Positions 1-61,825 of a stretch of DNA of 61,825 bases are shown piece by piece. The translations under genes were made by a program, and so were the position numbers. The stretch is from a virus. Position 1 is the stretch's first letter. The number at the start of each line of letters is the position of its first letter. Under the pieces are notes generated by a model. It searched no databases and was not told where the DNA came from. It worked only from the letters and a program-made list of their open reading frames with translations. The stretch spans positions 1 through 61,825 of IMG/VR virus record IMGVR_UViG_3300010397_000010. One strand, 5' to 3'.

Positions 1-123
1 ATTCGATGGATGGAATCCCATCCAGAGCTATTCAGAAGCTAGATTGTCCGGAGCTGGATCATTCCTCTACCCCGGATTGATTGCGACCCGGAAAGCAGCG
101 ATGGAATTCCTCGCCGCTCCCGG
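1..123. repeat. Left copy of 123-bp terminal direct repeat
   Basis: These 123 bases are identical to 61703-61825. Such an overlap is what an assembler leaves on a circular or terminally redundant molecule. A gene reads through it without interruption, so it is a continuation of sequence and not an inserted element. The unit genome is therefore 61,702 bp. Confidence 0.95.
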
Positions 124-220
124 AGTGCACCAAGTCTCGATTCGCACCAATCAGGATAAGAAAGTCTATCGTTACTTTAAGCATGAAGATGGTTCGATTT
201 CCGGCTATGGAGGTGAGTAA
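2..220 (+). CDS. 3' part of hypothetical protein that crosses the circular join
   Basis: This is the C-terminal part of the protein that starts at 61542. When the circle is closed the frame is continuous and gives 126 residues ending at TAA 218-220. The visible tail is basic and aromatic (it ends ...SISGYGGE). It has a GFDGWNPIQSYSEARLSGAG segment inside the terminal repeat. No family is recognised. The next gene begins one base after its stop, so the two are probably co-transcribed. Confidence 0.8.
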   Translation, partial: FDGWNPIQSYSEARLSGAGSFLYPGLIATRKAAMEFLAAPGVHQVSIRTNQDKKVYRYFKHEDGSISGYGGE

Positions 221-221
221 G

Positions 222-365
222 ATGACTAATTCAATCGATCCATCCCAGATGCTTTACTCAATCACTCAAATCGGCTCAACAGTCAGCGCAATGATTGTTA
301 TTGCGTTTGGATCATGCTTCGTTATGTCTATCTATAAGGCATTCTATGCCATTAGGGAGAAATAA
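222..365 (+). CDS. Small membrane protein, 47 aa
   Basis: A 47-residue protein beginning MTNSIDPSQM. It has one clear hydrophobic span (about residues 16-38, rich in I, V, A, M and F) followed by a positively charged tail ending YAIREK, which suggests an N-out single-pass inner-membrane peptide. The GAGGTGAG before the ATG is a good ribosome site and overlaps the end of the preceding gene. Its first residues (MTNSI) match those of the gene starting at 61542, hinting at a local start-region duplication. Function unknown. Confidence 0.6.
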   Translation: MTNSIDPSQMLYSITQIGSTVSAMIVIAFGSCFVMSIYKAFYAIREK

Positions 366-368
366 CCC

Positions 369-713
369 ATGTTCACTAAGAAATATATGGTTGAGGATTA
401 CCCTAGACTCCGCAAGCACTCAGATCTGCTTGACCTCTATTTGTACGATACTCAAATGGGCCATGCGCCAGATGCTACCGAGACCTACAAAGATAGCGAC
501 GGATGGAATCGCGTGCAGTTATGGCGCGCATCATCAGCATCGGGCGGATATGTCGTCATCAAGGAATCGCTCCCGAATATCTGGACTCTGGATGATGCCA
601 TGGAAATGTATCGGGATAATCCCTCACAGCACGTTCTGGAATTAAAATGCGCCCTGGAACGTCTGACCATTCGGCGGAATAAGATTACAGACGCATCGAT
701 GCAGATAGCTTAA
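369..713 (+). CDS. Hypothetical early protein, 114 aa
   Basis: A soluble 114-residue protein without membrane segments or recognisable motifs. It is rich in Asp, Tyr and Met in the first half and basic at the end (ERLTIRRNKITD). It starts three bases after the preceding stop and is the last gene before the promoter at 754, so it closes the small operon that begins near 60.8 kb. I do not recognise the family. Confidence 0.65.
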   Translation: MFTKKYMVEDYPRLRKHSDLLDLYLYDTQMGHAPDATETYKDSDGWNRVQLWRASSASGGYVVIKESLPNIWTLDDAMEMYRDNPSQHVLELKCALERLTIRRNKITDASMQIA

Positions 714-723
714 ATTAGGAAAG

Positions 724-782
724 ATAATAATCAAAAAGGATTGAAATTCCCTATTGACATTCTTTCTTTACTAAAGTAGATT
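724..782 (+). promoter_or_regulatory. Sigma70-like promoter P1
   Basis: TTGACA (754-759), a 17-base spacer, then TAGATT (777-782). An AT-rich element, ATAATAATCA, lies 30 bases upstream of the -35, in the same place as the AAATAAATCATC element of the promoters at 60789 and 61214. The 17 bases from 751 (CTATTGACATTCTTTCT) recur exactly at 61211. It reads into the gene at 826. Confidence 0.75.
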
Positions 783-825
783 ATCAATATCAACTTTGAA
801 CTAAAGCCCGTGGGAGGGTAACGAT

Positions 826-1398
826 ATGGAGCTACAAGATTTGAAAGGCTACGCAGAAGATAGGCTATCGGAGATGGTTTCCGATGAAATCAAAGGCTTT
901 ATGGATGTTTCCGATGCGGTGAGCGAAATTGAAGGATTCGAACCTGACTTTGATGGCGACTCCTATTGTCCGTACTACTCGCAGCAGGATGAAGTAATCA
1001 GCCGCTACGAGTCTAACTTTGGTTCTGAGGCGGAGGACATTTGTGACGGCGGGCAGACGTACAAAGCCAGCGAATACCAGCAGGCTGCAACCGCTTACGC
1101 TTATGCCATTGCATATTGCGGATTCAATTCCTACTTCCAGCAGTCCAAAGAGGAGTTAATCGAGGCTCTGGAGGACTTCGAATCCGACGCAACCCGCGAA
1201 TTGGCGGCCGATGATGATGTGCAGGTGCAGATTACCTCGCAATGTCCTCATGGATGGGCTGCGCATGATCGTGAATTGGAGGACGGCACGATGGTTTGGG
1301 AGTCGGGCCAGCTTGACGGCTGCAACGGTATAGCGCGTGAGATCGGCGGAGTTTGGATCTCCTGCTGCATCTCGCCCTCGGTAAAATCCGAGGACTAG
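826..1398 (+). CDS. Highly acidic early protein, 190 aa
   Basis: First gene after promoter P1, with a GGGAGGGTAACGAT ribosome site. The protein is strikingly acidic (stretches such as EIEGFEPDFDGD, EALEDFESD and AADDD) and holds seven or eight Cys, including a CC pair near the end. I recognise no enzyme motif. Acidic early phage proteins are often DNA mimics that block restriction or other DNA-binding defence proteins. That is only an inference from charge and position. Confidence 0.7.
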   Translation: MELQDLKGYAEDRLSEMVSDEIKGFMDVSDAVSEIEGFEPDFDGDSYCPYYSQQDEVISRYESNFGSEAEDICDGGQTYKASEYQQAATAYAYAIAYCGFNSYFQQSKEELIEALEDFESDATRELAADDDVQVQITSQCPHGWAAHDRELEDGTMVWESGQLDGCNGIAREIGGVWISCCISPSVKSED

Positions 1399-1495
1399 CT
1401 CCTCCCCACGGGAGCCGAGGGGCGCGACTCGGAAGCGGATAACGCGCATTTCTTTTAGGGGCTTTGCATTCCGACTGCATAAAGGAGAATGATCC

Positions 1496-1804
1496 ATGCC
1501 GAATGATCGATTGATCCATCCCGCCCAAGCGGAGGAGTTAGAAATGCTCTACAAGCTGCCATTGATATATATCTGCGCTCGCTGCAATACCTATTTGAGC
1601 GGGCATGGGGAAGAGATTGCCTATTCTCTTTGCTCTGAGTGTGCATGGAATCAATCTTCCTCCATTCCATCTCAAGCGCTCAAGAAGGATTGGAGAGAGC
1701 TGGCATTCTGGATCGTTGCAGGGTTAGTGTCCGCCGCTGGATTGCTCGCAATCATCGCATCGGTAGTGGTTATTGGCGAGTGGATTTTCTTACTCAATAA
1801 ATAA
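1496..1804 (+). CDS. Zinc-ribbon membrane protein, 102 aa
   Basis: It starts with AAAGGAG eight bases upstream. Residues 27-50 hold a CARC...CSEC pair of Cys knuckles, which suggests a zinc ribbon. The C-terminal third is hydrophobic (AFWIVAGLVSAAGLLAIIAS and on to the end) and forms one or two membrane spans. The layout is a small cytoplasmic zinc ribbon tethered to the inner membrane. Function unknown. The 98 bases before it contain short inverted repeats but no convincing terminator. Confidence 0.65.
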   Translation: MPNDRLIHPAQAEELEMLYKLPLIYICARCNTYLSGHGEEIAYSLCSECAWNQSSSIPSQALKKDWRELAFWIVAGLVSAAGLLAIIASVVVIGEWIFLLNK

Positions 1805-1832
1805 TCGATCTAACTTGAAAGGATTAAAGGAA

Positions 1833-2150
1833 ATGAAAACTGAAACGACAAAGCACACTCCGGGGCCGTGGATTGTTGGCGACATGGGACATGACACGTC
1901 GATTGAGGCGCAAGTTCAGCAGCTACAAGAAGGTGAAGGAACAGACCGCGAATGGACAGCGGTAGGAATCTGCGACGAGGATGGATTTGCCGAAGTGGTC
2001 GCTCTCACTCACCCATCTAATGCACCTCTGGTTGCTGCCGCGCCGGATTTGCTGAATGCCCTACGAGCAGTTAAGGAGCGTCGGATATGCTGGCCCAAAG
2101 AAATTGAGGAGCAGGTTAATTCTGCTATCGCCAAAGCTGAGGGTCGCTAG
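1833..2150 (+). CDS. HTPGPW-type phage protein, 105 aa
   Basis: The N-terminus KHTPGPW and the later APLVAAAPDLLNALR segment are hallmarks of a small-protein family seen in many unrelated phages (Ea22/Ead-like, of unknown role). The ATG at 1833 is chosen because GAAAGGATTAA, the phage's stereotyped ribosome site, ends just before it. An in-frame upstream ATG at 1773 lies inside the previous gene and has no such site. Confidence 0.75.
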   Translation: MKTETTKHTPGPWIVGDMGHDTSIEAQVQQLQEGEGTDREWTAVGICDEDGFAEVVALTHPSNAPLVAAAPDLLNALRAVKERRICWPKEIEEQVNSAIAKAEGR

Positions 2151-2152
2151 CA

Positions 2153-2332
2153 ATGACAATCTCAACCATTATTCGGGAATTGATTGGATGCGCTCACCGA
2201 AAAACTACCCTTCCCATAACCCTCAAAGATAAGGATGGCAAGCAGAAGCCTTGTTATATCGCCTGCTTGGAGTGTGGAGTTGAGATTCCATATTCATGGG
2301 AGAGGATGGAAAGGATTTCCCAAGAGGATTAA
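2153..2332 (+). CDS. Small Cys-containing protein, 59 aa
   Basis: ATG at 2153, two bases after the previous stop; TAA at 2330-2332. The protein runs MTISTIIREL...SQED and holds CAH near residue 13 and CLECG near residue 42, followed by VEIPYSWERM. This C-x-H plus C-x-x-C layout resembles small zinc-binding proteins common in phage early regions. Its last codons form the AGAGGATTAA ribosome site of the next gene, so the two are translationally linked. Confidence 0.65.
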   Translation: MTISTIIRELIGCAHRKTTLPITLKDKDGKQKPCYIACLECGVEIPYSWERMERISQED

Positions 2333-2336
2333 ATCA

Positions 2337-2519
2337 ATGACAGCCGATGCCGAATACTGGGAAGCTCTCCGCAAAGCGGAGGATATGGTGGTCGAGTGCG
2401 ATTGCTGCTCCTGCTATCACCCGAAGGACTTCTGGGGCGATTGCCGAGATGATGCGAATAGGTTCGCTTCGCCAGAGGATTATATGGAGCGGACGATGGG
2501 GATTAGGAGTAGAGAGTAG
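2337..2519 (+). CDS. Small Cys-rich protein, 60 aa
   Basis: The ATG at 2337 follows an AGAGGATTAA site at -11. The protein carries CDCCSC (residues 21-26) and a further Cys in FWGDCRDDANRF, an acidic, metal-binding look. The segment RFASPEDYMERTMGI has no known family. It lies in a run of tightly packed small early genes. Confidence 0.6.
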   Translation: MTADAEYWEALRKAEDMVVECDCCSCYHPKDFWGDCRDDANRFASPEDYMERTMGIRSRE

Positions 2520-2580
2520 CCCTTAACTTAGAATGGAAAGGATTAAGCATAATGACTAATCCCACGAGGGATATAAGCGA

Positions 2581-2862
2581 ATGAGAACTAATCCCCCTAA
2601 TGAACCCGGAAAATATAGCTGCGACAGATGTAAGCAGCCATCGCCAAAGGGAGTTATGACCGGCTATCCGGGATTCCCTCACATCTGCCTATGGTGCGAG
2701 GCGCAGGCGAGGAAGATTCTAAAGCACCATAAGCCATTTCAGGCCCTCCCGGAAGAGTGGATGACCCCTAGCCCCACCGAGGTCGCGGAAAGGGCTGAAA
2801 TGGGGCTACATGTTCGCAAGGTGTGGCAATCCAGAAGGGAAGGGGAAAAGGGAAATGACTAA
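2581..2862 (+). CDS. Small zinc-ribbon protein, 93 aa
   Basis: It contains YSCDRCKQPSPKG and ICLWCEAQARK, two Cys knuckles typical of a zinc ribbon, and a basic C-terminus. The gene has no ribosome site of its own. A ten-codon reading frame (2552-2584), with a perfect GGATTAA site at -12, overlaps its ATG by four bases, suggesting translational coupling. The first residues (MRTNPPNEPG) echo the short frame (MTNPTRDISE). Confidence 0.6.
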   Translation: MRTNPPNEPGKYSCDRCKQPSPKGVMTGYPGFPHICLWCEAQARKILKHHKPFQALPEEWMTPSPTEVAERAEMGLHVRKVWQSRREGEKGND

Positions 2863-3169
2863 AGCAATGCTTCAACAGAGAGTGCAGGAATTAGAGGCTA
2901 CGGTTGTCCGGCTCAATAACCTACTCTATGAGGCCAAGCAGACGATGAGTGAGGATGAGAGGTTAAAGGAGCTACAAGAGGCCAAGGCAGAGGCCATAGA
3001 AGCTCGCGCTAAGGCCGACGAAGCGGAAGAAGATAAGAAGATCGCAGAAGCCGCCTTAGATGCGCTCCAAGGCGCTCTAATGGGCATTGCAGATGATCTG
3101 GCTGACCGTGGACTGATCCACTCCACTCCCCACGCGAAGAGGGAATGGATCGAGAGACTTAGTAATTAG
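2855..3169 (+). CDS. Coiled-coil protein, 104 aa
   Basis: Start chosen at 2855 (AAGGGAAATG), overlapping the previous gene by eight bases. Residues 3-85 are a long amphipathic helix with heptad-like spacing (RVQELEATVVRLNNLLYEAK, then many Ala, Glu and Lys), so a coiled-coil dimer is likely. The end (ADDLADRGLIHS) is short and soluble. No enzyme motif. Function unknown. Confidence 0.6.
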   Translation: MTKAMLQQRVQELEATVVRLNNLLYEAKQTMSEDERLKELQEAKAEAIEARAKADEAEEDKKIAEAALDALQGALMGIADDLADRGLIHSTPHAKREWIERLSN

Positions 3170-3197
3170 AAAAGGATTAAGGAGAGGATTAAAGAGA

Positions 3198-3332
3198 ATG
3201 AACAATATCATCATCGCCTGGATAATCGTAGGAGTAATCGTCGGCCAAGCCATCGCGGGACTTCTGTTAGTTGGAATGGATGTGCTGGAGTTGGTCGAAG
3301 AGTGGCGAGAGCAGGAGGTTAAGGGAGAATGA
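3198..3332 (+). CDS. Single-span membrane peptide, 44 aa
   Basis: ATG 3198, TGA 3330-3332. The N-terminal 26 residues are hydrophobic (NNIIIAWIIVGVIVGQAIAG...), followed by an acidic helix (ELVEEWREQEVKGE). It is preceded by two tandem GGATTAA sites (3174 and 3186), the second at -12. Its stop overlaps the next ATG. Too short to assign to a family; the strong, doubled ribosome site supports real expression. Confidence 0.55.
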   Translation: MNNIIIAWIIVGVIVGQAIAGLLLVGMDVLELVEEWREQEVKGE

Positions 3333-3406
3333 TCCTTTACCGCCTAGCCATCGCACTCTTTAGGGAGTTGACAATAATTGTCATCCATTTACTGTTCCGA
3401 GATTAA
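3329..3406 (+). CDS. Possible 25-aa hydrophobic peptide
   Basis: ATG 3329 overlaps the preceding stop as ATGA; TAA at 3404-3406. The peptide MILYRLAIALFRELTIIVIH... is mostly hydrophobic with a few Arg, compatible with a tiny membrane peptide. Support is position, tight coupling and the GGAGAATG context. It could equally be untranslated sequence holding the palindrome at 3369. Confidence 0.35.
   Translation: MILYRLAIALFRELTIIVIHLLFRD
3369..3383. promoter_or_regulatory. Perfect palindrome, operator-like
   Basis: TGACAATAATTGTCA is a 7+1+7 perfect inverted repeat. Its left arm overlaps a TTGACA hexamer (3368-3373). No good -10 follows at 17 bases (ACTGTT). A related outward-facing pair, TTGACAT...ATGTCAA, surrounds the start region of the promoter at 14211. 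A protein-binding site is possible but unproven. Confidence 0.3.
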
Positions 3407-3421
3407 GAGAGGATTAAGGAT

Positions 3422-3736
3422 ATGGCAAAGCATCCGAAAATTAAAGTCTCTATTTTAATTAGCGGGGGAAAGAAAGAAGTAGCGGGATTCTCTACCGTTT
3501 GCCCTTATTTAGCAGTGACTCCCTCAGCAGATACCAGCCCTTACTACACCATCACCCATATTCCAACTGGAATGGCGGTGGTGCGCTACATCAAGCAGCG
3601 CAAGGCGTTCAAGTTAGCCGGAGCTATATCAGGGATATTTGACTGGCAAGAATCGACGGACGAGGCGTTTACGACTCAATTTGAGGCGCTCCCCTTGATA
3701 ATTCAAAGATGGCTAAAGGAATTACAATACAGCTAA
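3422..3736 (+). CDS. Hypothetical protein, 104 aa
   Basis: The start follows AGAGGATTAA at -11. It is a soluble protein with alternating hydrophobic strands (IKVSILISGGKKEVAGF; YYTITHIPTGMAVVRYI), suggesting a beta-rich fold, then an Ala/Lys helix and a C-terminal LPLIIQRWLKEL helix. I do not recognise the family. It sits between two membrane-peptide genes. Confidence 0.6.
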   Translation: MAKHPKIKVSILISGGKKEVAGFSTVCPYLAVTPSADTSPYYTITHIPTGMAVVRYIKQRKAFKLAGAISGIFDWQESTDEAFTTQFEALPLIIQRWLKELQYS

Positions 3737-3754
3737 AAAGAGAGGATTAAGGAT

Positions 3755-3976
3755 ATGACTAAGAATTTCAAGCTGCTAATCGTCCTCCCCATCCTCCTGC
3801 TGATCGTTATGGTAGGAGTGGGATGGGCCTTCCCCACAATAATCACCTGCCCCATCGATGGCGATTTGATGACCTTCGACCATATCGTGCCGGGGTATGA
3901 GGGGAATTTCTGCTGGTATTCCCATTTAGCTGCTCATGGGGAGCGACATACGGCCTACATTCCGTGTGAGAATTGA
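3755..3976 (+). CDS. Small exported or membrane-anchored Cys protein, 73 aa
   Basis: The N-terminus MTKNFKLLIVLPILLLIVMV is a signal anchor or Sec signal. The remainder carries ITCPIDGDL, NFCWYSH and IPCEN, that is three Cys in a short domain that would lie outside the cytoplasm. The ribosome site is AGAGGATTAA at -11. It is the last gene before the terminator-like hairpin at 4028. Function unknown. Confidence 0.6.
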   Translation: MTKNFKLLIVLPILLLIVMVGVGWAFPTIITCPIDGDLMTFDHIVPGYEGNFCWYSHLAAHGERHTAYIPCEN

Positions 3977-4027
3977 CCTTCTAAAGAGATCACCTAGAAT
4001 CTCTCAGCCCTAAACCTCTTGAATAAT

Positions 4028-4060
4028 GGACACTCTTCAAGAAGGGAGAGTGTCCGATTT
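4028..4060 (+). terminator. Terminator-like hairpin
   Basis: Arms GGACACTCT (4028-4036) and AGAGTGTCC (4047-4055) pair perfectly over 9 bp with a 10-base loop. GATTTTCC follows on the plus strand. It lies in the 106-bp gap before the gene at 4083, so it may end the upstream operon or attenuate transcription into that gene. Confidence 0.55.
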
Positions 4061-4082
4061 TCCCCCTAAAGGACTAAAGAAT

Positions 4083-4511
4083 ATGAGCGGAAAACTTCTC
4101 TCCCCAGATGCAATTCGAGCGTATATCGAAGGTGGCAATGCTACCGTAACCATTCGAGACATTGAGGAAGATATTCGCTATACCTATAAAATTAAACAAG
4201 TTAAGGGCGAAGATGAGAAATTCTTCATCGCCCTCCTGAAAGGGCCGGACAATGAATCCGACTTCACCTACATCGGAATGATGGTCGATGGATGGTTCAG
4301 ATCGACTCGGAGCAGTAAGCTATCGATTGACTCTCTTCCGTCTAAGTTATTCATTCAATTGCTAGATGGACTCCATGAGGGGCAATTGCCCGTATCGCTC
4401 GAAGTAGGGCACGAGGGGAAGTGCGCAAGATGCGGAAGGAAGTTGACCGTTCCCGAGTCAATCGAAAGCGGCTTCGGGCCTGAATGCGCGAGTTTGAGGA
4501 GATATTGCTAG
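4083..4511 (+). CDS. DUF6011-like zinc-binding protein, 142 aa
   Basis: The C-terminus GKCARCGRKLTVPESIESG followed by FGPECA fits the DUF6011 type of zinc motif (CxxC, then GxGPxC) that recurs at the ends of phage and plasmid proteins. The N-terminal 100 residues look like an alpha/beta domain with no known activity. The start at 4083 follows an AAAGGACTAA variant of the phage ribosome site at -12. An in-frame ATG at 4026 lies inside the hairpin and is rejected. The gene converges with the one ending at 4508 and overlaps it by four bases. Confidence 0.7.
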   Translation: MSGKLLSPDAIRAYIEGGNATVTIRDIEEDIRYTYKIKQVKGEDEKFFIALLKGPDNESDFTYIGMMVDGWFRSTRSSKLSIDSLPSKLFIQLLDGLHEGQLPVSLEVGHEGKCARCGRKLTVPESIESGFGPECASLRRYC

Positions 4512-4720
4512 TCCTCCACAATCCTTTCCATAAGATGCAACCTATTCATTTCAGTAGTGCAGCCCACACTAAAGCCATCAGAACACTTCCCCGCGAACAT
4601 CGAGCCATCCTCGTAAAGCAGAACAAGGATATCGGGAAGATCGTCGGGCTGTTCAATGTCTTGGATCATTGCGAATTGAACAACTCTTCCCTGCATCGGT
4701 ACAAGAGAAATCTTCGGCAA
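4508..4720 (-). CDS. Small hypothetical protein with TTG start, 70 aa
   Basis: On the minus strand a strong AAAGGAGAG site lies 8 bases before a TTG at 4720. The protein reads like a compact domain (GRVVQFAMIQDIEQPDDLPD; ILVLLYEDGSMFAGKCSDGF). It lies downstream of the helicase gene in the same direction, beyond the repeat cluster. I judge it real although the opposite strand is also open. Function unknown; possibly linked to replication by position. Confidence 0.55.
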   Translation of the reverse strand: MPKISLVPMQGRVVQFAMIQDIEQPDDLPDILVLLYEDGSMFAGKCSDGFSVGCTTEMNRLHLMERIVED

Positions 4721-4756
4721 TTTAACTCTCCTTTTGTTTTCAACAATTTAACTTCT

Positions 4757-5041
4757 GTCTCAACTTCTGTCTCAAGTCTCAACTTTAAAACAGGAAACTT
4801 CTACCTGAGATAAATCAGTGCATTTCTTACACGATTTACCCTCTTTCCTTTATTTATATATTTCTTCTTCTTCTTCTTGAGACTTGAGACAGATATATAG
4901 AAGTATAAGAAAATACTGGATTTAGGCTGTCTCAACTTCTGTCTCAACTTTGTTTTCGTTCTTGAGACCAACGACTCTTGAGACACTCCACGTCCTCATT
5001 TGTCTCAACTTTCACGATAGAGTGAAGACGTAATTTGAGAC
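4757..5041. repeat. Iteron cluster, candidate replication origin
   Basis: Eleven copies of one 7-mer occur within 285 bp. Six are GTCTCAA (starting 4757, 4769, 4776, 4929, 4941, 5002) and five are the complement TTGAGAC (4877, 4884, 4962, 4978, 5035). Two pairs are spaced exactly 12 bp apart as CTGTCTCAACTT units. A stretch poor in G/C (about 4811-4925, with a run of TTC triplets and TATTTATATATT) lies among them. The cluster overlaps the 3' end of the helicase gene. Iterons plus an AT-rich unwinding element beside a replication helicase is the usual look of an origin. Confidence 0.7.
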
Positions 5042-6389
5042 AGTCGCCTAGCCGGATCTGAACTCCCCCATTCACTTGCGTTCCCATTTCATTCAGCCTT
5101 CTAGTCATCACTGTTGGGCCAATACGAACAGAAGGATACTGAGCGCAGAAGATGGCGTAGAGTTCTTTTGAAGTAAATAAGGTGCGATGATCGTCAGGGC
5201 CGAGAATAGACTCAGGGCATTCCAGAAGCTCCTTAATCCAAGCCTCTACATCGTCGTATCCAGCTTCTATGACATCCTGGCGAGACTTGGAAAGCGGAGC
5301 TGCCGCGCCGGGGGAAAATGGAGCGGGCTCGGAGGAATAAGGATCTCCTCCTACAATGGGCTTTAGGAGGTCAACCTTTAAAAGCCAATGGTGAATGGCC
5401 GAGAATCCTCCTGCCTTGAGCCAAGGATCTAATTTGCGGCGAAAGAACTCCTCAGGGAGCTTATTTGAGCCTACGTTATGAATGAAGAATCTGCGATCAT
5501 TCGGATCGAGGTAGAGAGATTCGAGATGATTCGAGGTGTAGTAGTAGTTAATGGTATCGCGTATCTCATATCTATTTTGATACTTCAGATCAACCGGAAT
5601 TGTATGGCGAGTAGTGTAGGATTTGAGAATTTCCGCCCTCTGCCTAGCCCGCGATCCTCCGGGCATTTCATCCACCTCAACAAACACCTTCCCCACGGCC
5701 CATCCATTATAAGAAGCCGTAAAATCGGCTTCCCTTAGCAGGGAGCAATTGTGTTGGCCATAGATTTCTTTGAGGATGTAGGCGAGGGTGGATTTACCTG
5801 TTCCGGTCTGCGATGACCAAAACACACACGCTGTATGGAGCTTTGTGCCGGGATTTTGAATAGGGTAGGCGATCCATCGAATGAACCAATCTCGATGCGT
5901 TGCATCTGAGGCAAAGAGATGATCGAGATATTCCAGCCACGGCGAGACATCTCCTTCAGCGGGGATATTGAGCGACCTAAACCAAGTGTTAAGGTTTCCA
6001 TCCTTCGTTATGCGCGGCTGACCAGGCTCGTAGACTGTTCGATTGACCTTATGACGTTGAGGCCATTTCATCCACTCTGAGGCTAGATAAATCCTTTTCT
6101 TCTTTCCATTTCCATCATTTACATCGATGAATCGATCACAATAATCTGCACACTTGAAATCATGAGGAGACATAAACTTAAGCCGAGTCTCTCCCGCTGG
6201 TGGGTAAAGTTCTGCAATCTCACTCGTTGCCCTTACATAGACGATTTCCTTATTAAGCTGATAGAGGGCAGAGCTAAGAGTTGCGGAAAGTTCTAAAGAT
6301 TTTGGCGTGGAGCCATTTGGAGGGACTATCGAGGGGATTAAGGTTGGTTTGGGGGATTGAGCAGGCTGTGCTAAGATTTCGGTGTCCAT
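4944..6389 (-). CDS. DUF5906 / superfamily 3-type replicative helicase
   Basis: 481 residues. Walker A is SSQTGTGKST (about 192-201) and Walker B VFVEVDE (about 235-241). A later YYYTSNHLESLYLDPNDRRF segment matches the sensor and arginine-finger region of D5/DUF5906 ATPases. These form hexameric rings and unwind DNA at origins, often fused to an archaeo-eukaryotic primase. Here the N-terminal 180 residues show no obvious primase active site, so it looks like a helicase with a short N-terminal domain. The ATG at 6389 has GGAAGGAAC upstream. It is transcribed against the surrounding early genes and ends inside the iteron cluster. Confidence 0.85.
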   Translation of the reverse strand: MDTEILAQPAQSPKPTLIPSIVPPNGSTPKSLELSATLSSALYQLNKEIVYVRATSEIAELYPPAGETRLKFMSPHDFKCADYCDRFIDVNDGNGKKKRIYLASEWMKWPQRHKVNRTVYEPGQPRITKDGNLNTWFRSLNIPAEGDVSPWLEYLDHLFASDATHRDWFIRWIAYPIQNPGTKLHTACVFWSSQTGTGKSTLAYILKEIYGQHNCSLLREADFTASYNGWAVGKVFVEVDEMPGGSRARQRAEILKSYTTRHTIPVDLKYQNRYEIRDTINYYYTSNHLESLYLDPNDRRFFIHNVGSNKLPEEFFRRKLDPWLKAGGFSAIHHWLLKVDLLKPIVGGDPYSSEPAPFSPGAAAPLSKSRQDVIEAGYDDVEAWIKELLECPESILGPDDHRTLFTSKELYAIFCAQYPSVRIGPTVMTRRLNEMGTQVNGGVQIRLGDCLKLRLHSIVKVETNEDVECLKSRWSQERKQS

Positions 6390-6431
6390 CAGTTCCTTCC
6401 GAGCAGGAATTGGTAGGCTCCGGCAGTTCAG

Positions 6432-6462
6432 GCCCCTTCCATTGGCGATGGAGGGGGCTTTT
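6432..6462 (+). terminator. Intrinsic terminator (plus strand)
   Basis: GCCCCTTCCAT (6432-6442), a five-base loop, then ATGGAGGGGGC (6448-6458), with one G-T pair, followed by TTTTC. It would stop plus-strand transcription entering the gap between the helicase gene and the gene ending at 6623. On the minus strand no T run follows. The rest of the 6390-6622 gap shows no gene I can support. Confidence 0.65.
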
Positions 6463-6622
6463 CACGCAAGGAGTCTAAACGGCTGACGAGGATTATACTC
6501 CTTTCCCGATTGAGTAAAGGGGATAATTTCAGGGCCATTTCTACGGGATTCAGCTTAGGTTGGATTAGATTATTGACCTAAGAAGAGATCACGAAGATGA
6601 TGATTGAGCGCCTTAGAGATGC

Positions 6623-7042
6623 TTAACCTTTCCTCTTCTTCCTCTTGACAATTTCTTTCAGATCCCCGAACGCACTGACATGACGAGAATATGTCGTCAA
6701 AAGGGAATTGACGGAGAAATTGATCCCACTCCTTCTCAAAGGAGCGCTCATCAGCACGTAAAGGGGATGAGCTGAATTCCCCGGCACATCCCTTAGGACG
6801 AATAAATAGGCATCAATCCCCTTTTCGGTCAACTTCCCATGCACATGAAGATTGGCGATCCATTGCCCCTTCGATGAAGAGGATGCGAATTTAATGCTCA
6901 CTCTCGCCCCATCTACCATCAACACAGTCGGTCGACCTTCGTCACGATAGACTTTAGAAAATCCTTCATAATAGAGCCTATCTCGAACCTTGGCGAGTTC
7001 AGGGGAGATCGAGGGAGTTTCCACAGAAGAGATATTAACCAT
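6623..7042 (-). CDS. Hypothetical protein, possible restriction-nuclease fold, 139 aa
   Basis: ATG at 7042; a TTG two codons upstream is an alternative. The core TVLMVDGARVSIKFASSSSK is followed by LHVHGKLTEKGIDAYLFVLR. A D...K arrangement on adjacent strands is reminiscent of PD-(D/E)XK nucleases, but I cannot place all catalytic residues. The tail (IVKRKKRKG) is basic and may bind nucleic acid. It lies upstream of the helicase in the minus-strand island. The nuclease assignment is a weak inference. Confidence 0.6.
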   Translation of the reverse strand: MVNISSVETPSISPELAKVRDRLYYEGFSKVYRDEGRPTVLMVDGARVSIKFASSSSKGQWIANLHVHGKLTEKGIDAYLFVLRDVPGNSAHPLYVLMSAPLRRSGINFSVNSLLTTYSRHVSAFGDLKEIVKRKKRKG

Positions 7043-7175
7043 TTTCAAATCCCACTAGTATCAAGTAAATTGTCATAGCCGCTGCCCATCCGTAGAGATG
7101 AAAATGGACTAATATTCCTATGGGAGCTGCTGCAAGTAGCCTTCCGATAGCCTTAAAGAGTTTGTCGTTATTCAT
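7035..7175 (-). CDS. Small two-span membrane protein, 46 aa
   Basis: Start MNNDKLFKAIGRLLAAAPIG at 7175. Two hydrophobic helices (about 13-24 and 28-42) are separated by HLYGW. A TATAAT box ends eight bases before the ATG, so the mRNA should begin at or next to the A of the start codon. It is first in the minus-strand island and overlaps the next gene by eight bases. Function unknown. Confidence 0.55.
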   Translation of the reverse strand: MNNDKLFKAIGRLLAAAPIGILVHFHLYGWAAAMTIYLILVGFENG

Positions 7176-7182
7176 GGTAAAG

Positions 7183-7212
7183 ATTATATTCCAATCCCCC
7201 CTAAGATGACAA
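7183..7212 (-). promoter_or_regulatory. Minus-strand promoter with perfect TATAAT
   Basis: Read on the minus strand: TTGTCA (7212-7207), an 18-base spacer, TATAAT (7188-7183). The expected start site falls at about the A of the ATG at 7175, implying a leaderless or nearly leaderless transcript. It is divergent from promoter P2 at 7247, with 34 bp between the two -35 boxes. Confidence 0.65.
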
Positions 7213-7246
7213 GTGAAATAAAATGGAGATAAATTGAATTTTCCCC

Positions 7247-7275
7247 TTGACACCCTTCGCAGGGGCGATTAGAGT
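7247..7275 (+). promoter_or_regulatory. Sigma70-like promoter P2
   Basis: TTGACA (7247-7252), a 17-base spacer, TAGAGT (7270-7275). The spacer starts CCCTTCGCAGGGG, a small inverted repeat in the position where the promoters at 14211 and 17575 also start CCCTT. AT-rich AAATAAAATG lies 31 bases upstream. It drives the gene at 7315 and probably the cluster to about 14.2 kb. Confidence 0.7.
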
Positions 7276-7314
7276 GAATCAGGATTAATTGACTGATTGA
7301 AAGGATTATCTCAA

Positions 7315-7734
7315 ATGACCCAAGAAGAATGCCTCCACCTCGCTCTCCAGCTATTCCCTCCCGAAGATCGCCCCTTTGTCGCCGTCGAGCGCGAGCGGAG
7401 GATTGGGGCTAAGGCGAAGAATGAATATTACCTCTGGTTTTTTCAAAAGGAAGGATTCGACGCAAGATTCCTCATCAGCTCCGATAGCGGGTGGGATGAG
7501 CTGCTCCAGCGGACGAAGGATAGGTTGAATCCTCCCCAGGATGGGCCGTTTGATGACGAATCCGCCAGCCAGAGCAAACAAATTCAATCGGTGCCTAATC
7601 TTGGCCCCGACTACGGAATAGCATTCAATCAGTCTACAGGAGACATTGACGCTATATTTTGCTCTCCACGCAAGCCGACCGAGGGTGGGTCTCAAATGAC
7701 TCCCGCCGAAGAGGATGCCTTAAAGGAGCGTTAG
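7315..7734 (+). CDS. Hypothetical protein, 139 aa
   Basis: Start at 7315 follows GAAAGGATTAT at -12. It opens MTQEECLHLALQLFPPEDRP and ends in an acidic stretch (TPAEEDALKER). The second half has PDYGIAFNQSTGDIDAIFC, of unknown type. First gene behind promoter P2. No family recognised. Confidence 0.6.
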   Translation: MTQEECLHLALQLFPPEDRPFVAVERERRIGAKAKNEYYLWFFQKEGFDARFLISSDSGWDELLQRTKDRLNPPQDGPFDDESASQSKQIQSVPNLGPDYGIAFNQSTGDIDAIFCSPRKPTEGGSQMTPAEEDALKER

Positions 7735-7736
7735 AA

Positions 7737-8087
7737 ATGAAGATTATCAAAGACACTCTTGAACCAATCATCGAGACTTGGGACGATCCGGGTGACTATC
7801 CCTCTGGTGCTGGCGGTGGGCCGCTTCCTTCCTACAAATATATTGATGGTTGCGAAGGGGAGTTAGTGATTGAGTTAGCTCCAGCAGAAATTCTCCAAAT
7901 GATCGACGATCAGGAGGGATTGGATGGATGCTTAGACACCTCCCATCGGATAAGGGTAAAGAAATGGATCGTCAAGAAAATGGAGATCGTTAATGGAAAT
8001 CTTCAAGTAGCATTCAATGTGGATGAGTGTGAGGGGGAGGTTGAGGAGGATGATCCAAGAGAATATGAAAGGGACGAGGATTGCTAA
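7737..8087 (+). CDS. Acidic hypothetical protein, 116 aa
   Basis: Start at 7737 with AAAGGAGCG upstream, two bases after the previous stop. The N-terminal half has WDDPGDYPSGAGGGPLPSYK. The end is strongly acidic (DECEGEVEEDDPREYERDED). It has no catalytic motif. The acidic tail could bind a basic partner. Confidence 0.6.
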   Translation: MKIIKDTLEPIIETWDDPGDYPSGAGGGPLPSYKYIDGCEGELVIELAPAEILQMIDDQEGLDGCLDTSHRIRVKKWIVKKMEIVNGNLQVAFNVDECEGEVEEDDPREYERDEDC

Positions 8088-8088
8088 A

Positions 8089-8262
8089 ATGACTCCCATT
8101 GAACATAAGTGCGACAACTGTGGCGCTTCTCCCGCGCCATACGAGAAGGAGAATCGAGATATCTGCCCCACGGATCGCGGCAATGAGGTAAGAGAGTATC
8201 GGGAGCATTTCTGCCACGAATGCGTTGAGGAGTTTGGATTGCTTGAGAAGGAGTCTAAGTAA
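8089..8262 (+). CDS. Small zinc-binding protein, 57 aa
   Basis: Start MTPIEHKCDNCGASPAPYEK at 8089, behind GACGAGGATTGCTAAA. It pairs CDNC with a later FCHEC, the classic two-knuckle zinc ribbon. An in-frame ATG at 8065 would add eight residues. It overlaps nothing and ends two bases before the methyltransferase gene. Confidence 0.6.
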   Translation: MTPIEHKCDNCGASPAPYEKENRDICPTDRGNEVREYREHFCHECVEEFGLLEKESK

Positions 8263-8264
8263 TC

Positions 8265-9371
8265 ATGCGCCGATATTGCCCCATCTGTGAATCCGGCTGG
8301 AGAGATACTCTCCATCAATTCGACTACTCCACCGGAGAGAGACAGATTCTCTCTTCCTGTAATCAATGTGGAATGGTTTATGCAAGCGAGACTCCTTCCG
8401 CAGATTATGGGAACCAGTCCAAGTATGCTTCCCCCGGCGCGAGTGGATCGGGGGAGAATGCCCAGGAGCTTAAGCGGCTAGATGAGCTGGTGACCATCCT
8501 CAGCGCCCACGTTCTGGATGAGCGCGCAAGGATTCTCGATATCGGCTGCGCCCGAGGGGGGTTGCTGCAAGCGCTCCGAAGGGCGGGCTTCGTTAATGCA
8601 GAAGGAATCGATCCCTCTAGGGGATGTGTGGAAGCGTGTCGAGTGAAGAGATTGATTGCTCATCAAGCGGACTTTACCGACCTAAATTCGATGAAGAATA
8701 AATGGGATTGCATAATCCTCTCCCATGTCCTAGAGCATGTGGAGGATGTGAAAGGAGCGCTTGAGAGCATTCATGAGGCGCTCGCGCCGGAAGGGATTCT
8801 GTATGTGGAGACTCCGAATGCTCTCCGATACTCGGCCAATGTCCCTTTCATGGAGACTAATCGAGAGCATATCAATCACTTTGATCTTGGACATTTAATG
8901 AAGGTTATTGATGAAATGGGATTCTCGGTCGAGAGTTGTGGGAGAAGAGATTTTGTTAGATTCCAAACTCCCATTCCCTCGATCTATGTGATCGCCAGTC
9001 GGACGGGGGATTGCCTTTCCGCCTCAGTGAGTAGATATCTTGAGGACTCAGAGGAGGAGTTGATAAAGCTAGAGAGATCGCTAAGGGAGGATCTAGAAGA
9101 GGTAAAGGAGATCGTGTTGTGGGGCTTTGGGGAATTTGCGCAGACTCTATTGAGGACGAAGATTCTCCAACAAATAAAGATTATCCAGATAATCGATTCG
9201 GATAAGGGAAAACATGGAGATAGGGTCGGGGGATTGATTGTCGAGTCCCCCGAGGGATTGTCGGATGGCCTTCCGATATTGATTGGATCAATCGTCAATC
9301 GAGAGAACATTCTTAGGGATATTCAGAAGATGAAGTTGAAAAATAGAGTGATTATGATTGGAGAATCATAA
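8265..9371 (+). CDS. Zinc-ribbon SAM methyltransferase (C-methyltransferase-like)
   Basis: 368 residues in three parts. An N-terminal zinc ribbon has C5-x2-C8 and C32-x2-C35. A Rossmann SAM-binding domain shows LDIGCARGG (91-99) and SHVLEHVEDVKGALESIHE. A C-terminal second Rossmann-like domain starts IVLWGFGEFAQTLL. This order matches the sugar C-methyltransferase family (Methyltransf_13 / 23 / 14), which acts on nucleotide-activated deoxysugars. It is followed with a 1-base overlap by an HNH gene and then a glycosyltransferase, which supports a role in glycan change, of host surface or virion. The substrate is unknown. Confidence 0.75.
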   Translation: MRRYCPICESGWRDTLHQFDYSTGERQILSSCNQCGMVYASETPSADYGNQSKYASPGASGSGENAQELKRLDELVTILSAHVLDERARILDIGCARGGLLQALRRAGFVNAEGIDPSRGCVEACRVKRLIAHQADFTDLNSMKNKWDCIILSHVLEHVEDVKGALESIHEALAPEGILYVETPNALRYSANVPFMETNREHINHFDLGHLMKVIDEMGFSVESCGRRDFVRFQTPIPSIYVIASRTGDCLSASVSRYLEDSEEELIKLERSLREDLEEVKEIVLWGFGEFAQTLLRTKILQQIKIIQIIDSDKGKHGDRVGGLIVESPEGLSDGLPILIGSIVNRENILRDIQKMKLKNRVIMIGES

Positions 9372-9850
9372 TGAGCGCAAACGACCCATACTTCGGAAAA
9401 CGATATAAATGGCTCGTTGATGCAATAAAGAGCCATAAATCCGATAAGTGTTTACTTTGGCCCTTTACTCTGCGTAAAAATGGATATGGGCGAGTTAGAA
9501 TTCCATCCGGCCCTATCGTGGCTACGCATCGGTTGGCATATAAACTCGCAAAAGGTCGCTGGCCTATTCCATGCGCTTTGCCTACTTGCGACGTGCCAAG
9601 ATGTGTAAATCCAAAACACATAAAAGCGGGTACTAACTCCGAAAATACCAAAGATAGAGAGCGCAAAGGAAGAGGAGCGAAAGGGGAGAGAATTCACGGA
9701 GCTAAGTTAACTCCAGACTTGGTGCGAATAATAAGGAAAGAATACAAGCCATGCGAAAACGGATTTAAAAAGGTTGCCGACAAATATGGAGTTTCTTGGA
9801 TGGCTATTTATTACATCATCAATGGAAAAAACTGGAGGCATGTGAAATGA
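9371..9850 (+). CDS. HNH homing-type endonuclease with C-terminal HTH
   Basis: 159 residues. DKCLLWPFTLRKNGYGRVR, then ATHRLAYKLAKGRWPIP, and the metal-binding CDVPRCVNPKHIKAGTN segment are typical of the HNH_3 family. The C-terminal LTPDLVRIIRKEY...KVADKYGVSWMAIYYI is a helix-turn-helix that sets site choice. The ATG overlaps the methyltransferase stop (TAATG) and the TGA overlaps the glycosyltransferase start (ATGA), so it is fitted tightly into the operon. A clear paralogue lies at 58059-58529, also touching a glycosyltransferase gene. Confidence 0.85.
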   Translation: MSANDPYFGKRYKWLVDAIKSHKSDKCLLWPFTLRKNGYGRVRIPSGPIVATHRLAYKLAKGRWPIPCALPTCDVPRCVNPKHIKAGTNSENTKDRERKGRGAKGERIHGAKLTPDLVRIIRKEYKPCENGFKKVADKYGVSWMAIYYIINGKNWRHVK

Positions 9851-10608
9851 GGCATCCAGTTTTGCTCACCATGTACAACAGAACGCCAAGCCAGCTCGAA
9901 CTATCCAAGCTCGCCCTCCAAAGTGTGCTTAATCAGGATTTGGAGGGAATGGAGCTAACGATTATCAATAATGGCTCAACAGACTCCACAAGGGAATGGT
10001 TAAGTAATTTACAGGAAGATGGCGAAGATTTTACAGTAAGAACTTATGAAAAAAATCAGCACATTCTGAAGTTGATGAATGACCAGTTAAAGGATGTCTT
10101 TCGCACCTCAGATCATGTCCTGCTGGTGCCGAATGATGTTATTTTGCCTCCCAACGCTTACCGAGAGATGCTGAAGTGGCCGAGAGGATTCGTGAGCGCC
10201 ACCCCAATCGAGCAGGATGAGCCATTCCAGCCTTTAGCGGGAGAGGTGAAGGCGATCTCCGAGAACACTCCATTCTGCGTCATTCTTATCCGAAGGTGGG
10301 CTTATCGGGCGATTGTGGAGCATTCTGGATGCTTCTTCGACGAGTCGTTCGAACACTATGGAAGTGATTGTGATATTGCGCTGAGGATATCTGCTTGCGG
10401 CATAAGGGGAGTTCAACTAGACATTCCTGTTTGGCATTACCGCAGCGCATCATGGAGATTAGCGCCCTCAGGCGAAGGGGAGAAAATGACCTATCGCGCC
10501 GACGTAGATCGCGCTCACTTCCGACGAAGGTATGGATTCGAGGCGGGATCGACGGAGTATGCGGCTGCGGCGAGGGATATTAATTTCCGGGCGGGATATG
10601 GAGAGTAA
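9847..10608 (+). CDS. Family 2-like (GT-A) glycosyltransferase
   Basis: Starting at ATG 9847 (GGAGG site upstream), the protein is 253 residues. The opening PVLLTMYNRTPSQLELSKLAL, the ELTIINNGSTDST loop and LLVPNDVILPP correspond to the UDP-sugar binding core, with ND in place of the usual DXD. ESFEHYGSDCDIALRI matches the acceptor-side ED motif. It likely transfers a sugar from a nucleotide donor. It follows the methyltransferase and HNH genes, and a second glycosyltransferase (GT4 type) lies at 58.5 kb. Acceptor unknown. Confidence 0.8.
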   Translation: MRHPVLLTMYNRTPSQLELSKLALQSVLNQDLEGMELTIINNGSTDSTREWLSNLQEDGEDFTVRTYEKNQHILKLMNDQLKDVFRTSDHVLLVPNDVILPPNAYREMLKWPRGFVSATPIEQDEPFQPLAGEVKAISENTPFCVILIRRWAYRAIVEHSGCFFDESFEHYGSDCDIALRISACGIRGVQLDIPVWHYRSASWRLAPSGEGEKMTYRADVDRAHFRRRYGFEAGSTEYAAAARDINFRAGYGE

Positions 10609-11772
10609 ATGAGCACCAAACCTTCCCTCTGCGCCGATTCAGGTTGTGCTCTCGCCCACTTAGGAAGCGGATTTACGGAGGTGGAGATTGGCTTACGATA
10701 TGAACAAACAAAATTGCTCATCATCGGAGAAGCAAGCGGAGAATCCGAAGCAAGAGAAAGTCTACCATTTCGCCCCTATGCTCAGTCTGGTTCTCTCCTC
10801 GCGGACGGAATGCGCGAAGTTAATATCTCGCGTTCCGAAGTGGCTATTACGAACATCATCCGCTGCCGACCGCCGAAGGATTACTTAGAGGGGGCGAGTT
10901 ATCAAGAGAACGCAATCTCTCATTGCACCCTTAACTATCTCTACAAGACTATTGATGAGCTAAAGCCGCGAGCTATCCTTGCCTTAGGAGGAACTGCGTA
11001 TCGCGCCTTAGTGGATGCACCAAGGGGGAAATATGGAACACTTGACTACAGTAGGGGATATGTCCAGAGTGGATCGGGAGCGGCTAGTGGAATTCCAGTC
11101 ATTAGTACGTATCATCCCGCTTTCATCCGAAGAGGAGCTGCACACCTTACGCCTCTCCTTCATCGAGACTTACGGAGAGCTTTTCTCCTGGCTACGGGAA
11201 GGCTTAGAGAGGGGATTCATTATGCTCTGGATATTTCCTCTCTAGGGCTTAGGTATCAAACGAGCCCGACTATTGAGGAGGCTTGGGAATATGCCGAGAA
11301 TGTCGATCCTTCCCTCCCTTTAGCTTTCGATATAGAAACACCCCTAAGCACAAGGAGCGATGAAGATGAACGAACCAGTTTTACTGATCGTGATATCAAG
11401 CTGTTCCAATGCACACAGAAACGAGGAGAAGGAATTGCTCTCCCATATAGAGACGAGTATATCGGAGCTATACGGAGAATCCTTTCATCTGCACAAATCA
11501 AAGTCGGCTTTAATAACTGGAACTTCGATGACCCTGTGCTTAGTGCGAACGGAATAGATGTCGGATTGACTGAAGATGCAATGGTGATGTTCCGAATGTA
11601 TTATAGCGACCTCCCAAGTAACCTCCAAGCGGCAGCGCAGATGTGTGGATGGAGTCATCCTTGGAAACATTACTCCGAGTCCGATCTCGCGTGGTATGGA
11701 GTAAGTGATGTGGATGCGACGTTGTGCGTGTATGAGTATATGACTCGATTGCTGGCGGGAGAGCAAATATGA
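10609..11772 (+). CDS. Uracil-DNA glycosylase (family 4-like) fused to 3'-5' exonuclease
   Basis: 387 residues. The N-terminal half is a family 4 type UDG. LIIGEASGESEA is motif A (normally GEAPG), then FRPYAQSGSLL, ITNIIRCRPP, and STYHPAFIRRG as motif B. Cys at CADSGC, IRCRPP and SHCTL could hold the Fe-S cluster of this family. From about residue 240 a DnaQ/Pol I exonuclease follows: FDIET (Exo I), VGFNNWNFDDPVL (Exo II), YGVSDVDAT (Exo III). SPO1-type polymerases carry UDG, exonuclease and polymerase in one chain. Here the polymerase part is a separate gene two places downstream, so this is half of a split enzyme. Confidence 0.85.
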   Translation: MSTKPSLCADSGCALAHLGSGFTEVEIGLRYEQTKLLIIGEASGESEARESLPFRPYAQSGSLLADGMREVNISRSEVAITNIIRCRPPKDYLEGASYQENAISHCTLNYLYKTIDELKPRAILALGGTAYRALVDAPRGKYGTLDYSRGYVQSGSGAASGIPVISTYHPAFIRRGAAHLTPLLHRDLRRAFLLATGRLREGIHYALDISSLGLRYQTSPTIEEAWEYAENVDPSLPLAFDIETPLSTRSDEDERTSFTDRDIKLFQCTQKRGEGIALPYRDEYIGAIRRILSSAQIKVGFNNWNFDDPVLSANGIDVGLTEDAMVMFRMYYSDLPSNLQAAAQMCGWSHPWKHYSESDLAWYGVSDVDATLCVYEYMTRLLAGEQI

Positions 11773-12503
11773 TTCCTTCATTTCGGCACATGGGCGGGAA
11801 AGCTAGACTAAGGAAATGGCTGATTTCTCATTTTCCCGCACAAGCGGATATGTATTTAGAGCCTTTTTGCGGCAAAGGGAATGTATACTATGCTGCCTGC
11901 GATAGTTTATTTTGCTTTAATTGGATCTTAGCGGATATAGACGGGAGCTTTTTAACCGCTCTACAAACTGCTAACCTAAATGAGCTGCCCGAAACAGTAG
12001 AAAAGGCTGATTTTTCGTTTTGGCGCAATAGCTCGTCGCCAATAGCAACTCTGATTGAGCCGAGAATTACTTTCGCAGGAAAGGGATATAGATATGGATT
12101 CTCCGGCAGCTCAGGTACTCATGTTGGGTATAACGGAGCGCTGTATAAGAAAGTTTGCGAGCAAGCTAGAACTCTTTTAAAGAATGCTCTAATTATTACG
12201 GGAGATTGGGAAACAACCATCCAATATGCACAAAATGAGGCGTTTGTTTATCTTGATCCCCCTTATTACGCCACTGATGCTTGTTACCCAAACATAGACC
12301 ATTCCACTTTAATTGATTGTTTGAATGCCGCATCGTTCAAGTGGGCATTGAGCGGATATGATAATGAGCTTTACAGATCCAAACTAAAATTTAAGACCTG
12401 CCATAAGTATGAACGTAATTCAGAAATCAAGAGTTCCAACACTGGAATGCGAACGCCAGTTATTGAGTGCTTATGGACAAATTATTCTATCGAGGAAGAA
12501 TAA
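11769..12503 (+). CDS. Dam-type adenine-specific DNA methyltransferase
   Basis: 244 residues of the D12 class. FRHMGGKARLRKWLISHFP and YLEPFCGKGNVYYA form the SAM site (the equivalent of FxGxG), and FVYLDPPYYATD is the catalytic DPPY. It methylates adenine N6 and may protect phage DNA or mimic host marks. The gene overlaps the UDG-exonuclease stop by four bases and the polymerase start by one base, so it sits between two halves of a replicative polymerase. Its codons look more AT-rich than its neighbours', consistent with a later arrival. Confidence 0.85.
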   Translation: MIPSFRHMGGKARLRKWLISHFPAQADMYLEPFCGKGNVYYAACDSLFCFNWILADIDGSFLTALQTANLNELPETVEKADFSFWRNSSSPIATLIEPRITFAGKGYRYGFSGSSGTHVGYNGALYKKVCEQARTLLKNALIITGDWETTIQYAQNEAFVYLDPPYYATDACYPNIDHSTLIDCLNAASFKWALSGYDNELYRSKLKFKTCHKYERNSEIKSSNTGMRTPVIECLWTNYSIEEE

Positions 12504-14203
12504 TGACATCCACAATGCTCATCAGCTATCAAACCTACTTTCGCGATCTCTGGCCTATCCTCCGCGACATGAGCACTAGGGGGATTCCGATTGATGCCGT
12601 AAAGAGGGAAGAGTTGAGGGAGTTAATCGAGCGTGAATCTCTCAGGGTCGATGATGAGATTAGGAAAATGGTTCCCCCCGAAGTGCTTCAGAGGAAGCCT
12701 AAGAATGGTTACAAACTTCCCCCGATCCTAAGCTGCGAAGATTGTGGATGGAAAGGGAGGACGGATCATTTATGCGTCTTTCGAGCGTCATCAGATGATG
12801 CTGAGTTGATGCAGGTTTCATATACCGTATTGGCTGAACTCGCTGGATTAGTCCAAAGAGAAGTCATCATTGAAGGAGATCAGGAGAAATGTCAGTGCCG
12901 CAAGAAGTCAAGAGAATCGTGCCGCGTTTGCTCCGGCACCGGGATTGTGCCTGCGGGCACTGTAGAGCTGAGATGGGCGAGCCCGCTTGCATTCAATCCC
13001 AACTCCCGCCCTCAGGTGATTCGATACATCAAATATCTCGGCCACCCTGTCCCGAAACACGCGAAGAGAACGGATGCTAATGGGGATGCTTCCGATACAA
13101 CAGAGGTGAGAGAGTTAGAGAGATTATTCGCTAAGACTCATCATCCAATTTATCCTCTCTTGATCCAAAAACGGCAGCTCACTAAAATGCTCGGAACTTA
13201 TGTCGATGGCTACCAACCGCATAAGGATGGGAAGTTACATTCGACTTATGGCTATGGAACGGCAACGTGGCAACTCACGTCGAAATCTCCAAATGTCCAG
13301 AACTCTCCTGCGAGGGGAAAGAGTCCATTCCAGAAATCACTCGTCGAGGCGTTCAATCGGATGATGACTTCTTCCGAAGGATGTACATTAGTTAATTTCG
13401 ACTATAAGAGTTTCCACGCCCAAACTACAGCGTGTGAGGCGGGATTACCCGATTACCTTAGGCTAGCGAAGATTGATCTTCATTCATTCACAACATGCCA
13501 TTTCATCAAGCATCCAGATCGGCATGGATTGCTCAAACTGCCTGATAATGAGTTGAAGCAATTCTTTAAGGCTCAAAAGAAAGATGATCGAATTTGGCAG
13601 AATGGGATGACCTTTCTCGACATCAGGAATGGAAAGGCGAAGAGTTGCGGCCTCGCGGTCGGGTTTGGGGCTAGGCATAAGAAGATTTATCAACTCTACA
13701 AAGAAGATTTCGATAGCCAGCATGAAGTGGAGGTGTTATGGAATCTAATTGTGCATGAACTTTTTCCGGGCCTCTACAAGTGGCAAGAATCGATTAAGGA
13801 AAAGGCTGCGGAAGATAAGAGGCTAGTGTCCCGATTTGGGGCAATCCGTCATTTCTTCGACGTTCGTCATTGGGATCGAAAGCAGCAGAAATGGGCCGGA
13901 GGGGAGCAAGCTGAGGCTGCGATTGCGTTCCTTCCTGCTTCGAACGCTTTTGGGATGATCCGCTTCGGGATGCTTGAGATGGAGAAAAAGGGATTGCTTT
14001 CCAAATATCGTCTCATCAACTCTACACATGATTCATTGAAGTTCGACTGTCCGAATGAGCTGGTTCAGGAGTGCATTCAGCAAATCGTCCCTATTGCTCA
14101 AGCTCCATGTCCGATGATGATTTATCCAGGAGTAACGGGGCCGGAGGGATTGAGCGTTGAGGTGGAATCTCAAGTTGGATCATCAAATTTAGATTTACAT
14201 TAA
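12503..14203 (+). CDS. DNA polymerase family A, polymerase domain only
   Basis: ATG 12503 overlaps the methylase stop (TAATG) and has GAGGAAGAA upstream; 566 residues. TATWQLTSKSPNVQN precedes motif A, LVNFDYKSFHAQ. Motif B is GKAKSCGLAVGFG with the conserved Lys, and motif C is STHDSLKF (HDS where HDE is usual). No exonuclease domain is present; that lies in the gene at 10609. Two Cys clusters in the N-terminal half (C78, C81, C91 and C130, C132, C140, C143) look like zinc sites and are unusual for this family. Confidence 0.88.
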   Translation: MTSTMLISYQTYFRDLWPILRDMSTRGIPIDAVKREELRELIERESLRVDDEIRKMVPPEVLQRKPKNGYKLPPILSCEDCGWKGRTDHLCVFRASSDDAELMQVSYTVLAELAGLVQREVIIEGDQEKCQCRKKSRESCRVCSGTGIVPAGTVELRWASPLAFNPNSRPQVIRYIKYLGHPVPKHAKRTDANGDASDTTEVRELERLFAKTHHPIYPLLIQKRQLTKMLGTYVDGYQPHKDGKLHSTYGYGTATWQLTSKSPNVQNSPARGKSPFQKSLVEAFNRMMTSSEGCTLVNFDYKSFHAQTTACEAGLPDYLRLAKIDLHSFTTCHFIKHPDRHGLLKLPDNELKQFFKAQKKDDRIWQNGMTFLDIRNGKAKSCGLAVGFGARHKKIYQLYKEDFDSQHEVEVLWNLIVHELFPGLYKWQESIKEKAAEDKRLVSRFGAIRHFFDVRHWDRKQQKWAGGEQAEAAIAFLPASNAFGMIRFGMLEMEKKGLLSKYRLINSTHDSLKFDCPNELVQECIQQIVPIAQAPCPMMIYPGVTGPEGLSVEVESQVGSSNLDLH

Positions 14204-14210
14204 ATAAAAG

Positions 14211-14239
14211 TTGACATCCCTTAGAGGGAATGAGAAGAT
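14211..14239 (+). promoter_or_regulatory. Promoter-like element P3 with inverted TTGACAT arms
   Basis: TTGACA (14211-14216), a 17-base spacer, GAAGAT (14234-14239). The -10 is poor. The spacer holds CCCTTAGAGGG, and an ATGTCAA at 14237-14243 mirrors the TTGACAT, so the site could also be an operator. It stands in the 84-bp gap before the phosphoribosyltransferase gene. Confidence 0.45.
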
Positions 14240-14287
14240 GTCAATAGATTATTTCAAGCACTAACCATAGAAAGGATTAATCATCTG

Positions 14288-14989
14288 ATGCCTGAGCCGA
14301 AGCCGGAGAAGTTGAGAATATCCGCAATCGAGTGTCTAAGTTGTCACCGCATTGGATTAGCGGTCAACGATAAACGAATCACGCCTCACAAGTGCTTTGG
14401 ACAGTGGCACACGGTTATCGAAGCGGAGTACGCAGCGCGGATCGTGGAGGCGATGAACCGGGAACCATTGTTCCGGTGTGGTCTGTACACACTTCACAGT
14501 GGGGATACGTCCGAGTTCAAGATCGACTGTGACGCGCTAACAGATGCCGATCTCAATGTCGTCGCTCACGAATTAAGAAAGCGTCTACCGCCATTCTCTG
14601 CCGTTGTGGGCGTGCCGACCGGAGGAGAACGGATTGCTGAGAAACTGCGGCCCTACGGAAACACGAATGGCGCGAAGATCCTCATTGTAGATGACGTGCT
14701 GACTACTGGCGCTTCGATGGAAGAATGTCGCAACGGGCAGGATGTGATCGGCGCGGTGATCTTCGCACGGGGCAAGTGTCCCGAGTGGGTAACGCCGCTG
14801 TTTCAGATGGAAGCTGAACGAAACCCCGCGCCGCAGCCGGTTGAACTGACGGAGGCCGAAAAGTTGTTTCGGAATAAGGTGCCAAAGTTCTTAACATCAG
14901 AGATTGAATCTGCGAGTTGGCATACGTCGGCTGCGTACATAAACAGGTTGCTCGCCATCATCGACCGTTTAACGAAAGGACGCGGCTAA
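14288..14989 (+). CDS. Phosphoribosyltransferase with N-terminal zinc knuckle
   Basis: 233 residues. ILIVDDVLTTGAS (131-143) is the PRPP-binding signature of type I phosphoribosyltransferases, and VVGVPTGGERIA (107-118) matches the preceding strand-loop of orotate-type enzymes. An N-terminal ECLSCHRIGL...HKC stretch suggests a small zinc site. It could act in nucleotide salvage or in base modification; the substrate cannot be read from sequence. The ribosome site is GAAAGGATTAA, with the ATG at -14. Codon choice here becomes visibly richer in G and C than in genes on either side. Confidence 0.75.
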   Translation: MPEPKPEKLRISAIECLSCHRIGLAVNDKRITPHKCFGQWHTVIEAEYAARIVEAMNREPLFRCGLYTLHSGDTSEFKIDCDALTDADLNVVAHELRKRLPPFSAVVGVPTGGERIAEKLRPYGNTNGAKILIVDDVLTTGASMEECRNGQDVIGAVIFARGKCPEWVTPLFQMEAERNPAPQPVELTEAEKLFRNKVPKFLTSEIESASWHTSAAYINRLLAIIDRLTKGRG

Positions 14990-15375
14990 TGCCTATTACC
15001 CCCTCAGAGGAAAAGTGGCTTGCCGAGGTGACGGAGCGCGTTCCGGCTGATCGTGACAATGGGCGCGGTGGGCAGTATTTCTATCCCTACTATCGCGGCG
15101 GCGAAGGCGAAGCGTGGAGGGATATCACTGGACTCCTCCAGCTCGTCGCCCGCCTCAAGGATGAGAATGACACTTTGCACGAATTGATTAAGCCCTTGCA
15201 AGAAGCGGCACAAGGCCGCGTCAAACCTCTTGAGTTAGTCGAGGCCGATATGAAGCGTGAGGAGCGCGTGCAGGAGTTGGTGAAGGCAGCGATTGAAAAA
15301 ACCTGGGACATCGAGAATGCTGCTGTGCGCGAAGAGATACAGGATGCGCTGGCGGAACTGGAGAACGAGCAATGA
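14989..15375 (+). CDS. Hypothetical protein with C-terminal coiled coil, 128 aa
   Basis: The start MPITPSEEKWLAEVTERVPA overlaps the previous stop as TAATG. A Tyr/Gly-rich segment (GGQYFYPYYRGGEGEAW) is followed by long charged helices ending ALAELENEQ. There is no catalytic motif. It belongs to the G/C-rich cassette between promoters P3 and P4. Confidence 0.6.
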   Translation: MPITPSEEKWLAEVTERVPADRDNGRGGQYFYPYYRGGEGEAWRDITGLLQLVARLKDENDTLHELIKPLQEAAQGRVKPLELVEADMKREERVQELVKAAIEKTWDIENAAVREEIQDALAELENEQ

Positions 15376-15608
15376 ATCAAGAAATGAAACTCGGAAAGTA
15401 CGGGCATCACCCCGATGCCGCGATTGATGCGGATGTAGAAATCGAGCGACTGAAAGGTCTGCTCGCAGAGGCGCACGGCGGATTGCTGCGTGCGCTGGAT
15501 TACAGAGCGGCCACACCTGAAGGTCTCTCTATCAAGTACGACGTTAGAGATGCGCTCATGCGTACCGGGTGTCCGCCTGAGAAGTGGGGAAGAAGTCGAG
15601 GACTGTGA
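15372..15608 (+). CDS. Hypothetical protein, 78 aa
   Basis: ATGA overlap with the previous gene. The middle, IDADVEIERLKGLLAEAHGG, is helical and resembles the short coiled coils found in many small phage proteins. No known function. Confidence 0.55.
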   Translation: MNQEMKLGKYGHHPDAAIDADVEIERLKGLLAEAHGGLLRALDYRAATPEGLSIKYDVRDALMRTGCPPEKWGRSRGL

Positions 15609-15650
15609 CCTCCTGCTAGGAAGTAGCTGGTGGGAAAAGGAGATTATGGT

Positions 15651-15845
15651 ATGTGCGAATTGTGCGGACTTGATCCGAAGAAGCGCAGAGATCATTGCGA
15701 ACACATGATCGAAAAGCTACACCGACTGGCTGCGCTATACGCCCAAATAGGCTCAGGCCAGCTAAAACCGCACACTGACGACATGAAGCCTGTAGAGGGA
15801 TGCGCTACGGCCATCATCCGGGAGTTGGTCGCGGAATGGCTGTAG
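15651..15845 (+). CDS. Small His/Cys metal-binding protein, 64 aa
   Basis: ATG 15651, with AAAAGGAGATTATGGT upstream. The N-terminus MCELCGLDPKKRRDHCEHMI carries C-x2-C and H-x-C-x-H, a likely zinc site, then a helix and a C-terminal GCATAIIRELVAEWL. Function unknown. Confidence 0.6.
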   Translation: MCELCGLDPKKRRDHCEHMIEKLHRLAALYAQIGSGQLKPHTDDMKPVEGCATAIIRELVAEWL

Positions 15846-15873
15846 TGGCGGGTGGGGAAACAAGGAGAGAGCC

Positions 15874-17400
15874 GTGAGCAACTGTAAAGATTGTGATGAC
15901 TGTGCGCGTCATGCGTATTCTGACGCTACCACCCCAGGGTTCTTCTATGACAAATGCGAGAAGCACCGCCTGACTCCCGCTGCCCCGCCCTTCCTTCCAT
16001 CGAAGGGCGATGACTGCAAGCGCGGCTTCGTTATCCAGATCAATCAGCACACTCCCGTACTTGGTGAAGTGAGTCCTGAGGAAGTTCGGGAAGCAGTAGC
16101 AGAAGCCATCGAACAACTAGGGGTGAACATTCAGGAAGAGGTTGATTTCACGCTAGAGGTTAGCCGCATGTACTCAAACGCTCCCTCCCTTCCATCGGGC
16201 AAGCAGGACGAATACCCTGAGTGGATGGACGACGCTATTCTCATTTGCGGCAAGCACGCGGTTGTGTTCACCAAGGAATCCGATGAGTGCTTTGTATGCA
16301 CGAATCGCCAACCATCAGGCAAGCCGACCGAGGAGGAGGCGCGACAACTCGCACAAGCAGCGCGTGAGATGATCCGCGCCCATAACCCCTCAACTTCCGT
16401 TGCACAGACTGACAATCCCGCCGTGCGGCCATGTCCGTTCTGTAATGGCAAGAAAACCGCGATGGCCTGCGATTCCATTAACGGCAAAGGTGAAATGACC
16501 AATCCAAGAGAGGCCGTTTGCATGGTCTGTAAAGGAACCGGAGTAGAGCCACCCGAAGAAGATGGCACTGAGCATGGCACCCCGCTTTCTGTGCGAGAGA
16601 CAGTCGAGAATAAGCTAGTGGAAATACTCCGCACATATATCTACCATGATCGGCCTCGGACAGACCGCTGGATAAAACGGCGCAGCATCTATGATGCGAT
16701 TCTTCGCTTATGTGTCGAACCTGCTACCCACGTCACGGCGCAGCTCCGCGCTGAGAATGAGCAATTGAGGCGCGACTTGTACAAGGCCATCGAAACACAG
16801 AATGCTAACGCCGTAACTGCGTTGCTCGCGGCGAAGGAAGCAGGTTGGAGTGTGGCAAAACAGGAACACCTACTCGAAGGGAATCAAGACGCAGCAACAG
16901 TGATAACGGATCTCCGCGCCAAGCTCGCCACTGTGGAGCGCGATCTCGCAGAGAAAGAGAAGGAGATCAAGCCATTCACATTCATGCCAGAGCGTATCGC
17001 TACTATGCTGGCGTTTTGGGATGACGTATGTTCGCGATCGTTTAATCCAGAAGCATCTGATATGTGCGAGATCGTCCGGCAACTCCAGCACCAACTCTCC
17101 AAGGCCGAGCGTGCCCTCTCTGACCAAATCGCCATCACCGAGCGAGTCCGTTCCGGGAAGAATGATTACAAGGCGCTGGCGCAGCGGCGCGGGGAGGCAC
17201 TGAAACTGATTGTGGATTTAACCAGAGACGATGAATGCGATGAAGAGTGTCCGCATTGTATTGCGCGTGCTGCCCTCTCAGACGACGATGGCTGCGTGGC
17301 TCGGTGCGACCGTCCCGACAGGCACGAAGGGGGTCACGTAGACAGCGTTATTGCCATTGGCTGGCCCTCGCAGCCTTCAGGAGAAGGGAAAGAGAAATGA
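15874..17400 (+). CDS. Composite zinc-finger / coiled-coil protein, 508 aa
   Basis: GTG start at 15874 behind a strong AAGGAGAGA site. The chain looks assembled from several small modules. First is CKDCDDCARH...KCEKH. DDAILICGKHAVVF...CFVC follows. A DnaJ-like zinc pair is next (CPFCNGKK and CMVCKGTG). A coiled coil occupies about residues 288-360. The end is CPHCIARAALSDDDGCVARC. PSGK/PSKG-type linkers recur between modules (FLPSKGDD, LPSGKQDE, QPSGKPTE, QPSGEGKE). No enzyme fold is evident. It may be a scaffold or regulator, or a fusion of formerly separate early genes. Confidence 0.65.
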   Translation: MSNCKDCDDCARHAYSDATTPGFFYDKCEKHRLTPAAPPFLPSKGDDCKRGFVIQINQHTPVLGEVSPEEVREAVAEAIEQLGVNIQEEVDFTLEVSRMYSNAPSLPSGKQDEYPEWMDDAILICGKHAVVFTKESDECFVCTNRQPSGKPTEEEARQLAQAAREMIRAHNPSTSVAQTDNPAVRPCPFCNGKKTAMACDSINGKGEMTNPREAVCMVCKGTGVEPPEEDGTEHGTPLSVRETVENKLVEILRTYIYHDRPRTDRWIKRRSIYDAILRLCVEPATHVTAQLRAENEQLRRDLYKAIETQNANAVTALLAAKEAGWSVAKQEHLLEGNQDAATVITDLRAKLATVERDLAEKEKEIKPFTFMPERIATMLAFWDDVCSRSFNPEASDMCEIVRQLQHQLSKAERALSDQIAITERVRSGKNDYKALAQRRGEALKLIVDLTRDDECDEECPHCIARAALSDDDGCVARCDRPDRHEGGHVDSVIAIGWPSQPSGEGKEK

Positions 17401-17522
17401 ACGCACTCATAATCATAATCTCGCTCGATACCATAGCCATAATCATAATGCTTATCAGCATCAAGCAGGTGCTTGAGAGAATTGCAAAAGCTATGGAGAA
17501 AGGCCCCAATGACCGCCCTTAA
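17397..17522 (+). CDS. Small membrane peptide, 41 aa
   Basis: Start MNALIIIISLDTIAIIIMLI at 17397 overlaps the previous stop as ATGA. The N-terminal half is a transmembrane helix, and the tail (KQVLERIAKAMEKGP) is amphipathic and basic. It is the last gene of the G/C-rich cassette. Confidence 0.55.
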   Translation: MNALIIIISLDTIAIIIMLISIKQVLERIAKAMEKGPNDRP

Positions 17523-17574
17523 GCCGACCCCGAAGTTTGGGGGAATTAAAATGAAGAATAGTTGAAAATTTCTC

Positions 17575-17603
17575 TTGACCCCCTTCAGCCAAAAGGATAG
17601 TAT
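17575..17603 (+). promoter_or_regulatory. Sigma70-like promoter P4
   Basis: TTGACC (17575-17580), a 17-base spacer starting CCCTTCAG, then TAGTAT (17598-17603). The AT-rich ATTAAAATGA lies 30 bases upstream of the -35. It drives the recombination operon that begins at 17647. The rest of the 17523-17646 gap holds only a weak CCCC...GGGG hairpin at about 17528. Confidence 0.7.
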
Positions 17604-17646
17604 TTAGAAAGAATTAAACGAAGGATTTCAGAAGAGGATTAACTCA

Positions 17647-18981
17647 ATGAACACAGATCGTTCCCGCATCTTAGCCGCCCAAAGTTGTCCCCGATCCCGT
17701 TATCTAGCCTACCATATCCATGGCACAGGAATTCAAAAGAAGGCTAAGAGTTTACCCCTACAATTTGGGAGCGCTTTCCATATCGGATCTGAAATACTAC
17801 TTAACGGGCCTGATATTTCAGGAAGATCAATCGAAGAAACCTCTAAATTATGGGGAAAAAGTGTTATTGAGGTAGCTGTCGAAAAGGCCCGCCAATTCCT
17901 CGCCGATGAATTTGCCGCGCACCAGATCGGCTTCGACGGCGAGCCTTCGGAGGATATTCAGCGAGCGATGGAATATGGGCAAGAGGAACAAATGGCCCTT
18001 GCCGAGGGATTGCTGAGGGCTTGGTGGATTTACGAAGGTGAATCATTCCTTGAGAACTTTGAGATTATCGAAGTGGAAAAGGAAGGCCGCGTGAATCTCA
18101 CAAATGAGCCTCACGAGTGGCGCGATTTGGGAAATAAAGAGAAACAGTGTATTCATTGTGGAGCGATTGAGTGCAGTTCAGCGGGAGAGCGCTCTTGTAT
18201 GCGATCTCTTGTGCTCATGTTCCGCCCCGACGCTCTCGTTAGGGACAAGCAGAGTGGCGACTATTACATCATCTCTTGGAAAACTTGCTCAACATTCACT
18301 CAGCGGACGATTAATCAGGCGAGGGTGGATATGCAATCGATGTCCGAAGTGTTCGGGGTTGAGCAGAATCGGGGGATCAAGGTTGAAGGAGTCATCTATC
18401 GTTTCGTGGTAAAGGGCCAACGTCGCCTCGATAATTATGACAAGCTCTACAAGCAAGGATCACACTTAGCGTATGGATGGAAAAAACTCGGCAAGCCGGG
18501 AGATGAAGGAGTTGAGTGGAGTTGGACTTTCGCCTGGCCGAAGGAGGATGATTCGGGCGAATCTCGATTAGGGAAAGGATGGCAGAAGGTTCCCATCTGG
18601 AGAGATTATCCCGGTGGCGTGAAGCAATGGATTGAGGACTTGAGCAATAACCAAATCTTTCCTCGCCACATCGATGCGCTGGCGAATGTGTTTCCTCAGT
18701 CGCTTCCAGTTGAGCGGAGAAAGGATGAGGTTGAATCATGGAAGCGACAGGTGATCGCGCAAGAGACGGAAATAGAAAAGCGAGTTACACTGATGGCGGA
18801 CTCTGAAAAATGGGCCATTAAAGAGAATCTCGATGAGCTGTTTCCCCAACATACCCATTCATGTTGGAGTTATTCGGGCTGCCCTTTTATTCCAGTTTGT
18901 TGGGAAGGGATTGCGCCGGAGCCGGGGGAGCTATACCAGATTAGAACTCAGAATCATCCAGAAAAAGAATTGGAGGATTAG
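17647..18981 (+). CDS. RecB/Cas4-like PD-(D/E)XK nuclease with Fe-S cysteines
   Basis: 444 residues. The N-terminal ILAAQSCPRSRYLAYHIHG is the entry motif of PD-(D/E)XK family nucleases with an Fe-S cluster. FRPDALVRDKQSGDYYIISW followed by K-T supplies the catalytic D and the x-W-K-T strand. The C-terminal HSCWSYSGCPFIPVCW carries three clustered Cys that would complete a 4Fe-4S site with the N-terminal Cys. It is likely an exonuclease that makes single-stranded ends for annealing. It heads an operon with a Sak4-like ATPase and a possible ssDNA-binding protein. The GGATTAA site is at -11. Confidence 0.8.
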   Translation: MNTDRSRILAAQSCPRSRYLAYHIHGTGIQKKAKSLPLQFGSAFHIGSEILLNGPDISGRSIEETSKLWGKSVIEVAVEKARQFLADEFAAHQIGFDGEPSEDIQRAMEYGQEEQMALAEGLLRAWWIYEGESFLENFEIIEVEKEGRVNLTNEPHEWRDLGNKEKQCIHCGAIECSSAGERSCMRSLVLMFRPDALVRDKQSGDYYIISWKTCSTFTQRTINQARVDMQSMSEVFGVEQNRGIKVEGVIYRFVVKGQRRLDNYDKLYKQGSHLAYGWKKLGKPGDEGVEWSWTFAWPKEDDSGESRLGKGWQKVPIWRDYPGGVKQWIEDLSNNQIFPRHIDALANVFPQSLPVERRKDEVESWKRQVIAQETEIEKRVTLMADSEKWAIKENLDELFPQHTHSCWSYSGCPFIPVCWEGIAPEPGELYQIRTQNHPEKELED

Positions 18982-18983
18982 TC

Positions 18984-19196
18984 ATGACGATTATTGATGC
19001 TGCAAAGAAAATGAACGAAGGCTTTAAGGTTCAACGGAAGAGTTGGCCTTCCTCCTGCCATATCTACATGAGCGATGGAGATGGACAAGAGTTTCCATCT
19101 ATCGTAACGGAGGTTGAGGGAACGCCGATGTTTGACACAGAGGACATGCTTGCAGATGATTGGGAAATTTCGAGCCCATCTGGAGAGGAAAAGTGA
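18984..19196 (+). CDS. DUF2829 / Tad2-like protein (putative anti-Thoeris)
   Basis: 70 residues: DAAKKMNEGFKVQRKSWPSS, a central strand region, then DTEDMLADDWEI. This fits DUF2829 (an A-x4-G-x-KVxRxxW start and a T/D-x-D-x-LAxDWE ending). One branch, Tad2, sequesters the signalling molecule of Thoeris defence. It lies between the Fe-S nuclease and a small gene inside the recombination operon. The fold call is good; the anti-defence activity is an inference from the family, because many DUF2829 proteins are untested. Confidence 0.7.
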   Translation: MTIIDAAKKMNEGFKVQRKSWPSSCHIYMSDGDGQEFPSIVTEVEGTPMFDTEDMLADDWEISSPSGEEK

Positions 19197-19378
19197 TGCC
19201 CCTCTACATTTGCCTTGACTATGTTAAGGATGGAAAGATCGCTGCTTGGGTCAGGCGATCCAATAACTATAATGATGTTTGGGGCGATGCCGAAGTGTCC
19301 GAGTTGACTACTAAAAAATGTCTTTACTCCCTCGCAAAGAAGATTGGATCGCTTGAGATTGATGAGGAGTCTAAATGA
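19196..19378 (+). CDS. Hypothetical protein, 60 aa
   Basis: Start MPLYICLDYVKDGKIAAWVR overlaps the previous stop (TGATG). It is a compact alpha/beta protein with a C-terminal helix. Linked by overlaps on both sides to the Tad2-like gene and the ATPase gene, so it may work with one of them. Family unknown. Confidence 0.6.
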   Translation: MPLYICLDYVKDGKIAAWVRRSNNYNDVWGDAEVSELTTKKCLYSLAKKIGSLEIDEESK

Positions 19379-20340
19379 GCGCGATCACAAATAAAACTTC
19401 CCTCCTATGCTATGGAGCAAGTGATAGCGGCAAATCAACTCAAGCTCGATACATCGCAGAGTTTGTATGGGAGCGATATAAGAAAAAGACTCGCCTCATC
19501 GCCCTCGATAGGGGATCTCTATGGGCACCTTGCGCAGATCTCGTGGATGCGGGTATTGTGATTCCTCTCGAATTCCCTACGAGCTATGAATTCAATCCAA
19601 TGGCCATCATGCGGAAGTTGAGACGGGGCGAGTGGCCTAAGAATGGAGTGATCTTAAAGCCTTCTGCAAAGGAATCGAAGAAGGCGAATGGAGAGATTGA
19701 GATAAAATACACCACAAACACTCTATGGGAGCCTTGGGCTGACGCTACGACTGATGAGATCGGAGCGATAGTGATCGACTCTCTGACCTCCTTCGCAACT
19801 TCATTCATGTCCGATGTGAAGCAAAAGAATATCAGGATCGGACAAGACAGTGGAAATCCTCCGAGGAATGAAGAAGGTGAGCAGATTGGCTCGAATACAA
19901 TCTCTCATTATGCCGATACCCACACGGAGATCCTTGATGCGCTCCAAGCATTCCAATCCCTTCCAGTCCATATCACAATGTTCACCGCCCTTGAGGGATT
20001 AGGGGCGGATGATGACTCGGGAGTGAAGCGTCCAGCGTTAGGGCCGGAGACAGTCGGGAAGGCCATCAACGGCAAGCTCCCTTCGAGGGTGAATCATTGC
20101 TTCCATCTCGTCGCGGAAGGATTAGGGAGCAAGAAAATAGTTAAAGCATTTTATTGTAAGCACCCTTCTGAGCTTGGTGATAGATTAATGTGGCCGAGCA
20201 AAATTACACTTCCTCCAGCACTGTTGAAAGAATTTTGGGCCAAATACCCGAACGGCTATATGCAACTCTCACTAGAGAAGGGAATTGGGGAATTCTTAGA
20301 GTTCATCTCGAAGGAAAAGGAGCTTAAAGTTGCCCTCTAA
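19375..20340 (+). CDS. Sak4/RecA-like AAA ATPase
   Basis: 321 residues. Walker A is GASDSGKST (14-22), Walker B AIVIDSLTS (131-139), followed by a long basic region. Phage AAA_24/Sak4 proteins of this build promote single-strand annealing with a phage SSB and exonuclease. The neighbouring RecB-like nuclease (17647) and putative ssDNA-binding protein (20832) fit that scheme. The ATG overlaps the previous stop. Confidence 0.78.
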   Translation: MSAITNKTSLLCYGASDSGKSTQARYIAEFVWERYKKKTRLIALDRGSLWAPCADLVDAGIVIPLEFPTSYEFNPMAIMRKLRRGEWPKNGVILKPSAKESKKANGEIEIKYTTNTLWEPWADATTDEIGAIVIDSLTSFATSFMSDVKQKNIRIGQDSGNPPRNEEGEQIGSNTISHYADTHTEILDALQAFQSLPVHITMFTALEGLGADDDSGVKRPALGPETVGKAINGKLPSRVNHCFHLVAEGLGSKKIVKAFYCKHPSELGDRLMWPSKITLPPALLKEFWAKYPNGYMQLSLEKGIGEFLEFISKEKELKVAL

Positions 20341-20650
20341 ACAAACGTCGTTCAATCCTTCTGAGTTCGATATCTCAGATAACGCTGTATCTAACCTAAG
20401 TACACTCGTAAAGGAGATGTCTAAGAAAATGCCCAAAGTTAAATCCTCTCAAGAAGGAATCAAGAAAGTCACCGTTAGATTTACCGAACCCTCCGACCTC
20501 GCGCTCTATGACCGCCTTGTAGCTGAGGCTGAAGCTGACCGTCGAGAGTTGGGAACATACATCCTGATGCTCCTTCTGGATACCTACACTCCTCCCACGG
20601 TTGAAGAGGAAGCCGAACATCAGCCGATCACTCAGACGAAGGCTGCATAG
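20330..20650 (+). CDS. Ribbon-helix-helix-like protein, 106 aa, TTG start
   Basis: TTG at 20330 is chosen because AAGGAG ends eight bases before it and the frame overlaps the ATPase gene by 11 bases. Residues 47-87 (KVTVRFTEPSDLALYDRLVA then a second helix YILMLLLDTY) fit a beta-strand plus two-helix RHH/Arc-type DNA-binding fold. It may regulate the recombination operon or act as an accessory of the ATPase. An internal ATG at about 20420 would delete the disordered N-terminus. Confidence 0.6.
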   Translation: MPSKQTSFNPSEFDISDNAVSNLSTLVKEMSKKMPKVKSSQEGIKKVTVRFTEPSDLALYDRLVAEAEADRRELGTYILMLLLDTYTPPTVEEEAEHQPITQTKAA

Positions 20651-20653
20651 GGA

Positions 20654-20803
20654 ATGAAGAAGCATCCGACATTCCGAGCTGAGCTAGTGCTCAAAATGAT
20701 CCCCTCCGAGGGATTGAATGAGCGAGTTTTGAAGAATAAACTAAAGGCCCTTTTGGATAAGTTGAAGGGGAAAGTTTCCACCATTCACGTAAAAGAAGTC
20801 TAA
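20654..20803 (+). CDS. Small basic protein, 49 aa
   Basis: ATG 20654 with CATAGGGA upstream; TAA at 20801-20803. The protein runs MKKHPTFRAELVLKMIPSEG... and ends KVSTIHVKEV, with many Lys. It is a plausible nucleic-acid-binding peptide. Support is its tight position between two convincing genes and the absence of other coding in this gap. Confidence 0.5.
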   Translation: MKKHPTFRAELVLKMIPSEGLNERVLKNKLKALLDKLKGKVSTIHVKEV

Positions 20804-20831
20804 TCACTAAAGAAAAGAGGATTAACAAGAA

Positions 20832-21527
20832 ATGGCAAACGAAGTAGAGTACCGACCGGAATTGATGGACACATTGGAAGAAGATCAGACTTTGCTCCCT
20901 GCCGAGTTCGATCCCGATGCCGATTATGCAGCACCCGCACCGCCTCTCCCTGATGGCTGGTATCAGGCCATTTTGACCTGTCAGGGAGTGAAGGATGAGA
21001 ACGGAGCGCTAGTCCCCTTCAGGAAGCGTCCTTGGGGCACCATCCCCTCCACCTTCCACACTTCGATCCAGGCGAAGATTGTCGATCCCTCTGGATTGCA
21101 AGATGGAAAGTACGCCACCGATAACACAGTCACGACTCACTCCGATCCGAAGCGACACAATACCTCGAAGGTGGCGACTTATTATCGCGCCTTAACTGGA
21201 AAGCCGATTCCCGGTGTGTCTGAGGGGCAGCACATGAAGGCCCTTTTGAGCGAGCTTCAGTCGGCTCCGATGGTTTGGATCAAGACGCAGCTTGAAGGTC
21301 AGGCATCGGACGCATCGAAGGCGTTCTCCGAGGCCAAGAAGTTCAACAATGGCAAGGCTCCGGAGGGAATGAAGGCTCCTCGCACGTTCAGAGGGGAGAA
21401 GAATTTCTTTGAGAATGGCAAGCTAACGGGAAGGGTATTCGATGATGCTGCTGGAGAGTGGGTAGTCGGGCGTCCGGTGATTGCGGACATCAAGCATATC
21501 TCGTTCGAGCCGCCCACGAAGAAATAG
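20832..21527 (+). CDS. Putative phage ssDNA-binding protein, 231 aa
   Basis: Residues 38-115 (PDGWYQAILTCQG...STFHTSIQAKIVDPSG...ATDNTVTTH) look like an OB-type beta barrel. The N-terminus is acidic and the C-terminus runs ADIKHISFEPPTKK. Phage recombination operons with Sak4 and an exonuclease usually end with such an SSB. I infer the role from context and composition, because no defining motif exists. GGATTAA site at -13; last gene of the early half, just before the terminator. Confidence 0.6.
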   Translation: MANEVEYRPELMDTLEEDQTLLPAEFDPDADYAAPAPPLPDGWYQAILTCQGVKDENGALVPFRKRPWGTIPSTFHTSIQAKIVDPSGLQDGKYATDNTVTTHSDPKRHNTSKVATYYRALTGKPIPGVSEGQHMKALLSELQSAPMVWIKTQLEGQASDASKAFSEAKKFNNGKAPEGMKAPRTFRGEKNFFENGKLTGRVFDDAAGEWVVGRPVIADIKHISFEPPTKK

Positions 21528-21552
21528 CTAAGACTCAAATTGAGGCAATAGA

Positions 21553-21580
21553 GAAGCCCCTCTTCATCGGAGGGGCTTTC
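21553..21580 (+). terminator. Terminator between convergent early and late operons
   Basis: AGCCCCTC, a short loop, GAGGGGCT, then TTCTTTCTT on the plus strand. The minus strand reads the same hairpin followed by TCTCTATT, so it can serve both converging transcripts (genes ending at 21527 and 21601). Confidence 0.75.
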
Positions 21581-21600
21581 TTTCTTCCTTTCGAATTGAT

Positions 21601-21936
21601 CTACTGCGCGGGCGTATTTGCAACAACCGCCGCAGCAAGGGAATCAGCGGAATTCTTCAACTGATCCTGAAGGGCCTGCAACTTCGCGGGATCAGTGCCC
21701 GCAGCCGCCAACTGTGCCGCAATGCCTTGGATAAGGGTGACTGCGGAAGCCTCAACATCCGTATTCGCCTGAACCTGCGTAGAGAGAGCGTCGAGAGATG
21801 CCATTTCTTTCCTCACTATCTCCAGGATTTGCTCCTGGATCTGGAGAACCTTGTCAATCTTCCGCTCAAGGTTCTTGGTTGACGGGAAGGGCCATATTTT
21901 CTGGCCCTTAGGAGGAGATGGAGATTTCTTAACCAT
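21601..21936 (-). CDS. Coiled-coil phage protein, 111 aa
   Basis: A basic, Pro-rich start is followed by coiled coil (LERKIDKVLQIQEQILEIVR). Then comes NTDVEASAVTLIQGIAAQLA and a low-complexity Ala/Gln/Asp tail ending VVANTPAQ. This NTxVxxSAxxLIxG design is common in small late phage proteins of unknown role. AAAGGAG ribosome site. Last gene of the late operon. Confidence 0.7.
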   Translation of the reverse strand: MVKKSPSPPKGQKIWPFPSTKNLERKIDKVLQIQEQILEIVRKEMASLDALSTQVQANTDVEASAVTLIQGIAAQLAAAGTDPAKLQALQDQLKNSADSLAAAVVANTPAQ

Positions 21937-21954
21937 TCTAAATCTCCTTTACAT

Positions 21955-22752
21955 TCATTTCCAGGGAGCCCCGAGGTGACCTACCCACCCATCGCAGGTA
22001 TCATTCCCCCCGGCTGCCTTGAAGTAATCATAAGGGATAAGAAGGTTTCCCGAAAGGCCCCATTTATCACCCCACGAATTGCGAACTTTAAATGCTCCCT
22101 TTTTCAATCGATCATCATACCCATAAACGAGCATCTCATGTCCTCCCACAGGGGATTCATTCGGATGGGGAATCGGGAGCATTCCATCCTTAGCCACCTT
22201 TTCACCTTCGATGGCTTGATAGACTGGAACTCCGATAGTGCAACAATATCCACTCGCCAACACAGACTTCATCGTATACATCCCTTGATCGATCAGAATG
22301 CGATGATACGCCCCAATTTTGAACGATTCCCCATTCAAGATCATCTCATCTGAAGGGGGAGAGGTGATGAGAGTATCTGAGAATGGATTGATTGAATCGA
22401 GACAGATTCCGATTTGATTCAACACCCTGAAGATGGTGCGGGAGTCTGATCCATCGTCAGCCGGAAAGGAGCCATCCTTCATCCTCTCTTCAGCGTAAAG
22501 GAAGAGAGCAGAGAAGAAGGGATCACTCAAGTCCTTAATCGGAAAGTATTGAGCGAACTCCCGATAAAGCCAATCCATGAATCCCGCCCCCGCTTGACCT
22601 GTACAGGAGCCTGATTGCCCTTGATCCCTCACCGGCCCGAGCTTCGACAAGAGGTTAATGGAAGCCGGTAGTTTTCTCAGCGACCTTAGGGCGAGGTGAT
22701 CCCTTTTGTCCTCCACATCCTTTTTGACATTAAACACTCTCTTAATGGGCAT
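21955..22752 (-). CDS. Papain-like (C1) cysteine peptidase
   Basis: 265 residues. The full active site is visible: Gln44 and Cys50 in VRDQGQSGSCTGQAG, His205 in PVGGHEMLVYGYDD and Asn225 in KVRNSWGDKWG. There is no signal peptide and only a short leader (about 25 residues) before the core, so no long propeptide. C1 peptidases occur in some phages and bacteria, but their phage role is unsettled. It lies after the lysis genes in the late operon. Host-protein degradation, virion maturation or help in lysis are all possible. Confidence 0.85.
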   Translation of the reverse strand: MPIKRVFNVKKDVEDKRDHLALRSLRKLPASINLLSKLGPVRDQGQSGSCTGQAGAGFMDWLYREFAQYFPIKDLSDPFFSALFLYAEERMKDGSFPADDGSDSRTIFRVLNQIGICLDSINPFSDTLITSPPSDEMILNGESFKIGAYHRILIDQGMYTMKSVLASGYCCTIGVPVYQAIEGEKVAKDGMLPIPHPNESPVGGHEMLVYGYDDRLKKGAFKVRNSWGDKWGLSGNLLIPYDYFKAAGGNDTCDGWVGHLGAPWK

Positions 22753-22755
22753 TTA

Positions 22756-23292
22756 CTAAATCTCCGCCTTCGGCAATCCGATACGCTTCGCTGTGTTATT
22801 CCATTGGGCCTTATAGGCTCCTTGGGCTGATTGGAGCAGATGGGGCTTCCTCAGCTTCGCCTGACCCTTATAAGGATTCCAATCAAGGTGAGCGGATAGC
22901 CTTTGAGTTTGCGCAGTAGGTTTCATGGCTGAGATCACCGCCGAGAGTGCGGCTACCAGGATGGCAATCAGCGGAGAGTAGATGGATGTCTGAGGGATCA
23001 CAGCCAACACCGCTTGAAGAGTATCAATGGCGCTCAGGACGATATCCACAGTCGATCCATTACTCCACTTCGCCTCTGCCGCCTGAAGGGCCGCGATAGC
23101 GTTTGAGAGGGAAGGGAGCCATTGAGCATTCGAGTCAGCTACCTTCAAAATGGCTAACGCTGAATCAATAGCTGTGTTAAGGAGAGCCTTAGCGTTCACC
23201 GCGCATCCTTCCTCCATCAACATCGAGGGTACGAGGAGAGTCAGAGTAGCTCCCTTTAGGGCAGTAAGCGTGAAATCGCGTCGAGTTATCAT
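22756..23292 (-). CDS. Putative TAT-signal exported protein, 178 aa
   Basis: The start at 23292 overlaps the holin-like gene's stop (TAATG) and follows GTGAGGT. The N-terminus MITRRDFTLTALKGATLTLL is a twin-arginine leader (TRRDF plus a hydrophobic stretch), followed by EEGC, a poor lipobox. The mature part has Ala-rich helices (LLNTAIDSALAILKVAD) and a hydrophobic segment (IYSPLIAILVAALSAVISAM). A longer frame to 23463 exists but runs into the preceding gene. Located among lysis genes; a spanin-like role is possible but unsupported by motif. Confidence 0.65.
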   Translation of the reverse strand: MITRRDFTLTALKGATLTLLVPSMLMEEGCAVNAKALLNTAIDSALAILKVADSNAQWLPSLSNAIAALQAAEAKWSNGSTVDIVLSAIDTLQAVLAVIPQTSIYSPLIAILVAALSAVISAMKPTAQTQRLSAHLDWNPYKGQAKLRKPHLLQSAQGAYKAQWNNTAKRIGLPKAEI

Positions 23293-23495
23293 TACCTCAC
23301 CCTTGGCATGTTGAGAGATTGCCCGCCGCTGCCAACAAAGCTCATTAGGATCCAAATGAGAAATATAGCAGCTATCACCACCAATACAACGGTAGCGACT
23401 TTTCTCATCGGCTCTGGTAAGAGGTTGTTGATGATGTAGTAGAGGGCACCTAAGACGATGCACGCCACAAGAGTGTATATGAGTATGCTAACCAT
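23292..23495 (-). CDS. Holin-like membrane protein, 67 aa
   Basis: Two hydrophobic helices (about 3-22 and 33-52) are separated by NNLLPEPMRK. The tail is short and polar with a positive end (MPRVR). Size, topology and position next to the endolysin gene suit a class II holin. GAGGGAGA ribosome site. Confidence 0.6.
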   Translation of the reverse strand: MVSILIYTLVACIVLGALYYIINNLLPEPMRKVATVVLVVIAAIFLIWILMSFVGSGGQSLNMPRVR

Positions 23496-23507
23496 TTTGA
23501 ATCTCCC

Positions 23508-23864
23508 TCACGACTTTTGGATCGTGGATAATGCGAATAGTTTACTCCCCTTTGAGATAATCAGATCGACGCACTGCTCAGAAAAAACGCCATAAATGGC
23601 CGCGCTGAACGGCCCTATGGGGCCGGAAAGGTGAGCATGGATTCCAACCCATGCGAGCACGTCGTTCAGAGGCGTGGTGTCTCGCCAAATCCAAAGGAAC
23701 AGCCCGAGCGATACGACAAAGTTTATGATTGCATCCCCCGCATGACCCATCAGGTAGCTATACACGCTGTTCCAGGGCGTGTACCTATTGTCTGCCGAGA
23801 GAGTTGCTCTCTTAGTCAACGACCCTAAACCGCCGATAAGGTAGAAGATGAGCAGAGTGGTCAT
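23508..23864 (-). CDS. Membrane protein in lysis cassette, 118 aa
   Basis: It starts at 23864, overlapping the endolysin stop by four bases. The hydrophobic N-terminus (TTLLIFYLIGGLG), a second span (AIINFVVSLGLFLWIW) and a weaker third suggest a multi-span inner-membrane protein. It may be a holin or antiholin partner of the 67-residue protein downstream. No conserved family was recognised. Confidence 0.6.
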   Translation of the reverse strand: MTTLLIFYLIGGLGSLTKRATLSADNRYTPWNSVYSYLMGHAGDAIINFVVSLGLFLWIWRDTTPLNDVLAWVGIHAHLSGPIGPFSAAIYGVFSEQCVDLIISKGSKLFALSTIQKS

Positions 23865-24352
23865 GCAGGTATGTCTCTCGCTCGATTGAGTAATCCTTCG
23901 AGTGGATATGTCCTACCTTCCGAAGCTGCGAATGCAGCGGCCCTTTTGTAATGTTCAATCTGAGCGTGGCATATTGCATCTATGAGGATATCTGGATTAC
24001 ATGAATTCATGCGTTCTATGGTAAGAGGGCCGATATTGCCATCCTGTCTAACGTTGACGAGCTTTTGGATGTCCTTGGCAAATCCCCTTCCGATATTCAC
24101 CAAACAATCCATCGCTTTCGACGCGACCTCTTGGGAGGTTAATTGGTCGAGCTTAAAAGGAAGCCAATATTCGGTGAAATAAATCTCCTTCGCCCCTTTA
24201 AGTGTCAAATGTTCAACATCAACATGAGGGTGATAGCGTTGAGAGATGCCCCATTTAGTCAGCCTTCCTCCTCTATCCCAAGTAACTTTGCCGGATAAAG
24301 TGGAATCCTCATGCTTCATGACGAACTTGAATGCGGGCTCAAACTCAGCCAT
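23861..24352 (-). CDS. Endolysin, GH108 N-acetylmuramidase
   Basis: 163 residues. FEPAFKFVMKHEDST carries the catalytic Glu (E15), and TWDRGGRLTKWGISQRYHP matches the conserved GG-x-T-x-WGI loop of glycoside hydrolase family 108. QDGNIGPLTIERMNS is the C-terminal peptidoglycan-binding (PG_binding_3) half. It cleaves the MurNAc-GlcNAc bond during lysis. ATG 24352 is preferred over an in-frame TTG six bases upstream, because GGGGGA stands at the right distance. Confidence 0.88.
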   Translation of the reverse strand: MAEFEPAFKFVMKHEDSTLSGKVTWDRGGRLTKWGISQRYHPHVDVEHLTLKGAKEIYFTEYWLPFKLDQLTSQEVASKAMDCLVNIGRGFAKDIQKLVNVRQDGNIGPLTIERMNSCNPDILIDAICHAQIEHYKRAAAFAASEGRTYPLEGLLNRARDIPA

Positions 24353-24354
24353 TC

Positions 24355-24558
24355 TCAATCCCCCTTCACCATCACCCCGAGTTCATGGAACTCAGCCGAA
24401 TCCTTCTCAGTCAACAGCTTATCGAATGGGATTTCAGGGTCAAGCGGGATACAGGTTCTAGGGAGAGTAATCGGCCCATCACACCTTAAACGATGTCCGG
24501 CCCATATGGCAGCACTCCAGAACACATCCCCACAAGCCGCGCACTTAACTCTTTGCAT
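24355..24558 (-). CDS. Small zinc-ribbon protein, 67 aa
   Basis: ATG 24558 with AGGAG upstream. MQRVKCAACGDVFWSAAIWA...RLRC gives C-x2-C and a later Cys. The remainder includes a TCIPLDPEIPF loop. It ends two bases before the endolysin ATG. Unknown function in the lysis operon. Confidence 0.6.
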   Translation of the reverse strand: MQRVKCAACGDVFWSAAIWAGHRLRCDGPITLPRTCIPLDPEIPFDKLLTEKDSAEFHELGVMVKGD

Positions 24559-24568
24559 CGCTATACTC

Positions 24569-24780
24569 CTACTTCGCAACCCTAACCTTCCCAAAGATGG
24601 CTCCCCTGATCTCATCATCGCTTATGCACCCGCTTTCTACAATCTGGTCGGGCGTCATTACCGTTCGCAGGACTTCATAAGGCATCTTGATAAGGGTTCC
24701 GATCAAATCCCAGTGCCGCTCACACAGGGATGAAGTCACCCCGGTTCAGCCTTATCCCCACAAATGTCGCAAGGGCGCAT
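24569..24780 (-). pseudogene. Zinc-ribbon gene interrupted by a -1 frameshift at a GGGG run
   Basis: From ATG 24780 the frame reads MRPCDICGDKAEPG and hits TGA after CCG GGG. A slip of one base back at the GGGG run continues as VTSSLCERHWDLIG...RGAIFGKVRVAK and stops at 24569, giving 70 residues. The joined protein has CDIC...CERH, a complete zinc-ribbon pattern that neither half shows alone. It could be a sequencing or assembly error in a homopolymer, a real mutation, or programmed frameshifting. Downstream genes are intact. Confidence 0.55.
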
Positions 24781-24782
24781 AC

Positions 24783-25028
24783 CTAGTCCGAATCTTTATT
24801 GAGATCGCTATACCTACGTTGGGCCATTCGCTTTTCCATCTCGTCAATCTTGTCCCATAGTCGAGTAATCAACTCTTGTAACGATTTCAACTGTGTCGAG
24901 TAGACCGCGTTTTGATTTGCGATGGCCGTCATCAAATCTTCTTTGCTGACGGAGTGAGTTGCCCAGGCTCCAATTAGGGTTATAACCACTCCCCCTAGAA
25001 ACGCCGAAATCGTAATCCATACATCCAC
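24783..25028 (-). CDS. Membrane-anchored coiled-coil protein, 81 aa
   Basis: GTG start at 25028 with AGGTAGG upstream. One N-terminal span (WITISAFLGGVVITLIGAWA) is followed by a charged helix (LKSLQELITRLWDKIDEMEK) that is probably coiled coil. The layout resembles XhlA-type holin accessories or inner-membrane spanins. It sits at the head of the lysis cassette. Confidence 0.6.
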   Translation of the reverse strand: MDVWITISAFLGGVVITLIGAWATHSVSKEDLMTAIANQNAVYSTQLKSLQELITRLWDKIDEMEKRMAQRRYSDLNKDSD

Positions 25029-25052
25029 GTTCTACCTACCTGTCTAGGCCCA

Positions 25053-25385
25053 CTAAATTTTGTTCGCGCTGTTAACTTTTGGCGGCACATCGTCTCCGCA
25101 CGTCACCCACCTGCCGTCAACATAAAGCCCATCGCCACCAGAGAGTTCACATTCAGCTTCATAGTCCATCAGAGGAAAGGGCTCATTCGTCACCGTTTCC
25201 GCGCATTCCTCCGAACACTTAGGACAGTCGCAAATCCATGTGGTGTAGCCAGGACACACTATCTCGCGACACTTATCATTGGCGTTGTTCGTACCGTCTG
25301 CGTAAGTTGTGGTGCCATGATCGACTCCAGCGTTGAGCAATGGTGGTGCGAGCACGAAGATGAGAAACAGAACAAATGGTTTCAT
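25053..25385 (-). CDS. Secreted Cys-rich protein, 110 aa
   Basis: Start MKPFVLFLIFVLAPPLLNAG at 25385 is a Sec signal peptide with a likely cut after LNA. The mature part holds nine Cys (KCREIVCPG, CDCPKCSEEC, CELSGG, TCGDD), suggesting a disulphide-rich extracytoplasmic protein. The ATG overlaps the upstream stop by four bases. Unknown family; the fourth exported protein in this cluster. Confidence 0.6.
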   Translation of the reverse strand: MKPFVLFLIFVLAPPLLNAGVDHGTTTYADGTNNANDKCREIVCPGYTTWICDCPKCSEECAETVTNEPFPLMDYEAECELSGGDGLYVDGRWVTCGDDVPPKVNSANKI

Positions 25386-26908
25386 CGACGTGCCCTTTTC
25401 TTCGCCTTCACATGGCGATGGGTTCTCATGGCTGCTCCACTGCAATTGCTCATCATTAAGACTCTCATCTTATTCCAAGGGATGACATTTAATGCTCCAT
25501 AAGCATTAGAATCGTAAGGTACGCCAACGGATGACCATTTCGGCACGCCTGCGTTCTGATCCGTTACCCCATACACCACCACAACGCCTGAGAAATCCCG
25601 ATTATACGCACCATAAGTTTGGAGGGCTTTAGCGATAATCTTGATCCACTGCGGCCAGTTCTGCGCGTCCACATTGAATGAAGGATCGAGTTGAATTCTA
25701 GCTCCCTGCGGAAGCGCGGAGGTGCTCCCTGCAATCTCATCGTGATGAGTAGCGGGGCAAGCGAAATATCCTCCCGTCCTATTGTAAGGAGTCGCGATAG
25801 CTAAGGCGTGGTCGATATGACCTGCGGCAATCTCCTCTGGCCTAACCGCTCCACCAAGGCCGCTGAATCCCGCCGCGACGTTGCTCAGACAATGCTGACC
25901 ACTTGGGCAAGCCGCACCCCATCCTTTGAGGTCATTAATATAAGCTCCTGCGGCTGACCATGAGCCATTCGAATATGAGGCTTCCCACATATCCAGCTCC
26001 TTCCCTGCGTAAGGGGAACCATCTTGCGCCATGTAGGCCACGACTAAATGATGATCGCTCCCGGTAGCGGGGACAGTTCCAGAAGGAATCGGGAAATTAA
26101 GCGTCATCCCTACAGGCCCATTACAATACTGAGTACACTTGACGGAGTAAATCGGATCTCCCGCCTTCGCATAAGCGAGGGCCATCCCATATCCCCCATT
26201 AGAGAAGGTGATATTCTTCGAGAGCTGATTCAGAATGCTCTGTTGGATCATCGTCGAAGAGTTAGGATCGATGGATGGATTCGGAGGGATAGGGGTATTC
26301 CAAAAGCTAGTCGGAGAGTAGATTCCAGAGGTATTCGGAGGAGGAGTAGGAGTTGATCCATTGTTGATGGTGAAGGTGGCGGTATCAACCTCACCTGAGG
26401 GAGACACTTTCTGCGTAATGGTGTGCTGACCATTTCCTACTTTAGTGGTGTCCCAAGGATTAGCGATTGAGGTTGATGCTGAAGTGGCATAGTCATACGG
26501 CGCTAATGTCTCACAATGCGTCGCCGTTCCGCTCATCGATGGATTATCGAGCCAATAACACACACCACTGATTCCGACTGGGTTAGGATTCGATGGATTT
26601 CCCGAAGGAGCGGTGAATATGTAGGCGTTCCCTCCAATCGTCAATCCATTCAGCCCAATCCCCCCACTCCGATTAGCCTGACCGCTTTCCGCTAGCGTAT
26701 AAGTGGCGGTGGGCGAGGGAATGGGAGTCGAGGTAATCGTGCACGTTGACAAAGAAGTGCATGAGCATGAGCAATTCGCCCCCGCTATTGAGCATGAACA
26801 AGATGGAGCGATAGCCCTAAGAATACGATCTATGGGAGAATGATGCTTTTTTGCCGCTACTCCGCTCATTGTGAGCAATAAAATTGTAATCGCAATCTTA
26901 ATCTTCAT
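25382..26908 (-). CDS. Secreted protein with Cys-rich start and FWNTPI-type domain, 508 aa
   Basis: Sec signal MKIKIAITILLLTMSGVAA. A Cys-dense stretch follows (SCSCSIAGANCSCSCTSL) and then an Ig-like region ending in a Pro-rich linker (NNGSTPTPPPNT). The C-terminal half begins SGIYSPTSFWNTPIPPNP. It contains TGSDHHLVVAYMAQDG and GGAVRPEEIAAGHIDHALAI...PATHHDE, a pattern I associate with exported proteins of soil bacteria, possibly a carbohydrate-active domain (unproven). It ends with a basic tail rich in Lys and Arg. Confidence 0.7.
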   Translation of the reverse strand: MKIKIAITILLLTMSGVAAKKHHSPIDRILRAIAPSCSCSIAGANCSCSCTSLSTCTITSTPIPSPTATYTLAESGQANRSGGIGLNGLTIGGNAYIFTAPSGNPSNPNPVGISGVCYWLDNPSMSGTATHCETLAPYDYATSASTSIANPWDTTKVGNGQHTITQKVSPSGEVDTATFTINNGSTPTPPPNTSGIYSPTSFWNTPIPPNPSIDPNSSTMIQQSILNQLSKNITFSNGGYGMALAYAKAGDPIYSVKCTQYCNGPVGMTLNFPIPSGTVPATGSDHHLVVAYMAQDGSPYAGKELDMWEASYSNGSWSAAGAYINDLKGWGAACPSGQHCLSNVAAGFSGLGGAVRPEEIAAGHIDHALAIATPYNRTGGYFACPATHHDEIAGSTSALPQGARIQLDPSFNVDAQNWPQWIKIIAKALQTYGAYNRDFSGVVVVYGVTDQNAGVPKWSSVGVPYDSNAYGALNVIPWNKMRVLMMSNCSGAAMRTHRHVKAKKRARR

Positions 26909-26917
26909 CTTTATTCC

Positions 26918-27139
26918 TCAACTTTCTTTATTCCTCAGAAACTCTGCCAGCTTGTTCGCTAACTCCCTGCTGAGGGAGTAATCAGGGTCATCGTGGAGTT
27001 TGCACGTTATCTCCCCAGTGTGATCCCCCGCGCCATCCGTAAGCAAAACCGATGCAGGGGCAATGGCGATCATCTTTCCATCTACCAACTCTTCGGGTTG
27101 GTAGACGGGGAACTTAGGTTTCATTATCGGAATCTTCAT
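26918..27139 (-). CDS. Hypothetical protein, 73 aa
   Basis: Starts MKIPIMKPKFPVYQPEELVD behind GAGGGAAAGA; soluble, with a C-terminal helix (SLSRELANKLAEFLRNK). It has no signal peptide, unlike both neighbours. Function unknown. Confidence 0.55.
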   Translation of the reverse strand: MKIPIMKPKFPVYQPEELVDGKMIAIAPASVLLTDGAGDHTGEITCKLHDDPDYSLSRELANKLAEFLRNKES

Positions 27140-27151
27140 TCTTTCCCTCTC

Positions 27152-28396
27152 TCATTGCCATTGCGTCTTTCCGCTCCACCGCGTCTTGCCGCTGATCTGC
27201 GTGATTGGCGGAAAGATTGAATACTGGCAACTTGTCACCGCGCTTTGACTCCATCCAGAAGTGGTCGCCGCTGATCTCAAATAGCCAGTTGCGCTAACCG
27301 TCACCGGAACGCTATAGCTCGTCGTCGGGGTGCAGGTGTTAATTGTGTCTTGACAATAAACGATGGTCGGACTGGGTGAAGTGCTCGCCAGCGCGGATGT
27401 GAACGTATAGTGGGCCGAGGTGCCCCCTACAGGAGTGCAGGTAGGAGCTACCGTCACCAGAGTATAAGTGGCACTCACTACTGAACTATTGGTGTCTCCT
27501 GCAAGCGTTCCGAGAGCTTTAATGGTCTCGCTCACGCTAACGCTTACCGGAGTGCTATAGGTAGAGCCAGCCGAGCAAGTGCCTGGAGTCGCTGCTGCCG
27601 GAGTGCTCCCATCCGTGGTGTAGCAAATCGTCGCCCCACCTGTTGTGGTGCTGATGGTCACAGATTGAGCGGCATTATAGCTACCAGCGACGGGCGAGAA
27701 TGTTGGATCATCTACGGGCGGTGCGCCTTTTAAAGTGACGATCACGCATCCGTAAAATCTTGCGTTGCTGGATGATGCCGTGGCCGCGTAAGCTCCGGTA
27801 GAAGATACGTTGCGATCTTCCAGAATCATCAGCGGAGGGCCACCGCTTAGGTTCCCCTGCCTAGACGTATAATTGGTACCTGCGGTGATGGTGGAAACAC
27901 TCCCATTGGAGTAGCAGCCGCCTACCAGCAACTCAGTGGCTGCTGTGGTGGTTGCGGTGTTCGAGGTAGTCCAGCTTGTAGTTGATGTGCTATCGGTAGA
28001 GATCGCGCTTTTGTCAACATTGACGAACCCACCGGAATACTGCTCTGCAGCACATCCAAGATTGCCTGAGGTAGCGTTGCAGGTGATTACTTCACTGGCA
28101 TTGGTGGTTCCGAAGGTGGCACAGTAGAGCCAAACTTTTGCGTTGTTTCCACCATTGACCGGCCCTCCGCACACGCTGAACGTGTCGCTATTAGTGTCTG
28201 TGACGGAGGATGTTGAGCTGCTGCCTGCGCTCGTTCCAACCATCACCACAACGTTGTTGCCAGCCGTGGCACTGATCGCAGGGATATTGCAAGTGGCGCT
28301 GCTCGTGCCAGAGCACTTGTTTCCGTTGACGGGGGTCTGCGCCAGCGCGAGCGCAGATAGCCACAAGAGAGCCACGACAATCGGCGCAATCCGCAT
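27152..28396 (-). CDS. Secreted adhesin-like protein with chitobiase C-terminal-type domain, 414 aa
   Basis: ATG 28396 overlaps the tailspike stop (TAATG). Signal peptide MRIAPIVVALLWLSALALA, then QTP. The first domain (NNVVVMVGTSAG...VTDTNSDTFSVC) is of a type I know mainly from exported acidobacterial and related proteins. The second, PTFSPVAGSYNAAQSVTIST then ATICYTTDGSTP, is a CHB_HEX_C_1 module (carbohydrate-associated). The C-terminus repeats GKTRW/GKTQW. A surface or matrix protein is likely. It may have been taken from the host. Confidence 0.7.
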   Translation of the reverse strand: MRIAPIVVALLWLSALALAQTPVNGNKCSGTSSATCNIPAISATAGNNVVVMVGTSAGSSSTSSVTDTNSDTFSVCGGPVNGGNNAKVWLYCATFGTTNASEVITCNATSGNLGCAAEQYSGGFVNVDKSAISTDSTSTTSWTTSNTATTTAATELLVGGCYSNGSVSTITAGTNYTSRQGNLSGGPPLMILEDRNVSSTGAYAATASSSNARFYGCVIVTLKGAPPVDDPTFSPVAGSYNAAQSVTISTTTGGATICYTTDGSTPAAATPGTCSAGSTYSTPVSVSVSETIKALGTLAGDTNSSVVSATYTLVTVAPTCTPVGGTSAHYTFTSALASTSPSPTIVYCQDTINTCTPTTSYSVPVTVSATGYLRSAATTSGWSQSAVTSCQYSIFPPITQISGKTRWSGKTQWQ

Positions 28397-31300
28397 TAGT
28401 TCACCACCTGATAGCTGAAGCACTCTGGATTAGTGATAGGGGCTACTCCAATTGTGAGTGTAAAACTAGTAGCTGCCGTCCTCGCCGTAACCTGCCAAGG
28501 AGCACTCAGGAGTGCAGTATTACAGGTTACGCCAAGTGCGGTGCCCAAGGTTGCATCATTATTTATCAGAATGACGCTATTGGCCGTCACTGCTGTAGTG
28601 TTCACTGTGATACTGGTTGATCCCGCCGGAACATTAAACATCCCCACTGGAGCCGATCCACACACCGCTGGAGATGCAGACGAGGCGCATTTCGTCCCAA
28701 ACACGAGATGATTAGTGTCGAAGATCGTGTTCCCCGTTGCGCTGCTATTCAGGCTGAGTGGTGTGGTGATGCTCGTCGGATCAATGTTATTTCCGTCGAT
28801 CGTATTGTTGTTGCTGGTTGAATCGACGGCAACTCCCGTAGTGGCCGCACCATATAGCTTGTTGCTTGAAATGATATTCCTTGTCGAAGCAATCAGATCA
28901 ACCAAGGTGGACGCATTGCCTGACTTACCGTAAACCATGTTCCCAGTTACAAGGTTGTTCGATGTGGTGTCCAGAACAATCGTTTTTTGATTGCTGCCGA
29001 TGGTGGTGTTGCGAATGCTATTTCCACTCCCTGTGTGAACATAGAATATGTCTGAGGTCGTGGCACCCTTCTGCCCGATCAGTCCATCGAACCCGATACC
29101 CGTACTCCCTTCAATGTCGATGACATGAGAAGAGCTGCCCGTATTCGATGTCCACCCTCCAAGGAATTCTATGTTATACGCTTGGCTTGAAGATCCTCCG
29201 GTGACGTTATTCACATAAATACAAGCCACACCACAGCCATCCAACACATAGTTCGTAATGTGAATGTCGTCGCACGCAAATGATGTCCCGGTGCAGTTCG
29301 TCGGGTTGATGTAGACGCCATAATCCGTTGTAGCTGTCTCTAAACCATCAATGAAAATGTCATTGATCGCCGTCCCGTAGAGATAAAACCCCTTCATGTG
29401 ATTAGCCGATGAAGCGCCGTTATCGGCCACGAAGTCGTGAGTGAAAAACGTCGAGTTACTTGGTAAACCGCTCGTCGTATCCACACAGAACCCACACGTT
29501 GGCGTGGTACCAACAGTGTCGTTTTGTGCGACATTATCAATTACATTCGCGTTCACCGCGCTGTAGAAGTAAAAGTTCTGCACATGGCGATCAGACTCCA
29601 CTCCGCGAATTTCACCGAACATCGTGTATGTGAACGAGACGCCGGTTGCTGTACCCGTAGGCGCTACAGTCCTAATCGCCGTAAAGTCTTTGAGATAAGG
29701 GCCAAAGAGTGTAGTTCCAGAGGTTCCCGCAACCGATACAATCGTGCTGGTTGCACTATTTGACACGATCCGTGACGAGCCAGAATAGGCCCACCGTGCT
29801 CCAGTCCAGCCTGATTTCGCAGTTCCCTCAATGCCCACAAAGTTAGGGTTGCCATTCGACACAGAGATAGTGAGCGTCGAAGAACCGATGAGATAGTCTC
29901 TATCCAGAAGCTTTAAATGGCCACCTAAACTCAATGCGTTGATGGCGTTCTGCAAAGCCACATGGTCATCGGTGCCGGTTGTGCCGTTCCAATCTCCTTT
30001 CGCGTTCCACCACTCTCCAAACACTTCATTAGTCGCTGTGCCGAACTTGATCGCTCCCGTTCCACTCAGGCTGAACACTTGAGACATCGGAGCAGAGAAT
30101 CCTCCATTGATTGTGACCGTGGTGGAGGTTGGGACAACGAAGAATCCGCCCTCCATGATGACTGGAACAGAGAAGGTCAGGTTCGAGGCGATCTTGTATC
30201 CGCTCCCACTAACCTGAGTGAAGATAATTCCGCCAGTACAGGTCGATTGTGCTGTGTTCAATAAGGCTCGATTATCAGTGGTGCCATCATCCAACGCCCC
30301 AAGGGCCGCAGCGGAGCATTTCAATCCCGATGGAGCGCACGAGCCTTGCGTCGATCCGAGGTAACAGTGTGAACTTCCATCCCCACCGATCCACTGCGAA
30401 GCGTCGTAGCCACTGGGAAGAAGCACATTCCAGTAAGTTGCGTTCGGAGGAGCATTGCCAGTGGTCGAGGCGATAGCGATGTAATGAACGCCGCTGGAAG
30501 TGACCGCATCGTTGATAGCATAGGCCGTCGCTCCGTTGTATGCGCCCTTGCCGCTTGGAGTGCCCCACGTCTGCTTCGTCATATCCAGTCGGGTGAGCGA
30601 CCCGTCGTTGACTTGGAAAGGCTCGCTGCTGGTCACGACTCCCGCCGTGGTTATTCCGTCGTCAATATGCGAAGTAGAAGAGAGAGTCGAACTTGATGCC
30701 CACGTCGTCAGATAGCCGGTTGTGCCGGAGCCGGTGACTTTACCGTTGAGCTGCGTCTGGATGCTGCTGGTTGCATCGTTATAGGCCATTACGGTTGGCG
30801 TTACTCCATCCACTGTTTTGCCCGTCAGGGTGGATGGAATGTCCGCATCCGTAAGGGATTGATACCCCGGCGCGGCGGTTGAGCCGGTGTTATTTCCCCA
30901 AAACTTATGCGCGCCAGCGGTGGCGAGAGTGGCTGTCACTGCTCCAGTCGAACTGCTATTACTCAAAAGTGATCCATCGCCACTGAAGCTGCTCACGCCG
31001 CCAGAAGTTCCGTTGCTTGCTGCCGTGATCCTGCCCTTGGCATCTACGGTCAGATTCGTATTCGTGTAGCTTCCTGGCGACACGGCGGTATCGTTTAACG
31101 AGATGTTCGGAGTTGCTCCACCGCTTGAAGCAATCGGAGCGGTCGCAGTGACGTTCGTAACGCTTCCCGCGCTCGCTGCGTGCCATACTCCATCTGCGCC
31201 GCAATACTGAGTAGAGCTTCCCCCTGTAGGACAGGTCACAACCTGGGAGTTGGCGCTGCTCGCGCTGGTGATCGGTGTCCCGCCATTGATTGCGATTGAT

Positions 31301-32727
31301 GGCGCGGTCACTGCTCCTCCAAAGCTAACTTTTCCTGTTCCCGTCTTGATAGCGTAGTCCGTCGATCCCGCTCCCTGATCGTCGATCAACAGAGCATCGG
31401 ATTCCGTCGATCCACCATGAACATCCCCGATCTGGATTCCTTTTAAGGTCTGCCCATGAATCGCCCCTCCCATCTCATTTCGAATATCAATCCCTCTTAC
31501 ATCGCCACTCCCGAAGCCAGTGTTCAAGCCCATTTTTAGGCCAATGGTGTCAATGCCTGCGCCGGTTGCGGGATTATAGGCGTCGATAGCGACTGGGTTT
31601 ACATCCAAACTTAGGGCCGTTGTATTGTCGCTACGGAAGCCAGTCACCCCTCCATTAGAAAAGTTGTTACTCTGGTAATCCCCGCCCAAACTTATGATCC
31701 CGTCATTGTTGTGAACAATAAAAGGAATCGCCGCCCCAGTAGAGAAGATGTTCACCTGCGTCTCATGATGAGTTGGGAGAGGGCAAGACGCGCCGCACTT
31801 GAATACAGTTTGCCCACCTTCCACCTTGAGCGCGAAGTCGGTCGAGCCTGCTCCCTGATCGAGAATATGCAATGCATCCGATTCCGTCGAAGCTCCGCTA
31901 ACATCTCCAATCTCAGCCCCCACCTTATTGACCGCAAGATCAGGCATACTCTCCACAAGGACGCCATACAAGTCTTGCGGAGTTCCCGAATACTTCTTCG
32001 CCTGAACATCAACTCCGATAGCGGATTTCCCATCCACCGCCTCTGCCTCGACGATTAAAGGAGTCGAGTCTGATGTGGGATTGTCCGTGTCCCGCGTAAG
32101 GATTGATAAGCCATCTCCCGAGGTAGATGTAAGGTTCGCGCTCGATCCATCCGTTATGAACAAATCTCCATTGACGTTATCCACCACGAGGGAGCCGCCA
32201 CTATCGGCTCCAACCTCTAACCTTCCGCTTACGCGACCGAAAATAGCATCCCCACTCCCCCCAAATGTCCCAAGGGGATCGTTGAATTGGAGAGAGAATT
32301 GAGGGACTCCGGGTGTCGCTCCCCCACCTCCACCCCCGCTGCTCAAGGCTACTTTGATCGTCACCGGATTTAGGTATACATTAGGAGCAATCCCCCCACT
32401 CAGCACGACATCATAAGTTTGCCCGATGGCTGCATAAGCGAGCCAATATCCAGGTTGAGTCGATGAAGAGTTGTTAGCTGTGAATGGATTCCCGAGATGA
32501 GTGCCAATTGCGTCAGAATAGAGAGTAGCCTTAGTCAGAGTGCCCGTTAGGTAGATTGTCACTGAGCAGGAAGGGATGACTCCATCCAGATAGTTCGAGC
32601 TACTCAATCCCGACACTACAGCCTTAGTAGCTCCCTTTTGGCACCACCCATTAAGGGGCGCTACTTGGGCCATTCCCATAAGAGAAAAAGTCATTATGCC
32701 TAACAGGACTAATATCGCCTTCTTCAT
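28396..32727 (-). CDS. Tailspike/tail fibre-like protein with a Sec signal peptide, 1443 aa
   Basis: ATG 32727 (GGGAG six bases upstream; a TTG one codon earlier is less likely). It begins with a clear signal peptide, MKKAILVLLGIMTFSLMGMA. Further on are a Gly-run linker (SGGGGGGATPG), two copies of an STESDAL...DQGAGSTD unit, and tail fibre-type repeats (SLNDTAVSPGSYTNTNLTVD). From about residue 840 a right-handed beta-helix follows (DDGTTDNRALLNTAQSTC and many NNTIDGN-like turns). Beta-helix spikes degrade or bind host polysaccharide. A signal peptide on such a protein is unexpected, since virion parts assemble in the cytoplasm. Confidence 0.8.
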   Translation of the reverse strand: MKKAILVLLGIMTFSLMGMAQVAPLNGWCQKGATKAVVSGLSSSNYLDGVIPSCSVTIYLTGTLTKATLYSDAIGTHLGNPFTANNSSSTQPGYWLAYAAIGQTYDVVLSGGIAPNVYLNPVTIKVALSSGGGGGGATPGVPQFSLQFNDPLGTFGGSGDAIFGRVSGRLEVGADSGGSLVVDNVNGDLFITDGSSANLTSTSGDGLSILTRDTDNPTSDSTPLIVEAEAVDGKSAIGVDVQAKKYSGTPQDLYGVLVESMPDLAVNKVGAEIGDVSGASTESDALHILDQGAGSTDFALKVEGGQTVFKCGASCPLPTHHETQVNIFSTGAAIPFIVHNNDGIISLGGDYQSNNFSNGGVTGFRSDNTTALSLDVNPVAIDAYNPATGAGIDTIGLKMGLNTGFGSGDVRGIDIRNEMGGAIHGQTLKGIQIGDVHGGSTESDALLIDDQGAGSTDYAIKTGTGKVSFGGAVTAPSIAINGGTPITSASSANSQVVTCPTGGSSTQYCGADGVWHAASAGSVTNVTATAPIASSGGATPNISLNDTAVSPGSYTNTNLTVDAKGRITAASNGTSGGVSSFSGDGSLLSNSSSTGAVTATLATAGAHKFWGNNTGSTAAPGYQSLTDADIPSTLTGKTVDGVTPTVMAYNDATSSIQTQLNGKVTGSGTTGYLTTWASSSTLSSTSHIDDGITTAGVVTSSEPFQVNDGSLTRLDMTKQTWGTPSGKGAYNGATAYAINDAVTSSGVHYIAIASTTGNAPPNATYWNVLLPSGYDASQWIGGDGSSHCYLGSTQGSCAPSGLKCSAAALGALDDGTTDNRALLNTAQSTCTGGIIFTQVSGSGYKIASNLTFSVPVIMEGGFFVVPTSTTVTINGGFSAPMSQVFSLSGTGAIKFGTATNEVFGEWWNAKGDWNGTTGTDDHVALQNAINALSLGGHLKLLDRDYLIGSSTLTISVSNGNPNFVGIEGTAKSGWTGARWAYSGSSRIVSNSATSTIVSVAGTSGTTLFGPYLKDFTAIRTVAPTGTATGVSFTYTMFGEIRGVESDRHVQNFYFYSAVNANVIDNVAQNDTVGTTPTCGFCVDTTSGLPSNSTFFTHDFVADNGASSANHMKGFYLYGTAINDIFIDGLETATTDYGVYINPTNCTGTSFACDDIHITNYVLDGCGVACIYVNNVTGGSSSQAYNIEFLGGWTSNTGSSSHVIDIEGSTGIGFDGLIGQKGATTSDIFYVHTGSGNSIRNTTIGSNQKTIVLDTTSNNLVTGNMVYGKSGNASTLVDLIASTRNIISSNKLYGAATTGVAVDSTSNNNTIDGNNIDPTSITTPLSLNSSATGNTIFDTNHLVFGTKCASSASPAVCGSAPVGMFNVPAGSTSITVNTTAVTANSVILINNDATLGTALGVTCNTALLSAPWQVTARTAATSFTLTIGVAPITNPECFSYQVVN

Positions 32728-32743
32728 CAAAACTCCCTCACCA

Positions 32744-32782
32744 TAAAAAATGGCCTTTAGAGACTTAAATCTCTAAGGCCAT
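32744..32782 (-). terminator. Intrinsic terminator before the tailspike gene
   Basis: On the minus strand TGGCCTTAGAGA and TCTCTAAAGGCCA form a long stem (one bulge) followed directly by TTTTTTATGG. It ends the virion-gene transcript that passes 32848, only about 17 bases before the start of the tailspike gene, which must then rely on read-through or its own promoter. The rest of the 32783-32847 gap shows no gene. Confidence 0.8.
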
Positions 32783-32847
32783 GCGCTTTAGCCCTCGAAA
32801 GGGAAGCGTCAGAATCCATCCGCAATGTGCGCTTATTCTACTCCACT

Positions 32848-33795
32848 TTAAGGAGAAATAGTCGAGCTAAGGGGCCCTCCCACCATAGAGGATGCAACAC
32901 TTTTCCCTTTCCTCCTCTCCCATCCCACTTCAGAAGGAGTTATCGAGGTTGGGTGATGGCATATTTTGGCAAAGGGACAGGGGGAGTAATGGAAGCAGGC
33001 TGACCTTCTCATTGAGAGCGATTTCTTCTCAATCTCATCCGCAATCTGAGTCATTTCGGCTAATATCTCCCCCCTCTTAGGCGGAGAGTAGTCCACATTG
33101 ATCGTATGCACTATCCCCTCGAATGCGTTATCGGACTGCATCAGTTTGAGCCATTCCAAGGCGCTCAGATCAGTCTGCTCCCTATATCGTCGCTGCCACC
33201 TCGGGCCGAATTTCTTTACATGAATCGGCTGGATTCTCATCCCTCCAGTCTCAGGATGAGTGAAGGAGGTTGTCCACGGGGATGGACGATAACCCTTCCT
33301 AAGCTGCCCAATTTCGATAATGTTGATAAACATAGGAAGTTTCATCGAGTAAATATCGCCTATAGTGCGCCATGACGATAATTCCTCCTGCTCCCTCAAG
33401 GGAGTCCAATTCGCCGTCAATACCACTCTTCGAAGGCGATTATCAGGCAGAATGAATGACAATGGCTGGTAGCTGAATCCACTAACCTTCGTCCACGGAC
33501 ATAGCTTCCACGCTCCCGTCGCGCCCACCAAATAAGCACAAATAGTCTCGATTAAGTTGGCGTGATGAGTCGCTTGGGCATAGATGTCCCATCCATTGAT
33601 ATCGAGCCCCGGATTGGCTGCGAGAGAGATGAAGTGTTCTCTCGCTCCAGTAGGGGAGTTGGTTAGCAATCCCACCCTAAGGGACTCATTGAGCGCGGAA
33701 TGGAGGGGGATGCGAGGAAGCTCGAATTTAGATGACCAAGTTTGCTTCCTTGGGCATTGATCGAACCTCATCAGATCGTCTGAATCGAGCATCAT
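32848..33795 (-). CDS. RecB/Cas4-like protein lacking visible catalytic residues
   Basis: 315 residues. DLMRFDQCPRKQTWSSKF and the C-terminal RSACFHYSPCPFAKICHHP are the Fe-S cysteine elements of the same family as the nuclease at 17647. Between them, the strand that should hold D-x-K reads FINIIEIGQLRKG and lacks the Lys. The fold and metal site thus seem kept, while nuclease activity may be lost. It lies at the end of the virion genes, overlapping the preceding one by four bases. A structural or packaging-related role is an inference. Confidence 0.65.
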   Translation of the reverse strand: MMLDSDDLMRFDQCPRKQTWSSKFELPRIPLHSALNESLRVGLLTNSPTGAREHFISLAANPGLDINGWDIYAQATHHANLIETICAYLVGATGAWKLCPWTKVSGFSYQPLSFILPDNRLRRVVLTANWTPLREQEELSSWRTIGDIYSMKLPMFINIIEIGQLRKGYRPSPWTTSFTHPETGGMRIQPIHVKKFGPRWQRRYREQTDLSALEWLKLMQSDNAFEGIVHTINVDYSPPKRGEILAEMTQIADEIEKKSLSMRRSACFHYSPCPFAKICHHPTSITPSEVGWERRKGKSVASSMVGGPLSSTISP

Positions 33796-35210
33796 TGCAA
33801 TAATGACTGAATCGCATGACCCGTAGGGAGCGAAGGAGTGTGGCTCGCTTCAGGTTCCATGTCAGGCATGAAGAGATATCGAATAGGGAGTGAATTGATA
33901 GTCTGACTTCCTAATGCGCCCGAGATAGCCTCTCTCGCCGTCCGTTCTCCCTGAGTAAGTTGGGAAGGAAATCCCATTCCAATCTTCTGATTAGCGGTCG
34001 CAAGGGGGTCGATAAATTTAGTCGGGCTCGCCCCGAGAGTAGCTCCTGCGCTTGCCCTCATTGGATGCAGATATTCTCCAATATGGAGCTTTTCTCTCAA
34101 CAGCGCCCCTTTAGACTTCGCGGATTGAGCGATAAGTCTATCCTTCTCCTTCTGGACATTATCAGCTACATCATAGAGGATAGATTGCTTTCTCTTTAAG
34201 TCCTGAAAATATCCAGCAGGCTTTCCCGCTTGCTGATCTGCCGTTGAGTAGAGCATTCCATTCAACGACTCATTAGCAGCTTGATCTGCCGCGAGTTCAG
34301 CATCCAGCTTGATCTTCGCCGCTGCGCTCGACGGAGCTGCGTTGCGATATCCTCTGATTTTCTTCGCCAGCATTGAGCGCTGTTCGTCGAGAGTGCCTAT
34401 TGTCCACCCTTCCTTCTCAAATTCCGCCGCCCTCTTACGAAGCGAATTAGCCGTAGCCCTTCCTTCAGCAGTCAATTCCATTGCGGGGGTGATTTTGGCT
34501 CGAATCGCATTTCCTACTGCGTTAGCCGCAACAGGTTGATTAGCGATTGGAAATAGCGCTTTCCCATACTCATCCTGCAAGCGGCCATTCGTGTCATTAA
34601 CCACTTTCTCAAATTCTCCAATAGTCTTAGGCGACTGGCCCCCACTTGCGGCGACCGTTTTATCGAAGTCGGGAATCAAATTAGCTACTGCGCTCTCTCC
34701 CGCCTCAATACCCGCCCCCGAACTCAATCTAGCTGCCCTTGAAGCAGGCCGGAGCCATGAGGCGACCTTGGCGATCCCCAATCCTCCGAGTTGATAAGCT
34801 CCCTGCTCTAGTCCCGAGAGAGTAATATCCTTCGCCGCCTTCGATGAAGGCTGGTTGCCGTATTTCTCAGGCTCCAGAAGCCGCTGCATTGACCTTCCTG
34901 CCGATCCCCCGAGCGCAGCCATCCCAACTCCGGCAGCAGGGCCAGCAGCCTCACCTACCGCCCCGAACGCAGTTCCCATCGTCATTGGGAGATTCTCGGT
35001 CTGGTATCCACTCAGCGCATCTCCAATGGCCTTCCGTCCCTCCCACGCTCCCTTTAGAGCGCCCATTAAGGTTGGGTGGTCAGTAGGCAATGAAGATTGA
35101 GCCTGTTGAGGGGGGAATTTAGCTCGCAGCACATTCTTAATGGAATCATCATCCATCGAGTCGGGAAACTCGCCAATGGTGCCGTCAGGAAGTTTAATCT
35201 GCTTGGGCAT
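33792..35210 (-). CDS. Putative internal virion / ejection protein, 472 aa
   Basis: The N-terminus IKLPDGTIGEFPDSMDDDSI is a small motif that recurs at the start of phage ejection and other virion proteins. A Gly/Ala-rich, membrane-active region follows (GEAAGPAAGVGMAALGGSAG), then long helices. Third of three Ala/Gly-rich genes after the tail-appendage genes, as in the ejection-protein set (gp7, gp20, gp16) of P22. TAATG overlap with the previous gene. Confidence 0.65.
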   Translation of the reverse strand: MPKQIKLPDGTIGEFPDSMDDDSIKNVLRAKFPPQQAQSSLPTDHPTLMGALKGAWEGRKAIGDALSGYQTENLPMTMGTAFGAVGEAAGPAAGVGMAALGGSAGRSMQRLLEPEKYGNQPSSKAAKDITLSGLEQGAYQLGGLGIAKVASWLRPASRAARLSSGAGIEAGESAVANLIPDFDKTVAASGGQSPKTIGEFEKVVNDTNGRLQDEYGKALFPIANQPVAANAVGNAIRAKITPAMELTAEGRATANSLRKRAAEFEKEGWTIGTLDEQRSMLAKKIRGYRNAAPSSAAAKIKLDAELAADQAANESLNGMLYSTADQQAGKPAGYFQDLKRKQSILYDVADNVQKEKDRLIAQSAKSKGALLREKLHIGEYLHPMRASAGATLGASPTKFIDPLATANQKIGMGFPSQLTQGERTAREAISGALGSQTINSLPIRYLFMPDMEPEASHTPSLPTGHAIQSLLQ

Positions 35211-37570
35211 TACTCAAAGTTTCCAGTCTGAGGATTGTATTTCCTGATCGTTCCCGCCTTAGCAGGAGCTTTAGGAGCGCTAGTTGAAGTCGGAATCCCC
35301 TTCGCCTGCCTCGCCCCTTCGCGCCACCAATCGAGATACTTCTTGCTGATCTCAGGATATCCCGACATTGCCGCTGATGCAGTGTTTAGGGTAGCCGAGA
35401 GTTGATCCCTGAAGTTCTTCGAACTCGCTACGTTATAGATTGGAGCCGCCCTTACGAGGGTCTGGATTGAACTCTGTGCCGCTGAGCCCTTTGTGGCCGA
35501 GCGAAGGGCGGATAAGTCCTCTTGGAATCCCTGAAGTCTAGCCAATAGCTCCATCCCCTCATCTCCCCCAAGACGAGCGACTTCATTTCTTGCGTCCACA
35601 TTGGCGTTCCTAATGCGTTCCTGAGACCATCCAGTGACTCCGATGGCCGTTCCGAGGGTCTGCATAAAGCTCGGATTAGGCTCGGTGCCGGGAATTGCGA
35701 GCGAATTCAACGTGAGCGCCTTATTGAGCGCAGTCGCTAACTCGGGATTGTCGTACATATGGGCATATTCCCATATCGGCTTGTCCCCATTCTGCCCGAA
35801 CACCTGAGCCGCTACAGTATCCATCGCCGCCACAACGGGCTTTGTCGTCTTGCCTTGAGATTGGAATGTCCCTGATGCGAATGGCGAGGGCTGAGGGGGC
35901 ATCTGCCCCCTTTGAACAGGAGTGAAGGATTGAGCAGGGACAGTAGGAGTAGGAGAAGCCTTCTGAATCGCTTTCGCAGGAGCCCTCCCTCCGCTCGCGG
36001 GGAGCGCCGCAGGAGCTACTGAAGGAGCCACTGAAGGCGCACTCTTCGCAGAAGGAGAAGTCATCCCCACCGTCGCCGGAGTGCTCGTACCTGTCATCTT
36101 GAGCTTCTCGCCCGGATTCATCCCAGGGACTTCGTGAGTGCTAACGGTGCCTACCTTTGCTTGCCCCAAAGGAGTCGCCGTTACGGGAGAAATCTCTCCA
36201 ATCTCAGGCACTTGGTAGACTTCATTTCCAATAGTGGCCTGTCTCGTTTTCTGATCCACTAGGAGATGATAAGTATTCGACCCCTGACGGATCGTTTCTA
36301 ATTTGGTCGAAGGAGGGGCACTCTGGAGCATCTCCTTCGTAATATCGTGCCCCTGCATATCCTTGTAGGAAGTGCCGGGAATTAAGTCCATCACCTTGAT
36401 CGCATTCGCAGGATCAGTCGAGCCGAGAACATAAGTCCTCCCCGTAGTTCCCTGCTCGATAGCATGATAACCGGGAGGGATATTGTCTATATCCGTAATG
36501 TTCATCCATTGAACATCCCCAGTGGAGTCATTCTTCATCTGCTTCCATACAGGAGTTGGAGGCTTTACTGGCAATCCTGCTTCATGCAGGGCGAGATTCT
36601 TCAGGACATGCTTTTCATCCTCAGGATCTAACTTGAGGGCCTTAATGCGCTGAACATTTGCCGCATGAAGCGCGGTCGCTTGGACTTGGGATCGGGCAAA
36701 TTTCTGCTGCGCTTCCGAAGGAGTTAGGGCGATTGCTTCAGCCGCTCCTGAGGGCATCCCCCCCGAGGGCGCAATAGGATGAGCCATCACCCCTAGCCGC
36801 TTTGCCACTCTCGGCAGAAGTCCCGCCTTCCCTTGATTGGCCGCGATTTGAGCATTCGTCGCCGCTAAGGGAGCCGTGGAGGGCATTTGAGGCGAGTTGG
36901 CTGACACTGGAGCGCTAGGAGCTGCATCAGGAGTCGCATCAGGAGTCGCAATAGGCGCTGTTCCCCCCGAAGGCATGGAAGGGGCATTAGAGGAAATCGG
37001 CCCGCTCGGGGCCGATACCGGAGCATTCGACGTTGCTGCTGGCGGTGGAGGGAGCGCCGATAGATTCGACTTCTGCAATTGCTGCGAGAGCGAGTTAATC
37101 TGTCCCGAAGCATAGTCGAGATCGGGATGCTCCGCAGTCGAGAATGGATGGACACTAGGGGGCGCGGAAGCGGTAGGAGATGGAGAAGGCGCTCCACTCG
37201 CCGCAGCAGGGGATGATGGGAGAACTCCATCGGGAGGCGCAGTGATAGCGTTCTGAGCGTCCTTTTGCTTTCCCGTTATCAAGCCATGAATCGCGTCGAT
37301 AAAGTTGGCATGATGCTCCGGAGCGTAAACTTTCTGCTGTTGTTCAACGGCCCATTTCTTCCGCGCAAATGCTTTCTCGAAATCGGGATTATTGACCGAT
37401 TGCCCATTTTCATCGGTAATCTTCTCAGGAGGAAGCTCTTGATTGGCAACACTCTCCAACTGACTAGCGAGAAATTTCCGCTGAAGCCCATGAAGCGCCG
37501 TAGCTTCCTGCTGCTTGCGCTGCATCCGCTCCGCTGATTGCTGTTCGAGGAATTGAGCCGGACTCGCCAT
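35210..37570 (-). CDS. Putative ejection/internal virion protein, Pro/Ala-rich, 786 aa
   Basis: A helical Gln-rich start (LEQQSAERMQRKQQEATALH) is followed by long disordered Pro-Ser-Ala stretches. The C-terminal helical part ends TIRKYNPQTGNFE. There are no coiled coils of tape-measure length and no membrane spans. By order and composition it matches the large ejection proteins of short-tailed phages. Exact function inferred. Confidence 0.6.
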   Translation of the reverse strand: MASPAQFLEQQSAERMQRKQQEATALHGLQRKFLASQLESVANQELPPEKITDENGQSVNNPDFEKAFARKKWAVEQQQKVYAPEHHANFIDAIHGLITGKQKDAQNAITAPPDGVLPSSPAAASGAPSPSPTASAPPSVHPFSTAEHPDLDYASGQINSLSQQLQKSNLSALPPPPAATSNAPVSAPSGPISSNAPSMPSGGTAPIATPDATPDAAPSAPVSANSPQMPSTAPLAATNAQIAANQGKAGLLPRVAKRLGVMAHPIAPSGGMPSGAAEAIALTPSEAQQKFARSQVQATALHAANVQRIKALKLDPEDEKHVLKNLALHEAGLPVKPPTPVWKQMKNDSTGDVQWMNITDIDNIPPGYHAIEQGTTGRTYVLGSTDPANAIKVMDLIPGTSYKDMQGHDITKEMLQSAPPSTKLETIRQGSNTYHLLVDQKTRQATIGNEVYQVPEIGEISPVTATPLGQAKVGTVSTHEVPGMNPGEKLKMTGTSTPATVGMTSPSAKSAPSVAPSVAPAALPASGGRAPAKAIQKASPTPTVPAQSFTPVQRGQMPPQPSPFASGTFQSQGKTTKPVVAAMDTVAAQVFGQNGDKPIWEYAHMYDNPELATALNKALTLNSLAIPGTEPNPSFMQTLGTAIGVTGWSQERIRNANVDARNEVARLGGDEGMELLARLQGFQEDLSALRSATKGSAAQSSIQTLVRAAPIYNVASSKNFRDQLSATLNTASAAMSGYPEISKKYLDWWREGARQAKGIPTSTSAPKAPAKAGTIRKYNPQTGNFE

Positions 37571-37572
37571 AT

Positions 37573-38070
37573 TTATATCCCAATCGCTTTCATTCCCGCG
37601 TTCACTCCACTCGTAACAGCTCCTCCGAGAATGGAGTTCATCAAATCCTGATATTGCTGCTCCGTTGTCTGCGTCTGAGAGTTGATATCACTCGCGGCCA
37701 TCCCAAGGTTAGAGGTGCCTAGCCCTGCTGCCCCCTGAGCCGCATGAGTCTGAAGTCCTCCCACCTCCTTCAGAATATCTCCCCTTCCCGCTGCCTCCGC
37801 GCCCGCAGTAGCTGCTGTGTTGCCGCCTGAGCGGGTTCCAAACTGAGCATTCTTATTGGCCGCTTGCTGAATCTGAGTCTGTTGGGCTGAGATTTCAGGC
37901 GCGAGGGATTGAGCAATCCGGGTAGGGTCGCCCGAGAGGATATCAGTATAGAACTTCGACGCAGCCGTAGTGTCGCGCTCACCGACTCCGGTGGAGTATC
38001 CCGCCAAGGAGCCTAACTGGTTAATTTGTTTCGAAAGGTCAGGTCCCCCGAAGAGGTCGAAGAATCCCAT
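37573..38070 (-). CDS. Putative small ejection protein, 165 aa
   Basis: MGFFDLFGGPDLSKQINQLG begins a Gln/Ala/Gly-rich chain (QQTQIQQAANKNAQFGTRSG) ending GVNAGMKAIGI. This design is common in the first of the pilot or ejection proteins of podoviruses. It lies two bases before the 786-residue gene and is probably co-translated. Confidence 0.6.
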   Translation of the reverse strand: MGFFDLFGGPDLSKQINQLGSLAGYSTGVGERDTTAASKFYTDILSGDPTRIAQSLAPEISAQQTQIQQAANKNAQFGTRSGGNTAATAGAEAAGRGDILKEVGGLQTHAAQGAAGLGTSNLGMAASDINSQTQTTEQQYQDLMNSILGGAVTSGVNAGMKAIGI

Positions 38071-38131
38071 CTCATGCGCTCCTTAACATTAGCATTCTAC
38101 CTTTAAGTGCCTAACTTTTCGAGCAGTTTCG

Positions 38132-39769
38132 CTAACGATCCTCTGAAAATGAGAGCTGCCCATACATCGTCCCACTTCCGGTCTGAGTCTGCCCACACAA
38201 CGAGTAGACATCCTGAGTCGTTCCTGCGATATCAAGACTGAAGGGGATCGACAACAAATTAAGCCCCGTTAGTATTCCAATCCCTCCCCCTAAGTTTTGA
38301 GGCTGAATATACCCACTAGCCACAACCACTCCCCCCGAGATAGCCGTTGCAGAGGTATCGGCCTGCATTCCTGAGTAGGTAGTATTCACATCAGCAAACG
38401 ATGCTCCCGTGAGGGTGCCATTGTAGACTAATGCCCATCTCGCAGCATTATTGGAAGCATTAAGGATGGTTCCCGAGAGTAAGTTGTAAACAACTCTATT
38501 CGTAATGCTATTTATAGTCAGCCTCGGACGAATAGACAGCATTGGCTTTAGCGTTGTAGTGGCCGAGAGCCCAGTTATTCCCTGATCTGCACTAAAGATG
38601 AGGATATTGGGAGAATCTTCTCCCCCTTCCGAGATAATCGACCCGCAAATGGCGAGCATTGTTGATGTTCCAGCGGGAGCAGAAGATGGATCATTCGCAA
38701 TCTGCCATCTTATCGGCAGCACGGCTGAGTTAGCGTAAGGAGTCGAGATTGTGTTCGCGTTCTGGAATTGATGGCAATAATACAAGAGTCCATTTACTAC
38801 GAAGCCAAATCTAACTCTCCCCACCCCGAGCCATTGAAGATCAATCGCAAATATCTGAGTTTTGGTGAAATCTAAAGTGATCCCACTTACCCCAGTCCCA
38901 TCCATCTTGTCGATATTCCACGATGATTGGAGAGCGAAAGTATCGACTGGAGAGCCTGATATGGATGATCTCTGCACCACCGCAGGCAATCCAGTCGCCC
39001 CACCTGCGTTCGGCCCCGATGTGAAGCCATTCATCGAGAAAAACATCCCATCGTTCGCATCGAAGTAGCCAATCTGCTTGCGAACGAATTGAGTGTATGC
39101 CCCAAGCGCCCCCGTCATATTGATGAGCTGAGACTTTCCAGGCTCATATCGATAATATCCATGAGATTGGACTATCGTCCCCGCGTTCGCTCCAGTTCCC
39201 CCCGTCGATAGCGTTAAGGAGGATTGATTGGATGTCTTAGTCGCGGTGCCAGTGCCGGTGTTGGATATCTGAACTGTTAAAGGATTCTGATCGTAAATAA
39301 AGTTAGTAGTGAATAGGAGGGTAGGAGTGCTAACTCTCCCCCTGCCGAAAGCATCCGCCGCTCCAGGGCCGAAATTAACTAGAGCATTCTTGGTCGAGTC
39401 AAGATTCATCGGCCCGGAGTCGATCACCGCATGAAGATTAGTTCCCGTTGATTGCTGAACCGTTACAGGATTCGTAACTGAAGTTAAGGTGCCTGAGTCG
39501 AGAACTGAGTGAAGATTAGCCCCCGTCCCCTGCACCACAGTTACATTACCCGTAACGGCTGTAGTTGAGCCCGAATCGGTTACGGTATGCAGATTTGTTC
39601 CGGTAGTCTGAACCGCCGTTACATTCCCCGTTACAGCAGTCGTTGAGCCTGTTTGGGCAACTACCTTTTGATTTCCCTTATTATCCAACTCAACCGGGGA
39701 GATATCCCCATCGCTCAGCGTAGGAGGAGTGGTTTGGAATATGCCTTGATTAAAGGGGCTAAATGCCAT
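38132..39769 (-). CDS. Virion appendage protein with tandem repeats, 545 aa
   Basis: Residues 41-118 are three 26-residue repeats (TAVTGNVT...NLH..xDS). The rest is beta-rich, with GYYRYEPGKSQLINMTGALG and IRWQIANDPSSAPAGT, similar to phage capsid- or tail-attached fibre proteins. It sits between a small fibre-like gene and the ejection set. Probably a decoration or tail-appendage protein; the partner is unknown. Confidence 0.65.
   Translation of the reverse strand: MAFSPFNQGIFQTTPPTLSDGDISPVELDNKGNQKVVAQTGSTTAVTGNVTAVQTTGTNLHTVTDSGSTTAVTGNVTVVQGTGANLHSVLDSGTLTSVTNPVTVQQSTGTNLHAVIDSGPMNLDSTKNALVNFGPGAADAFGRGRVSTPTLLFTTNFIYDQNPLTVQISNTGTGTATKTSNQSSLTLSTGGTGANAGTIVQSHGYYRYEPGKSQLINMTGALGAYTQFVRKQIGYFDANDGMFFSMNGFTSGPNAGGATGLPAVVQRSSISGSPVDTFALQSSWNIDKMDGTGVSGITLDFTKTQIFAIDLQWLGVGRVRFGFVVNGLLYYCHQFQNANTISTPYANSAVLPIRWQIANDPSSAPAGTSTMLAICGSIISEGGEDSPNILIFSADQGITGLSATTTLKPMLSIRPRLTINSITNRVVYNLLSGTILNASNNAARWALVYNGTLTGASFADVNTTYSGMQADTSATAISGGVVVASGYIQPQNLGGGIGILTGLNLLSIPFSLDIAGTTQDVYSLCGQTQTGSGTMYGQLSFSEDR
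39416..39649 (-). repeat. Three tandem 78-bp in-frame repeats
   Basis: Each unit encodes 26 residues of the form GSTTAVTGNVTxVQxTGxNLHxVxDS. The third unit is the most diverged (TSVTNPVT). Copy number could change by recombination and alter the length of the appendage protein. Confidence 0.7.
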
Positions 39770-40291
39770 CTATACCATCTCCCACGCAAAGCCGCCATCA
39801 GCAATAAAGGTTAGGGATGCGTTATGAAGGACAATACTAACTGAAGCTAGACCATCAATGAAGTTAGCCGTTGGCGTAGACTGAGCCAACACTACTAATG
39901 GCGTGAGATCGTTCGAAATCTTCTTCACAATAATCGGAATGGCTCCATTCGAACTTGATAGAGGGAGCGTGACGGTGAACGCTCCAGAGGTCATATCACA
40001 TAACACAATATCCCACCCACTCACATTCACATTCCCTCCCACCGCAATAGTTGAATCCACTAAGAGGATTGAATAAGGAGTCGCAAAAGTCGATGATCCC
40101 GATGATGCTGCGGGAATAGTTGTGATCGTGGTGACGGTTGATTGGAGTGAGCCAATCTTAGCGGTGAGGGCTGCGATTGCTTGTTGAATATCCTGAATAG
40201 CGTTGAACGAGAATATATGCGCCTGCTGAACATTTTCAGGTTGCCCTTGCAGCGCGAACGGGAAGCGAAAAGTGGGGGCATTAACCGCCAT
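39770..40291 (-). CDS. Small fibre-like virion protein, 173 aa
   Basis: A coiled-coil segment (IFSFNAIQDIQQAIAALTAK) is followed by Ser/Thr-rich beta structure and DMTSGAFTVTLPLSSSNGAI, typical of trimeric fibre tips. It overlaps the 1104-residue gene by one base (TAATG). Likely part of the tail complex. Confidence 0.6.
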   Translation of the reverse strand: MAVNAPTFRFPFALQGQPENVQQAHIFSFNAIQDIQQAIAALTAKIGSLQSTVTTITTIPAASSGSSTFATPYSILLVDSTIAVGGNVNVSGWDIVLCDMTSGAFTVTLPLSSSNGAIPIIVKKISNDLTPLVVLAQSTPTANFIDGLASVSIVLHNASLTFIADGGFAWEMV

Positions 40292-43200
40292 TATTTCTCA
40301 GCCCCCTCTCCTCCTCCACCGACAAAAGGAGCCATCGTCTGATACTCCCCCTCCGCATATCCCCACGCCTTAGCCTCAATAGCGAATCCCGTCAGGAATA
40401 CCTTAAATGTCGGATCAGTCGAGCTAAACACAAACTGAAGCCATTTCCACTTATTCGGACTCAACTTAGTAGTGAGCTTCGTCGGATTCCCACTTGTAGA
40501 TGGAAGAGTGAACGCAGAAGGGCCATAGCTTCCATTACCGGAATCTGCCGCTACTCCGGTTACGCTAACCGTCGCGTTCGATTGATATTCAACCGTCATC
40601 TCGAATGCCTGCATCCACCCACTCCCACCGATGGCCGGAGTTACTACGGTAGCAGTCGCACTCTCGATCCCACTTCCGCTGGAGATCATCTGCCTCAGCG
40701 TGCCATCCGAGCATCCAACCAAGGTGCCTTGAATGGATTCCCCTTCATTATCCGCATGACAAGTTGCCGTGGGAGTATAGGTGTCGAGAATCCAAGCCAT
40801 CTTCTCAATATCAAACACTAAGGTTCGAGCGACATTAGTCGAGTCTCGATAATCGTAATAGAGATATCCCCCGATTATGCTGAACTGTTGCCCATTCGGA
40901 TTCGAATCATCCGGCGGATAGACCGTGATTCCATTCCTCACGATAGGAACAGGAGTTGATCCTTCATGCGCGAAGAGGGGATATAAAGAGTCATCAGTAA
41001 TCGACTTGGAACCCATCCCACCCGGAGAGAAATGGATTCCGTCCTTAACTCGAAAGAATATCGCCCCTCCGCCCTCGACTGCTAGACATCTAGGAATGAA
41101 TAATCCCCTATTGATGCTCGTAGCTTGAAGCGACCAAGTTGATCCACTGGTGCCAGTCACCGTTGCGAGCGCGTTGAAGAAATTGGGCATAATCACCCAA
41201 GCTCTCTCAATAGAGAATAAAACTCCCCTTCCTCCACTCATCGCGCCATTGACCAAAATCTCGTCTGGATCGGTAACATCAAGCTGATTAGTGTCGGGCC
41301 ATGAATCTAAATTGCTCCCCTTGCACCAATAAAGAGTTCCTGGGCGCAATGGATCGCCCACACCGAAAGTGAAGTTGATATTATCCGTCGGCCCAAATAG
41401 GTATGCTAAGGGTTGAGCAGCAATGATCGGCTCCGCGATATTGTAGACAAGATTAGTCCCATCTGGCACCTCGGGGATAGTCATCGATGTAGTCGATGTC
41501 GGCCTAGCGATTAGAGTGTACGCGAGTTGAGTCGGAGCACCAATCAGAATAACTGTCCCCGCCAACCATCGCACATTAAATGTATCCCCACTCACCCACG
41601 ATATAACTCCCCCTGACACATTCACCACTCCCCTCCGAGGGAGATCAATTGAGGGAACAGGTTCGAAGTCATCCAACTGCATCAACTGATTCGCCGCCGC
41701 ATCGAGGTCAGTTAGCGCGTCGACGATGGCCGTAGGGGGATTCGTATTCGGTCCCGTTGCGACATAGGTAAAGTTAGCGAGTCCTTGATCCTGCCTATAA
41801 TAATCAACCTTATCGACTTGAGGATCATTAGAATAAACAGGAGTTACAGTGTTCGCCAGCACTGGAGTAGTTTGAGGATCTGACACAGGAGAAGGATTAC
41901 TCTGCGCTCCCGTTAGGGATGAACGATACTTATAAGCATAACTTACGTTAGTCCGAACGCTCTGCGGGAGAGGGGGGATTACGACTGCTGCCGCACCGGG
42001 CGTGGGCGAAGCGGTCAGGATACACTTCCTCCCAGTGTGATACCAATAATCCCAATCAATCTCAACCTGATAAGCGCCCATCGCCGCGAAGGTGACTGCG
42101 GTAGTAGTGGTGCCTGAGTATCCCCCTCCATCATTCGGTTGAGTCAAAGGGACAAGAGGAAGTTGACTCACGACTGTCTCAGTCTGCCCCTTATCCCCTA
42201 TCGTCGTTCCCTTTCCCGTCCAAGTCGCCGCCCCTCCAATGCCCAACATACATCGATCTTTATTGCTCAACACGATATTGTATGTGCCCGGAGCGGGAAT
42301 CCACAGCGCCCCTACGATGCACGCGTTGAAGTTCTGATATCCATCCGCAGGAACGAAGGCAGGAGTGAAGAGGGGGATTGATCCTACCGTTGAGCCGGTG
42401 GAGTCTAAAGTGGCCCAATCCACCGGCACAGTGCCATTCTCCGGCGTCGAGTCGAAGTGCCATGAATTGTTCGTGCCCGTCGCAGGGGCTCCGGTGATGG
42501 TACGCGGAGTGCCCGAGCCCGAGTCATTCGAGTTCTTCCAAATATATTGCCCCACCGGGCCGCTATGGGGAGAGTCTCCCCACACATAAGCTGTGATATC
42601 CCCAAGGGTGGCGACATGAGTTGAGATAGCAGAAGTGGTGATTGTCCAGCTTACCGAGAAGGAGCCAGAGTTGGTCGAGAACGTATTATCGGCTGAGTCT
42701 ACTCCAATCTGAAGCTGAGTAGCTCCCGTTGGCACAATTAGACTCGCACTCGCACCGATATTCACCGTCCCTGATGGCGATGTCAGCACGACTCCCGATC
42801 CATTGGTAAACGCCCCCACGACAATCTTCGGCGTTGCGATGAAATTGCCGGGATAGGTCGAGCTAGTAGGGCCGCTATCCCCCGGCGCATGAGTCGCCCC
42901 ATTCACCGTCGCCGTTCCCGTCACCGTTAAGGCAATCACCGCTCCAGCTACTGGAGTGGCGATAATCACTGGAGACGTTCCATCCCCTCCCGATGAATGA
43001 CCATAATTGAATGTAGGATTAGCTCCCCCTACATTTGTCCAAGGGAAGGTGGTGGCGGGGAGGGATGCCGTTCCCGTGGTCGATGATGTCGATGTCCCAA
43101 TGGTAGGCGCGAGCTGAGGCTCCTTGATGCCCATTTTATAGCTCAAGCCATCCGACCTAACCTTCGTCATGCCTGCACAGGCAAAGGTCGTAGAGGAGTT

Positions 43201-43605
43201 ATCAATAGCGAACTTAGTGGTTAATGTGACCGCTCCCTGCGCTGCGCTATCTCCCACATATGCCCAAGGTTGGACTGAGGCATCCGGCCTGAAGGGGATG
43301 ATCGATAAAGGATGCCCACTGAGCCCCGCTGCGACTAAGGTTGAGTTGTTATAAAGCTTCCCATCCGTCGATCCCACGACAAATGTGTACCCTCCAACCG
43401 GCCCCGCTGGAGTGGTGTCGTTCAACCTAGCGAGAGAATTGATCGCAGCCGATACCGTGAGGATGGTTGCACTCAACAGCTTCCGAAGGGAGAATCCTCC
43501 GAACAAATAAGCTCTCACGTTCACTGCGAGCGCGACTTTGCCTGCCGAAAGTCTATTTATCGGACTGGTTAGATCAAGTCCCCCGAAGCTCGGCCCAACT
43601 CCCAT
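40291..43605 (-). CDS. Large tail protein, nozzle/stabilisation-like, 1104 aa
   Basis: The N-terminus GGLDLTSPINRLSAGKVALA then NVRAYLFGGFSLRK is the opening style of large tail proteins next to the connector in short-tailed phages (P22 gp10 / T7 gp12 class). The middle has several Ser/Thr/Gly-rich beta domains that look inserted, and the C-terminal half has beta-propeller-like blades. Its place directly after the adaptor and a small protein fits a tail nozzle. Assigned by layout and opening motif only. Confidence 0.65.
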   Translation of the reverse strand: MGVGPSFGGLDLTSPINRLSAGKVALAVNVRAYLFGGFSLRKLLSATILTVSAAINSLARLNDTTPAGPVGGYTFVVGSTDGKLYNNSTLVAAGLSGHPLSIIPFRPDASVQPWAYVGDSAAQGAVTLTTKFAIDNSSTTFACAGMTKVRSDGLSYKMGIKEPQLAPTIGTSTSSTTGTASLPATTFPWTNVGGANPTFNYGHSSGGDGTSPVIIATPVAGAVIALTVTGTATVNGATHAPGDSGPTSSTYPGNFIATPKIVVGAFTNGSGVVLTSPSGTVNIGASASLIVPTGATQLQIGVDSADNTFSTNSGSFSVSWTITTSAISTHVATLGDITAYVWGDSPHSGPVGQYIWKNSNDSGSGTPRTITGAPATGTNNSWHFDSTPENGTVPVDWATLDSTGSTVGSIPLFTPAFVPADGYQNFNACIVGALWIPAPGTYNIVLSNKDRCMLGIGGAATWTGKGTTIGDKGQTETVVSQLPLVPLTQPNDGGGYSGTTTTAVTFAAMGAYQVEIDWDYWYHTGRKCILTASPTPGAAAVVIPPLPQSVRTNVSYAYKYRSSLTGAQSNPSPVSDPQTTPVLANTVTPVYSNDPQVDKVDYYRQDQGLANFTYVATGPNTNPPTAIVDALTDLDAAANQLMQLDDFEPVPSIDLPRRGVVNVSGGVISWVSGDTFNVRWLAGTVILIGAPTQLAYTLIARPTSTTSMTIPEVPDGTNLVYNIAEPIIAAQPLAYLFGPTDNINFTFGVGDPLRPGTLYWCKGSNLDSWPDTNQLDVTDPDEILVNGAMSGGRGVLFSIERAWVIMPNFFNALATVTGTSGSTWSLQATSINRGLFIPRCLAVEGGGAIFFRVKDGIHFSPGGMGSKSITDDSLYPLFAHEGSTPVPIVRNGITVYPPDDSNPNGQQFSIIGGYLYYDYRDSTNVARTLVFDIEKMAWILDTYTPTATCHADNEGESIQGTLVGCSDGTLRQMISSGSGIESATATVVTPAIGGSGWMQAFEMTVEYQSNATVSVTGVAADSGNGSYGPSAFTLPSTSGNPTKLTTKLSPNKWKWLQFVFSSTDPTFKVFLTGFAIEAKAWGYAEGEYQTMAPFVGGGGEGAEK

Positions 43606-43615
43606 CCTTCATCCC

Positions 43616-43915
43616 CTATTGAGCGGTTTCGTAGAGAATATCCACTTTCTCGCCTGAAGTTCCAAGGATATACCACGAACTCAGAAGGGAGCCTCTGATA
43701 GTCTCGAAGTTGAGCACTAACGGTGTTCCGGGGGAGCCCGTAGCGAGGCCAATTCCCGTAGTCGAGGTTACCGAGGAGTCTCCAATCCTAATCGTATGCC
43801 CTGAGGCATTCCCAATTACAAGAAGGCTGACATAGATTTGCTCCGAAGATGTCGAGTTTAGGTTGGGGGAGATCGCCGTGGCTCCACTCCCAAGCGTAAG
43901 CTGAAGAATTCTCAT
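43616..43915 (-). CDS. Small virion protein, 99 aa
   Basis: All-beta, Ser/Thr-rich protein (MRILQLTLGSGATAISPNLN; IRIGDSSVTSTTGIG) of the type often found as a head or tail decoration. TAATG overlap with the adaptor gene. No family recognised. Confidence 0.6.
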   Translation of the reverse strand: MRILQLTLGSGATAISPNLNSTSSEQIYVSLLVIGNASGHTIRIGDSSVTSTTGIGLATGSPGTPLVLNFETIRGSLLSSWYILGTSGEKVDILYETAQ

Positions 43916-45279
43916 TAAGATTGCTCCTTTAACGCATACCGAGGATCTACCTCGGACTGTCTACTCACAGGCGGTCGGAGGGTGGTTGCGAATATCCCAC
44001 TCTCCCTCACCCTTCGATTCGAGTCCATCGCGGCTTGGATGAAGTTTTGATGCAGCGGAATCGAATGAAGGAACTCTTGCCCTCCATGCCTGAATTGGGC
44101 CAAGTGTTCCGCTTCATCCAATATCGCATTGATATTCTCTCGCGGAAGCTGAACATAATCTCCATCCGCTACCGGGACTGGCGCACTACCCACCAGAGAT
44201 AAGCTAACACTAACATTCCCACTAGGTTTGGGGGAGACAGCAAAGAGATCAATTCCCCCTCTAACAATTCCCATTTGAGCATCAGATCGAGATTCCCACC
44301 CCAAATCATACTGATCCATCTCCTCCACCGCAGGGGAGTCACAGGGGACATTATCAATCCTCGCCTGCATCAACCAAGGAAGCTCCATCATCAACCTTAT
44401 TCCTTCTTGGAACCTTTGTTCGGCATAACTCGCCCTCATTCTATCGTTCGATTCAGCTTCCTTGCTAAGGAGGTCGCTAATCATCCCCCACTTCATCACC
44501 CATGCCCAATCATCGGGGATAAGGAGTGGGGAAGGGGAGCTTACGGTGCTGCCGCCCAAGATGGCTAGAATATCGAGCGAATTCGGTTGATTCGCTAAGG
44601 TGTCGAACGTGATTGCCTGGGGAGGGGAGCCTAAAATTCCCCACGCCATCGGATCTCCGCTCTCCTGAGGAAAGTCGGGCGAGAAATATTCCATCGCCAA
44701 CGTGTCATCCCTGAAGAGAGTGATTGGATCTCCGCTCGCAGGGAGATATCTCACTCTTCGAATGTCCAATATCCCTAAGGAAGTCGAATCCGGAAGCTGA
44801 ACTCGATTAGTCCCCGGTACAATACTCAGAGAGGGCGAGAATAAGCCAACATTCGCAGCGGTTAGTTGAAGGATTTGATCCCTTCTCCTCTTGAATGATT
44901 GAGTTAGGTCGTTCAGCGAGAATTGATTCGTTCCCGTCCATGTTGCTCCCGTTGGAGGTTCCAAGAGGTGATATTCGATCAGAGTGTATAGATCGACATC
45001 ACTTAGCGTCTGATAGCGAGGACTCGACGAGTTGGCTCCCACTAAGGAATTCGCGCTATTAGCTAGGGACTGCCATTCCTTATCCGTTGAGCCGAACGTC
45101 TCCGTCCACTCCACCACATACCATTGAGTGATCGCGTTCCACGACCTTAGGGATTCCCCAAGGAGCACCTTAAGCTCCCCATCCGTCCAACACACATTTC
45201 CCACATCATTCAGCCTCAGCGCGAGGGCTTGCCGAAGCTGAATCCATGTGAGATAGCTATATGGGGCAGTGGGGGGCAT
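43915..45279 (-). CDS. Putative adaptor / neck protein, 454 aa
   Basis: It begins YSYLTWIQLRQALALRLNDV, then CWTDGELKVLLGESLRSWNA, matching phage adaptor-type proteins that join portal and tail. A long middle helix set (SFKRRRDQILQLTAANVGLF) follows, and a C-terminal basic region with QFRHGGQEFLHSIPLHQNFI. Located downstream of the head genes and before the nozzle-like gene, the normal place for an adaptor. Confidence 0.65.
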   Translation of the reverse strand: MPPTAPYSYLTWIQLRQALALRLNDVGNVCWTDGELKVLLGESLRSWNAITQWYVVEWTETFGSTDKEWQSLANSANSLVGANSSSPRYQTLSDVDLYTLIEYHLLEPPTGATWTGTNQFSLNDLTQSFKRRRDQILQLTAANVGLFSPSLSIVPGTNRVQLPDSTSLGILDIRRVRYLPASGDPITLFRDDTLAMEYFSPDFPQESGDPMAWGILGSPPQAITFDTLANQPNSLDILAILGGSTVSSPSPLLIPDDWAWVMKWGMISDLLSKEAESNDRMRASYAEQRFQEGIRLMMELPWLMQARIDNVPCDSPAVEEMDQYDLGWESRSDAQMGIVRGGIDLFAVSPKPSGNVSVSLSLVGSAPVPVADGDYVQLPRENINAILDEAEHLAQFRHGGQEFLHSIPLHQNFIQAAMDSNRRVRESGIFATTLRPPVSRQSEVDPRYALKEQS

Positions 45280-45286
45280 TCTCTCG

Positions 45287-45397
45287 TTAAGCCTTCTTTA
45301 GAATAGATTTCGTCGCCCCAACCTTCCCACCGGGGGCTTTCTTGTTAAGGAATTTCGATGGAGTAGACTTGAATGCTTTCAACTTTAGTTTGCTCAT
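45287..45397 (-). CDS. Lys-rich microprotein, 36 aa
   Basis: MSKLKLKAFKSTPSKFLNKK continues to KSILKKA; 13 of 36 residues are Lys. It ends eight bases before the adaptor ATG. It is similar in style to the 37-residue protein at 50428. It could be a DNA-condensing or capsid-bound peptide. Confidence 0.5.
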   Translation of the reverse strand: MSKLKLKAFKSTPSKFLNKKAPGGKVGATKSILKKA

Positions 45398-45400
45398 TTT

Positions 45401-45481
45401 CTATTTCCCCTTCTTAGGTGATTTGACTGGTGCTGGAGCTTTAGGGATAACATTCTTCCCCGACTTGAAGCAATCTTTCAT
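45401..45481 (-). CDS. Lys/Pro-rich microprotein, 26 aa
   Basis: MKDCFKSGKNVIPKAPAPVK then SPKKGK. ATG 45481 overlaps the stop of the 56-residue gene (ATGA), and three bases separate its stop from the next gene's ATG. Very short, but position and overlap favour translation. Confidence 0.4.
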   Translation of the reverse strand: MKDCFKSGKNVIPKAPAPVKSPKKGK

Positions 45482-45648
45482 TTCTTAGTCTCCATTTTCT
45501 TCTTTCCATTCTTTTCCGAATGCTTGACCTTATGCTCTTTGCCTGCCACTACAACATTCTTCGCATGAGTTGGGATACCGTGGATATGAGTATACGCACG
45601 ATATTTCCTATACTTCTCCGCGTTCTCGAAATGTTCGGTAGGAGGCAT
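45478..45648 (-). CDS. Basic His/Lys-rich small protein, 56 aa
   Basis: MPPTEHFENAEKYRKYRAYT opens, with HIHGIPTHAKNVVVAGKEHK and a C-terminal Lys cluster. ATG 45648 lies three bases after the stop of the preceding gene. Third in the run of basic microproteins between neck genes. Possible virion DNA-binding component. Confidence 0.5.
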   Translation of the reverse strand: MPPTEHFENAEKYRKYRAYTHIHGIPTHAKNVVVAGKEHKVKHSEKNGKKKMETKK

Positions 45649-45650
45649 CC

Positions 45651-45995
45651 CTAGCCCCTCTTCCTCGCCATCTTGCGATCAGCCTTCTTCGTCTGCTTCA
45701 CCGTCAGAACGCGCTCTCCGCGATGTACCCGAGCAATTCCAGTCTTGCGAACCTTCCCGCCCTTTTTGTACGAATCAGGCTCAGCAGCAGTTTCATTCCT
45801 AAGTCTCGCCGTACTCCCACCGAATCCCTTAGTCTGCTTCAGCGCTGAAGTCTCCCTCTTCCCCTGCTCCGCGATATACTCGCGCTTCTTCTGAGGATTC
45901 GCTATCGAAGCTGCCTTCGTCCCGCGATACTTAGCCAAATCCGCTCTCTCCTTCTCGGCGCTTTCAGCCTTCTCTTCAGCAGAATCATCAGACAT
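45651..45995 (-). CDS. Basic protein with GGKVRKTG...HRGERVLT motif, 114 aa
   Basis: ATG 45995, with GGGAGAATT upstream. An acidic/Ala-rich N-terminus is followed by SYKKGGKVRKTGIARVHRGE and RVLTVKQTKKADRKM. This GGKV-x4-G-x4-H-x-GERVL signature recurs at the C-termini of small structural proteins in many phages. Role unknown; probably packaged or head-associated. Confidence 0.65.
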   Translation of the reverse strand: MSDDSAEEKAESAEKERADLAKYRGTKAASIANPQKKREYIAEQGKRETSALKQTKGFGGSTARLRNETAAEPDSYKKGGKVRKTGIARVHRGERVLTVKQTKKADRKMARKRG

Positions 45996-46011
45996 TTTCA
46001 ATTCTCCCTTA

Positions 46012-47004
46012 CTACATATTCCTTGAGCTAACCATTCCCGTGGCCGGGTCGAATGTGCTGACCGCTCTCACTCCCGATATGCGAGTCATTGTGGAGCGCC
46101 ACATATCCACTCTATCTCGATCCATCGACCTTATCTCTTTCAATTGTGATTGAGCTTGAGCCTGCGCTGCGCCAATGAGGAATCTGAAGTCTGCTCCATT
46201 CCCTCTCGGATTAGCGGAGTCCTTATTTCCTTCGCACCATTCGTAAGCACGAACTCTCGCCATCGCCTTTACCAAGCTCTCGGTGATCGGAAAGGGGAGA
46301 GTGTCAGAGGGATTCGTGAGATCAGGCCCCATTCGACTGAACCACGTCGAATAGACATACTGAGCTTGAGGTTGAGGATAGAGTTCCATCATCAATCGCC
46401 CAAATGTCGCTGATCCTGGTCGATCATCTATCCCATGAGGAATCACCATCAGAGGATTCGAGAATATCTGCCTTTGGGGATCACATCGATTGACATAATC
46501 CGTCGCCCCCCTTGCATTCGACACATTCAGATAGATGACGTTATTCGTGTCTAGCACATCTTCCCACGCCTCAAAGTCATCCACGGGGACAGGATAATAG
46601 CATTGATAGATGGAGTAATGAATCCCACTCCCTACGGTAAGATCAATATAAGGCCGATCAAGAGTAAGCTCTCCTGTTGTCCCATCCATAGCGATGATGT
46701 TATAAATAGTCCCCGCGCCGACCCTAAATTGGCGCTGAGTGATTAGCGATACCGGAGTGGATGCAGCAAGCCATAACGCCTGCGCGGTCGCATCAGACTG
46801 GACGAGATTGCTTCCAAGGGTAACGGTGCATGTTCCGCCATTGACTAAGGAAGGAGTGGCGAATCCCGATGAGCCTAATTGAAAACTCCATCCCCTCAGG
46901 TTGCGGATATCCACCCACGCCTCACGAACATGGGTGCGGGCAAGTAGGGCGCTATAAGCAGGAACGCAACCGCGTAACTCAGCCACCATAGTCGAGAGCG
47001 ACAT
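46012..47004 (-). CDS. Putative head-completion / neck protein, 330 aa
   Basis: The opening SLSTMVAELRGCVPAYSALL followed by ARTHVREAWVDI is a helical start typical of connector-adjacent proteins. The centre is beta-rich, and a later RLMMELYPQPQAQYVYSTWF segment resembles phage tail-tubular or adaptor folds. A terminator-like hairpin lies immediately upstream. Assigned by position and general look. Confidence 0.6.
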   Translation of the reverse strand: MSLSTMVAELRGCVPAYSALLARTHVREAWVDIRNLRGWSFQLGSSGFATPSLVNGGTCTVTLGSNLVQSDATAQALWLAASTPVSLITQRQFRVGAGTIYNIIAMDGTTGELTLDRPYIDLTVGSGIHYSIYQCYYPVPVDDFEAWEDVLDTNNVIYLNVSNARGATDYVNRCDPQRQIFSNPLMVIPHGIDDRPGSATFGRLMMELYPQPQAQYVYSTWFSRMGPDLTNPSDTLPFPITESLVKAMARVRAYEWCEGNKDSANPRGNGADFRFLIGAAQAQAQSQLKEIRSMDRDRVDMWRSTMTRISGVRAVSTFDPATGMVSSRNM

Positions 47005-47019
47005 TTCTTGCCCTTCTAA

Positions 47020-47049
47020 ACAAAATGGGCGAGGCGCTTGGCCCCGCCC
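47020..47049 (-). terminator. Terminator-like hairpin downstream of head genes
   Basis: On the minus strand GGGCGGGGC, a short loop, GCCTCGCCC, then ATTTTGTTT. It lies in the 72-bp gap between the genes ending at 47077 and starting at 47004, so it may lower transcription of the tail genes relative to the capsid genes. Confidence 0.65.
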
Positions 47050-47076
47050 GAATGCGATGGAGATCGCTTTCCTAAG

Positions 47077-47427
47077 CTACCTTCCTACATAGCCAAGTTT
47101 AACCACTTCCGCACTGAGATCAACCGCACTCGATACTTGAGTAAGGGCTGGAACGCCTGCCGTGGCGGTGAACCACAGCAATTTCCACGTCTTACGCTCC
47201 CCTTTTCCCGTTGGCTGAGCGACTACCCAATAACTCCCACTCACCGACAGATTCCCACTCCCGAGAACATTATCAATAACCGCCAGCCCGAGCATCGAGA
47301 TGCCGGTCATTGCGTTATTTGAGCCGAGAGTCTCCCCTCCAGTCGTGTAGGACTTCGGCCCTGCGTGATCGACTGCCAAGAGCTTCCCTTGGCCGATAGT
47401 GAACGCACCTAACTGAGTGTCGGCCAT
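47077..47427 (-). CDS. Small head protein, 116 aa
   Basis: Beta-rich protein (LGAFTIGQGKLLAVDHAGPK; LSVSGSYWVVAQPTGKGERK) with a C-terminal SAVDLSAEVVKLGYVGR. TAATG overlap with the 204-residue gene. Likely decoration or minor head protein, by location after the coat gene. Confidence 0.6.
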   Translation of the reverse strand: MADTQLGAFTIGQGKLLAVDHAGPKSYTTGGETLGSNNAMTGISMLGLAVIDNVLGSGNLSVSGSYWVVAQPTGKGERKTWKLLWFTATAGVPALTQVSSAVDLSAEVVKLGYVGR

Positions 47428-48041
47428 TAGAGATCAATCCTCGTTACCGGACGAGTGATCCGGATAAGGTTCCTCGCGCTCGCCGTTCCAGTGGTGACAA
47501 GGGAGTAGCCAATCGTGAGGCCATTCGTCGCGTTATTCGAAGCGCCCGTCTTGGTGACTGCGCCCTGAGTTCCGGTCGATAGGCTGATGACATCCGCGAA
47601 GGCACTCGCTGCCGTAGCGTCGAACAGTGGATTCGCCTTCCCATTGCACTGAATGAACGCATAGGGATGAGTTTTGCCAAAGTTCGAGTCAATCGAGATC
47701 CCCGCGAAGTCGGCATTCGTAGTCGAATTGAACGTAGTTACGGTAGCTTCGCCCGTTCCAGTGTCGTCGGATTGAAGCCACGATACCGCCGTACCGAGCG
47801 GAATCGGATCAGTCGTCACCGCAGGATCGAGCTTGACCCACATATAATTACCCTCATAGAGCGTGCCCCATGTCGAGTAACTATACTGCGCGGCTTCCTG
47901 ATTCGAGATCTCAAAGAACGCACCCGGATTCAATCCAGTCGCAATCTGAGTCCCCGTCAGTCCCTCCACCGCTCCCGTAGGAGAGGTCGAGGCCATGTTG
48001 TTGAGCCATTGCTGAATATAACCTACTGAAGTTCGAGACAT
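47427..48041 (-). CDS. Putative head decoration protein, 204 aa
   Basis: Starts MSRTSVGYIQQWLNNMASTS; Thr/Ser/Gly-rich beta protein. AFFEISNQEAAQYSYSTWG and PLGTAVSWLQSDDTGTGEAT look like capsid-decoration domains. Directly downstream of the coat gene. Confidence 0.6.
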   Translation of the reverse strand: MSRTSVGYIQQWLNNMASTSPTGAVEGLTGTQIATGLNPGAFFEISNQEAAQYSYSTWGTLYEGNYMWVKLDPAVTTDPIPLGTAVSWLQSDDTGTGEATVTTFNSTTNADFAGISIDSNFGKTHPYAFIQCNGKANPLFDATAASAFADVISLSTGTQGAVTKTGASNNATNGLTIGYSLVTTGTASARNLIRITRPVTRIDL

Positions 48042-48083
48042 TTCCTTTAATTCCTCTCCATTAAGTTCTTTAGATTCAGCAAT

Positions 48084-49262
48084 TTAGCCATTAATCCCAT
48101 ACCCGTGAATACTCATCCTCGGACTCGGAGTATACATATTGAGCGCGAGATTGATGAGCAGGGCATCATTCGTGTTGTTGTTGTAGACTTCGTTCTGCCT
48201 ACGCCCGAACAGGAAATCCGGGTTGTCGGTCGGTCGATACTTCCACGCCGAGCCAGTGAGGGCGAAGATCGTCTCGCCAACCGTGATCGTGGTCGATGCA
48301 GGCAACTGAGATGGCGAAGTCGCTCCAGTCGCAGTCGAGTTCGATGTGAAAGTAGTCGTCTTGTTCGACGTGGAAATGTAGTTGGTCGGGAAATCCGCGC
48401 CCCACGCTGCTCCAGGGGTGAGGATATCGTCATAGATCACAGTGCCCATGAACGAGATTCCTTCGATATCCGGAACGCTCGAAAGGGATTTCATCGTCCA
48501 ATTAGTCGTAAATTGCTGCTGAGTCTGCAACGCTGAGAGGATGTAAGCCCAACCGTTAGGAGTGGTGATGGTGATTTCAGGGGTGCGGCCATCACAGAAC
48601 TTTCGAGCCCTGACGAGGAAGTTAATCAACCCTCTCACGCTGATCGCCGCTGCGGTGCCATCAGAGTTGCCGAAGAAATAGGGTATCGAGTTATTCGCTA
48701 CCGAGATGGCTCCATTCCTCACCTGCGACCCATAGTTCTGATATACGTTGCCATCCCAAGAGTTATTCAGGCCATCATTCAGCGCCTCAGCGAAGCCATT
48801 GATTCGAGTGGTTCCATTATCGCTAATGAGCCCTGATGCGCTCATTTGGCCGTGATGATACCCATCAACCTCAACGTTGGTCGAGATGGCCGCGACACCG
48901 TTGCGGAAATAGAGATCAATCAACTCAATCTTCGCATTCGGCCCTTTATTCTGCACCGACAGAGAGAACGTCTCCAGCATATCCCGCGAGGTGTAGAGCT
49001 TCGGGATGAACGCCAAATCAGCAAGCTGCTGAGTGTGCTCGATGGTGAAATTCGTTCCCGGACTCGCAGCCCCGGCAGCCGGGGAGCCCATAATGAAAGG
49101 CTCCCTCATCAACATGCCGCCGCCGAACGGGTCAACCGCGCCGATTGCTCTCATGTGCTGCTGAAGGGCAGTCTTGACGAAGAAATTGTCATAGGCGACA
49201 TCCGCCAATAAATCGTCAAGCGTCGAAGCCTGAAGATCAGAGTTATAAGTTGGATCGGGCAT
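48084..49262 (-). CDS. Major capsid protein
   Basis: 392 residues. MPDPTYNSDLQASTLDDLLA then YDNFFVKTALQQHMRAIGAV; FIPKLYTSRDMLETFSLSVQ; SVRGLINFLVRARKFCDGRT; and a C-terminal NDALLINLALNMYTPSPRMS. The length, the N-terminal helix, the long central helix region and the place right after the scaffold gene fit an HK97-fold coat protein. No separate protease gene adjoins it, as in scaffold-using short-tailed phages. A 23-bp gap separates it from the scaffold gene. Confidence 0.75.
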   Translation of the reverse strand: MPDPTYNSDLQASTLDDLLADVAYDNFFVKTALQQHMRAIGAVDPFGGGMLMREPFIMGSPAAGAASPGTNFTIEHTQQLADLAFIPKLYTSRDMLETFSLSVQNKGPNAKIELIDLYFRNGVAAISTNVEVDGYHHGQMSASGLISDNGTTRINGFAEALNDGLNNSWDGNVYQNYGSQVRNGAISVANNSIPYFFGNSDGTAAAISVRGLINFLVRARKFCDGRTPEITITTPNGWAYILSALQTQQQFTTNWTMKSLSSVPDIEGISFMGTVIYDDILTPGAAWGADFPTNYISTSNKTTTFTSNSTATGATSPSQLPASTTITVGETIFALTGSAWKYRPTDNPDFLFGRRQNEVYNNNTNDALLINLALNMYTPSPRMSIHGYGING

Positions 49263-49285
49263 CGCTAGTCAATCTCCTTAGTCAA

Positions 49286-50092
49286 CTATTGCTGAGTTCC
49301 TGAAGTATACTTCTCCAACCTATTCCTTGTTGCTTGATCCCTTCCTTGGGCAGTTTGCCACAGGGATTTCCGAGTATCATCAGTCACGATTCGATCAAAC
49401 TTGCTCGGTCTCGGAGAACGAGTCTCCCCATTCGCCCCATTGACCTTCTGATACTCCGCAATGGCTTCTTTCTTCGCTGCATCCCTAATCTCGTTCAACT
49501 CTTTCTCGCGCTTCTCCGTAGCTCGCTTAGTCTCAAGGCCCGCCATGTCATACTTCCTACCTACGTAATCCCTCAGAGTCTCACTCGGACGCTTATTCTT
49601 CCCAAAGTCCTCATACTCCGACTCCAGATCCAATTCCTGTCCGGTCAACTGGCGATATTTATTGGACATTGAGACAAGAGCCATATTGGTGCGGGCGATG
49701 TCCATTGCACGCTGATCGATATAGGTCGAGTCGATATTCGAGGAGGTAGGGGGCACAACTTTATCTGCTGATGGGGGAGGAGTGGCGAGATAGCTATCAG
49801 GCACTTCATAGCCTTGATCCTTTAGAGTTTTCAGGTAAGCCGCTTGCTGCGCGATTCGCGCTTCAGCCTCAGCTACCCTCTGATCCGCTTTCCTTACGTA
49901 AGGAATCACTTCGGTATCATTCCAAGTCTTGAGCTTATTTTCGATCTCCTGAGCATTCATCAGAGCAGTCTTGCCCTGCTCAGCTTCGTTAATGAATCCT
50001 TCGAGAACGCCACTGAAGGCAGGATTAGTCATCAAACTCTCAATGTTCTCATCGCTCAAGTTTCGTGCTTTCAGAATCGCTTTAATATCCAT
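49286..50092 (-). CDS. Scaffolding protein, 268 aa
   Basis: A highly charged, helical protein without beta domains: NLSDENIESLMTNPAFSGVL, LNEIRDAAKKEAIAEYQKVN, and a basic C-terminus (RPSKFDRIVTDDTRKSLWQT). Gene position directly before the major capsid gene and composition indicate a scaffold that guides procapsid assembly and then leaves. Confidence 0.75.
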   Translation of the reverse strand: MDIKAILKARNLSDENIESLMTNPAFSGVLEGFINEAEQGKTALMNAQEIENKLKTWNDTEVIPYVRKADQRVAEAEARIAQQAAYLKTLKDQGYEVPDSYLATPPPSADKVVPPTSSNIDSTYIDQRAMDIARTNMALVSMSNKYRQLTGQELDLESEYEDFGKNKRPSETLRDYVGRKYDMAGLETKRATEKREKELNEIRDAAKKEAIAEYQKVNGANGETRSPRPSKFDRIVTDDTRKSLWQTAQGRDQATRNRLEKYTSGTQQ

Positions 50093-50138
50093 AATCCCTC
50101 TCCCCTTTTCCTTCTCTATCCCCTTTTACATCTACAAC

Positions 50139-50426
50139 TTAAATCGGAGGCGCTTGCGGTTGCGCGGCGGATTGAGTCTCCGCAATCTTCGCTTGAGCCA
50201 TTTGAACTTGTTTCTGAATCTCCTGCGCCATCGGAGCGGCGGCGGGGAATGCTTGGCCGAGCATATTAGCGAGCTGACTAATTCCAGCCACAATCCTGAT
50301 AATTGCTGGCCCTTGAGATGGCCCCTGTGGTGAAACCCCCTGCCCGCCCGCAGGGGATGGGCCACCCTGAGGAGGTTGAGTAGCTTGAGTCGCGGGCTGA
50401 GCAGGGGAGACTACAGGGCTTGACAT
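50139..50426 (-). CDS. Pro/Gln-rich small protein, 95 aa
   Basis: Start MSSPVVSPAQPATQATQPPQ at 50426 with GGGAAGAAG upstream. A disordered N-terminal half is followed by one amphipathic helix (IIRIVAGISQLANMLGQAFP, then AQEIQKQVQMAQAKIAE). Upstream of the scaffold, so probably an assembly or head-associated protein. Confidence 0.6.
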   Translation of the reverse strand: MSSPVVSPAQPATQATQPPQGGPSPAGGQGVSPQGPSQGPAIIRIVAGISQLANMLGQAFPAAAPMAQEIQKQVQMAQAKIAETQSAAQPQAPPI

Positions 50427-50427
50427 G

Positions 50428-50541
50428 TTATTTCTTCTTCCCGCCCTTTTTGAACTCTGATGCCTTGAAGCCTCCCTTAATCTTGAGGCTTCCACCCTTA
50501 CCAAGCTTCGATCCGCTCATTTTGCTTACGATATTCTTCAT
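50428..50541 (-). CDS. Lys/Gly-rich microprotein, 37 aa
   Basis: Start MKNIVSKMSGSKLGKGGSLK at 50541, with GAGGGAGA upstream, ends FKKGGKKK. A longer frame to 50679 would run through the hairpin at 50569 and lacks a ribosome site. Similar to the 36-residue gene at 45287. Possibly a virion DNA-neutralising peptide. Confidence 0.5.
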   Translation of the reverse strand: MKNIVSKMSGSKLGKGGSLKIKGGFKASEFKKGGKKK

Positions 50542-50568
50542 GCTCAGAATCTCCCTCTCTAAATAGAA

Positions 50569-50598
50569 ATGGCCCAGAGCCATTTCGCTCTGAGCCAT
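50569..50598 (-). terminator. Hairpin in leader of head operon
   Basis: On the minus strand ATGGCTCAGAGC, loop GAAATG, GCTCTGGGCCAT (12 bp with one G-T pair), then TTTCTATTTAG. It lies between a candidate promoter (50651-50679) and the first head microgene, so it could be an attenuator, a true terminator of the portal transcript, or an mRNA-stabilising structure. Confidence 0.6.
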
Positions 50599-50650
50599 CT
50601 CATTTCGTTCCCACCGGGGGAATCCTGAGAGAATCTCGATTAATGAGTAA

Positions 50651-50679
50651 GATACACCACATCCCAGGTAAGGTGTCAA
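50651..50679 (-). promoter_or_regulatory. Candidate promoter for scaffold-capsid genes
   Basis: On the minus strand TTGACA (50679-50674), a 17-base spacer, TGTATC (50656-50651). The -35 is perfect, the -10 weak. It is the only TTGACA I noticed in the late half outside coding sequence, apart from the 60.4-kb control region. Confidence 0.4.
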
Positions 50680-50697
50680 GTCTTTCGACTTAAATAG

Positions 50698-50940
50698 CTA
50701 AAGTTTCCCCTTTTCCCCATTTTCCTTGCCATTCTCGCTTGCCCTTCGGACTTCATCAAAGGCGATTTCGTTGATTCCCCCATTTCCGGGGTATTGCACC
50801 TCAAGTCGCCCTCTCCATTTTTCTTTTCGGAAGAACTCGAATAGCTTTACTAGGGTAGCTGGATCTTTTGGGCCTCGCCATATAGCCCGAGCCCTGCCTT
50901 GATACTGGACATCGAACTCAGGCTTGAACGGTTCGTCCAT
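50698..50940 (-). CDS. Hypothetical protein, 80 aa
   Basis: DEPFKPEFDVQYQGRARAIW then RGPKDPATLVKLFEFFRKEK; an Arg/Lys-rich single domain ending in a charged tail (ENGKENGEKGKL). It follows the HNH gene after an 11-bp gap. Family unknown. Confidence 0.6.
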   Translation of the reverse strand: MDEPFKPEFDVQYQGRARAIWRGPKDPATLVKLFEFFRKEKWRGRLEVQYPGNGGINEIAFDEVRRASENGKENGEKGKL

Positions 50941-50951
50941 TTCAACTCTCC

Positions 50952-51620
50952 CTAAGCAACGCAGGCGAATTCGCCATGATACTTCAATGCACCTTGCTCA
51001 TACAGAATCCTAGCTTCACCCAAAGTATCCACAATTCCAAGCTCAATCGACTTACCATCAATATAGATTCGAACTCTATATCGACCCCTCTGCAAAGATA
51101 TCCCCTTACACCCAAATTTATTGTTCTTGCCCGTGCCCCGATTGAACATCTGCTGCTGCCAAGTATTCGCTTTTCTGAGATTAGCCCTACGATTATCCAA
51201 GGGCAACCGATTTATATGATCTCCGGTACTCTCATCAGACGGCCCTAAACCTAAAATCTCTCTGTGCATCGAGATATAGATAACTTGACCCTTCTTGCGC
51301 TTTGACCGTTGAGCATAAAATCCATTTTCATGCTTCTTCGCCTGCCACTTCCATTGCATCAACCATTCATAATCAGACGCATCGACGATGGCAAATTGTC
51401 CCTGCGTTAGTGGAATCAATCGACAATAGACCCCTTCAATTTTGAAAGGTGCAACCTTCTCAATGATGGGATGCTGTTTAGCGTTATGCCCATTAACATA
51501 AAAAAGAGGTTCACCTTTCTTATTACCCCTCGAACCTCTAGTACGAGGGGAAATCAAAGTCTTTTCGCCGCAGCCGCAATGACAGTAGCCATAAGGTATA
51601 CTTGGATCTGAGGGGGTCAT
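50952..51620 (-). CDS. HNH homing endonuclease with AP2-type DNA-binding domain
   Basis: 222 residues. N-terminal CHCGCGEKT zinc-like start; the HNH core is SMHREILGL...TGDHINRLPLDNRRANLR; the C-terminal AP2-like domain is NKFGCKGISLQRGRYRVRIY then DGKSIELGIVDTLGEA. Typical of free-standing phage homing genes. A TATAAT box (51681-51676) and AAAGGAC before the ATG may give it its own expression. Inserted between portal and the 80-residue gene, with no sign of splitting either. Confidence 0.85.
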   Translation of the reverse strand: MTPSDPSIPYGYCHCGCGEKTLISPRTRGSRGNKKGEPLFYVNGHNAKQHPIIEKVAPFKIEGVYCRLIPLTQGQFAIVDASDYEWLMQWKWQAKKHENGFYAQRSKRKKGQVIYISMHREILGLGPSDESTGDHINRLPLDNRRANLRKANTWQQQMFNRGTGKNNKFGCKGISLQRGRYRVRIYIDGKSIELGIVDTLGEARILYEQGALKYHGEFACVA

Positions 51621-51683
51621 GATCGTGTCCTTTCACGATTAGGCTTTGCCGACGCTAGTAACGTCTGGCTCCCTTATTATACA

Positions 51684-53771
51684 TCAACCTGACTCGCTAA
51701 TGACGGCGCGGGGCCCGCTTGCGGACGCTTTTGTTTCCATGTGCGGAGGAAGCTGCCCCGTTGGGGGCCGCCCTGGAGCCGCCTTTGAGCCTCCTACGCC
51801 GATAGGTTCCGGCGGTGCTGACGGCCCCTGCTGAATAAGCGAAGTTTCTAGCTGCTTCATGCCGACAGCAAATTCCAACTTCTGCCGTTGCTCGCTGCAC
51901 CATTTTTCATATTCAGTATTTCCTTCAAGTGTTCCCCAATTTCCAAGATCCATCGCCTTTGCTACCGTCTCCGATGAAATCGGGAATCCACTCCGCTGAA
52001 GCTGCATCATCAATAGCTTCTGAGGAGTCTGAACAATTCCATGCAATGATCCCGGCGTGATCGTCGCATGAATGTTCTCAAGGAACATCTTCGTCCGTTC
52101 CATCTTGGTGAACGCCGATGGGCCATTCTCAGCATTCTCCCCTAACGCATGACTTGGAACAAGGGATGCAGGATCGAGGTCGAATGTCTCCACACTCACT
52201 CCATCAGGCCCGACATAGGCCATGATCCTTCCCGTCGGATAATACTGCATCACATCATAAAGAACCATCTCCATTATGTCGCCGGTAGGGGATTCCATTC
52301 CATGAGAGATATTCTTCACAATCGGCCCTGCTTCTTCCATCGCCTTTTCGAGCACATCCCCCGAGGCTGCCGAGATCTTCGCCCGCGCTAAATTATCCAG
52401 CGCATTGATCCCGAGCATATAGTCAGAAGCTTCCCCGAGCGTTTTATCCCACGCGAATCCCCACTCAGGGATCGTCAGAAGGTCTAGCGGTAAGAAGGGA
52501 CGGGCAATCTTCTCTGAGATTTCGCCATCCACCCCCAACCTAGCGCGTTCCTCATAAGGATCGAATGATTCCATAGTCTTTCTAGGAATCCCCGCATTCT
52601 TATCGTAAATAAGGGCGGGATCGAATCTCTGCTTCGCCGTTTGATCGAGGCCACGCATGAAGGATTGCCGAGTCTCCTCAAGAGAGATAATATCTCTCGC
52701 TAGTGAGTATCCCGGTTCCCAAGGCCACTCATCCGCCGAGAATCGAGCGAGGGGAAATTGCCCATGCCAATCAAACGCAGGGCCATCATACATGGGAGTA
52801 TCCATGCCCTTTTGCGATATCATTAGCCTTAGGTTAGGGTAGAGGTAACAATCCTCCTCGATTGCTTTCCTCATCACCCTAACGCCATTATTAAACTCTC
52901 CTGTCGGCAAGTCCATCCCAACGAAGGGAACAATATAACTCTCTAACGCTCCCGGCTGACCCATCGGCTTTGGGTGCTTCGTCTCATTTATGGAGAGATC
53001 TCTCACATAGGTATATCTGATCTCATCCATTTGGGCCGACCAATTCCCCTGTCCTCCAACAAGATCAGCATTAGCCGTGCGAAATCTCTCGGCGAGAGCA
53101 AGCCGATCTTTCGCCGCATTTCCTGAATATCTCCGTCTCGCAACGGGGCGAAGTTTTGATTGGAACTTGGGGAATTTGGCATGAGCCTCAAATTCAGGCA
53201 TAAATCTTACGAGGGTATGAGCATACGCGCCTTGGATCTCATTATCCTCGGGCATTTGAAAGGAGAGAACGTCATTGCAGGAGAAGGTATCGAAGTCGAT
53301 CCTCTTCGCAGACTTAGCCGAGAGCCTCATATTGCGATAGACAGGAGAAATGAATGAATACCCTCCCGCCGTAAACCACTGAACAGCTTTCTTAGCCGCA
53401 ATCGGGAATTTAGATTCGAAATAAACCGATTTCCAAATCTTGTTATACATCGCCAGGAAGGATTGATAGGCAGGATTCTCCGAGCTAAATCCATCAATAG
53501 CTCGAATATCAGCGATGTTAGCAATGACTTCTTGAAGGGCCCTCTTCCCTCGATTCACCGTCAGCGTTGAGCGCGACTGGTTAATCTTATTCTTCCCCGT
53601 TCGGCCTGAGATGAGGTCAATCGAAGCTCCGATATCCTTAGAGTTGATCGATGTTGAGTTAGCCTGCTCCCCAAACGACACAATGTCGTCGATCCACCCT
53701 TGACGAGTCTTAGCGTTATCTTTTCCGTTGTTTTCAGGGGGCTGCCAGTGGCGGTCGGGCTCAATTGCCAT
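51684..53771 (-). CDS. Portal protein
   Basis: 695 residues, the size of P22-like portals. Features are EVIANIADIRAIDGFSSENP, an EIRYTYVRDLSINETKHP region, and long C-terminal helices (GDVLEKAMEEAGPIVKNISH; IHATITPGSLHGIVQTPQKL) followed by a Pro-rich tail. It lies downstream of the large terminase and a 163-residue gene. It should form the dodecameric DNA-entry ring of the capsid. Identification rests on size, helix pattern and position. Confidence 0.75.
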   Translation of the reverse strand: MAIEPDRHWQPPENNGKDNAKTRQGWIDDIVSFGEQANSTSINSKDIGASIDLISGRTGKNKINQSRSTLTVNRGKRALQEVIANIADIRAIDGFSSENPAYQSFLAMYNKIWKSVYFESKFPIAAKKAVQWFTAGGYSFISPVYRNMRLSAKSAKRIDFDTFSCNDVLSFQMPEDNEIQGAYAHTLVRFMPEFEAHAKFPKFQSKLRPVARRRYSGNAAKDRLALAERFRTANADLVGGQGNWSAQMDEIRYTYVRDLSINETKHPKPMGQPGALESYIVPFVGMDLPTGEFNNGVRVMRKAIEEDCYLYPNLRLMISQKGMDTPMYDGPAFDWHGQFPLARFSADEWPWEPGYSLARDIISLEETRQSFMRGLDQTAKQRFDPALIYDKNAGIPRKTMESFDPYEERARLGVDGEISEKIARPFLPLDLLTIPEWGFAWDKTLGEASDYMLGINALDNLARAKISAASGDVLEKAMEEAGPIVKNISHGMESPTGDIMEMVLYDVMQYYPTGRIMAYVGPDGVSVETFDLDPASLVPSHALGENAENGPSAFTKMERTKMFLENIHATITPGSLHGIVQTPQKLLMMQLQRSGFPISSETVAKAMDLGNWGTLEGNTEYEKWCSEQRQKLEFAVGMKQLETSLIQQGPSAPPEPIGVGGSKAAPGRPPTGQLPPHMETKASASGPRAVISESG

Positions 53772-53773
53772 CT

Positions 53774-54265
53774 CTATTTAGTCTCCATCGCTAATTGAGC
53801 CATCATCCCAACCTCCGAGTCAGCTAGTCCTCTCCGTTTGCCCTGCCATGCCGCAGCCCCAATCGGAGCTTCTTTGCGTTCAATCACTAGGGATGCTCGG
53901 GACAAATCAGGCTCCGTAGCGATCAATTGATACAATAACTTATCCTTCGCATCCAGCGACTCAAGGGTGCGCCGGGTGGCGGCTTCATCCGCAGGGCTAA
54001 TGCACCCCTTCGCCAATCTCAACTTGCAATTATCCCTCAAGCGCTCTCGACGAGCTAGGGAGCGAAGATGTTCCTCGACACGTTGAGAGCGATACCGTTC
54101 GAACTCTTGCCTAGCTAGTCTACGGGAGATTTGTTCGATCTCTGAAACCGTTTTAGCTTCGAATCTCATCCATCCTTGGAAGGGAGGCATGTTCGTCGCG
54201 GGTGCGAGCATAATCTCCCCCGCCATATTGCACCAATATACGACGCTCTCGCTGTCTCGAATCAT
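53774..54265 (-). CDS. Hypothetical protein between terminase and portal, 163 aa
   Basis: It overlaps the terminase stop by four bases. The N-terminus has GEIMLAPATNMPPFQGWMRF, then a long, strongly basic helix (EIEQISRRLARQEFERYRSQ; RRERLRDNCKLRLAKG). No known family. Its position suggests a head-assembly or packaging accessory. Confidence 0.6.
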   Translation of the reverse strand: MIRDSESVVYWCNMAGEIMLAPATNMPPFQGWMRFEAKTVSEIEQISRRLARQEFERYRSQRVEEHLRSLARRERLRDNCKLRLAKGCISPADEAATRRTLESLDAKDKLLYQLIATEPDLSRASLVIERKEAPIGAAAWQGKRRGLADSEVGMMAQLAMETK

Positions 54266-56409
54266 CCCTGCCGTCCCAACTCAGCGAAGAATTCTTCCGC
54301 TCCAGAGTTTACCACGACATTCCCTCTCCACGGACTGAGATCAACCATCCACCCTTCCCCCTCAGCCGGCGCGTTATACCTGACCTTCGCCCTTTCGGCC
54401 ATCACATCCATCGAGTGCAGGGAGAAATAACTCATCGCCGCCGCAAATATCCGATCATCATGTTTCCCCGACTGATGATCCATTCTTGACTTGCCTTCAG
54501 TCGTAAACTTCTGCTCCTGCCCTTCCAATTCCTCAATCAATCCCTTCGAGTTAGGAATAAACCATCCCCCCTCAATGGCAAACTTAAAGTAATTCAGAAG
54601 CATCGGCCTCGACCATGCGTTCGTAAACCATCCCTCTCTCGATTGCTCAGTTTGGCGAGGCTTTAGGGATTTTTTGTCGAATTCCCTCCATTGATGATGG
54701 TTGCGAAAGCCATGAAGTTTCAGCGCGTGATAGCACGAGTCGCCATACTTGCGTCGCTGCTCAATCACTATCTTCGGCTGCTGGCCCTCTTCCATAAACA
54801 TCCCATAATAGGCCGTGATTGCGGCTACCCACGCATACACTTCAACATTCGAGATGTCATCCGACGCAAACTCAGCCACTTGGACATCAGGGATGGCATC
54901 ATGCCCCGTCCGAGTTACGCAGATCACCGTCCTGTCCCCTCCCACCCCTGTCCCCGGATCGACTCCAATCGAATACATCGCTCCTTTTTCGGGATGCACA
55001 TAAATAAGGAGCTTCTTTAAGGGATCAAACGTGACCGACTCCCCATCTCCCACCAAGGGCATTAAGATCCACTGAAGATTAATCTCCCTTGGCGTGCGCC
55101 AATCAACAATAATCCTCGGTCGATCATAATCAACAAACGCAGGCGGAGGATCGTGCTTCTCCGCTATCCCTTCCCCAAGAATGCCATACACATCAACCGT
55201 CCTTTGGCGACCCTTCGAGATTACTTGAATCGTCTCCCACTCAAACACGGAGTCGTTATCCCCCACGAGGGCCTCAAAATCGTCGCATGGCATTTGACGG
55301 AGCCATGACTTCTCAGTCCTTCTTCTCTTGGAATCTTGATAGTTAAATTCCCAAAACCACTTCTGAGTATCTGGCAGCTTCCACCTTCCTCCGAGAATCC
55401 TTCTAATCATCTCCGTCGAATGAGCGTATGCCTCGCATTTATTGGTCATCGCCACTGTCTCAGGAGATGGCTTCCACGATTCGGGATAGGGGAATTTCTT
55501 GATCCAATTCTCCGTCGGATAAAGCTCAGGAGTCATATACCATGGCAGGAAGAGTGGAAGCAATCTCGCTCGACCTTGCCAATAGAACTCCTTATTATTC
55601 CTCCACTGATCCGCCCACCATCCGGTATTGCCGTTCCCCGTCGATTCGAGCACCATGAATATCTCCGGTGAAGAATGGACAGCTTTGAATAATCCCTCTT
55701 CAATCTGCATCACAGGATCGGTATAGTCACAAACCTCAGAGAGATGCACCTTGGTCGGAGTAGTTCCCTGTCCGATACCGCCTTTCATTGAACCTGATTG
55801 CACAACAATCGAAGTTCCCACATGCGAGAATTCTAAGAGAGCTTTACCCGACCTCTTATCCTTCGTCATGGCCGGAGGAAGCCACCAAGGGAGATTCTCA
55901 AGAATGAGATACATCATGGACATCATCACATAAGTTTTCTGATCGTCTGCTGAGCCAATCGAACACTTCGCCCCCGGCACAAATAGCGCACACCACGCCA
56001 TGATCGCTTCCACGAGTGTCGAGATACCTTGCTGGCGGGCCTTAAGGGTTTGGAGTTCTATTGATTGGCCTTTTTGTTCCAACTCTTGAATTACTTTATA
56101 GAAAGCACGCTGGCCTGAGCGGAAGTTGAAGCGGATAATCTGATTATCTGCGGAGATGAAAACATATCTTGTAAGGAAGTATTCGCAGCTCAAAGTACAC
56201 ATGGCTCTCTCGTTGAGAACCCATTGCTTCAGTCTAGGAGTCCACTTCGAATCGTCGAAATATTCGACTCCATTATTTCCTATTTGATATAAGGACTTAA
56301 AGAGTTCATTAACCTTTGTCACTTCCTCAATTGAATGCTCAATTGGAATCCATCCAAACTTTCGTTTGAACCTATCCATCTTCTCAAGTATCTTCGAGTC
56401 AGCGAACAT
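54262..56409 (-). CDS. Terminase large subunit
   Basis: 715 residues. The ATPase part shows KARQQGIST (123-131), the phage-type Walker A, and TKVHLSEVCDY with the Walker B acid. The C-terminal nuclease shows YSIGVDPGTGVGGDRTVICV and a late QSGKHDDRIFAAAM. It powers DNA packaging and cuts the concatemer. It lies directly behind the small-subunit candidate. Confidence 0.9.
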   Translation of the reverse strand: MFADSKILEKMDRFKRKFGWIPIEHSIEEVTKVNELFKSLYQIGNNGVEYFDDSKWTPRLKQWVLNERAMCTLSCEYFLTRYVFISADNQIIRFNFRSGQRAFYKVIQELEQKGQSIELQTLKARQQGISTLVEAIMAWCALFVPGAKCSIGSADDQKTYVMMSMMYLILENLPWWLPPAMTKDKRSGKALLEFSHVGTSIVVQSGSMKGGIGQGTTPTKVHLSEVCDYTDPVMQIEEGLFKAVHSSPEIFMVLESTGNGNTGWWADQWRNNKEFYWQGRARLLPLFLPWYMTPELYPTENWIKKFPYPESWKPSPETVAMTNKCEAYAHSTEMIRRILGGRWKLPDTQKWFWEFNYQDSKRRRTEKSWLRQMPCDDFEALVGDNDSVFEWETIQVISKGRQRTVDVYGILGEGIAEKHDPPPAFVDYDRPRIIVDWRTPREINLQWILMPLVGDGESVTFDPLKKLLIYVHPEKGAMYSIGVDPGTGVGGDRTVICVTRTGHDAIPDVQVAEFASDDISNVEVYAWVAAITAYYGMFMEEGQQPKIVIEQRRKYGDSCYHALKLHGFRNHHQWREFDKKSLKPRQTEQSREGWFTNAWSRPMLLNYFKFAIEGGWFIPNSKGLIEELEGQEQKFTTEGKSRMDHQSGKHDDRIFAAAMSYFSLHSMDVMAERAKVRYNAPAEGEGWMVDLSPWRGNVVVNSGAEEFFAELGRQG

Positions 56410-56411
56410 TC

Positions 56412-57248
56412 TTAATCCTCCTCCATATCCAGATACTCAATCTCAGGCGCTCCGATGGGATGAATGGTCGGCACACTCTCCACTCCCTGCGCCGCTTTCA
56501 ACTCCTTCGGCCTTACCACCTCATCATGAATCTCCCTCAAATAAGCATCCATTGATGGCGGAGGAGTACAAGATTCATCCCCCTCAGTAAGCGCAGCAGG
56601 AGTATTCGTAGCGTTAAGCTGTTGGAGGTTAATCGTCGTTTGGGCTCCCTTCGGAGTGGGAAGGAATCCCGTCGCCCGGTGGAACATATCCTGCGCCTTC
56701 ATATCCCCCCAAGTGTGGCCGACGATATCCCCATTACCATCTAGGATCGGAGTTTGCTCCGTAGCCGCCTTTATGGTAGCGCTAACCACCAAGGGCTGAT
56801 TAACCGCCACCAGCATTCGAGTTATATCCGACGCTTGCTGTAGGAGTGCCCCTGTTAGGCATTCAATAAATCTCCTCGTGCTAAGTCCGGAGGCAATCAC
56901 GAAATCCTCAATCCTCAACTTCTCCCGATCCGACGCGGAGATTGATTCATAAGCCTTAATGAATGCTCTCGCATCCACACTATCATCCCCCCGGAGGGCA
57001 CTCAACATCGCCGCTCTCGACCCGACTCCCTTCAGAATCTGCTCCGTTATCTCGGGAGCATTCTGCGAGTCCTCATCACTTATTCCCAACCTTTGTCTAG
57101 CTTGTTGAGTTCTAGTGAGGATTACCTTAGGAACTCCATTGCTAATTCTCTTTCTCTTTGAGAGAGGAGAGGAATTGTCTGAGTTCTCGTTCATCATCGG
57201 ATTGTCCATATTGAGCGGAGAAGAGTTCGGCTTCATTTCGGCTTCCAC
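56412..57248 (-). CDS. Putative terminase small subunit, 278 aa
   Basis: GTG start at 57248 chosen because GAGGAGATAA lies just before it; an ATG 12 bases later also has GGAAG. A disordered, basic N-terminus (PLSKRKRISNGVPKVILTRT) is followed by helices (DARAFIKAYESISASDREKL; SGLSTRRFIECLTGALLQQA) and DGNGDIVGHTWGDMKAQDMF. Position immediately before the large subunit and helical DNA-binding look support the call. Confidence 0.65.
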   Translation of the reverse strand: MEAEMKPNSSPLNMDNPMMNENSDNSSPLSKRKRISNGVPKVILTRTQQARQRLGISDEDSQNAPEITEQILKGVGSRAAMLSALRGDDSVDARAFIKAYESISASDREKLRIEDFVIASGLSTRRFIECLTGALLQQASDITRMLVAVNQPLVVSATIKAATEQTPILDGNGDIVGHTWGDMKAQDMFHRATGFLPTPKGAQTTINLQQLNATNTPAALTEGDESCTPPPSMDAYLREIHDEVVRPKELKAAQGVESVPTIHPIGAPEIEYLDMEED

Positions 57249-57369
57249 TTATCTCCTCTCCTTCCTGACCATCATTAAATCTTTTCAGCTCTCTAGTGAG
57301 ATTCTCAATCGCACTCACTAAGGAATCAACCTTACTTCGAGACTTCTTTCTTTTCGATGGCTCTCTCAA
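57142..57369 (-). CDS. Possible coiled-coil peptide overlapping terminase small subunit
   Basis: The frame opens with TTG at 57369 and reads MREPSKRKKSRSKVDSLVSA then IENLTRELKRFNDG. It overlaps both neighbours (57332-57369 and 57142-57248) and has no good ribosome site. It covers an otherwise empty 84-bp gap and has protein-like heptads, so I list it with low confidence. Confidence 0.3.
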   Translation of the reverse strand: MREPSKRKKSRSKVDSLVSAIENLTRELKRFNDGQEGEEISGSRNEAELFSAQYGQSDDERELRQFLSSLKEKEN

Positions 57370-57733
57370 AGTGTACTTTCCTTCTCTGCGGCCCCGAGGG
57401 AGTCGAGACCATCACCGGAATGGGGAGATCATGTTCCTGCCTCGCCACGTTGGGAGGGCCACTTTCATAGCTCGCCTTCACACTCTCTATGATCTCTTCC
57501 ATCTCCCCTTCAAGCGGCTTCTCTAGCTCCCCATCCACCTTGCCCCATACCAAAGTCGATGGCACAGAGGCTCTAGCATACTTAAGATTAATCTCAAATA
57601 TCATGCTGAAGGAAGGATAGCTCAAGTCGTCTTGAAGGGTGCAATCCTTATTCAGCGCATTCTCAATCCTCTGAAGGATGATCTTCTTTATCTCTGATCC
57701 TGATAATGGGTCATTGAGCGTTAGTTCGGCCAT
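57332..57733 (-). CDS. Hypothetical protein, 133 aa
   Basis: MAELTLNDPLSGSEIKKIIL opens; a single soluble domain with SFSMIFEINLKYARASVPST and a basic end (RKVHFERAIEKKEVSK). ATG one base after the previous stop. Unknown family. It belongs to the pre-terminase cluster. Confidence 0.6.
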   Translation of the reverse strand: MAELTLNDPLSGSEIKKIILQRIENALNKDCTLQDDLSYPSFSMIFEINLKYARASVPSTLVWGKVDGELEKPLEGEMEEIIESVKASYESGPPNVARQEHDLPIPVMVSTPSGPQRRKVHFERAIEKKEVSK

Positions 57734-57734
57734 T

Positions 57735-57926
57735 CTATTTAGCCTCCCTTATTCCTATTCTCAATCCCGTTCCAAAACAATCAGGACATCCCTCATCTCT
57801 AATCGGAATAGGTTCATTAGGAATAATTTTAGCTAGTTTGTCGAGATTGGCTATCACTCCCTGAGACATAAGAAGCCTTTTTATTTTCCCTGTTCCCATA
57901 CACGTTACACATCTATCCTCTGGCAT
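57735..57926 (-). CDS. DnaJ-like zinc-finger protein, 63 aa
   Basis: CVTCMGTGK at the start and CPDCFGTGLRI near the end are CxxCxGxG knuckles, as in DnaJ zinc centres, separated by about 40 residues. It is likely to bind one zinc. It overlaps the previous gene by 14 bases. Role unknown. Confidence 0.65.
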   Translation of the reverse strand: MPEDRCVTCMGTGKIKRLLMSQGVIANLDKLAKIIPNEPIPIRDEGCPDCFGTGLRIGIREAK

Positions 57927-58077
57927 TCTTTCTCCTCTCGATCATCTCGCGATAAATCTTCATCATCCACCTTCCCAACTCGGCTCGTTCAAGCTGAGGC
58001 CCTCTCTTTAACCTTCGCTGGAGATACCTTCTCTCCGCTGGAGTTAGAGAGGGCTCATTTATATTACGTGCTTCCAT
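57913..58077 (-). CDS. Small basic protein, 54 aa
   Basis: Start at 58077 (MEARNINEPSLTPAERRYLQ, then RRLKRGPQLERAELGRWMMK); a longer frame to 58116 lies within the HNH gene. Arg-rich and helical, so it may bind nucleic acid. It overlaps the HNH end by 19 bases and the next gene by 14. Confidence 0.5.
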   Translation of the reverse strand: MEARNINEPSLTPAERRYLQRRLKRGPQLERAELGRWMMKIYREMIERRKNARG

Positions 58078-58529
58078 AATTTTCTTGAGACTACGAGCAT
58101 TATAGTTCGCCCACAAACACCGTACTTTTCACCAAGCTTTCTATATTTCCCTCGTTCAGGAGCATACTCAGATCGAATCTGTCTCACTAAATCATCATTT
58201 AGCTTGGCTTCCCATTGCTGAGTCCCTCGTATGCTTCTTCCACGTTCCGCCTTCTCCTGTTGATTCTTCCTATTATCTCCCTCACTAATATGCTTAGGAT
58301 TGAAGCAAGAAGGATTGTCACAAGAATGAAGTCCATTGGGAACAGGCCAGTATCCATTGACGAACTTGAATGCAAGCCGATGTGCTGCTACTTTAATACG
58401 CTTTCCTGCAATCTCTAGCGGAATTCTTAATCTTCCATACCCATCCCTATCAACCTGATACGGCCAGATCAAGCATTCATCCGGCAAGGGCTCATTTACC
58501 TTTTGATAGAGATAATCGTAAGCAGTCAT
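58059..58529 (-). CDS. HNH homing-type endonuclease with C-terminal HTH
   Basis: 156 residues, paralogous to 9371-9850: DECLIWPYQVDRDGYGRLRI, AAHRLAFKFVNGYWPVPNGL, CDNPSCFNPKHISEGDN, then LNDDLVRQIRSEYAPERGKY and KLGEKYGVCGRTIML. The ATG overlaps the stop of the GT4 gene by four bases. The paralogue at 9.4 kb also overlaps a glycosyltransferase. Confidence 0.85.
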   Translation of the reverse strand: MTAYDYLYQKVNEPLPDECLIWPYQVDRDGYGRLRIPLEIAGKRIKVAAHRLAFKFVNGYWPVPNGLHSCDNPSCFNPKHISEGDNRKNQQEKAERGRSIRGTQQWEAKLNDDLVRQIRSEYAPERGKYRKLGEKYGVCGRTIMLVVSRKLWKHVI

Positions 58530-59761
58530 TGAATTGCGCTCCTTGTCAGAATAGTTGGAATCGGCTCATTTATTCCATCCAAGAACCACTTCTCAAATCT
58601 CGGCCAGAGATTATCCCAATTCAGTTCGGGAGGCAATACAGTTTCGTTAGGATTTCGCAAAGCTGTATTGATAGCCGTAACCCAACTAGCAGGCTCAAAT
58701 ACCGGGCGCATAAAGTTAAATGGGCCTTCGACTCTCATTATGTCCGGTTTAATTTTCATCCAGCAGGGAAGGAACTCTGCAGCTCCGCCATAATCACAGT
58801 GTATTACTGGAACTCCACAAGCTATAGACTCGAATATGGGATAGCCGAAACCCTCAGACATCCCAATTCCCAAGGTAATGTCCATCGCTGAGTAGAGTTG
58901 ACTCATCCTCTCATTCGAAAAGTTATGAGTCGTGACAGCAGTTCTATTGAGCAATCCTAAGTCCGAAAATAACTCTAAGATGCTCCATTCCCTCTTCAAA
59001 GCATCCGTGTGAGCCCACACAAACACTTCCCTTTCCTTCGCTATTTGGGCTATCACTTGTGCCGCTAGGCCCCAATCCTTCCTTCTTTGGTTAGTAGCTA
59101 CAATTCCTATTGCTAGGGCTTCAAGAGGGATTGAGATTGGCTTAGCGGATTCGATTAGTGATCCAAAATCTCTTTTGCAGATTCGGCGGTCATAAGCTGT
59201 GAACACCTCGGTATCAATCCCATGAGGAATACTCTCCACCTCAGCCTCTCCAAACTCGCTAAGGGAATCCTTCACTATCCTCTCGGCCCATTTGGTATAC
59301 ATCAATCTTCTATCGTATCCAGCGATAGTATGAGCTAATTGAGGAGTCAGTTTCCCATTCACCCCTACGGCATCAAGCGGGAAGTATCCCCACAACCTCA
59401 TCATCCCCGTATCGCGCATTTGCTTAACCCACTTCGATAAGGAGGGGATCTGTCCAAACTGAGGATCACTTAGCCAAAGCACTCGGGAAGGATCTTGAAT
59501 AGTAAGGAGTATTCCTGGCTCCCCTCTAGTGAAGTCATTCCATATCTCAGGTAGCTCGGGGATGTGGAAGTCATCCCTCATATTCCATGAATATTGAAAG
59601 AAGGGAAGCTCTATTGATCCCGGAGCGCCATACCCAATTGTCGCCACGAAGAATTGATCGCTCATCTTAGTTGCGATCCTCGTGGCAATATCCCTCGTGA
59701 TTCGAGCTAGTCCTGATTTGGCTGAAGGAGCATCGGAGAAGATCAATAAGGGGGTAGGCAT
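58526..59761 (-). CDS. GT4-type (GT-B) glycosyltransferase
   Basis: 411 residues from ATG 59761 (an ATG at 59794 would add 11). TPLLIFSDAPSAKSGLARIT is the N-terminal nucleotide-sugar domain start. YTKWAERIVKDSL and SIPHGIDTEVF lead to the C-terminal domain. SEGFGYPIFESIACGVPVIH is the donor-binding EGFG...E motif of GT4 enzymes. It transfers a sugar to an unknown acceptor. It lies first in the long late operon, after the regulator. With the methyltransferase and GT2 gene at 8-10 kb it suggests active glycan modification by the phage. Confidence 0.8.
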   Translation of the reverse strand: MPTPLLIFSDAPSAKSGLARITRDIATRIATKMSDQFFVATIGYGAPGSIELPFFQYSWNMRDDFHIPELPEIWNDFTRGEPGILLTIQDPSRVLWLSDPQFGQIPSLSKWVKQMRDTGMMRLWGYFPLDAVGVNGKLTPQLAHTIAGYDRRLMYTKWAERIVKDSLSEFGEAEVESIPHGIDTEVFTAYDRRICKRDFGSLIESAKPISIPLEALAIGIVATNQRRKDWGLAAQVIAQIAKEREVFVWAHTDALKREWSILELFSDLGLLNRTAVTTHNFSNERMSQLYSAMDITLGIGMSEGFGYPIFESIACGVPVIHCDYGGAAEFLPCWMKIKPDIMRVEGPFNFMRPVFEPASWVTAINTALRNPNETVLPPELNWDNLWPRFEKWFLDGINEPIPTILTRSAIQ

Positions 59762-59967
59762 TCTGTCCGTCGATTCCTTTCTCTTTCTATCCATCCATTT
59801 AGCCTAATTCTAGTTAACTTTGAAGGTCGGGAGCGCCCGGTTTCTATTCTCCAGAGCGTTGTTCGATTGATTCCTAGGATTTCCGCGAGTCGGATTTGAT
59901 CGACTCCGAATCCTTTACGGATTCCCTCAATCGATTCGCCCGCCAGGGATTCTTCTTTGGCTGCCAC
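59743..59967 (-). CDS. XRE-like HTH regulator, 74 aa
   Basis: SIEGIRKGFGVDQIRLAEIL then GINRTTLWRIETGRSRPSKL is a full Cro/CI-type helix-turn-helix. A GTG at 59967 is the most sensible local start, but it has no ribosome site and lies inside the zinc-ribbon frame (59874-60056). The two may form one protein through a -1 shift. It neighbours the palindrome-rich intergenic region and is the obvious candidate for a switch regulator. Confidence 0.6.
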   Translation of the reverse strand: MAAKEESLAGESIEGIRKGFGVDQIRLAEILGINRTTLWRIETGRSRPSKLTRIRLNGWIERERNRRTECLPPY

Positions 59968-60056
59968 CAGTCCACCCTTGTACAGCGTGGGCAGCGGATT
60001 GGGTTCGGCTTGATAGCAGGCCAATCAGCGCCACATTGATTGCAATGTTTAATCAC
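59874..60056 (-). CDS. Zinc-ribbon protein, possibly N-terminal half of the HTH regulator
   Basis: GTG start at 60056. IKHCNQCGADWPAIKPNPIR then CPRCTRVDWWQPKK is a tidy C-x2-C...C-x2-C zinc ribbon, after which the frame turns into poor sequence (RESVKDSESIKSDSRKS) and stops. The good protein sequence seems to continue in the -1 frame as the HTH domain. There is no ribosome site before the GTG. Confidence 0.5.
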   Translation of the reverse strand: MIKHCNQCGADWPAIKPNPIRCPRCTRVDWWQPKKNPWRANRLRESVKDSESIKSDSRKS

Positions 60057-60384
60057 TCGGAGAGGATAATGGTAGTTGGAATAAGATGCAACACTTTTCT
60101 GCTTCTACTTATGTATATGATTCTAAAGAAGATTACTAATTTTCCAAAAAATTTCAAAATCCCAAAAAATTTTCGATAGCTGGAAAATGCGTCGAAGCCT
60201 CTCCCGCTCCCCTTAACGGACAACTAATCCAGGCCATCCAAGCGCCAGCAGCTATTGCTACTCCCTCGAGGCATCCCTAGCAAGAATAGTCTGAATTCTA
60301 GAATTGAGATCGAGCTGCAGCTGATCAGGAGCGAATATTGACTAATCAAGCTAACTAAGACAATCCCTCTTAACAAGACTAATC

Positions 60385-60429
60385 GTGTCAATTCTGACAC
60401 GGTAAATATTACCGTCTAAATCTTGACAC
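60385..60429. promoter_or_regulatory. Operator-like palindrome pair
   Basis: GTGTCAATTCTGACAC (60385-60400) has perfect 6-base arms. ACGGTAAATATTACCGT (60399-60415) has perfect 7-base arms. A third TTGACAC follows at 60423-60429. Two abutting palindromes near an XRE regulator gene are what a phage operator array looks like. Confidence 0.6.
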
Positions 60430-60601
60430 AATGAATGTGAATAGAGGGATCGTATCCATCCAAGCCAATTCCCCTTAACAATCAATAGTCTATTAGCAAT
60501 CCTTATCATGATTACTCTAAGGATTATCAATAACTTATATCGTTCAATTGTCTGATTGCCTTGCAGAATAGATAGGGCCATTTCCCTCACCTCGGGCCCG
60601 T

Positions 60602-60699
60602 ATGAGTGGCGGTTGAGCAGGGGTGATACCAGCCCGTTGCGCTCTCTTGTCTCCGCCGCTCGCTCCACTCATGGTATCACATCTGTCAAGCGATACCAG
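60602..60699. repeat. Overlapping inverted repeats with GATACCAG boxes
   Basis: ATGAGTGG (60602-60609) pairs with CCACTCAT (60665-60672). GTGATACCA (60623-60631) pairs with TGGTATCAC (60672-60680). A further GATACCAG lies at 60692-60699. The two pairings cannot form together, so alternative structures, or a set of protein-binding boxes, are possible. Confidence 0.55.
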
Positions 60700-60758
60700 A
60701 TGGCCATTCGGCGACTCGCTTGCCGATAGATGTCGGAAGTCTCATTCCTTCTCATTGA

Positions 60759-60817
60759 AAATAAATCATCCATAGTCGGATTATTTTATTGACATATTCT
60801 CTCTATATCACTACTCT
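60759..60817 (+). promoter_or_regulatory. Sigma70-like promoter P5
   Basis: AAATAAATCATC (60759-60770), TTGACA (60789-60794), a 17-base spacer, TACTCT (60812-60817). The upstream 12-mer lies exactly 30 bases before the -35, as in P6. It drives the gene at 60857. Confidence 0.75.
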
Positions 60818-60856
60818 TTAAATACAGGAAAGCTATTCAACATGAAAGGAACACAA

Positions 60857-61114
60857 ATGAGATACCCCACGATTCCGCAAGATTCACCTGTTGAAGTAAT
60901 TCGCAAGCAACTCCCACGCGGCACTGGCGATTGGCCGGGTTATGACGTGGTTTACCGCAAACTCTATGACGCGTGCATGCGCATGGCCCAAACGCAATAT
61001 GTCTACCTCTCCGATGAGCACGTTCGCGCTATGGCTATCCTCGGATGTGGCGACGAAGAGACCATGAAAGCCGAGCAGATGCGTCTTAGAAGTCGTGGAT
61101 TTCTAATCGACTAG
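60857..61114 (+). CDS. Hypothetical early protein, 85 aa
   Basis: ATG 60857 with AAAGGAACACAA before it; an ATG at 60842 in the same frame overlaps this ribosome site and is rejected. MRYPTIPQDSPVEVIRKQLP opens, and the C-terminal part (SDEHVRAMAILGCGDEETMK) is helical. It is a single-gene transcription unit between promoter P5 and a strong terminator. Function unknown; isolated, strongly driven early genes often attack the host. Confidence 0.65.
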   Translation: MRYPTIPQDSPVEVIRKQLPRGTGDWPGYDVVYRKLYDACMRMAQTQYVYLSDEHVRAMAILGCGDEETMKAEQMRLRSRGFLID

Positions 61115-61139
61115 CGGATCTGCACGCGCGTGACTCCAG

Positions 61140-61166
61140 GGCCCACGTCCAATCGTGGGCCTTTTT
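61140..61166 (+). terminator. Strong intrinsic terminator
   Basis: GGCCCACG (61140-61147), loop TCCAAT, CGTGGGCC (61154-61161), then TTTTT. It closes the one-gene unit 60857-61114. Confidence 0.85.
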
Positions 61167-61183
61167 CACATTCCTTAGAGATA

Positions 61184-61242
61184 AAATAAATCATCATCTA
61201 TTGAACTATTCTATTGACATTCTTTCTAGCTAGAGCTATTCT
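61184..61242 (+). promoter_or_regulatory. Sigma70-like promoter P6
   Basis: AAATAAATCATC (61184-61195), TTGACA (61214-61219), a 17-base spacer, TATTCT (61237-61242). Duplicate of P5 in architecture, and it shares CTATTGACATTCTTTCT with P1. It drives the genes from 61274 across the join. Confidence 0.75.
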
Positions 61243-61273
61243 CTCTTTAGATCAGACGAAAGGAATTGAGTCT

Positions 61274-61480
61274 ATGACCATCCGAGACGCATATTACACA
61301 ACTCCAGAGTTTACCGCATATCTTGCAGCACGTGAAGTCTGGATCACTGCACACAATGAATACTCCATGAGGAAATGCTCTGAGACTATTCATGCGTTGA
61401 ATTATGCGCAAGAATGCATGGATCATTACCTCCAGTGTGCAAGGGCAACTCGGGAACATCGAGAATTGTTTGGATGGTAG
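61274..61480 (+). CDS. Hypothetical early protein, 68 aa
   Basis: ATG 61274 with GAAAGGAATTGAG upstream. MTIRDAYYTTPEFTAYLAAR then EVWITAHNEYSMRKCSETIH; helical, Tyr/Ala/His-rich. A frame reaching up to 61214 would start inside promoter P6. Unknown family. Confidence 0.6.
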   Translation: MTIRDAYYTTPEFTAYLAAREVWITAHNEYSMRKCSETIHALNYAQECMDHYLQCARATREHRELFGW

Positions 61481-61541
61481 GTAACTAACTCAACTCAATA
61501 ACTCAGAATTACCCCTTAGGATTAAAAGGAGAATTATCACA

Positions 61542-61825
61542 ATGACCAATTCAATAAATGGATTCACCCGACTCCAATACGCCAAAGATGGCGAAGAGTG
61601 GCGTAGGCCGTATCGCATCCAAGTATTCGCATCCAAGTTTGCGCCCGTCCGCGATCGGATGCGCCCGCATCCACACACGGTGATTGAGTTAAAGCATATC
61701 GGATTCGATGGATGGAATCCCATCCAGAGCTATTCAGAAGCTAGATTGTCCGGAGCTGGATCATTCCTCTACCCCGGATTGATTGCGACCCGGAAAGCAG
61801 CGATGGAATTCCTCGCCGCTCCCGG
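61542..61825 (+). CDS. 5' part of hypothetical protein crossing the circular join
   Basis: ATG 61542 with TTAGGATTAAAAGGAG upstream. MTNSINGFTRLQYAKDGEEW leads to a basic region (RDRMRPHPHTVIELKHIGFD) and continues at position 2 of the window to a 126-residue protein. No family recognised. Confidence 0.8.
   Translation, partial: MTNSINGFTRLQYAKDGEEWRRPYRIQVFASKFAPVRDRMRPHPHTVIELKHIGFDGWNPIQSYSEARLSGAGSFLYPGLIATRKAAMEFLAAP
61703..61825. repeat. Right copy of 123-bp terminal direct repeat
   Basis: Exact copy of 1-123. It marks the point at which the circular assembly was opened. Confidence 0.95.

Follow-up and report, generated by a model that had tools for sequence, protein, structure and literature searches.

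Virions of tailed phages are regarded as products of the cytoplasm, with their fibres attached before lysis. The locus described here raises the question of why a podophage would place Sec signal peptides (SPs) on a tailspike-like protein and its neighbours, and where such proteins would meet the virion. The window, that is, the whole stretch of 61,825 nt that was analysed (IMG/VR virus record IMGVR_UViG_3300010397_000010), contains terminase and other podoviral genes, and all features given below lie on its (-) strand. Its TerL showed 32% similarity to that of Tunturi phages, which suggests a host among the Acidobacteriota.

SPs were called by a home-made set of rules that considers the n-, h-, and c-regions and the AxA motif. 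Read from the ATG, the leaders were MKKAILVLLGIMTFSLMGMA followed by QV in the 1443-aa protein (28396-32727), MRIAPIVVALLWLSALALA followed by QT in a 414-aa protein (27152-28396), MKIKIAITILLLTMSGVAA followed by KK in a 508-aa protein (25382-26908), and MKPFVLFLIFVLAPPLLNA followed by GV in a 110-aa protein (25053-25385). The original prediction, made from the sequence alone, had described textbook Sec SPs in four of five consecutive late genes and proposed SP prediction as a check; the scorer bore this out for all four leaders, whose clustering is beyond chance (hypergeometric p=1.3e-4), and only the 73-aa protein (26918-27139) was without one. A lipobox Cys at +1, the mark of a superinfection-exclusion lipoprotein, was found in none of the four window leaders. 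As background, the scorer was run on spurious overlapping ORFs of the window, where it called 5 of 143 SP-positive, and on ORFs from the packaging/capsid side in related phages, where it called none of 166; heuristic false positives were rejected as an explanation on the latter count. A further call at 40291-43605 was probably false (a GTG 81 bases in, without a Shine-Dalgarno sequence).

The SP group is preceded by an intrinsic terminator (32750-32782; -18.8 kcal/mol, z -5.05) with the expected T6 tail, which a consensus scanner missed because its stem is bulged. This terminator had been thought to isolate the group from the virion genes; it does separate the transcripts, yet the group is not set off from the virion genes in function, since it lies closely downstream of the tail adaptor gene in most relatives. 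In the window, genes for internal virion proteins (33792-37570) adjoin the spike block upstream; 35210-37570 matches Tunturi gp37, and 33792-35210 was assigned by position and size. Beyond them are homologues of the Tunturi virion tail genes gp31 and gp32 (40291-45279), which have no leader at their usual starts, and the homologue of the Tunturi tail adaptor gp11 (46012-47004; 37% to Tunturi_2 gp11). On the other side, the lysis block starts with a candidate spanin (24783-25028; weak Rz-like match, phrog_739 E 0.0017) and includes an endolysin (23861-24358) with GH108 and peptidoglycan-binding domains. The spike gene thus takes the slot between tail genes and lysis genes, which is also its slot in Xanthomonas phage PBR31. 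A second receptor-binding protein might be the structural protein of 38132-39769, which has no SP.

The 1443-aa ORF, with its Shine-Dalgarno sequence and start, encodes a putative exported tailspike or fibre preprotein. Its predicted SP spans aa 1-20 (32668-32727), with cleavage between GMA and Q, and is followed by an N-domain (aa 21-130; 32338-32667) carrying Cys29 and Cys54. The AF2 model of this domain (pLDDT 88) matched the fold of the Pan3, Pam1, and P22 tailspikes, with VIA Z scores of 8.0 for 9vyg_o (rmsd 3.0, 82 aligned), 7eeq_A at 7.5, and 9jg6_U at 6.0. Profile searches against PDB gave two matches named tail spike (E 3.5e-4 and 0.014), and hhalign against SP-less spikes gave 95.5%. 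As modelled, the domain after the cleavage site is a podoviral tailspike head-binding fold; the VIA Z of 8.0 is modest alone, and the assignment leans on the profile match with E 3.5e-4. Within the fibre family, 1596 of 1640 ordered pairs shared the N-domain and 75 of 1640 shared anything past aa 250; since the N-domain was how the loci had been collected, independent weight attaches to the divergence of the bodies only. Judged by these alignments, the family is built of a conserved N-domain anchor and a hypervariable body. Few homologues were found for the window body; as regards the beta-helix proposed at first, aa 810-984 (29776-30300) resembled the tailspike/depolymerase of PBR31 (28.9% identity, E 1e-5). 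No lytic family was found in the 1443-aa protein.

The leader was conserved among relatives. In Tunturi_1 and Tunturi_2, podophages of Acidobacteriota that are in culture, gp12 aligned start-to-start with the 1443-aa protein, SP included, and in Tunturi_2 gp12, 13, 14, 16, and 17 were all SP-positive. Among IMG/VR relatives of the N-domain, 47 of 50 carried an SP (40 of the 47 being non-redundant). The conserved starts therefore include the hydrophobic leader, the opposite of what had been named as grounds for dropping export. In a fibre-blind test, loci were anchored on the tail adaptor and SP-bearing ORFs were sought downstream; they were present in 35 of 40 loci, against none on the packaging/capsid side. 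An adaptor alignment (A8) was discarded as a scan profile since its sequences were too diverse. All tested structural genes of Tunturi_3 and Tunturi_4, from the same host genus, lacked SPs, which rules out a host-wide compositional artefact, and their fibres were Cys-poor. A bacterial origin of the fibre was rejected after an N-domain pattern, run against 84,980 genomes of bacteria and archaea, detected no relative. Q occupied +1 in 31 of 64 leaders; the proportion was 38% for Granulicella SPs and 14% for those of E. coli, so that the leaders lean the same way as Granulicella as a possible host-type mark, all in small samples.

The cysteine content was consistent with export. Mature SP-positive proteins contained 1.83% Cys versus 0.78% in SP-negative proteins (p 8e-8), and the Cys count was even in 51 of 63 mature SP-positive proteins (p=7e-7) versus 48 of 98 SP-negative ones, which suggests selection for a fully oxidised form. 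The N-domain Cys pair was present in 38 of 40 SP-positive relatives and in none of six SP-negative ones (Fisher 3e-6); one relative without SP (L159) lacked both N-domain cysteines and had no Cys in its entire 353 aa. Two independent tests, Cys parity and richness on the one hand and the tie between Cys pair and SP on the other, thus say that export is real. Because their giant spikes carry both an SP and paired cysteines, the soil phage of the window and most of the large related group almost certainly move the spikes out of the cytoplasm; export taken alone is considered highly probable.

The neighbouring SP proteins were less uniform. The 414-aa protein has 14 mature Cys and matched the Tunturi gp17 repeats at 51-70%; a chitobiase C-terminal domain (27476-27694; CHB_HEX_C_1, E 3.3e-13), expected from the first reading, was found in this protein only. 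The Cys-rich partner was confirmed in the 110-aa protein, with 8 Cys. The 508-aa protein has a C-terminal WNTP domain from aa 197 (phrog_17388, 1.5e-11), which also occurs in minor tail proteins of Gordonia phages and in proteins secreted by bacteria. The AF2 model of this domain (pLDDT 82) gave nothing significant in Foldseek, and the MltA family, top by VIA with Z 3.1-4.6, was too weak to use.

The computed basis thus comprises conserved leaders, cysteine pairing, the N-domain fold, and the gene slot. On this basis, 28396-32727 would encode the main tailspike/receptor-binding protein of the phage, made as a Sec preprotein, and the neighbouring SP genes would encode accessory spike or envelope-acting proteins, likewise Sec preproteins. 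The leader would deliver the chain to the periplasm, where host signal peptidase would cut between A and Q, leaving the virion-attachment domain as the mature N-terminus, and the cysteines would form disulfides. Finished spikes would be stored there until the products of the neighbouring lysis genes rupture the inner membrane and the spikes dock on spike-less virions, which would make docking the final assembly step, at or after lysis. To pass Sec and then refold in the periplasm, trimeric spikes may depend on a helper. The reading we favour and consider reasonably likely is that the tailspikes start as Sec preproteins, become oxidised once in the periplasm, and attach to virions at or after lysis; the spikes probably join the particle only at cell burst.

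The alternatives differ in what the leader does. The exported proteins might never reach virions and might instead act as secreted or periplasmic effectors in receptor blocking, superinfection exclusion, or degradation of extracellular polysaccharide that aids the spread of progeny. Sec export itself is well supported, the C-terminal domain of the 508-aa protein is 50-54% identical to SP-bearing proteins of soil Chloroflexota MAGs, and the 110-aa protein is without a recognised virion domain, all of which fit effectors. However, the best-conserved part of the fibre is the domain that binds the virion in other podophages, the genes occupy the tailspike slot clade-wide, and in the Tunturi_2 gp12-17 block all large fibre/spike-like genes are SP-positive, leaving few SP-less receptor-binding candidates. 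Purely effector roles are therefore rather unlikely. The original prediction had listed surface remodelling, exclusion, matrix breakdown, and virion maturation outside the membrane; there is strong support for export of the fibre-like protein with its partners, and among the roles the last is favoured because the head-binding domain is exposed, the body hypervariable, and the gene part of the tail/lysis block, whereas the others gained little support.

Incomplete export or a second start could also give the spike two fates, a leaderless cytoplasmic pool building virions and an exported pool acting on the envelope. In the window fibre, codons 12, 17, and 19 are indeed further ATGs, and translation from codon 19 would begin with MAQVAPLN, but just one of 41 family members combines an internal start with a motif resembling an SD sequence, Tunturi_2 gp12 has no internal start in its leader stretch, and the even Cys counts point to selection for the fully oxidised form; the second start was rejected, and a dual fate seems distinctly doubtful. 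Finally, the apparent leader might arise from a wrongly chosen start, or it might be a hydrophobic segment that anchors a protein made in the cytoplasm to the virion. A proven SP is not known to us from any tail fibre, which would fit such a view, but the n-, h-, and c-regions are clear with a frequent Q at +1, the Cys pair is gone wherever the leader is gone, in agreement with Cys parity, and Tunturi_2 gp12 starts 9 bases past the end of gp11, leaving little space for another start. This reading is very improbable.

Docking of exported spikes at lysis, the preferred reading, was compared with known systems. Podoviral tailspikes (cyanophage Pan3, Pam1, P22, and Xanthomonas PBR31) resemble the window spike in N-domain fold and profile, in a conserved anchor with a variable body, and in the location of the gene, with genes for internal virion proteins on one side and lysis genes on the other. 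As a class, however, they are cytoplasmic and without export signal, whereas the window spike has a predicted Sec leader; the PBR31 spike has no SP ahead of the same domain, and the Cys pair is missing from related N-domains without SP. Filamentous phage pIII is a receptor-binding virion protein with a cleavable SP, stabilised by disulfides, membrane-anchored, and used in an inovirus assembled by extrusion. The window spike shares the receptor-binding type, SP, and cysteines as predicted features, but its phage is a dsDNA podovirus with terminase and portal. The Gordonia minor tail proteins share the WNTP domain at about 30% identity and lack SPs, whereas the window protein is nearest to proteins that bacteria secrete. 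The Sec-exported endolysin Lys44 of tailed phage fOg44 (reviewed in PMC6116005) represents late proteins that use a cleavable SP and host Sec to act outside the cytoplasm, as predicted by rule for the window spike; such endolysins are lytic enzymes, and the cargo here is of the receptor-binding/tailspike type.

In the open-access literature, with matches mostly judged by title and the opening of the abstract, no SP-bearing tail fibre or spike and no description of tailspike export via Sec was found for any tailed phage, in line with the earlier remark that no such system was known. A rumen phage study (PMC5723332), as far as consulted, mentions SPs in two Bacteroides phages, not tied to fibres. 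That a whole tailed dsDNA clade, probably with Acidobacteriota hosts, completes its virions outside the cytoplasm with Sec-exported, processed, disulfide-bonded, periplasm-stored spikes fitted at lysis is a wider claim, towards which the balance tilts slightly. If true, it would be a two-compartment assembly pathway new for tailed phages and would explain cysteine-rich spikes; in this widespread clade of soil podoviruses, the module for receptor binding seems to be produced in exported, oxidised form. Since cultures of Tunturi_1, Tunturi_2, and their host Tunturiibacter psychrotolerans X5P2 exist, the proposal can already be put to the test. SP, head-binding domain, and Cys pair together give a sequence rule for spotting such phages, in which a large beta-rich ORF with an SP could be mistaken for a host protein during annotation. 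For recombinant production of such spikes, periplasmic expression would be a sensible choice.

The five late genes between 32727 and 25053 are transcribed on the minus strand, and an ATG-initiated leader with positive charge in its n-region, then hydrophobic residues and a cleavage site of the AxA type, was found in four of them (28396-32727, 27152-28396, 25382-26908, and 25053-25385) but not in 26918-27139. The rule-based scorer for Sec signal peptides (SPs) was conservative, because it recognized the OmpA and MalE leaders, missed PhoA, and rejected LacI. Over the window, 6 of the 75 accepted ORFs were positive, three of them within the cluster (25053-25385 was dropped from this scoring by the overlap rule), and the call on 40291-43605 is probably a false positive. 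The four SP-bearing genes noted originally among five consecutive late genes were upheld by the scorer (p=1.3e-4), and the terminator with a T6 tail upstream of the group was upheld by its folding (-18.8 kcal/mol, z -5.05).

Export of the SP-bearing proteins is very probably real, as judged by two independent sequence tests, namely Cys content with parity and the Cys pair of the N-domain (aa 21-130 of the 1443-aa protein, 28396-32727, exposed by the predicted cleavage at A|Q). Comparison of 64 non-redundant SP-bearing ORFs with 144 SP-less ORFs from N-domain loci gave mature Cys contents of 1.83% versus 0.78% (p 8e-8), and the mature Cys count was even in 51/63 of the former (p 7e-7) versus 48/98 of the latter (p 0.92), as predicted by complete disulfide pairing; the loci are mutually related, and the p-values of both tests therefore overstate independence. 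Parity was even in the N-domain fibres alone (24/29, p 0.0006) and in the remaining SP-bearing ORFs alone (27/34, p 0.0008). The Cys pair, spaced by 25 residues in most members and most often located +9 and +34 relative to A|Q, was present in 38 of the 40 non-redundant SP-bearing N-domains (37 by script plus L052, with wider spacing), and in none of the six SP-less N-domains (L060, L064, L065, L139, L159, and L162; Fisher 3e-6). The related phage locus L159 is a natural experiment on leader and Cys: its leaderless N-domain begins MSIGA, Ser and Ala stand in place of the two Cys, and Cys is entirely absent from the protein of 353 aa. The N-domain tree split SP-bearing from SP-less spikes (99/98), with the SP-less L060 nested among the SP-bearing.

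Tunturi_1 and Tunturi_2, podophages in culture that infect an Acidobacteriota host (PMC11924767), carry distantly homologous versions of the terminase, portal, capsid, adaptor, and tail genes of this virus record of 61,825 bases. Since the window TerL is far closer to Tunturi (362 bits) than to the next phage (66 bits), an Acidobacteriota host is likely on sequence grounds. Between the portal and capsid genes, 50967-51446 (minus strand) is homologous to the Tunturi HNH endonucleases gp30 and gp77.

The refuting case raised originally, conserved start sites in relatives that exclude the leader, was not borne out: in an N-domain profile search of IMG/VR, the SP preceded the domain in 47 of 50 loci. 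As this search may favor leader-bearing proteins, it was repeated blind to the fibre, with homologues of the tail adaptor (46012-47004, minus strand) as the anchor in 40 non-redundant loci. An SP-bearing ORF of at least 300 aa lay within 10 kb downstream in 35/40, versus none of the 166 upstream ORFs of at least 250 aa; the SP-bearing count is an underestimate, because at least two ORFs scored leaderless (L127 and L133) hide a leader further in. Against 50,697 phage records, the N-terminal region matched only Tunturi_1 and Tunturi_2 among the matches listed (20 of 40 records), the others listed being to the body, and the N-domain was not found in bacterial genome contigs. The alignment of Tunturi_2 gp12 with the 1443-aa protein begins at residue 1 and covers the leader. 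Nine of 84 annotated Tunturi_2 proteins of at least 60 aa scored positive (gp12, 13, 14, 16, 17, and four lipoprotein-like or small proteins), and SPs were absent from the structural genes of Tunturi_3 and Tunturi_4, which share its host genus. Tunturi_2 gp44, gp72, and gp79, encoded on the other strand, have lipoprotein-like leaders; gp79, annotated as a tail protein, looks like a lipoprotein and might serve in superinfection exclusion. Another type of fibre, marked by a V(I/Q/V)VGNYG-like motif at the N-terminus, seemingly occurs in related phages both with (A|QVIVGN) and without (MSGQVQVGDYG) an SP (L102, L108, L109, and L116 versus L118, L126, L127, and L131), offering a second natural test of export.

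The mature N-domain was modeled with a pLDDT of 88, and the closest structures were the cyanophage Pan3 and Pam1 tail spikes (Z 8.0 and 7.5), followed by unrelated Ig-like and fibronectin-like folds and the P22 tail complex (Z 6.0). These Z values would be modest if taken alone; the match is stronger because the family sequence profile independently ranked the Pan3 tail spike (E 3.5e-4) and the Pam1 tailspike head-binding domain (E 0.014) first among 177,635 PDB sequences. Pectate-lyase-type spikes were matched among predicted viral structures, and profile comparison with SP-less spikes gave 95.5%. Past aa 250, bodies were alignable in 75 of 1640 pairs, such variability being shared with receptor-binding proteins. 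The body of the 1443-aa protein resembles a Xanthomonas podophage tailspike, whose gene likewise lies between those for internal virion proteins and lysis. The adaptor gene lay upstream of the spike on the same strand in 29 relatives, directly adjoining to 5.6 kb away, and 35/39 loci had a nearby gene homologous to a head/tail gene of the window or of Tunturi. The leaderless 545-aa virion structural protein 38132-39769 (minus strand; phrog_1645), for which no Tunturi_2 match was found, is a possible second receptor-binding protein.

On this evidence the spike is very probably exported by Sec, cleaved, and oxidized. It would dock at lysis, because the attachment domain is at the mature N-terminus, spikes and virions would be kept in separate compartments until then, and the block adjoins the lysis genes. 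P22 tailspikes can join heads in vitro, and late addition is therefore physically plausible. That the SP-bearing proteins are secreted effectors outside the virion appears unlikely beside the match of the N-domain to tail spikes; dual targeting of the spike, to both destinations, is a fainter prospect, and a non-functional leader is highly improbable beside the Cys data. Filamentous phages likewise export a receptor-binding protein, whereas this phage is tailed. Sec-exported endolysins are already known (PMC6116005), whereas the cargo here is a tailed-phage spike. Searches of the open-access literature gave no tailed-phage spike with an SP, in line with the earlier remark that no such system is known to have been described, and a categorically new assembly route for a tailed phage is a testable possibility.

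The Cys-rich and chitobiase C-terminal domain partners proposed originally correspond to 25053-25385, a small protein, and 27152-28396 (both minus strand), the latter also matching Tunturi gp17. The 508-aa SP protein 25382-26908 (minus strand), with a strongly basic C-terminal tail (THRHVKAKKRARR), has a C-terminal domain in common with Gordonia phage minor tail proteins, which lack an SP, and with Chloroflexota proteins; it is nearer to SP-bearing proteins of soil Chloroflexota MAGs than to the Gordonia versions, with at most a weak hint of MltA-like transglycosylases in its fold. A C-terminal GK/GP...GK/GQ motif (SGKTRWSGKTQWQ, GGKLSFGQSVSH, and GPIQMIGKVTIP) is common to three SP-bearing proteins (27152-28396, Tunturi_2 gp17, and L013 12615-14546) and to no member of the SP-less set, and is possibly an attachment tag. 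Adjoining the lysis genes, 22756-23292 (minus strand) starts MITRRDFTLTALKGATLTLLVPSMLMEEGC, with an RRxFT motif resembling a Tat signal and, later in the chain, a Cys, and possibly encodes another exported protein. Just past the lysis block, 21955-22752 (minus strand) encodes a peptidase (phrog_16701, 1.5e-14), papain-like by eye and with no obvious leader.
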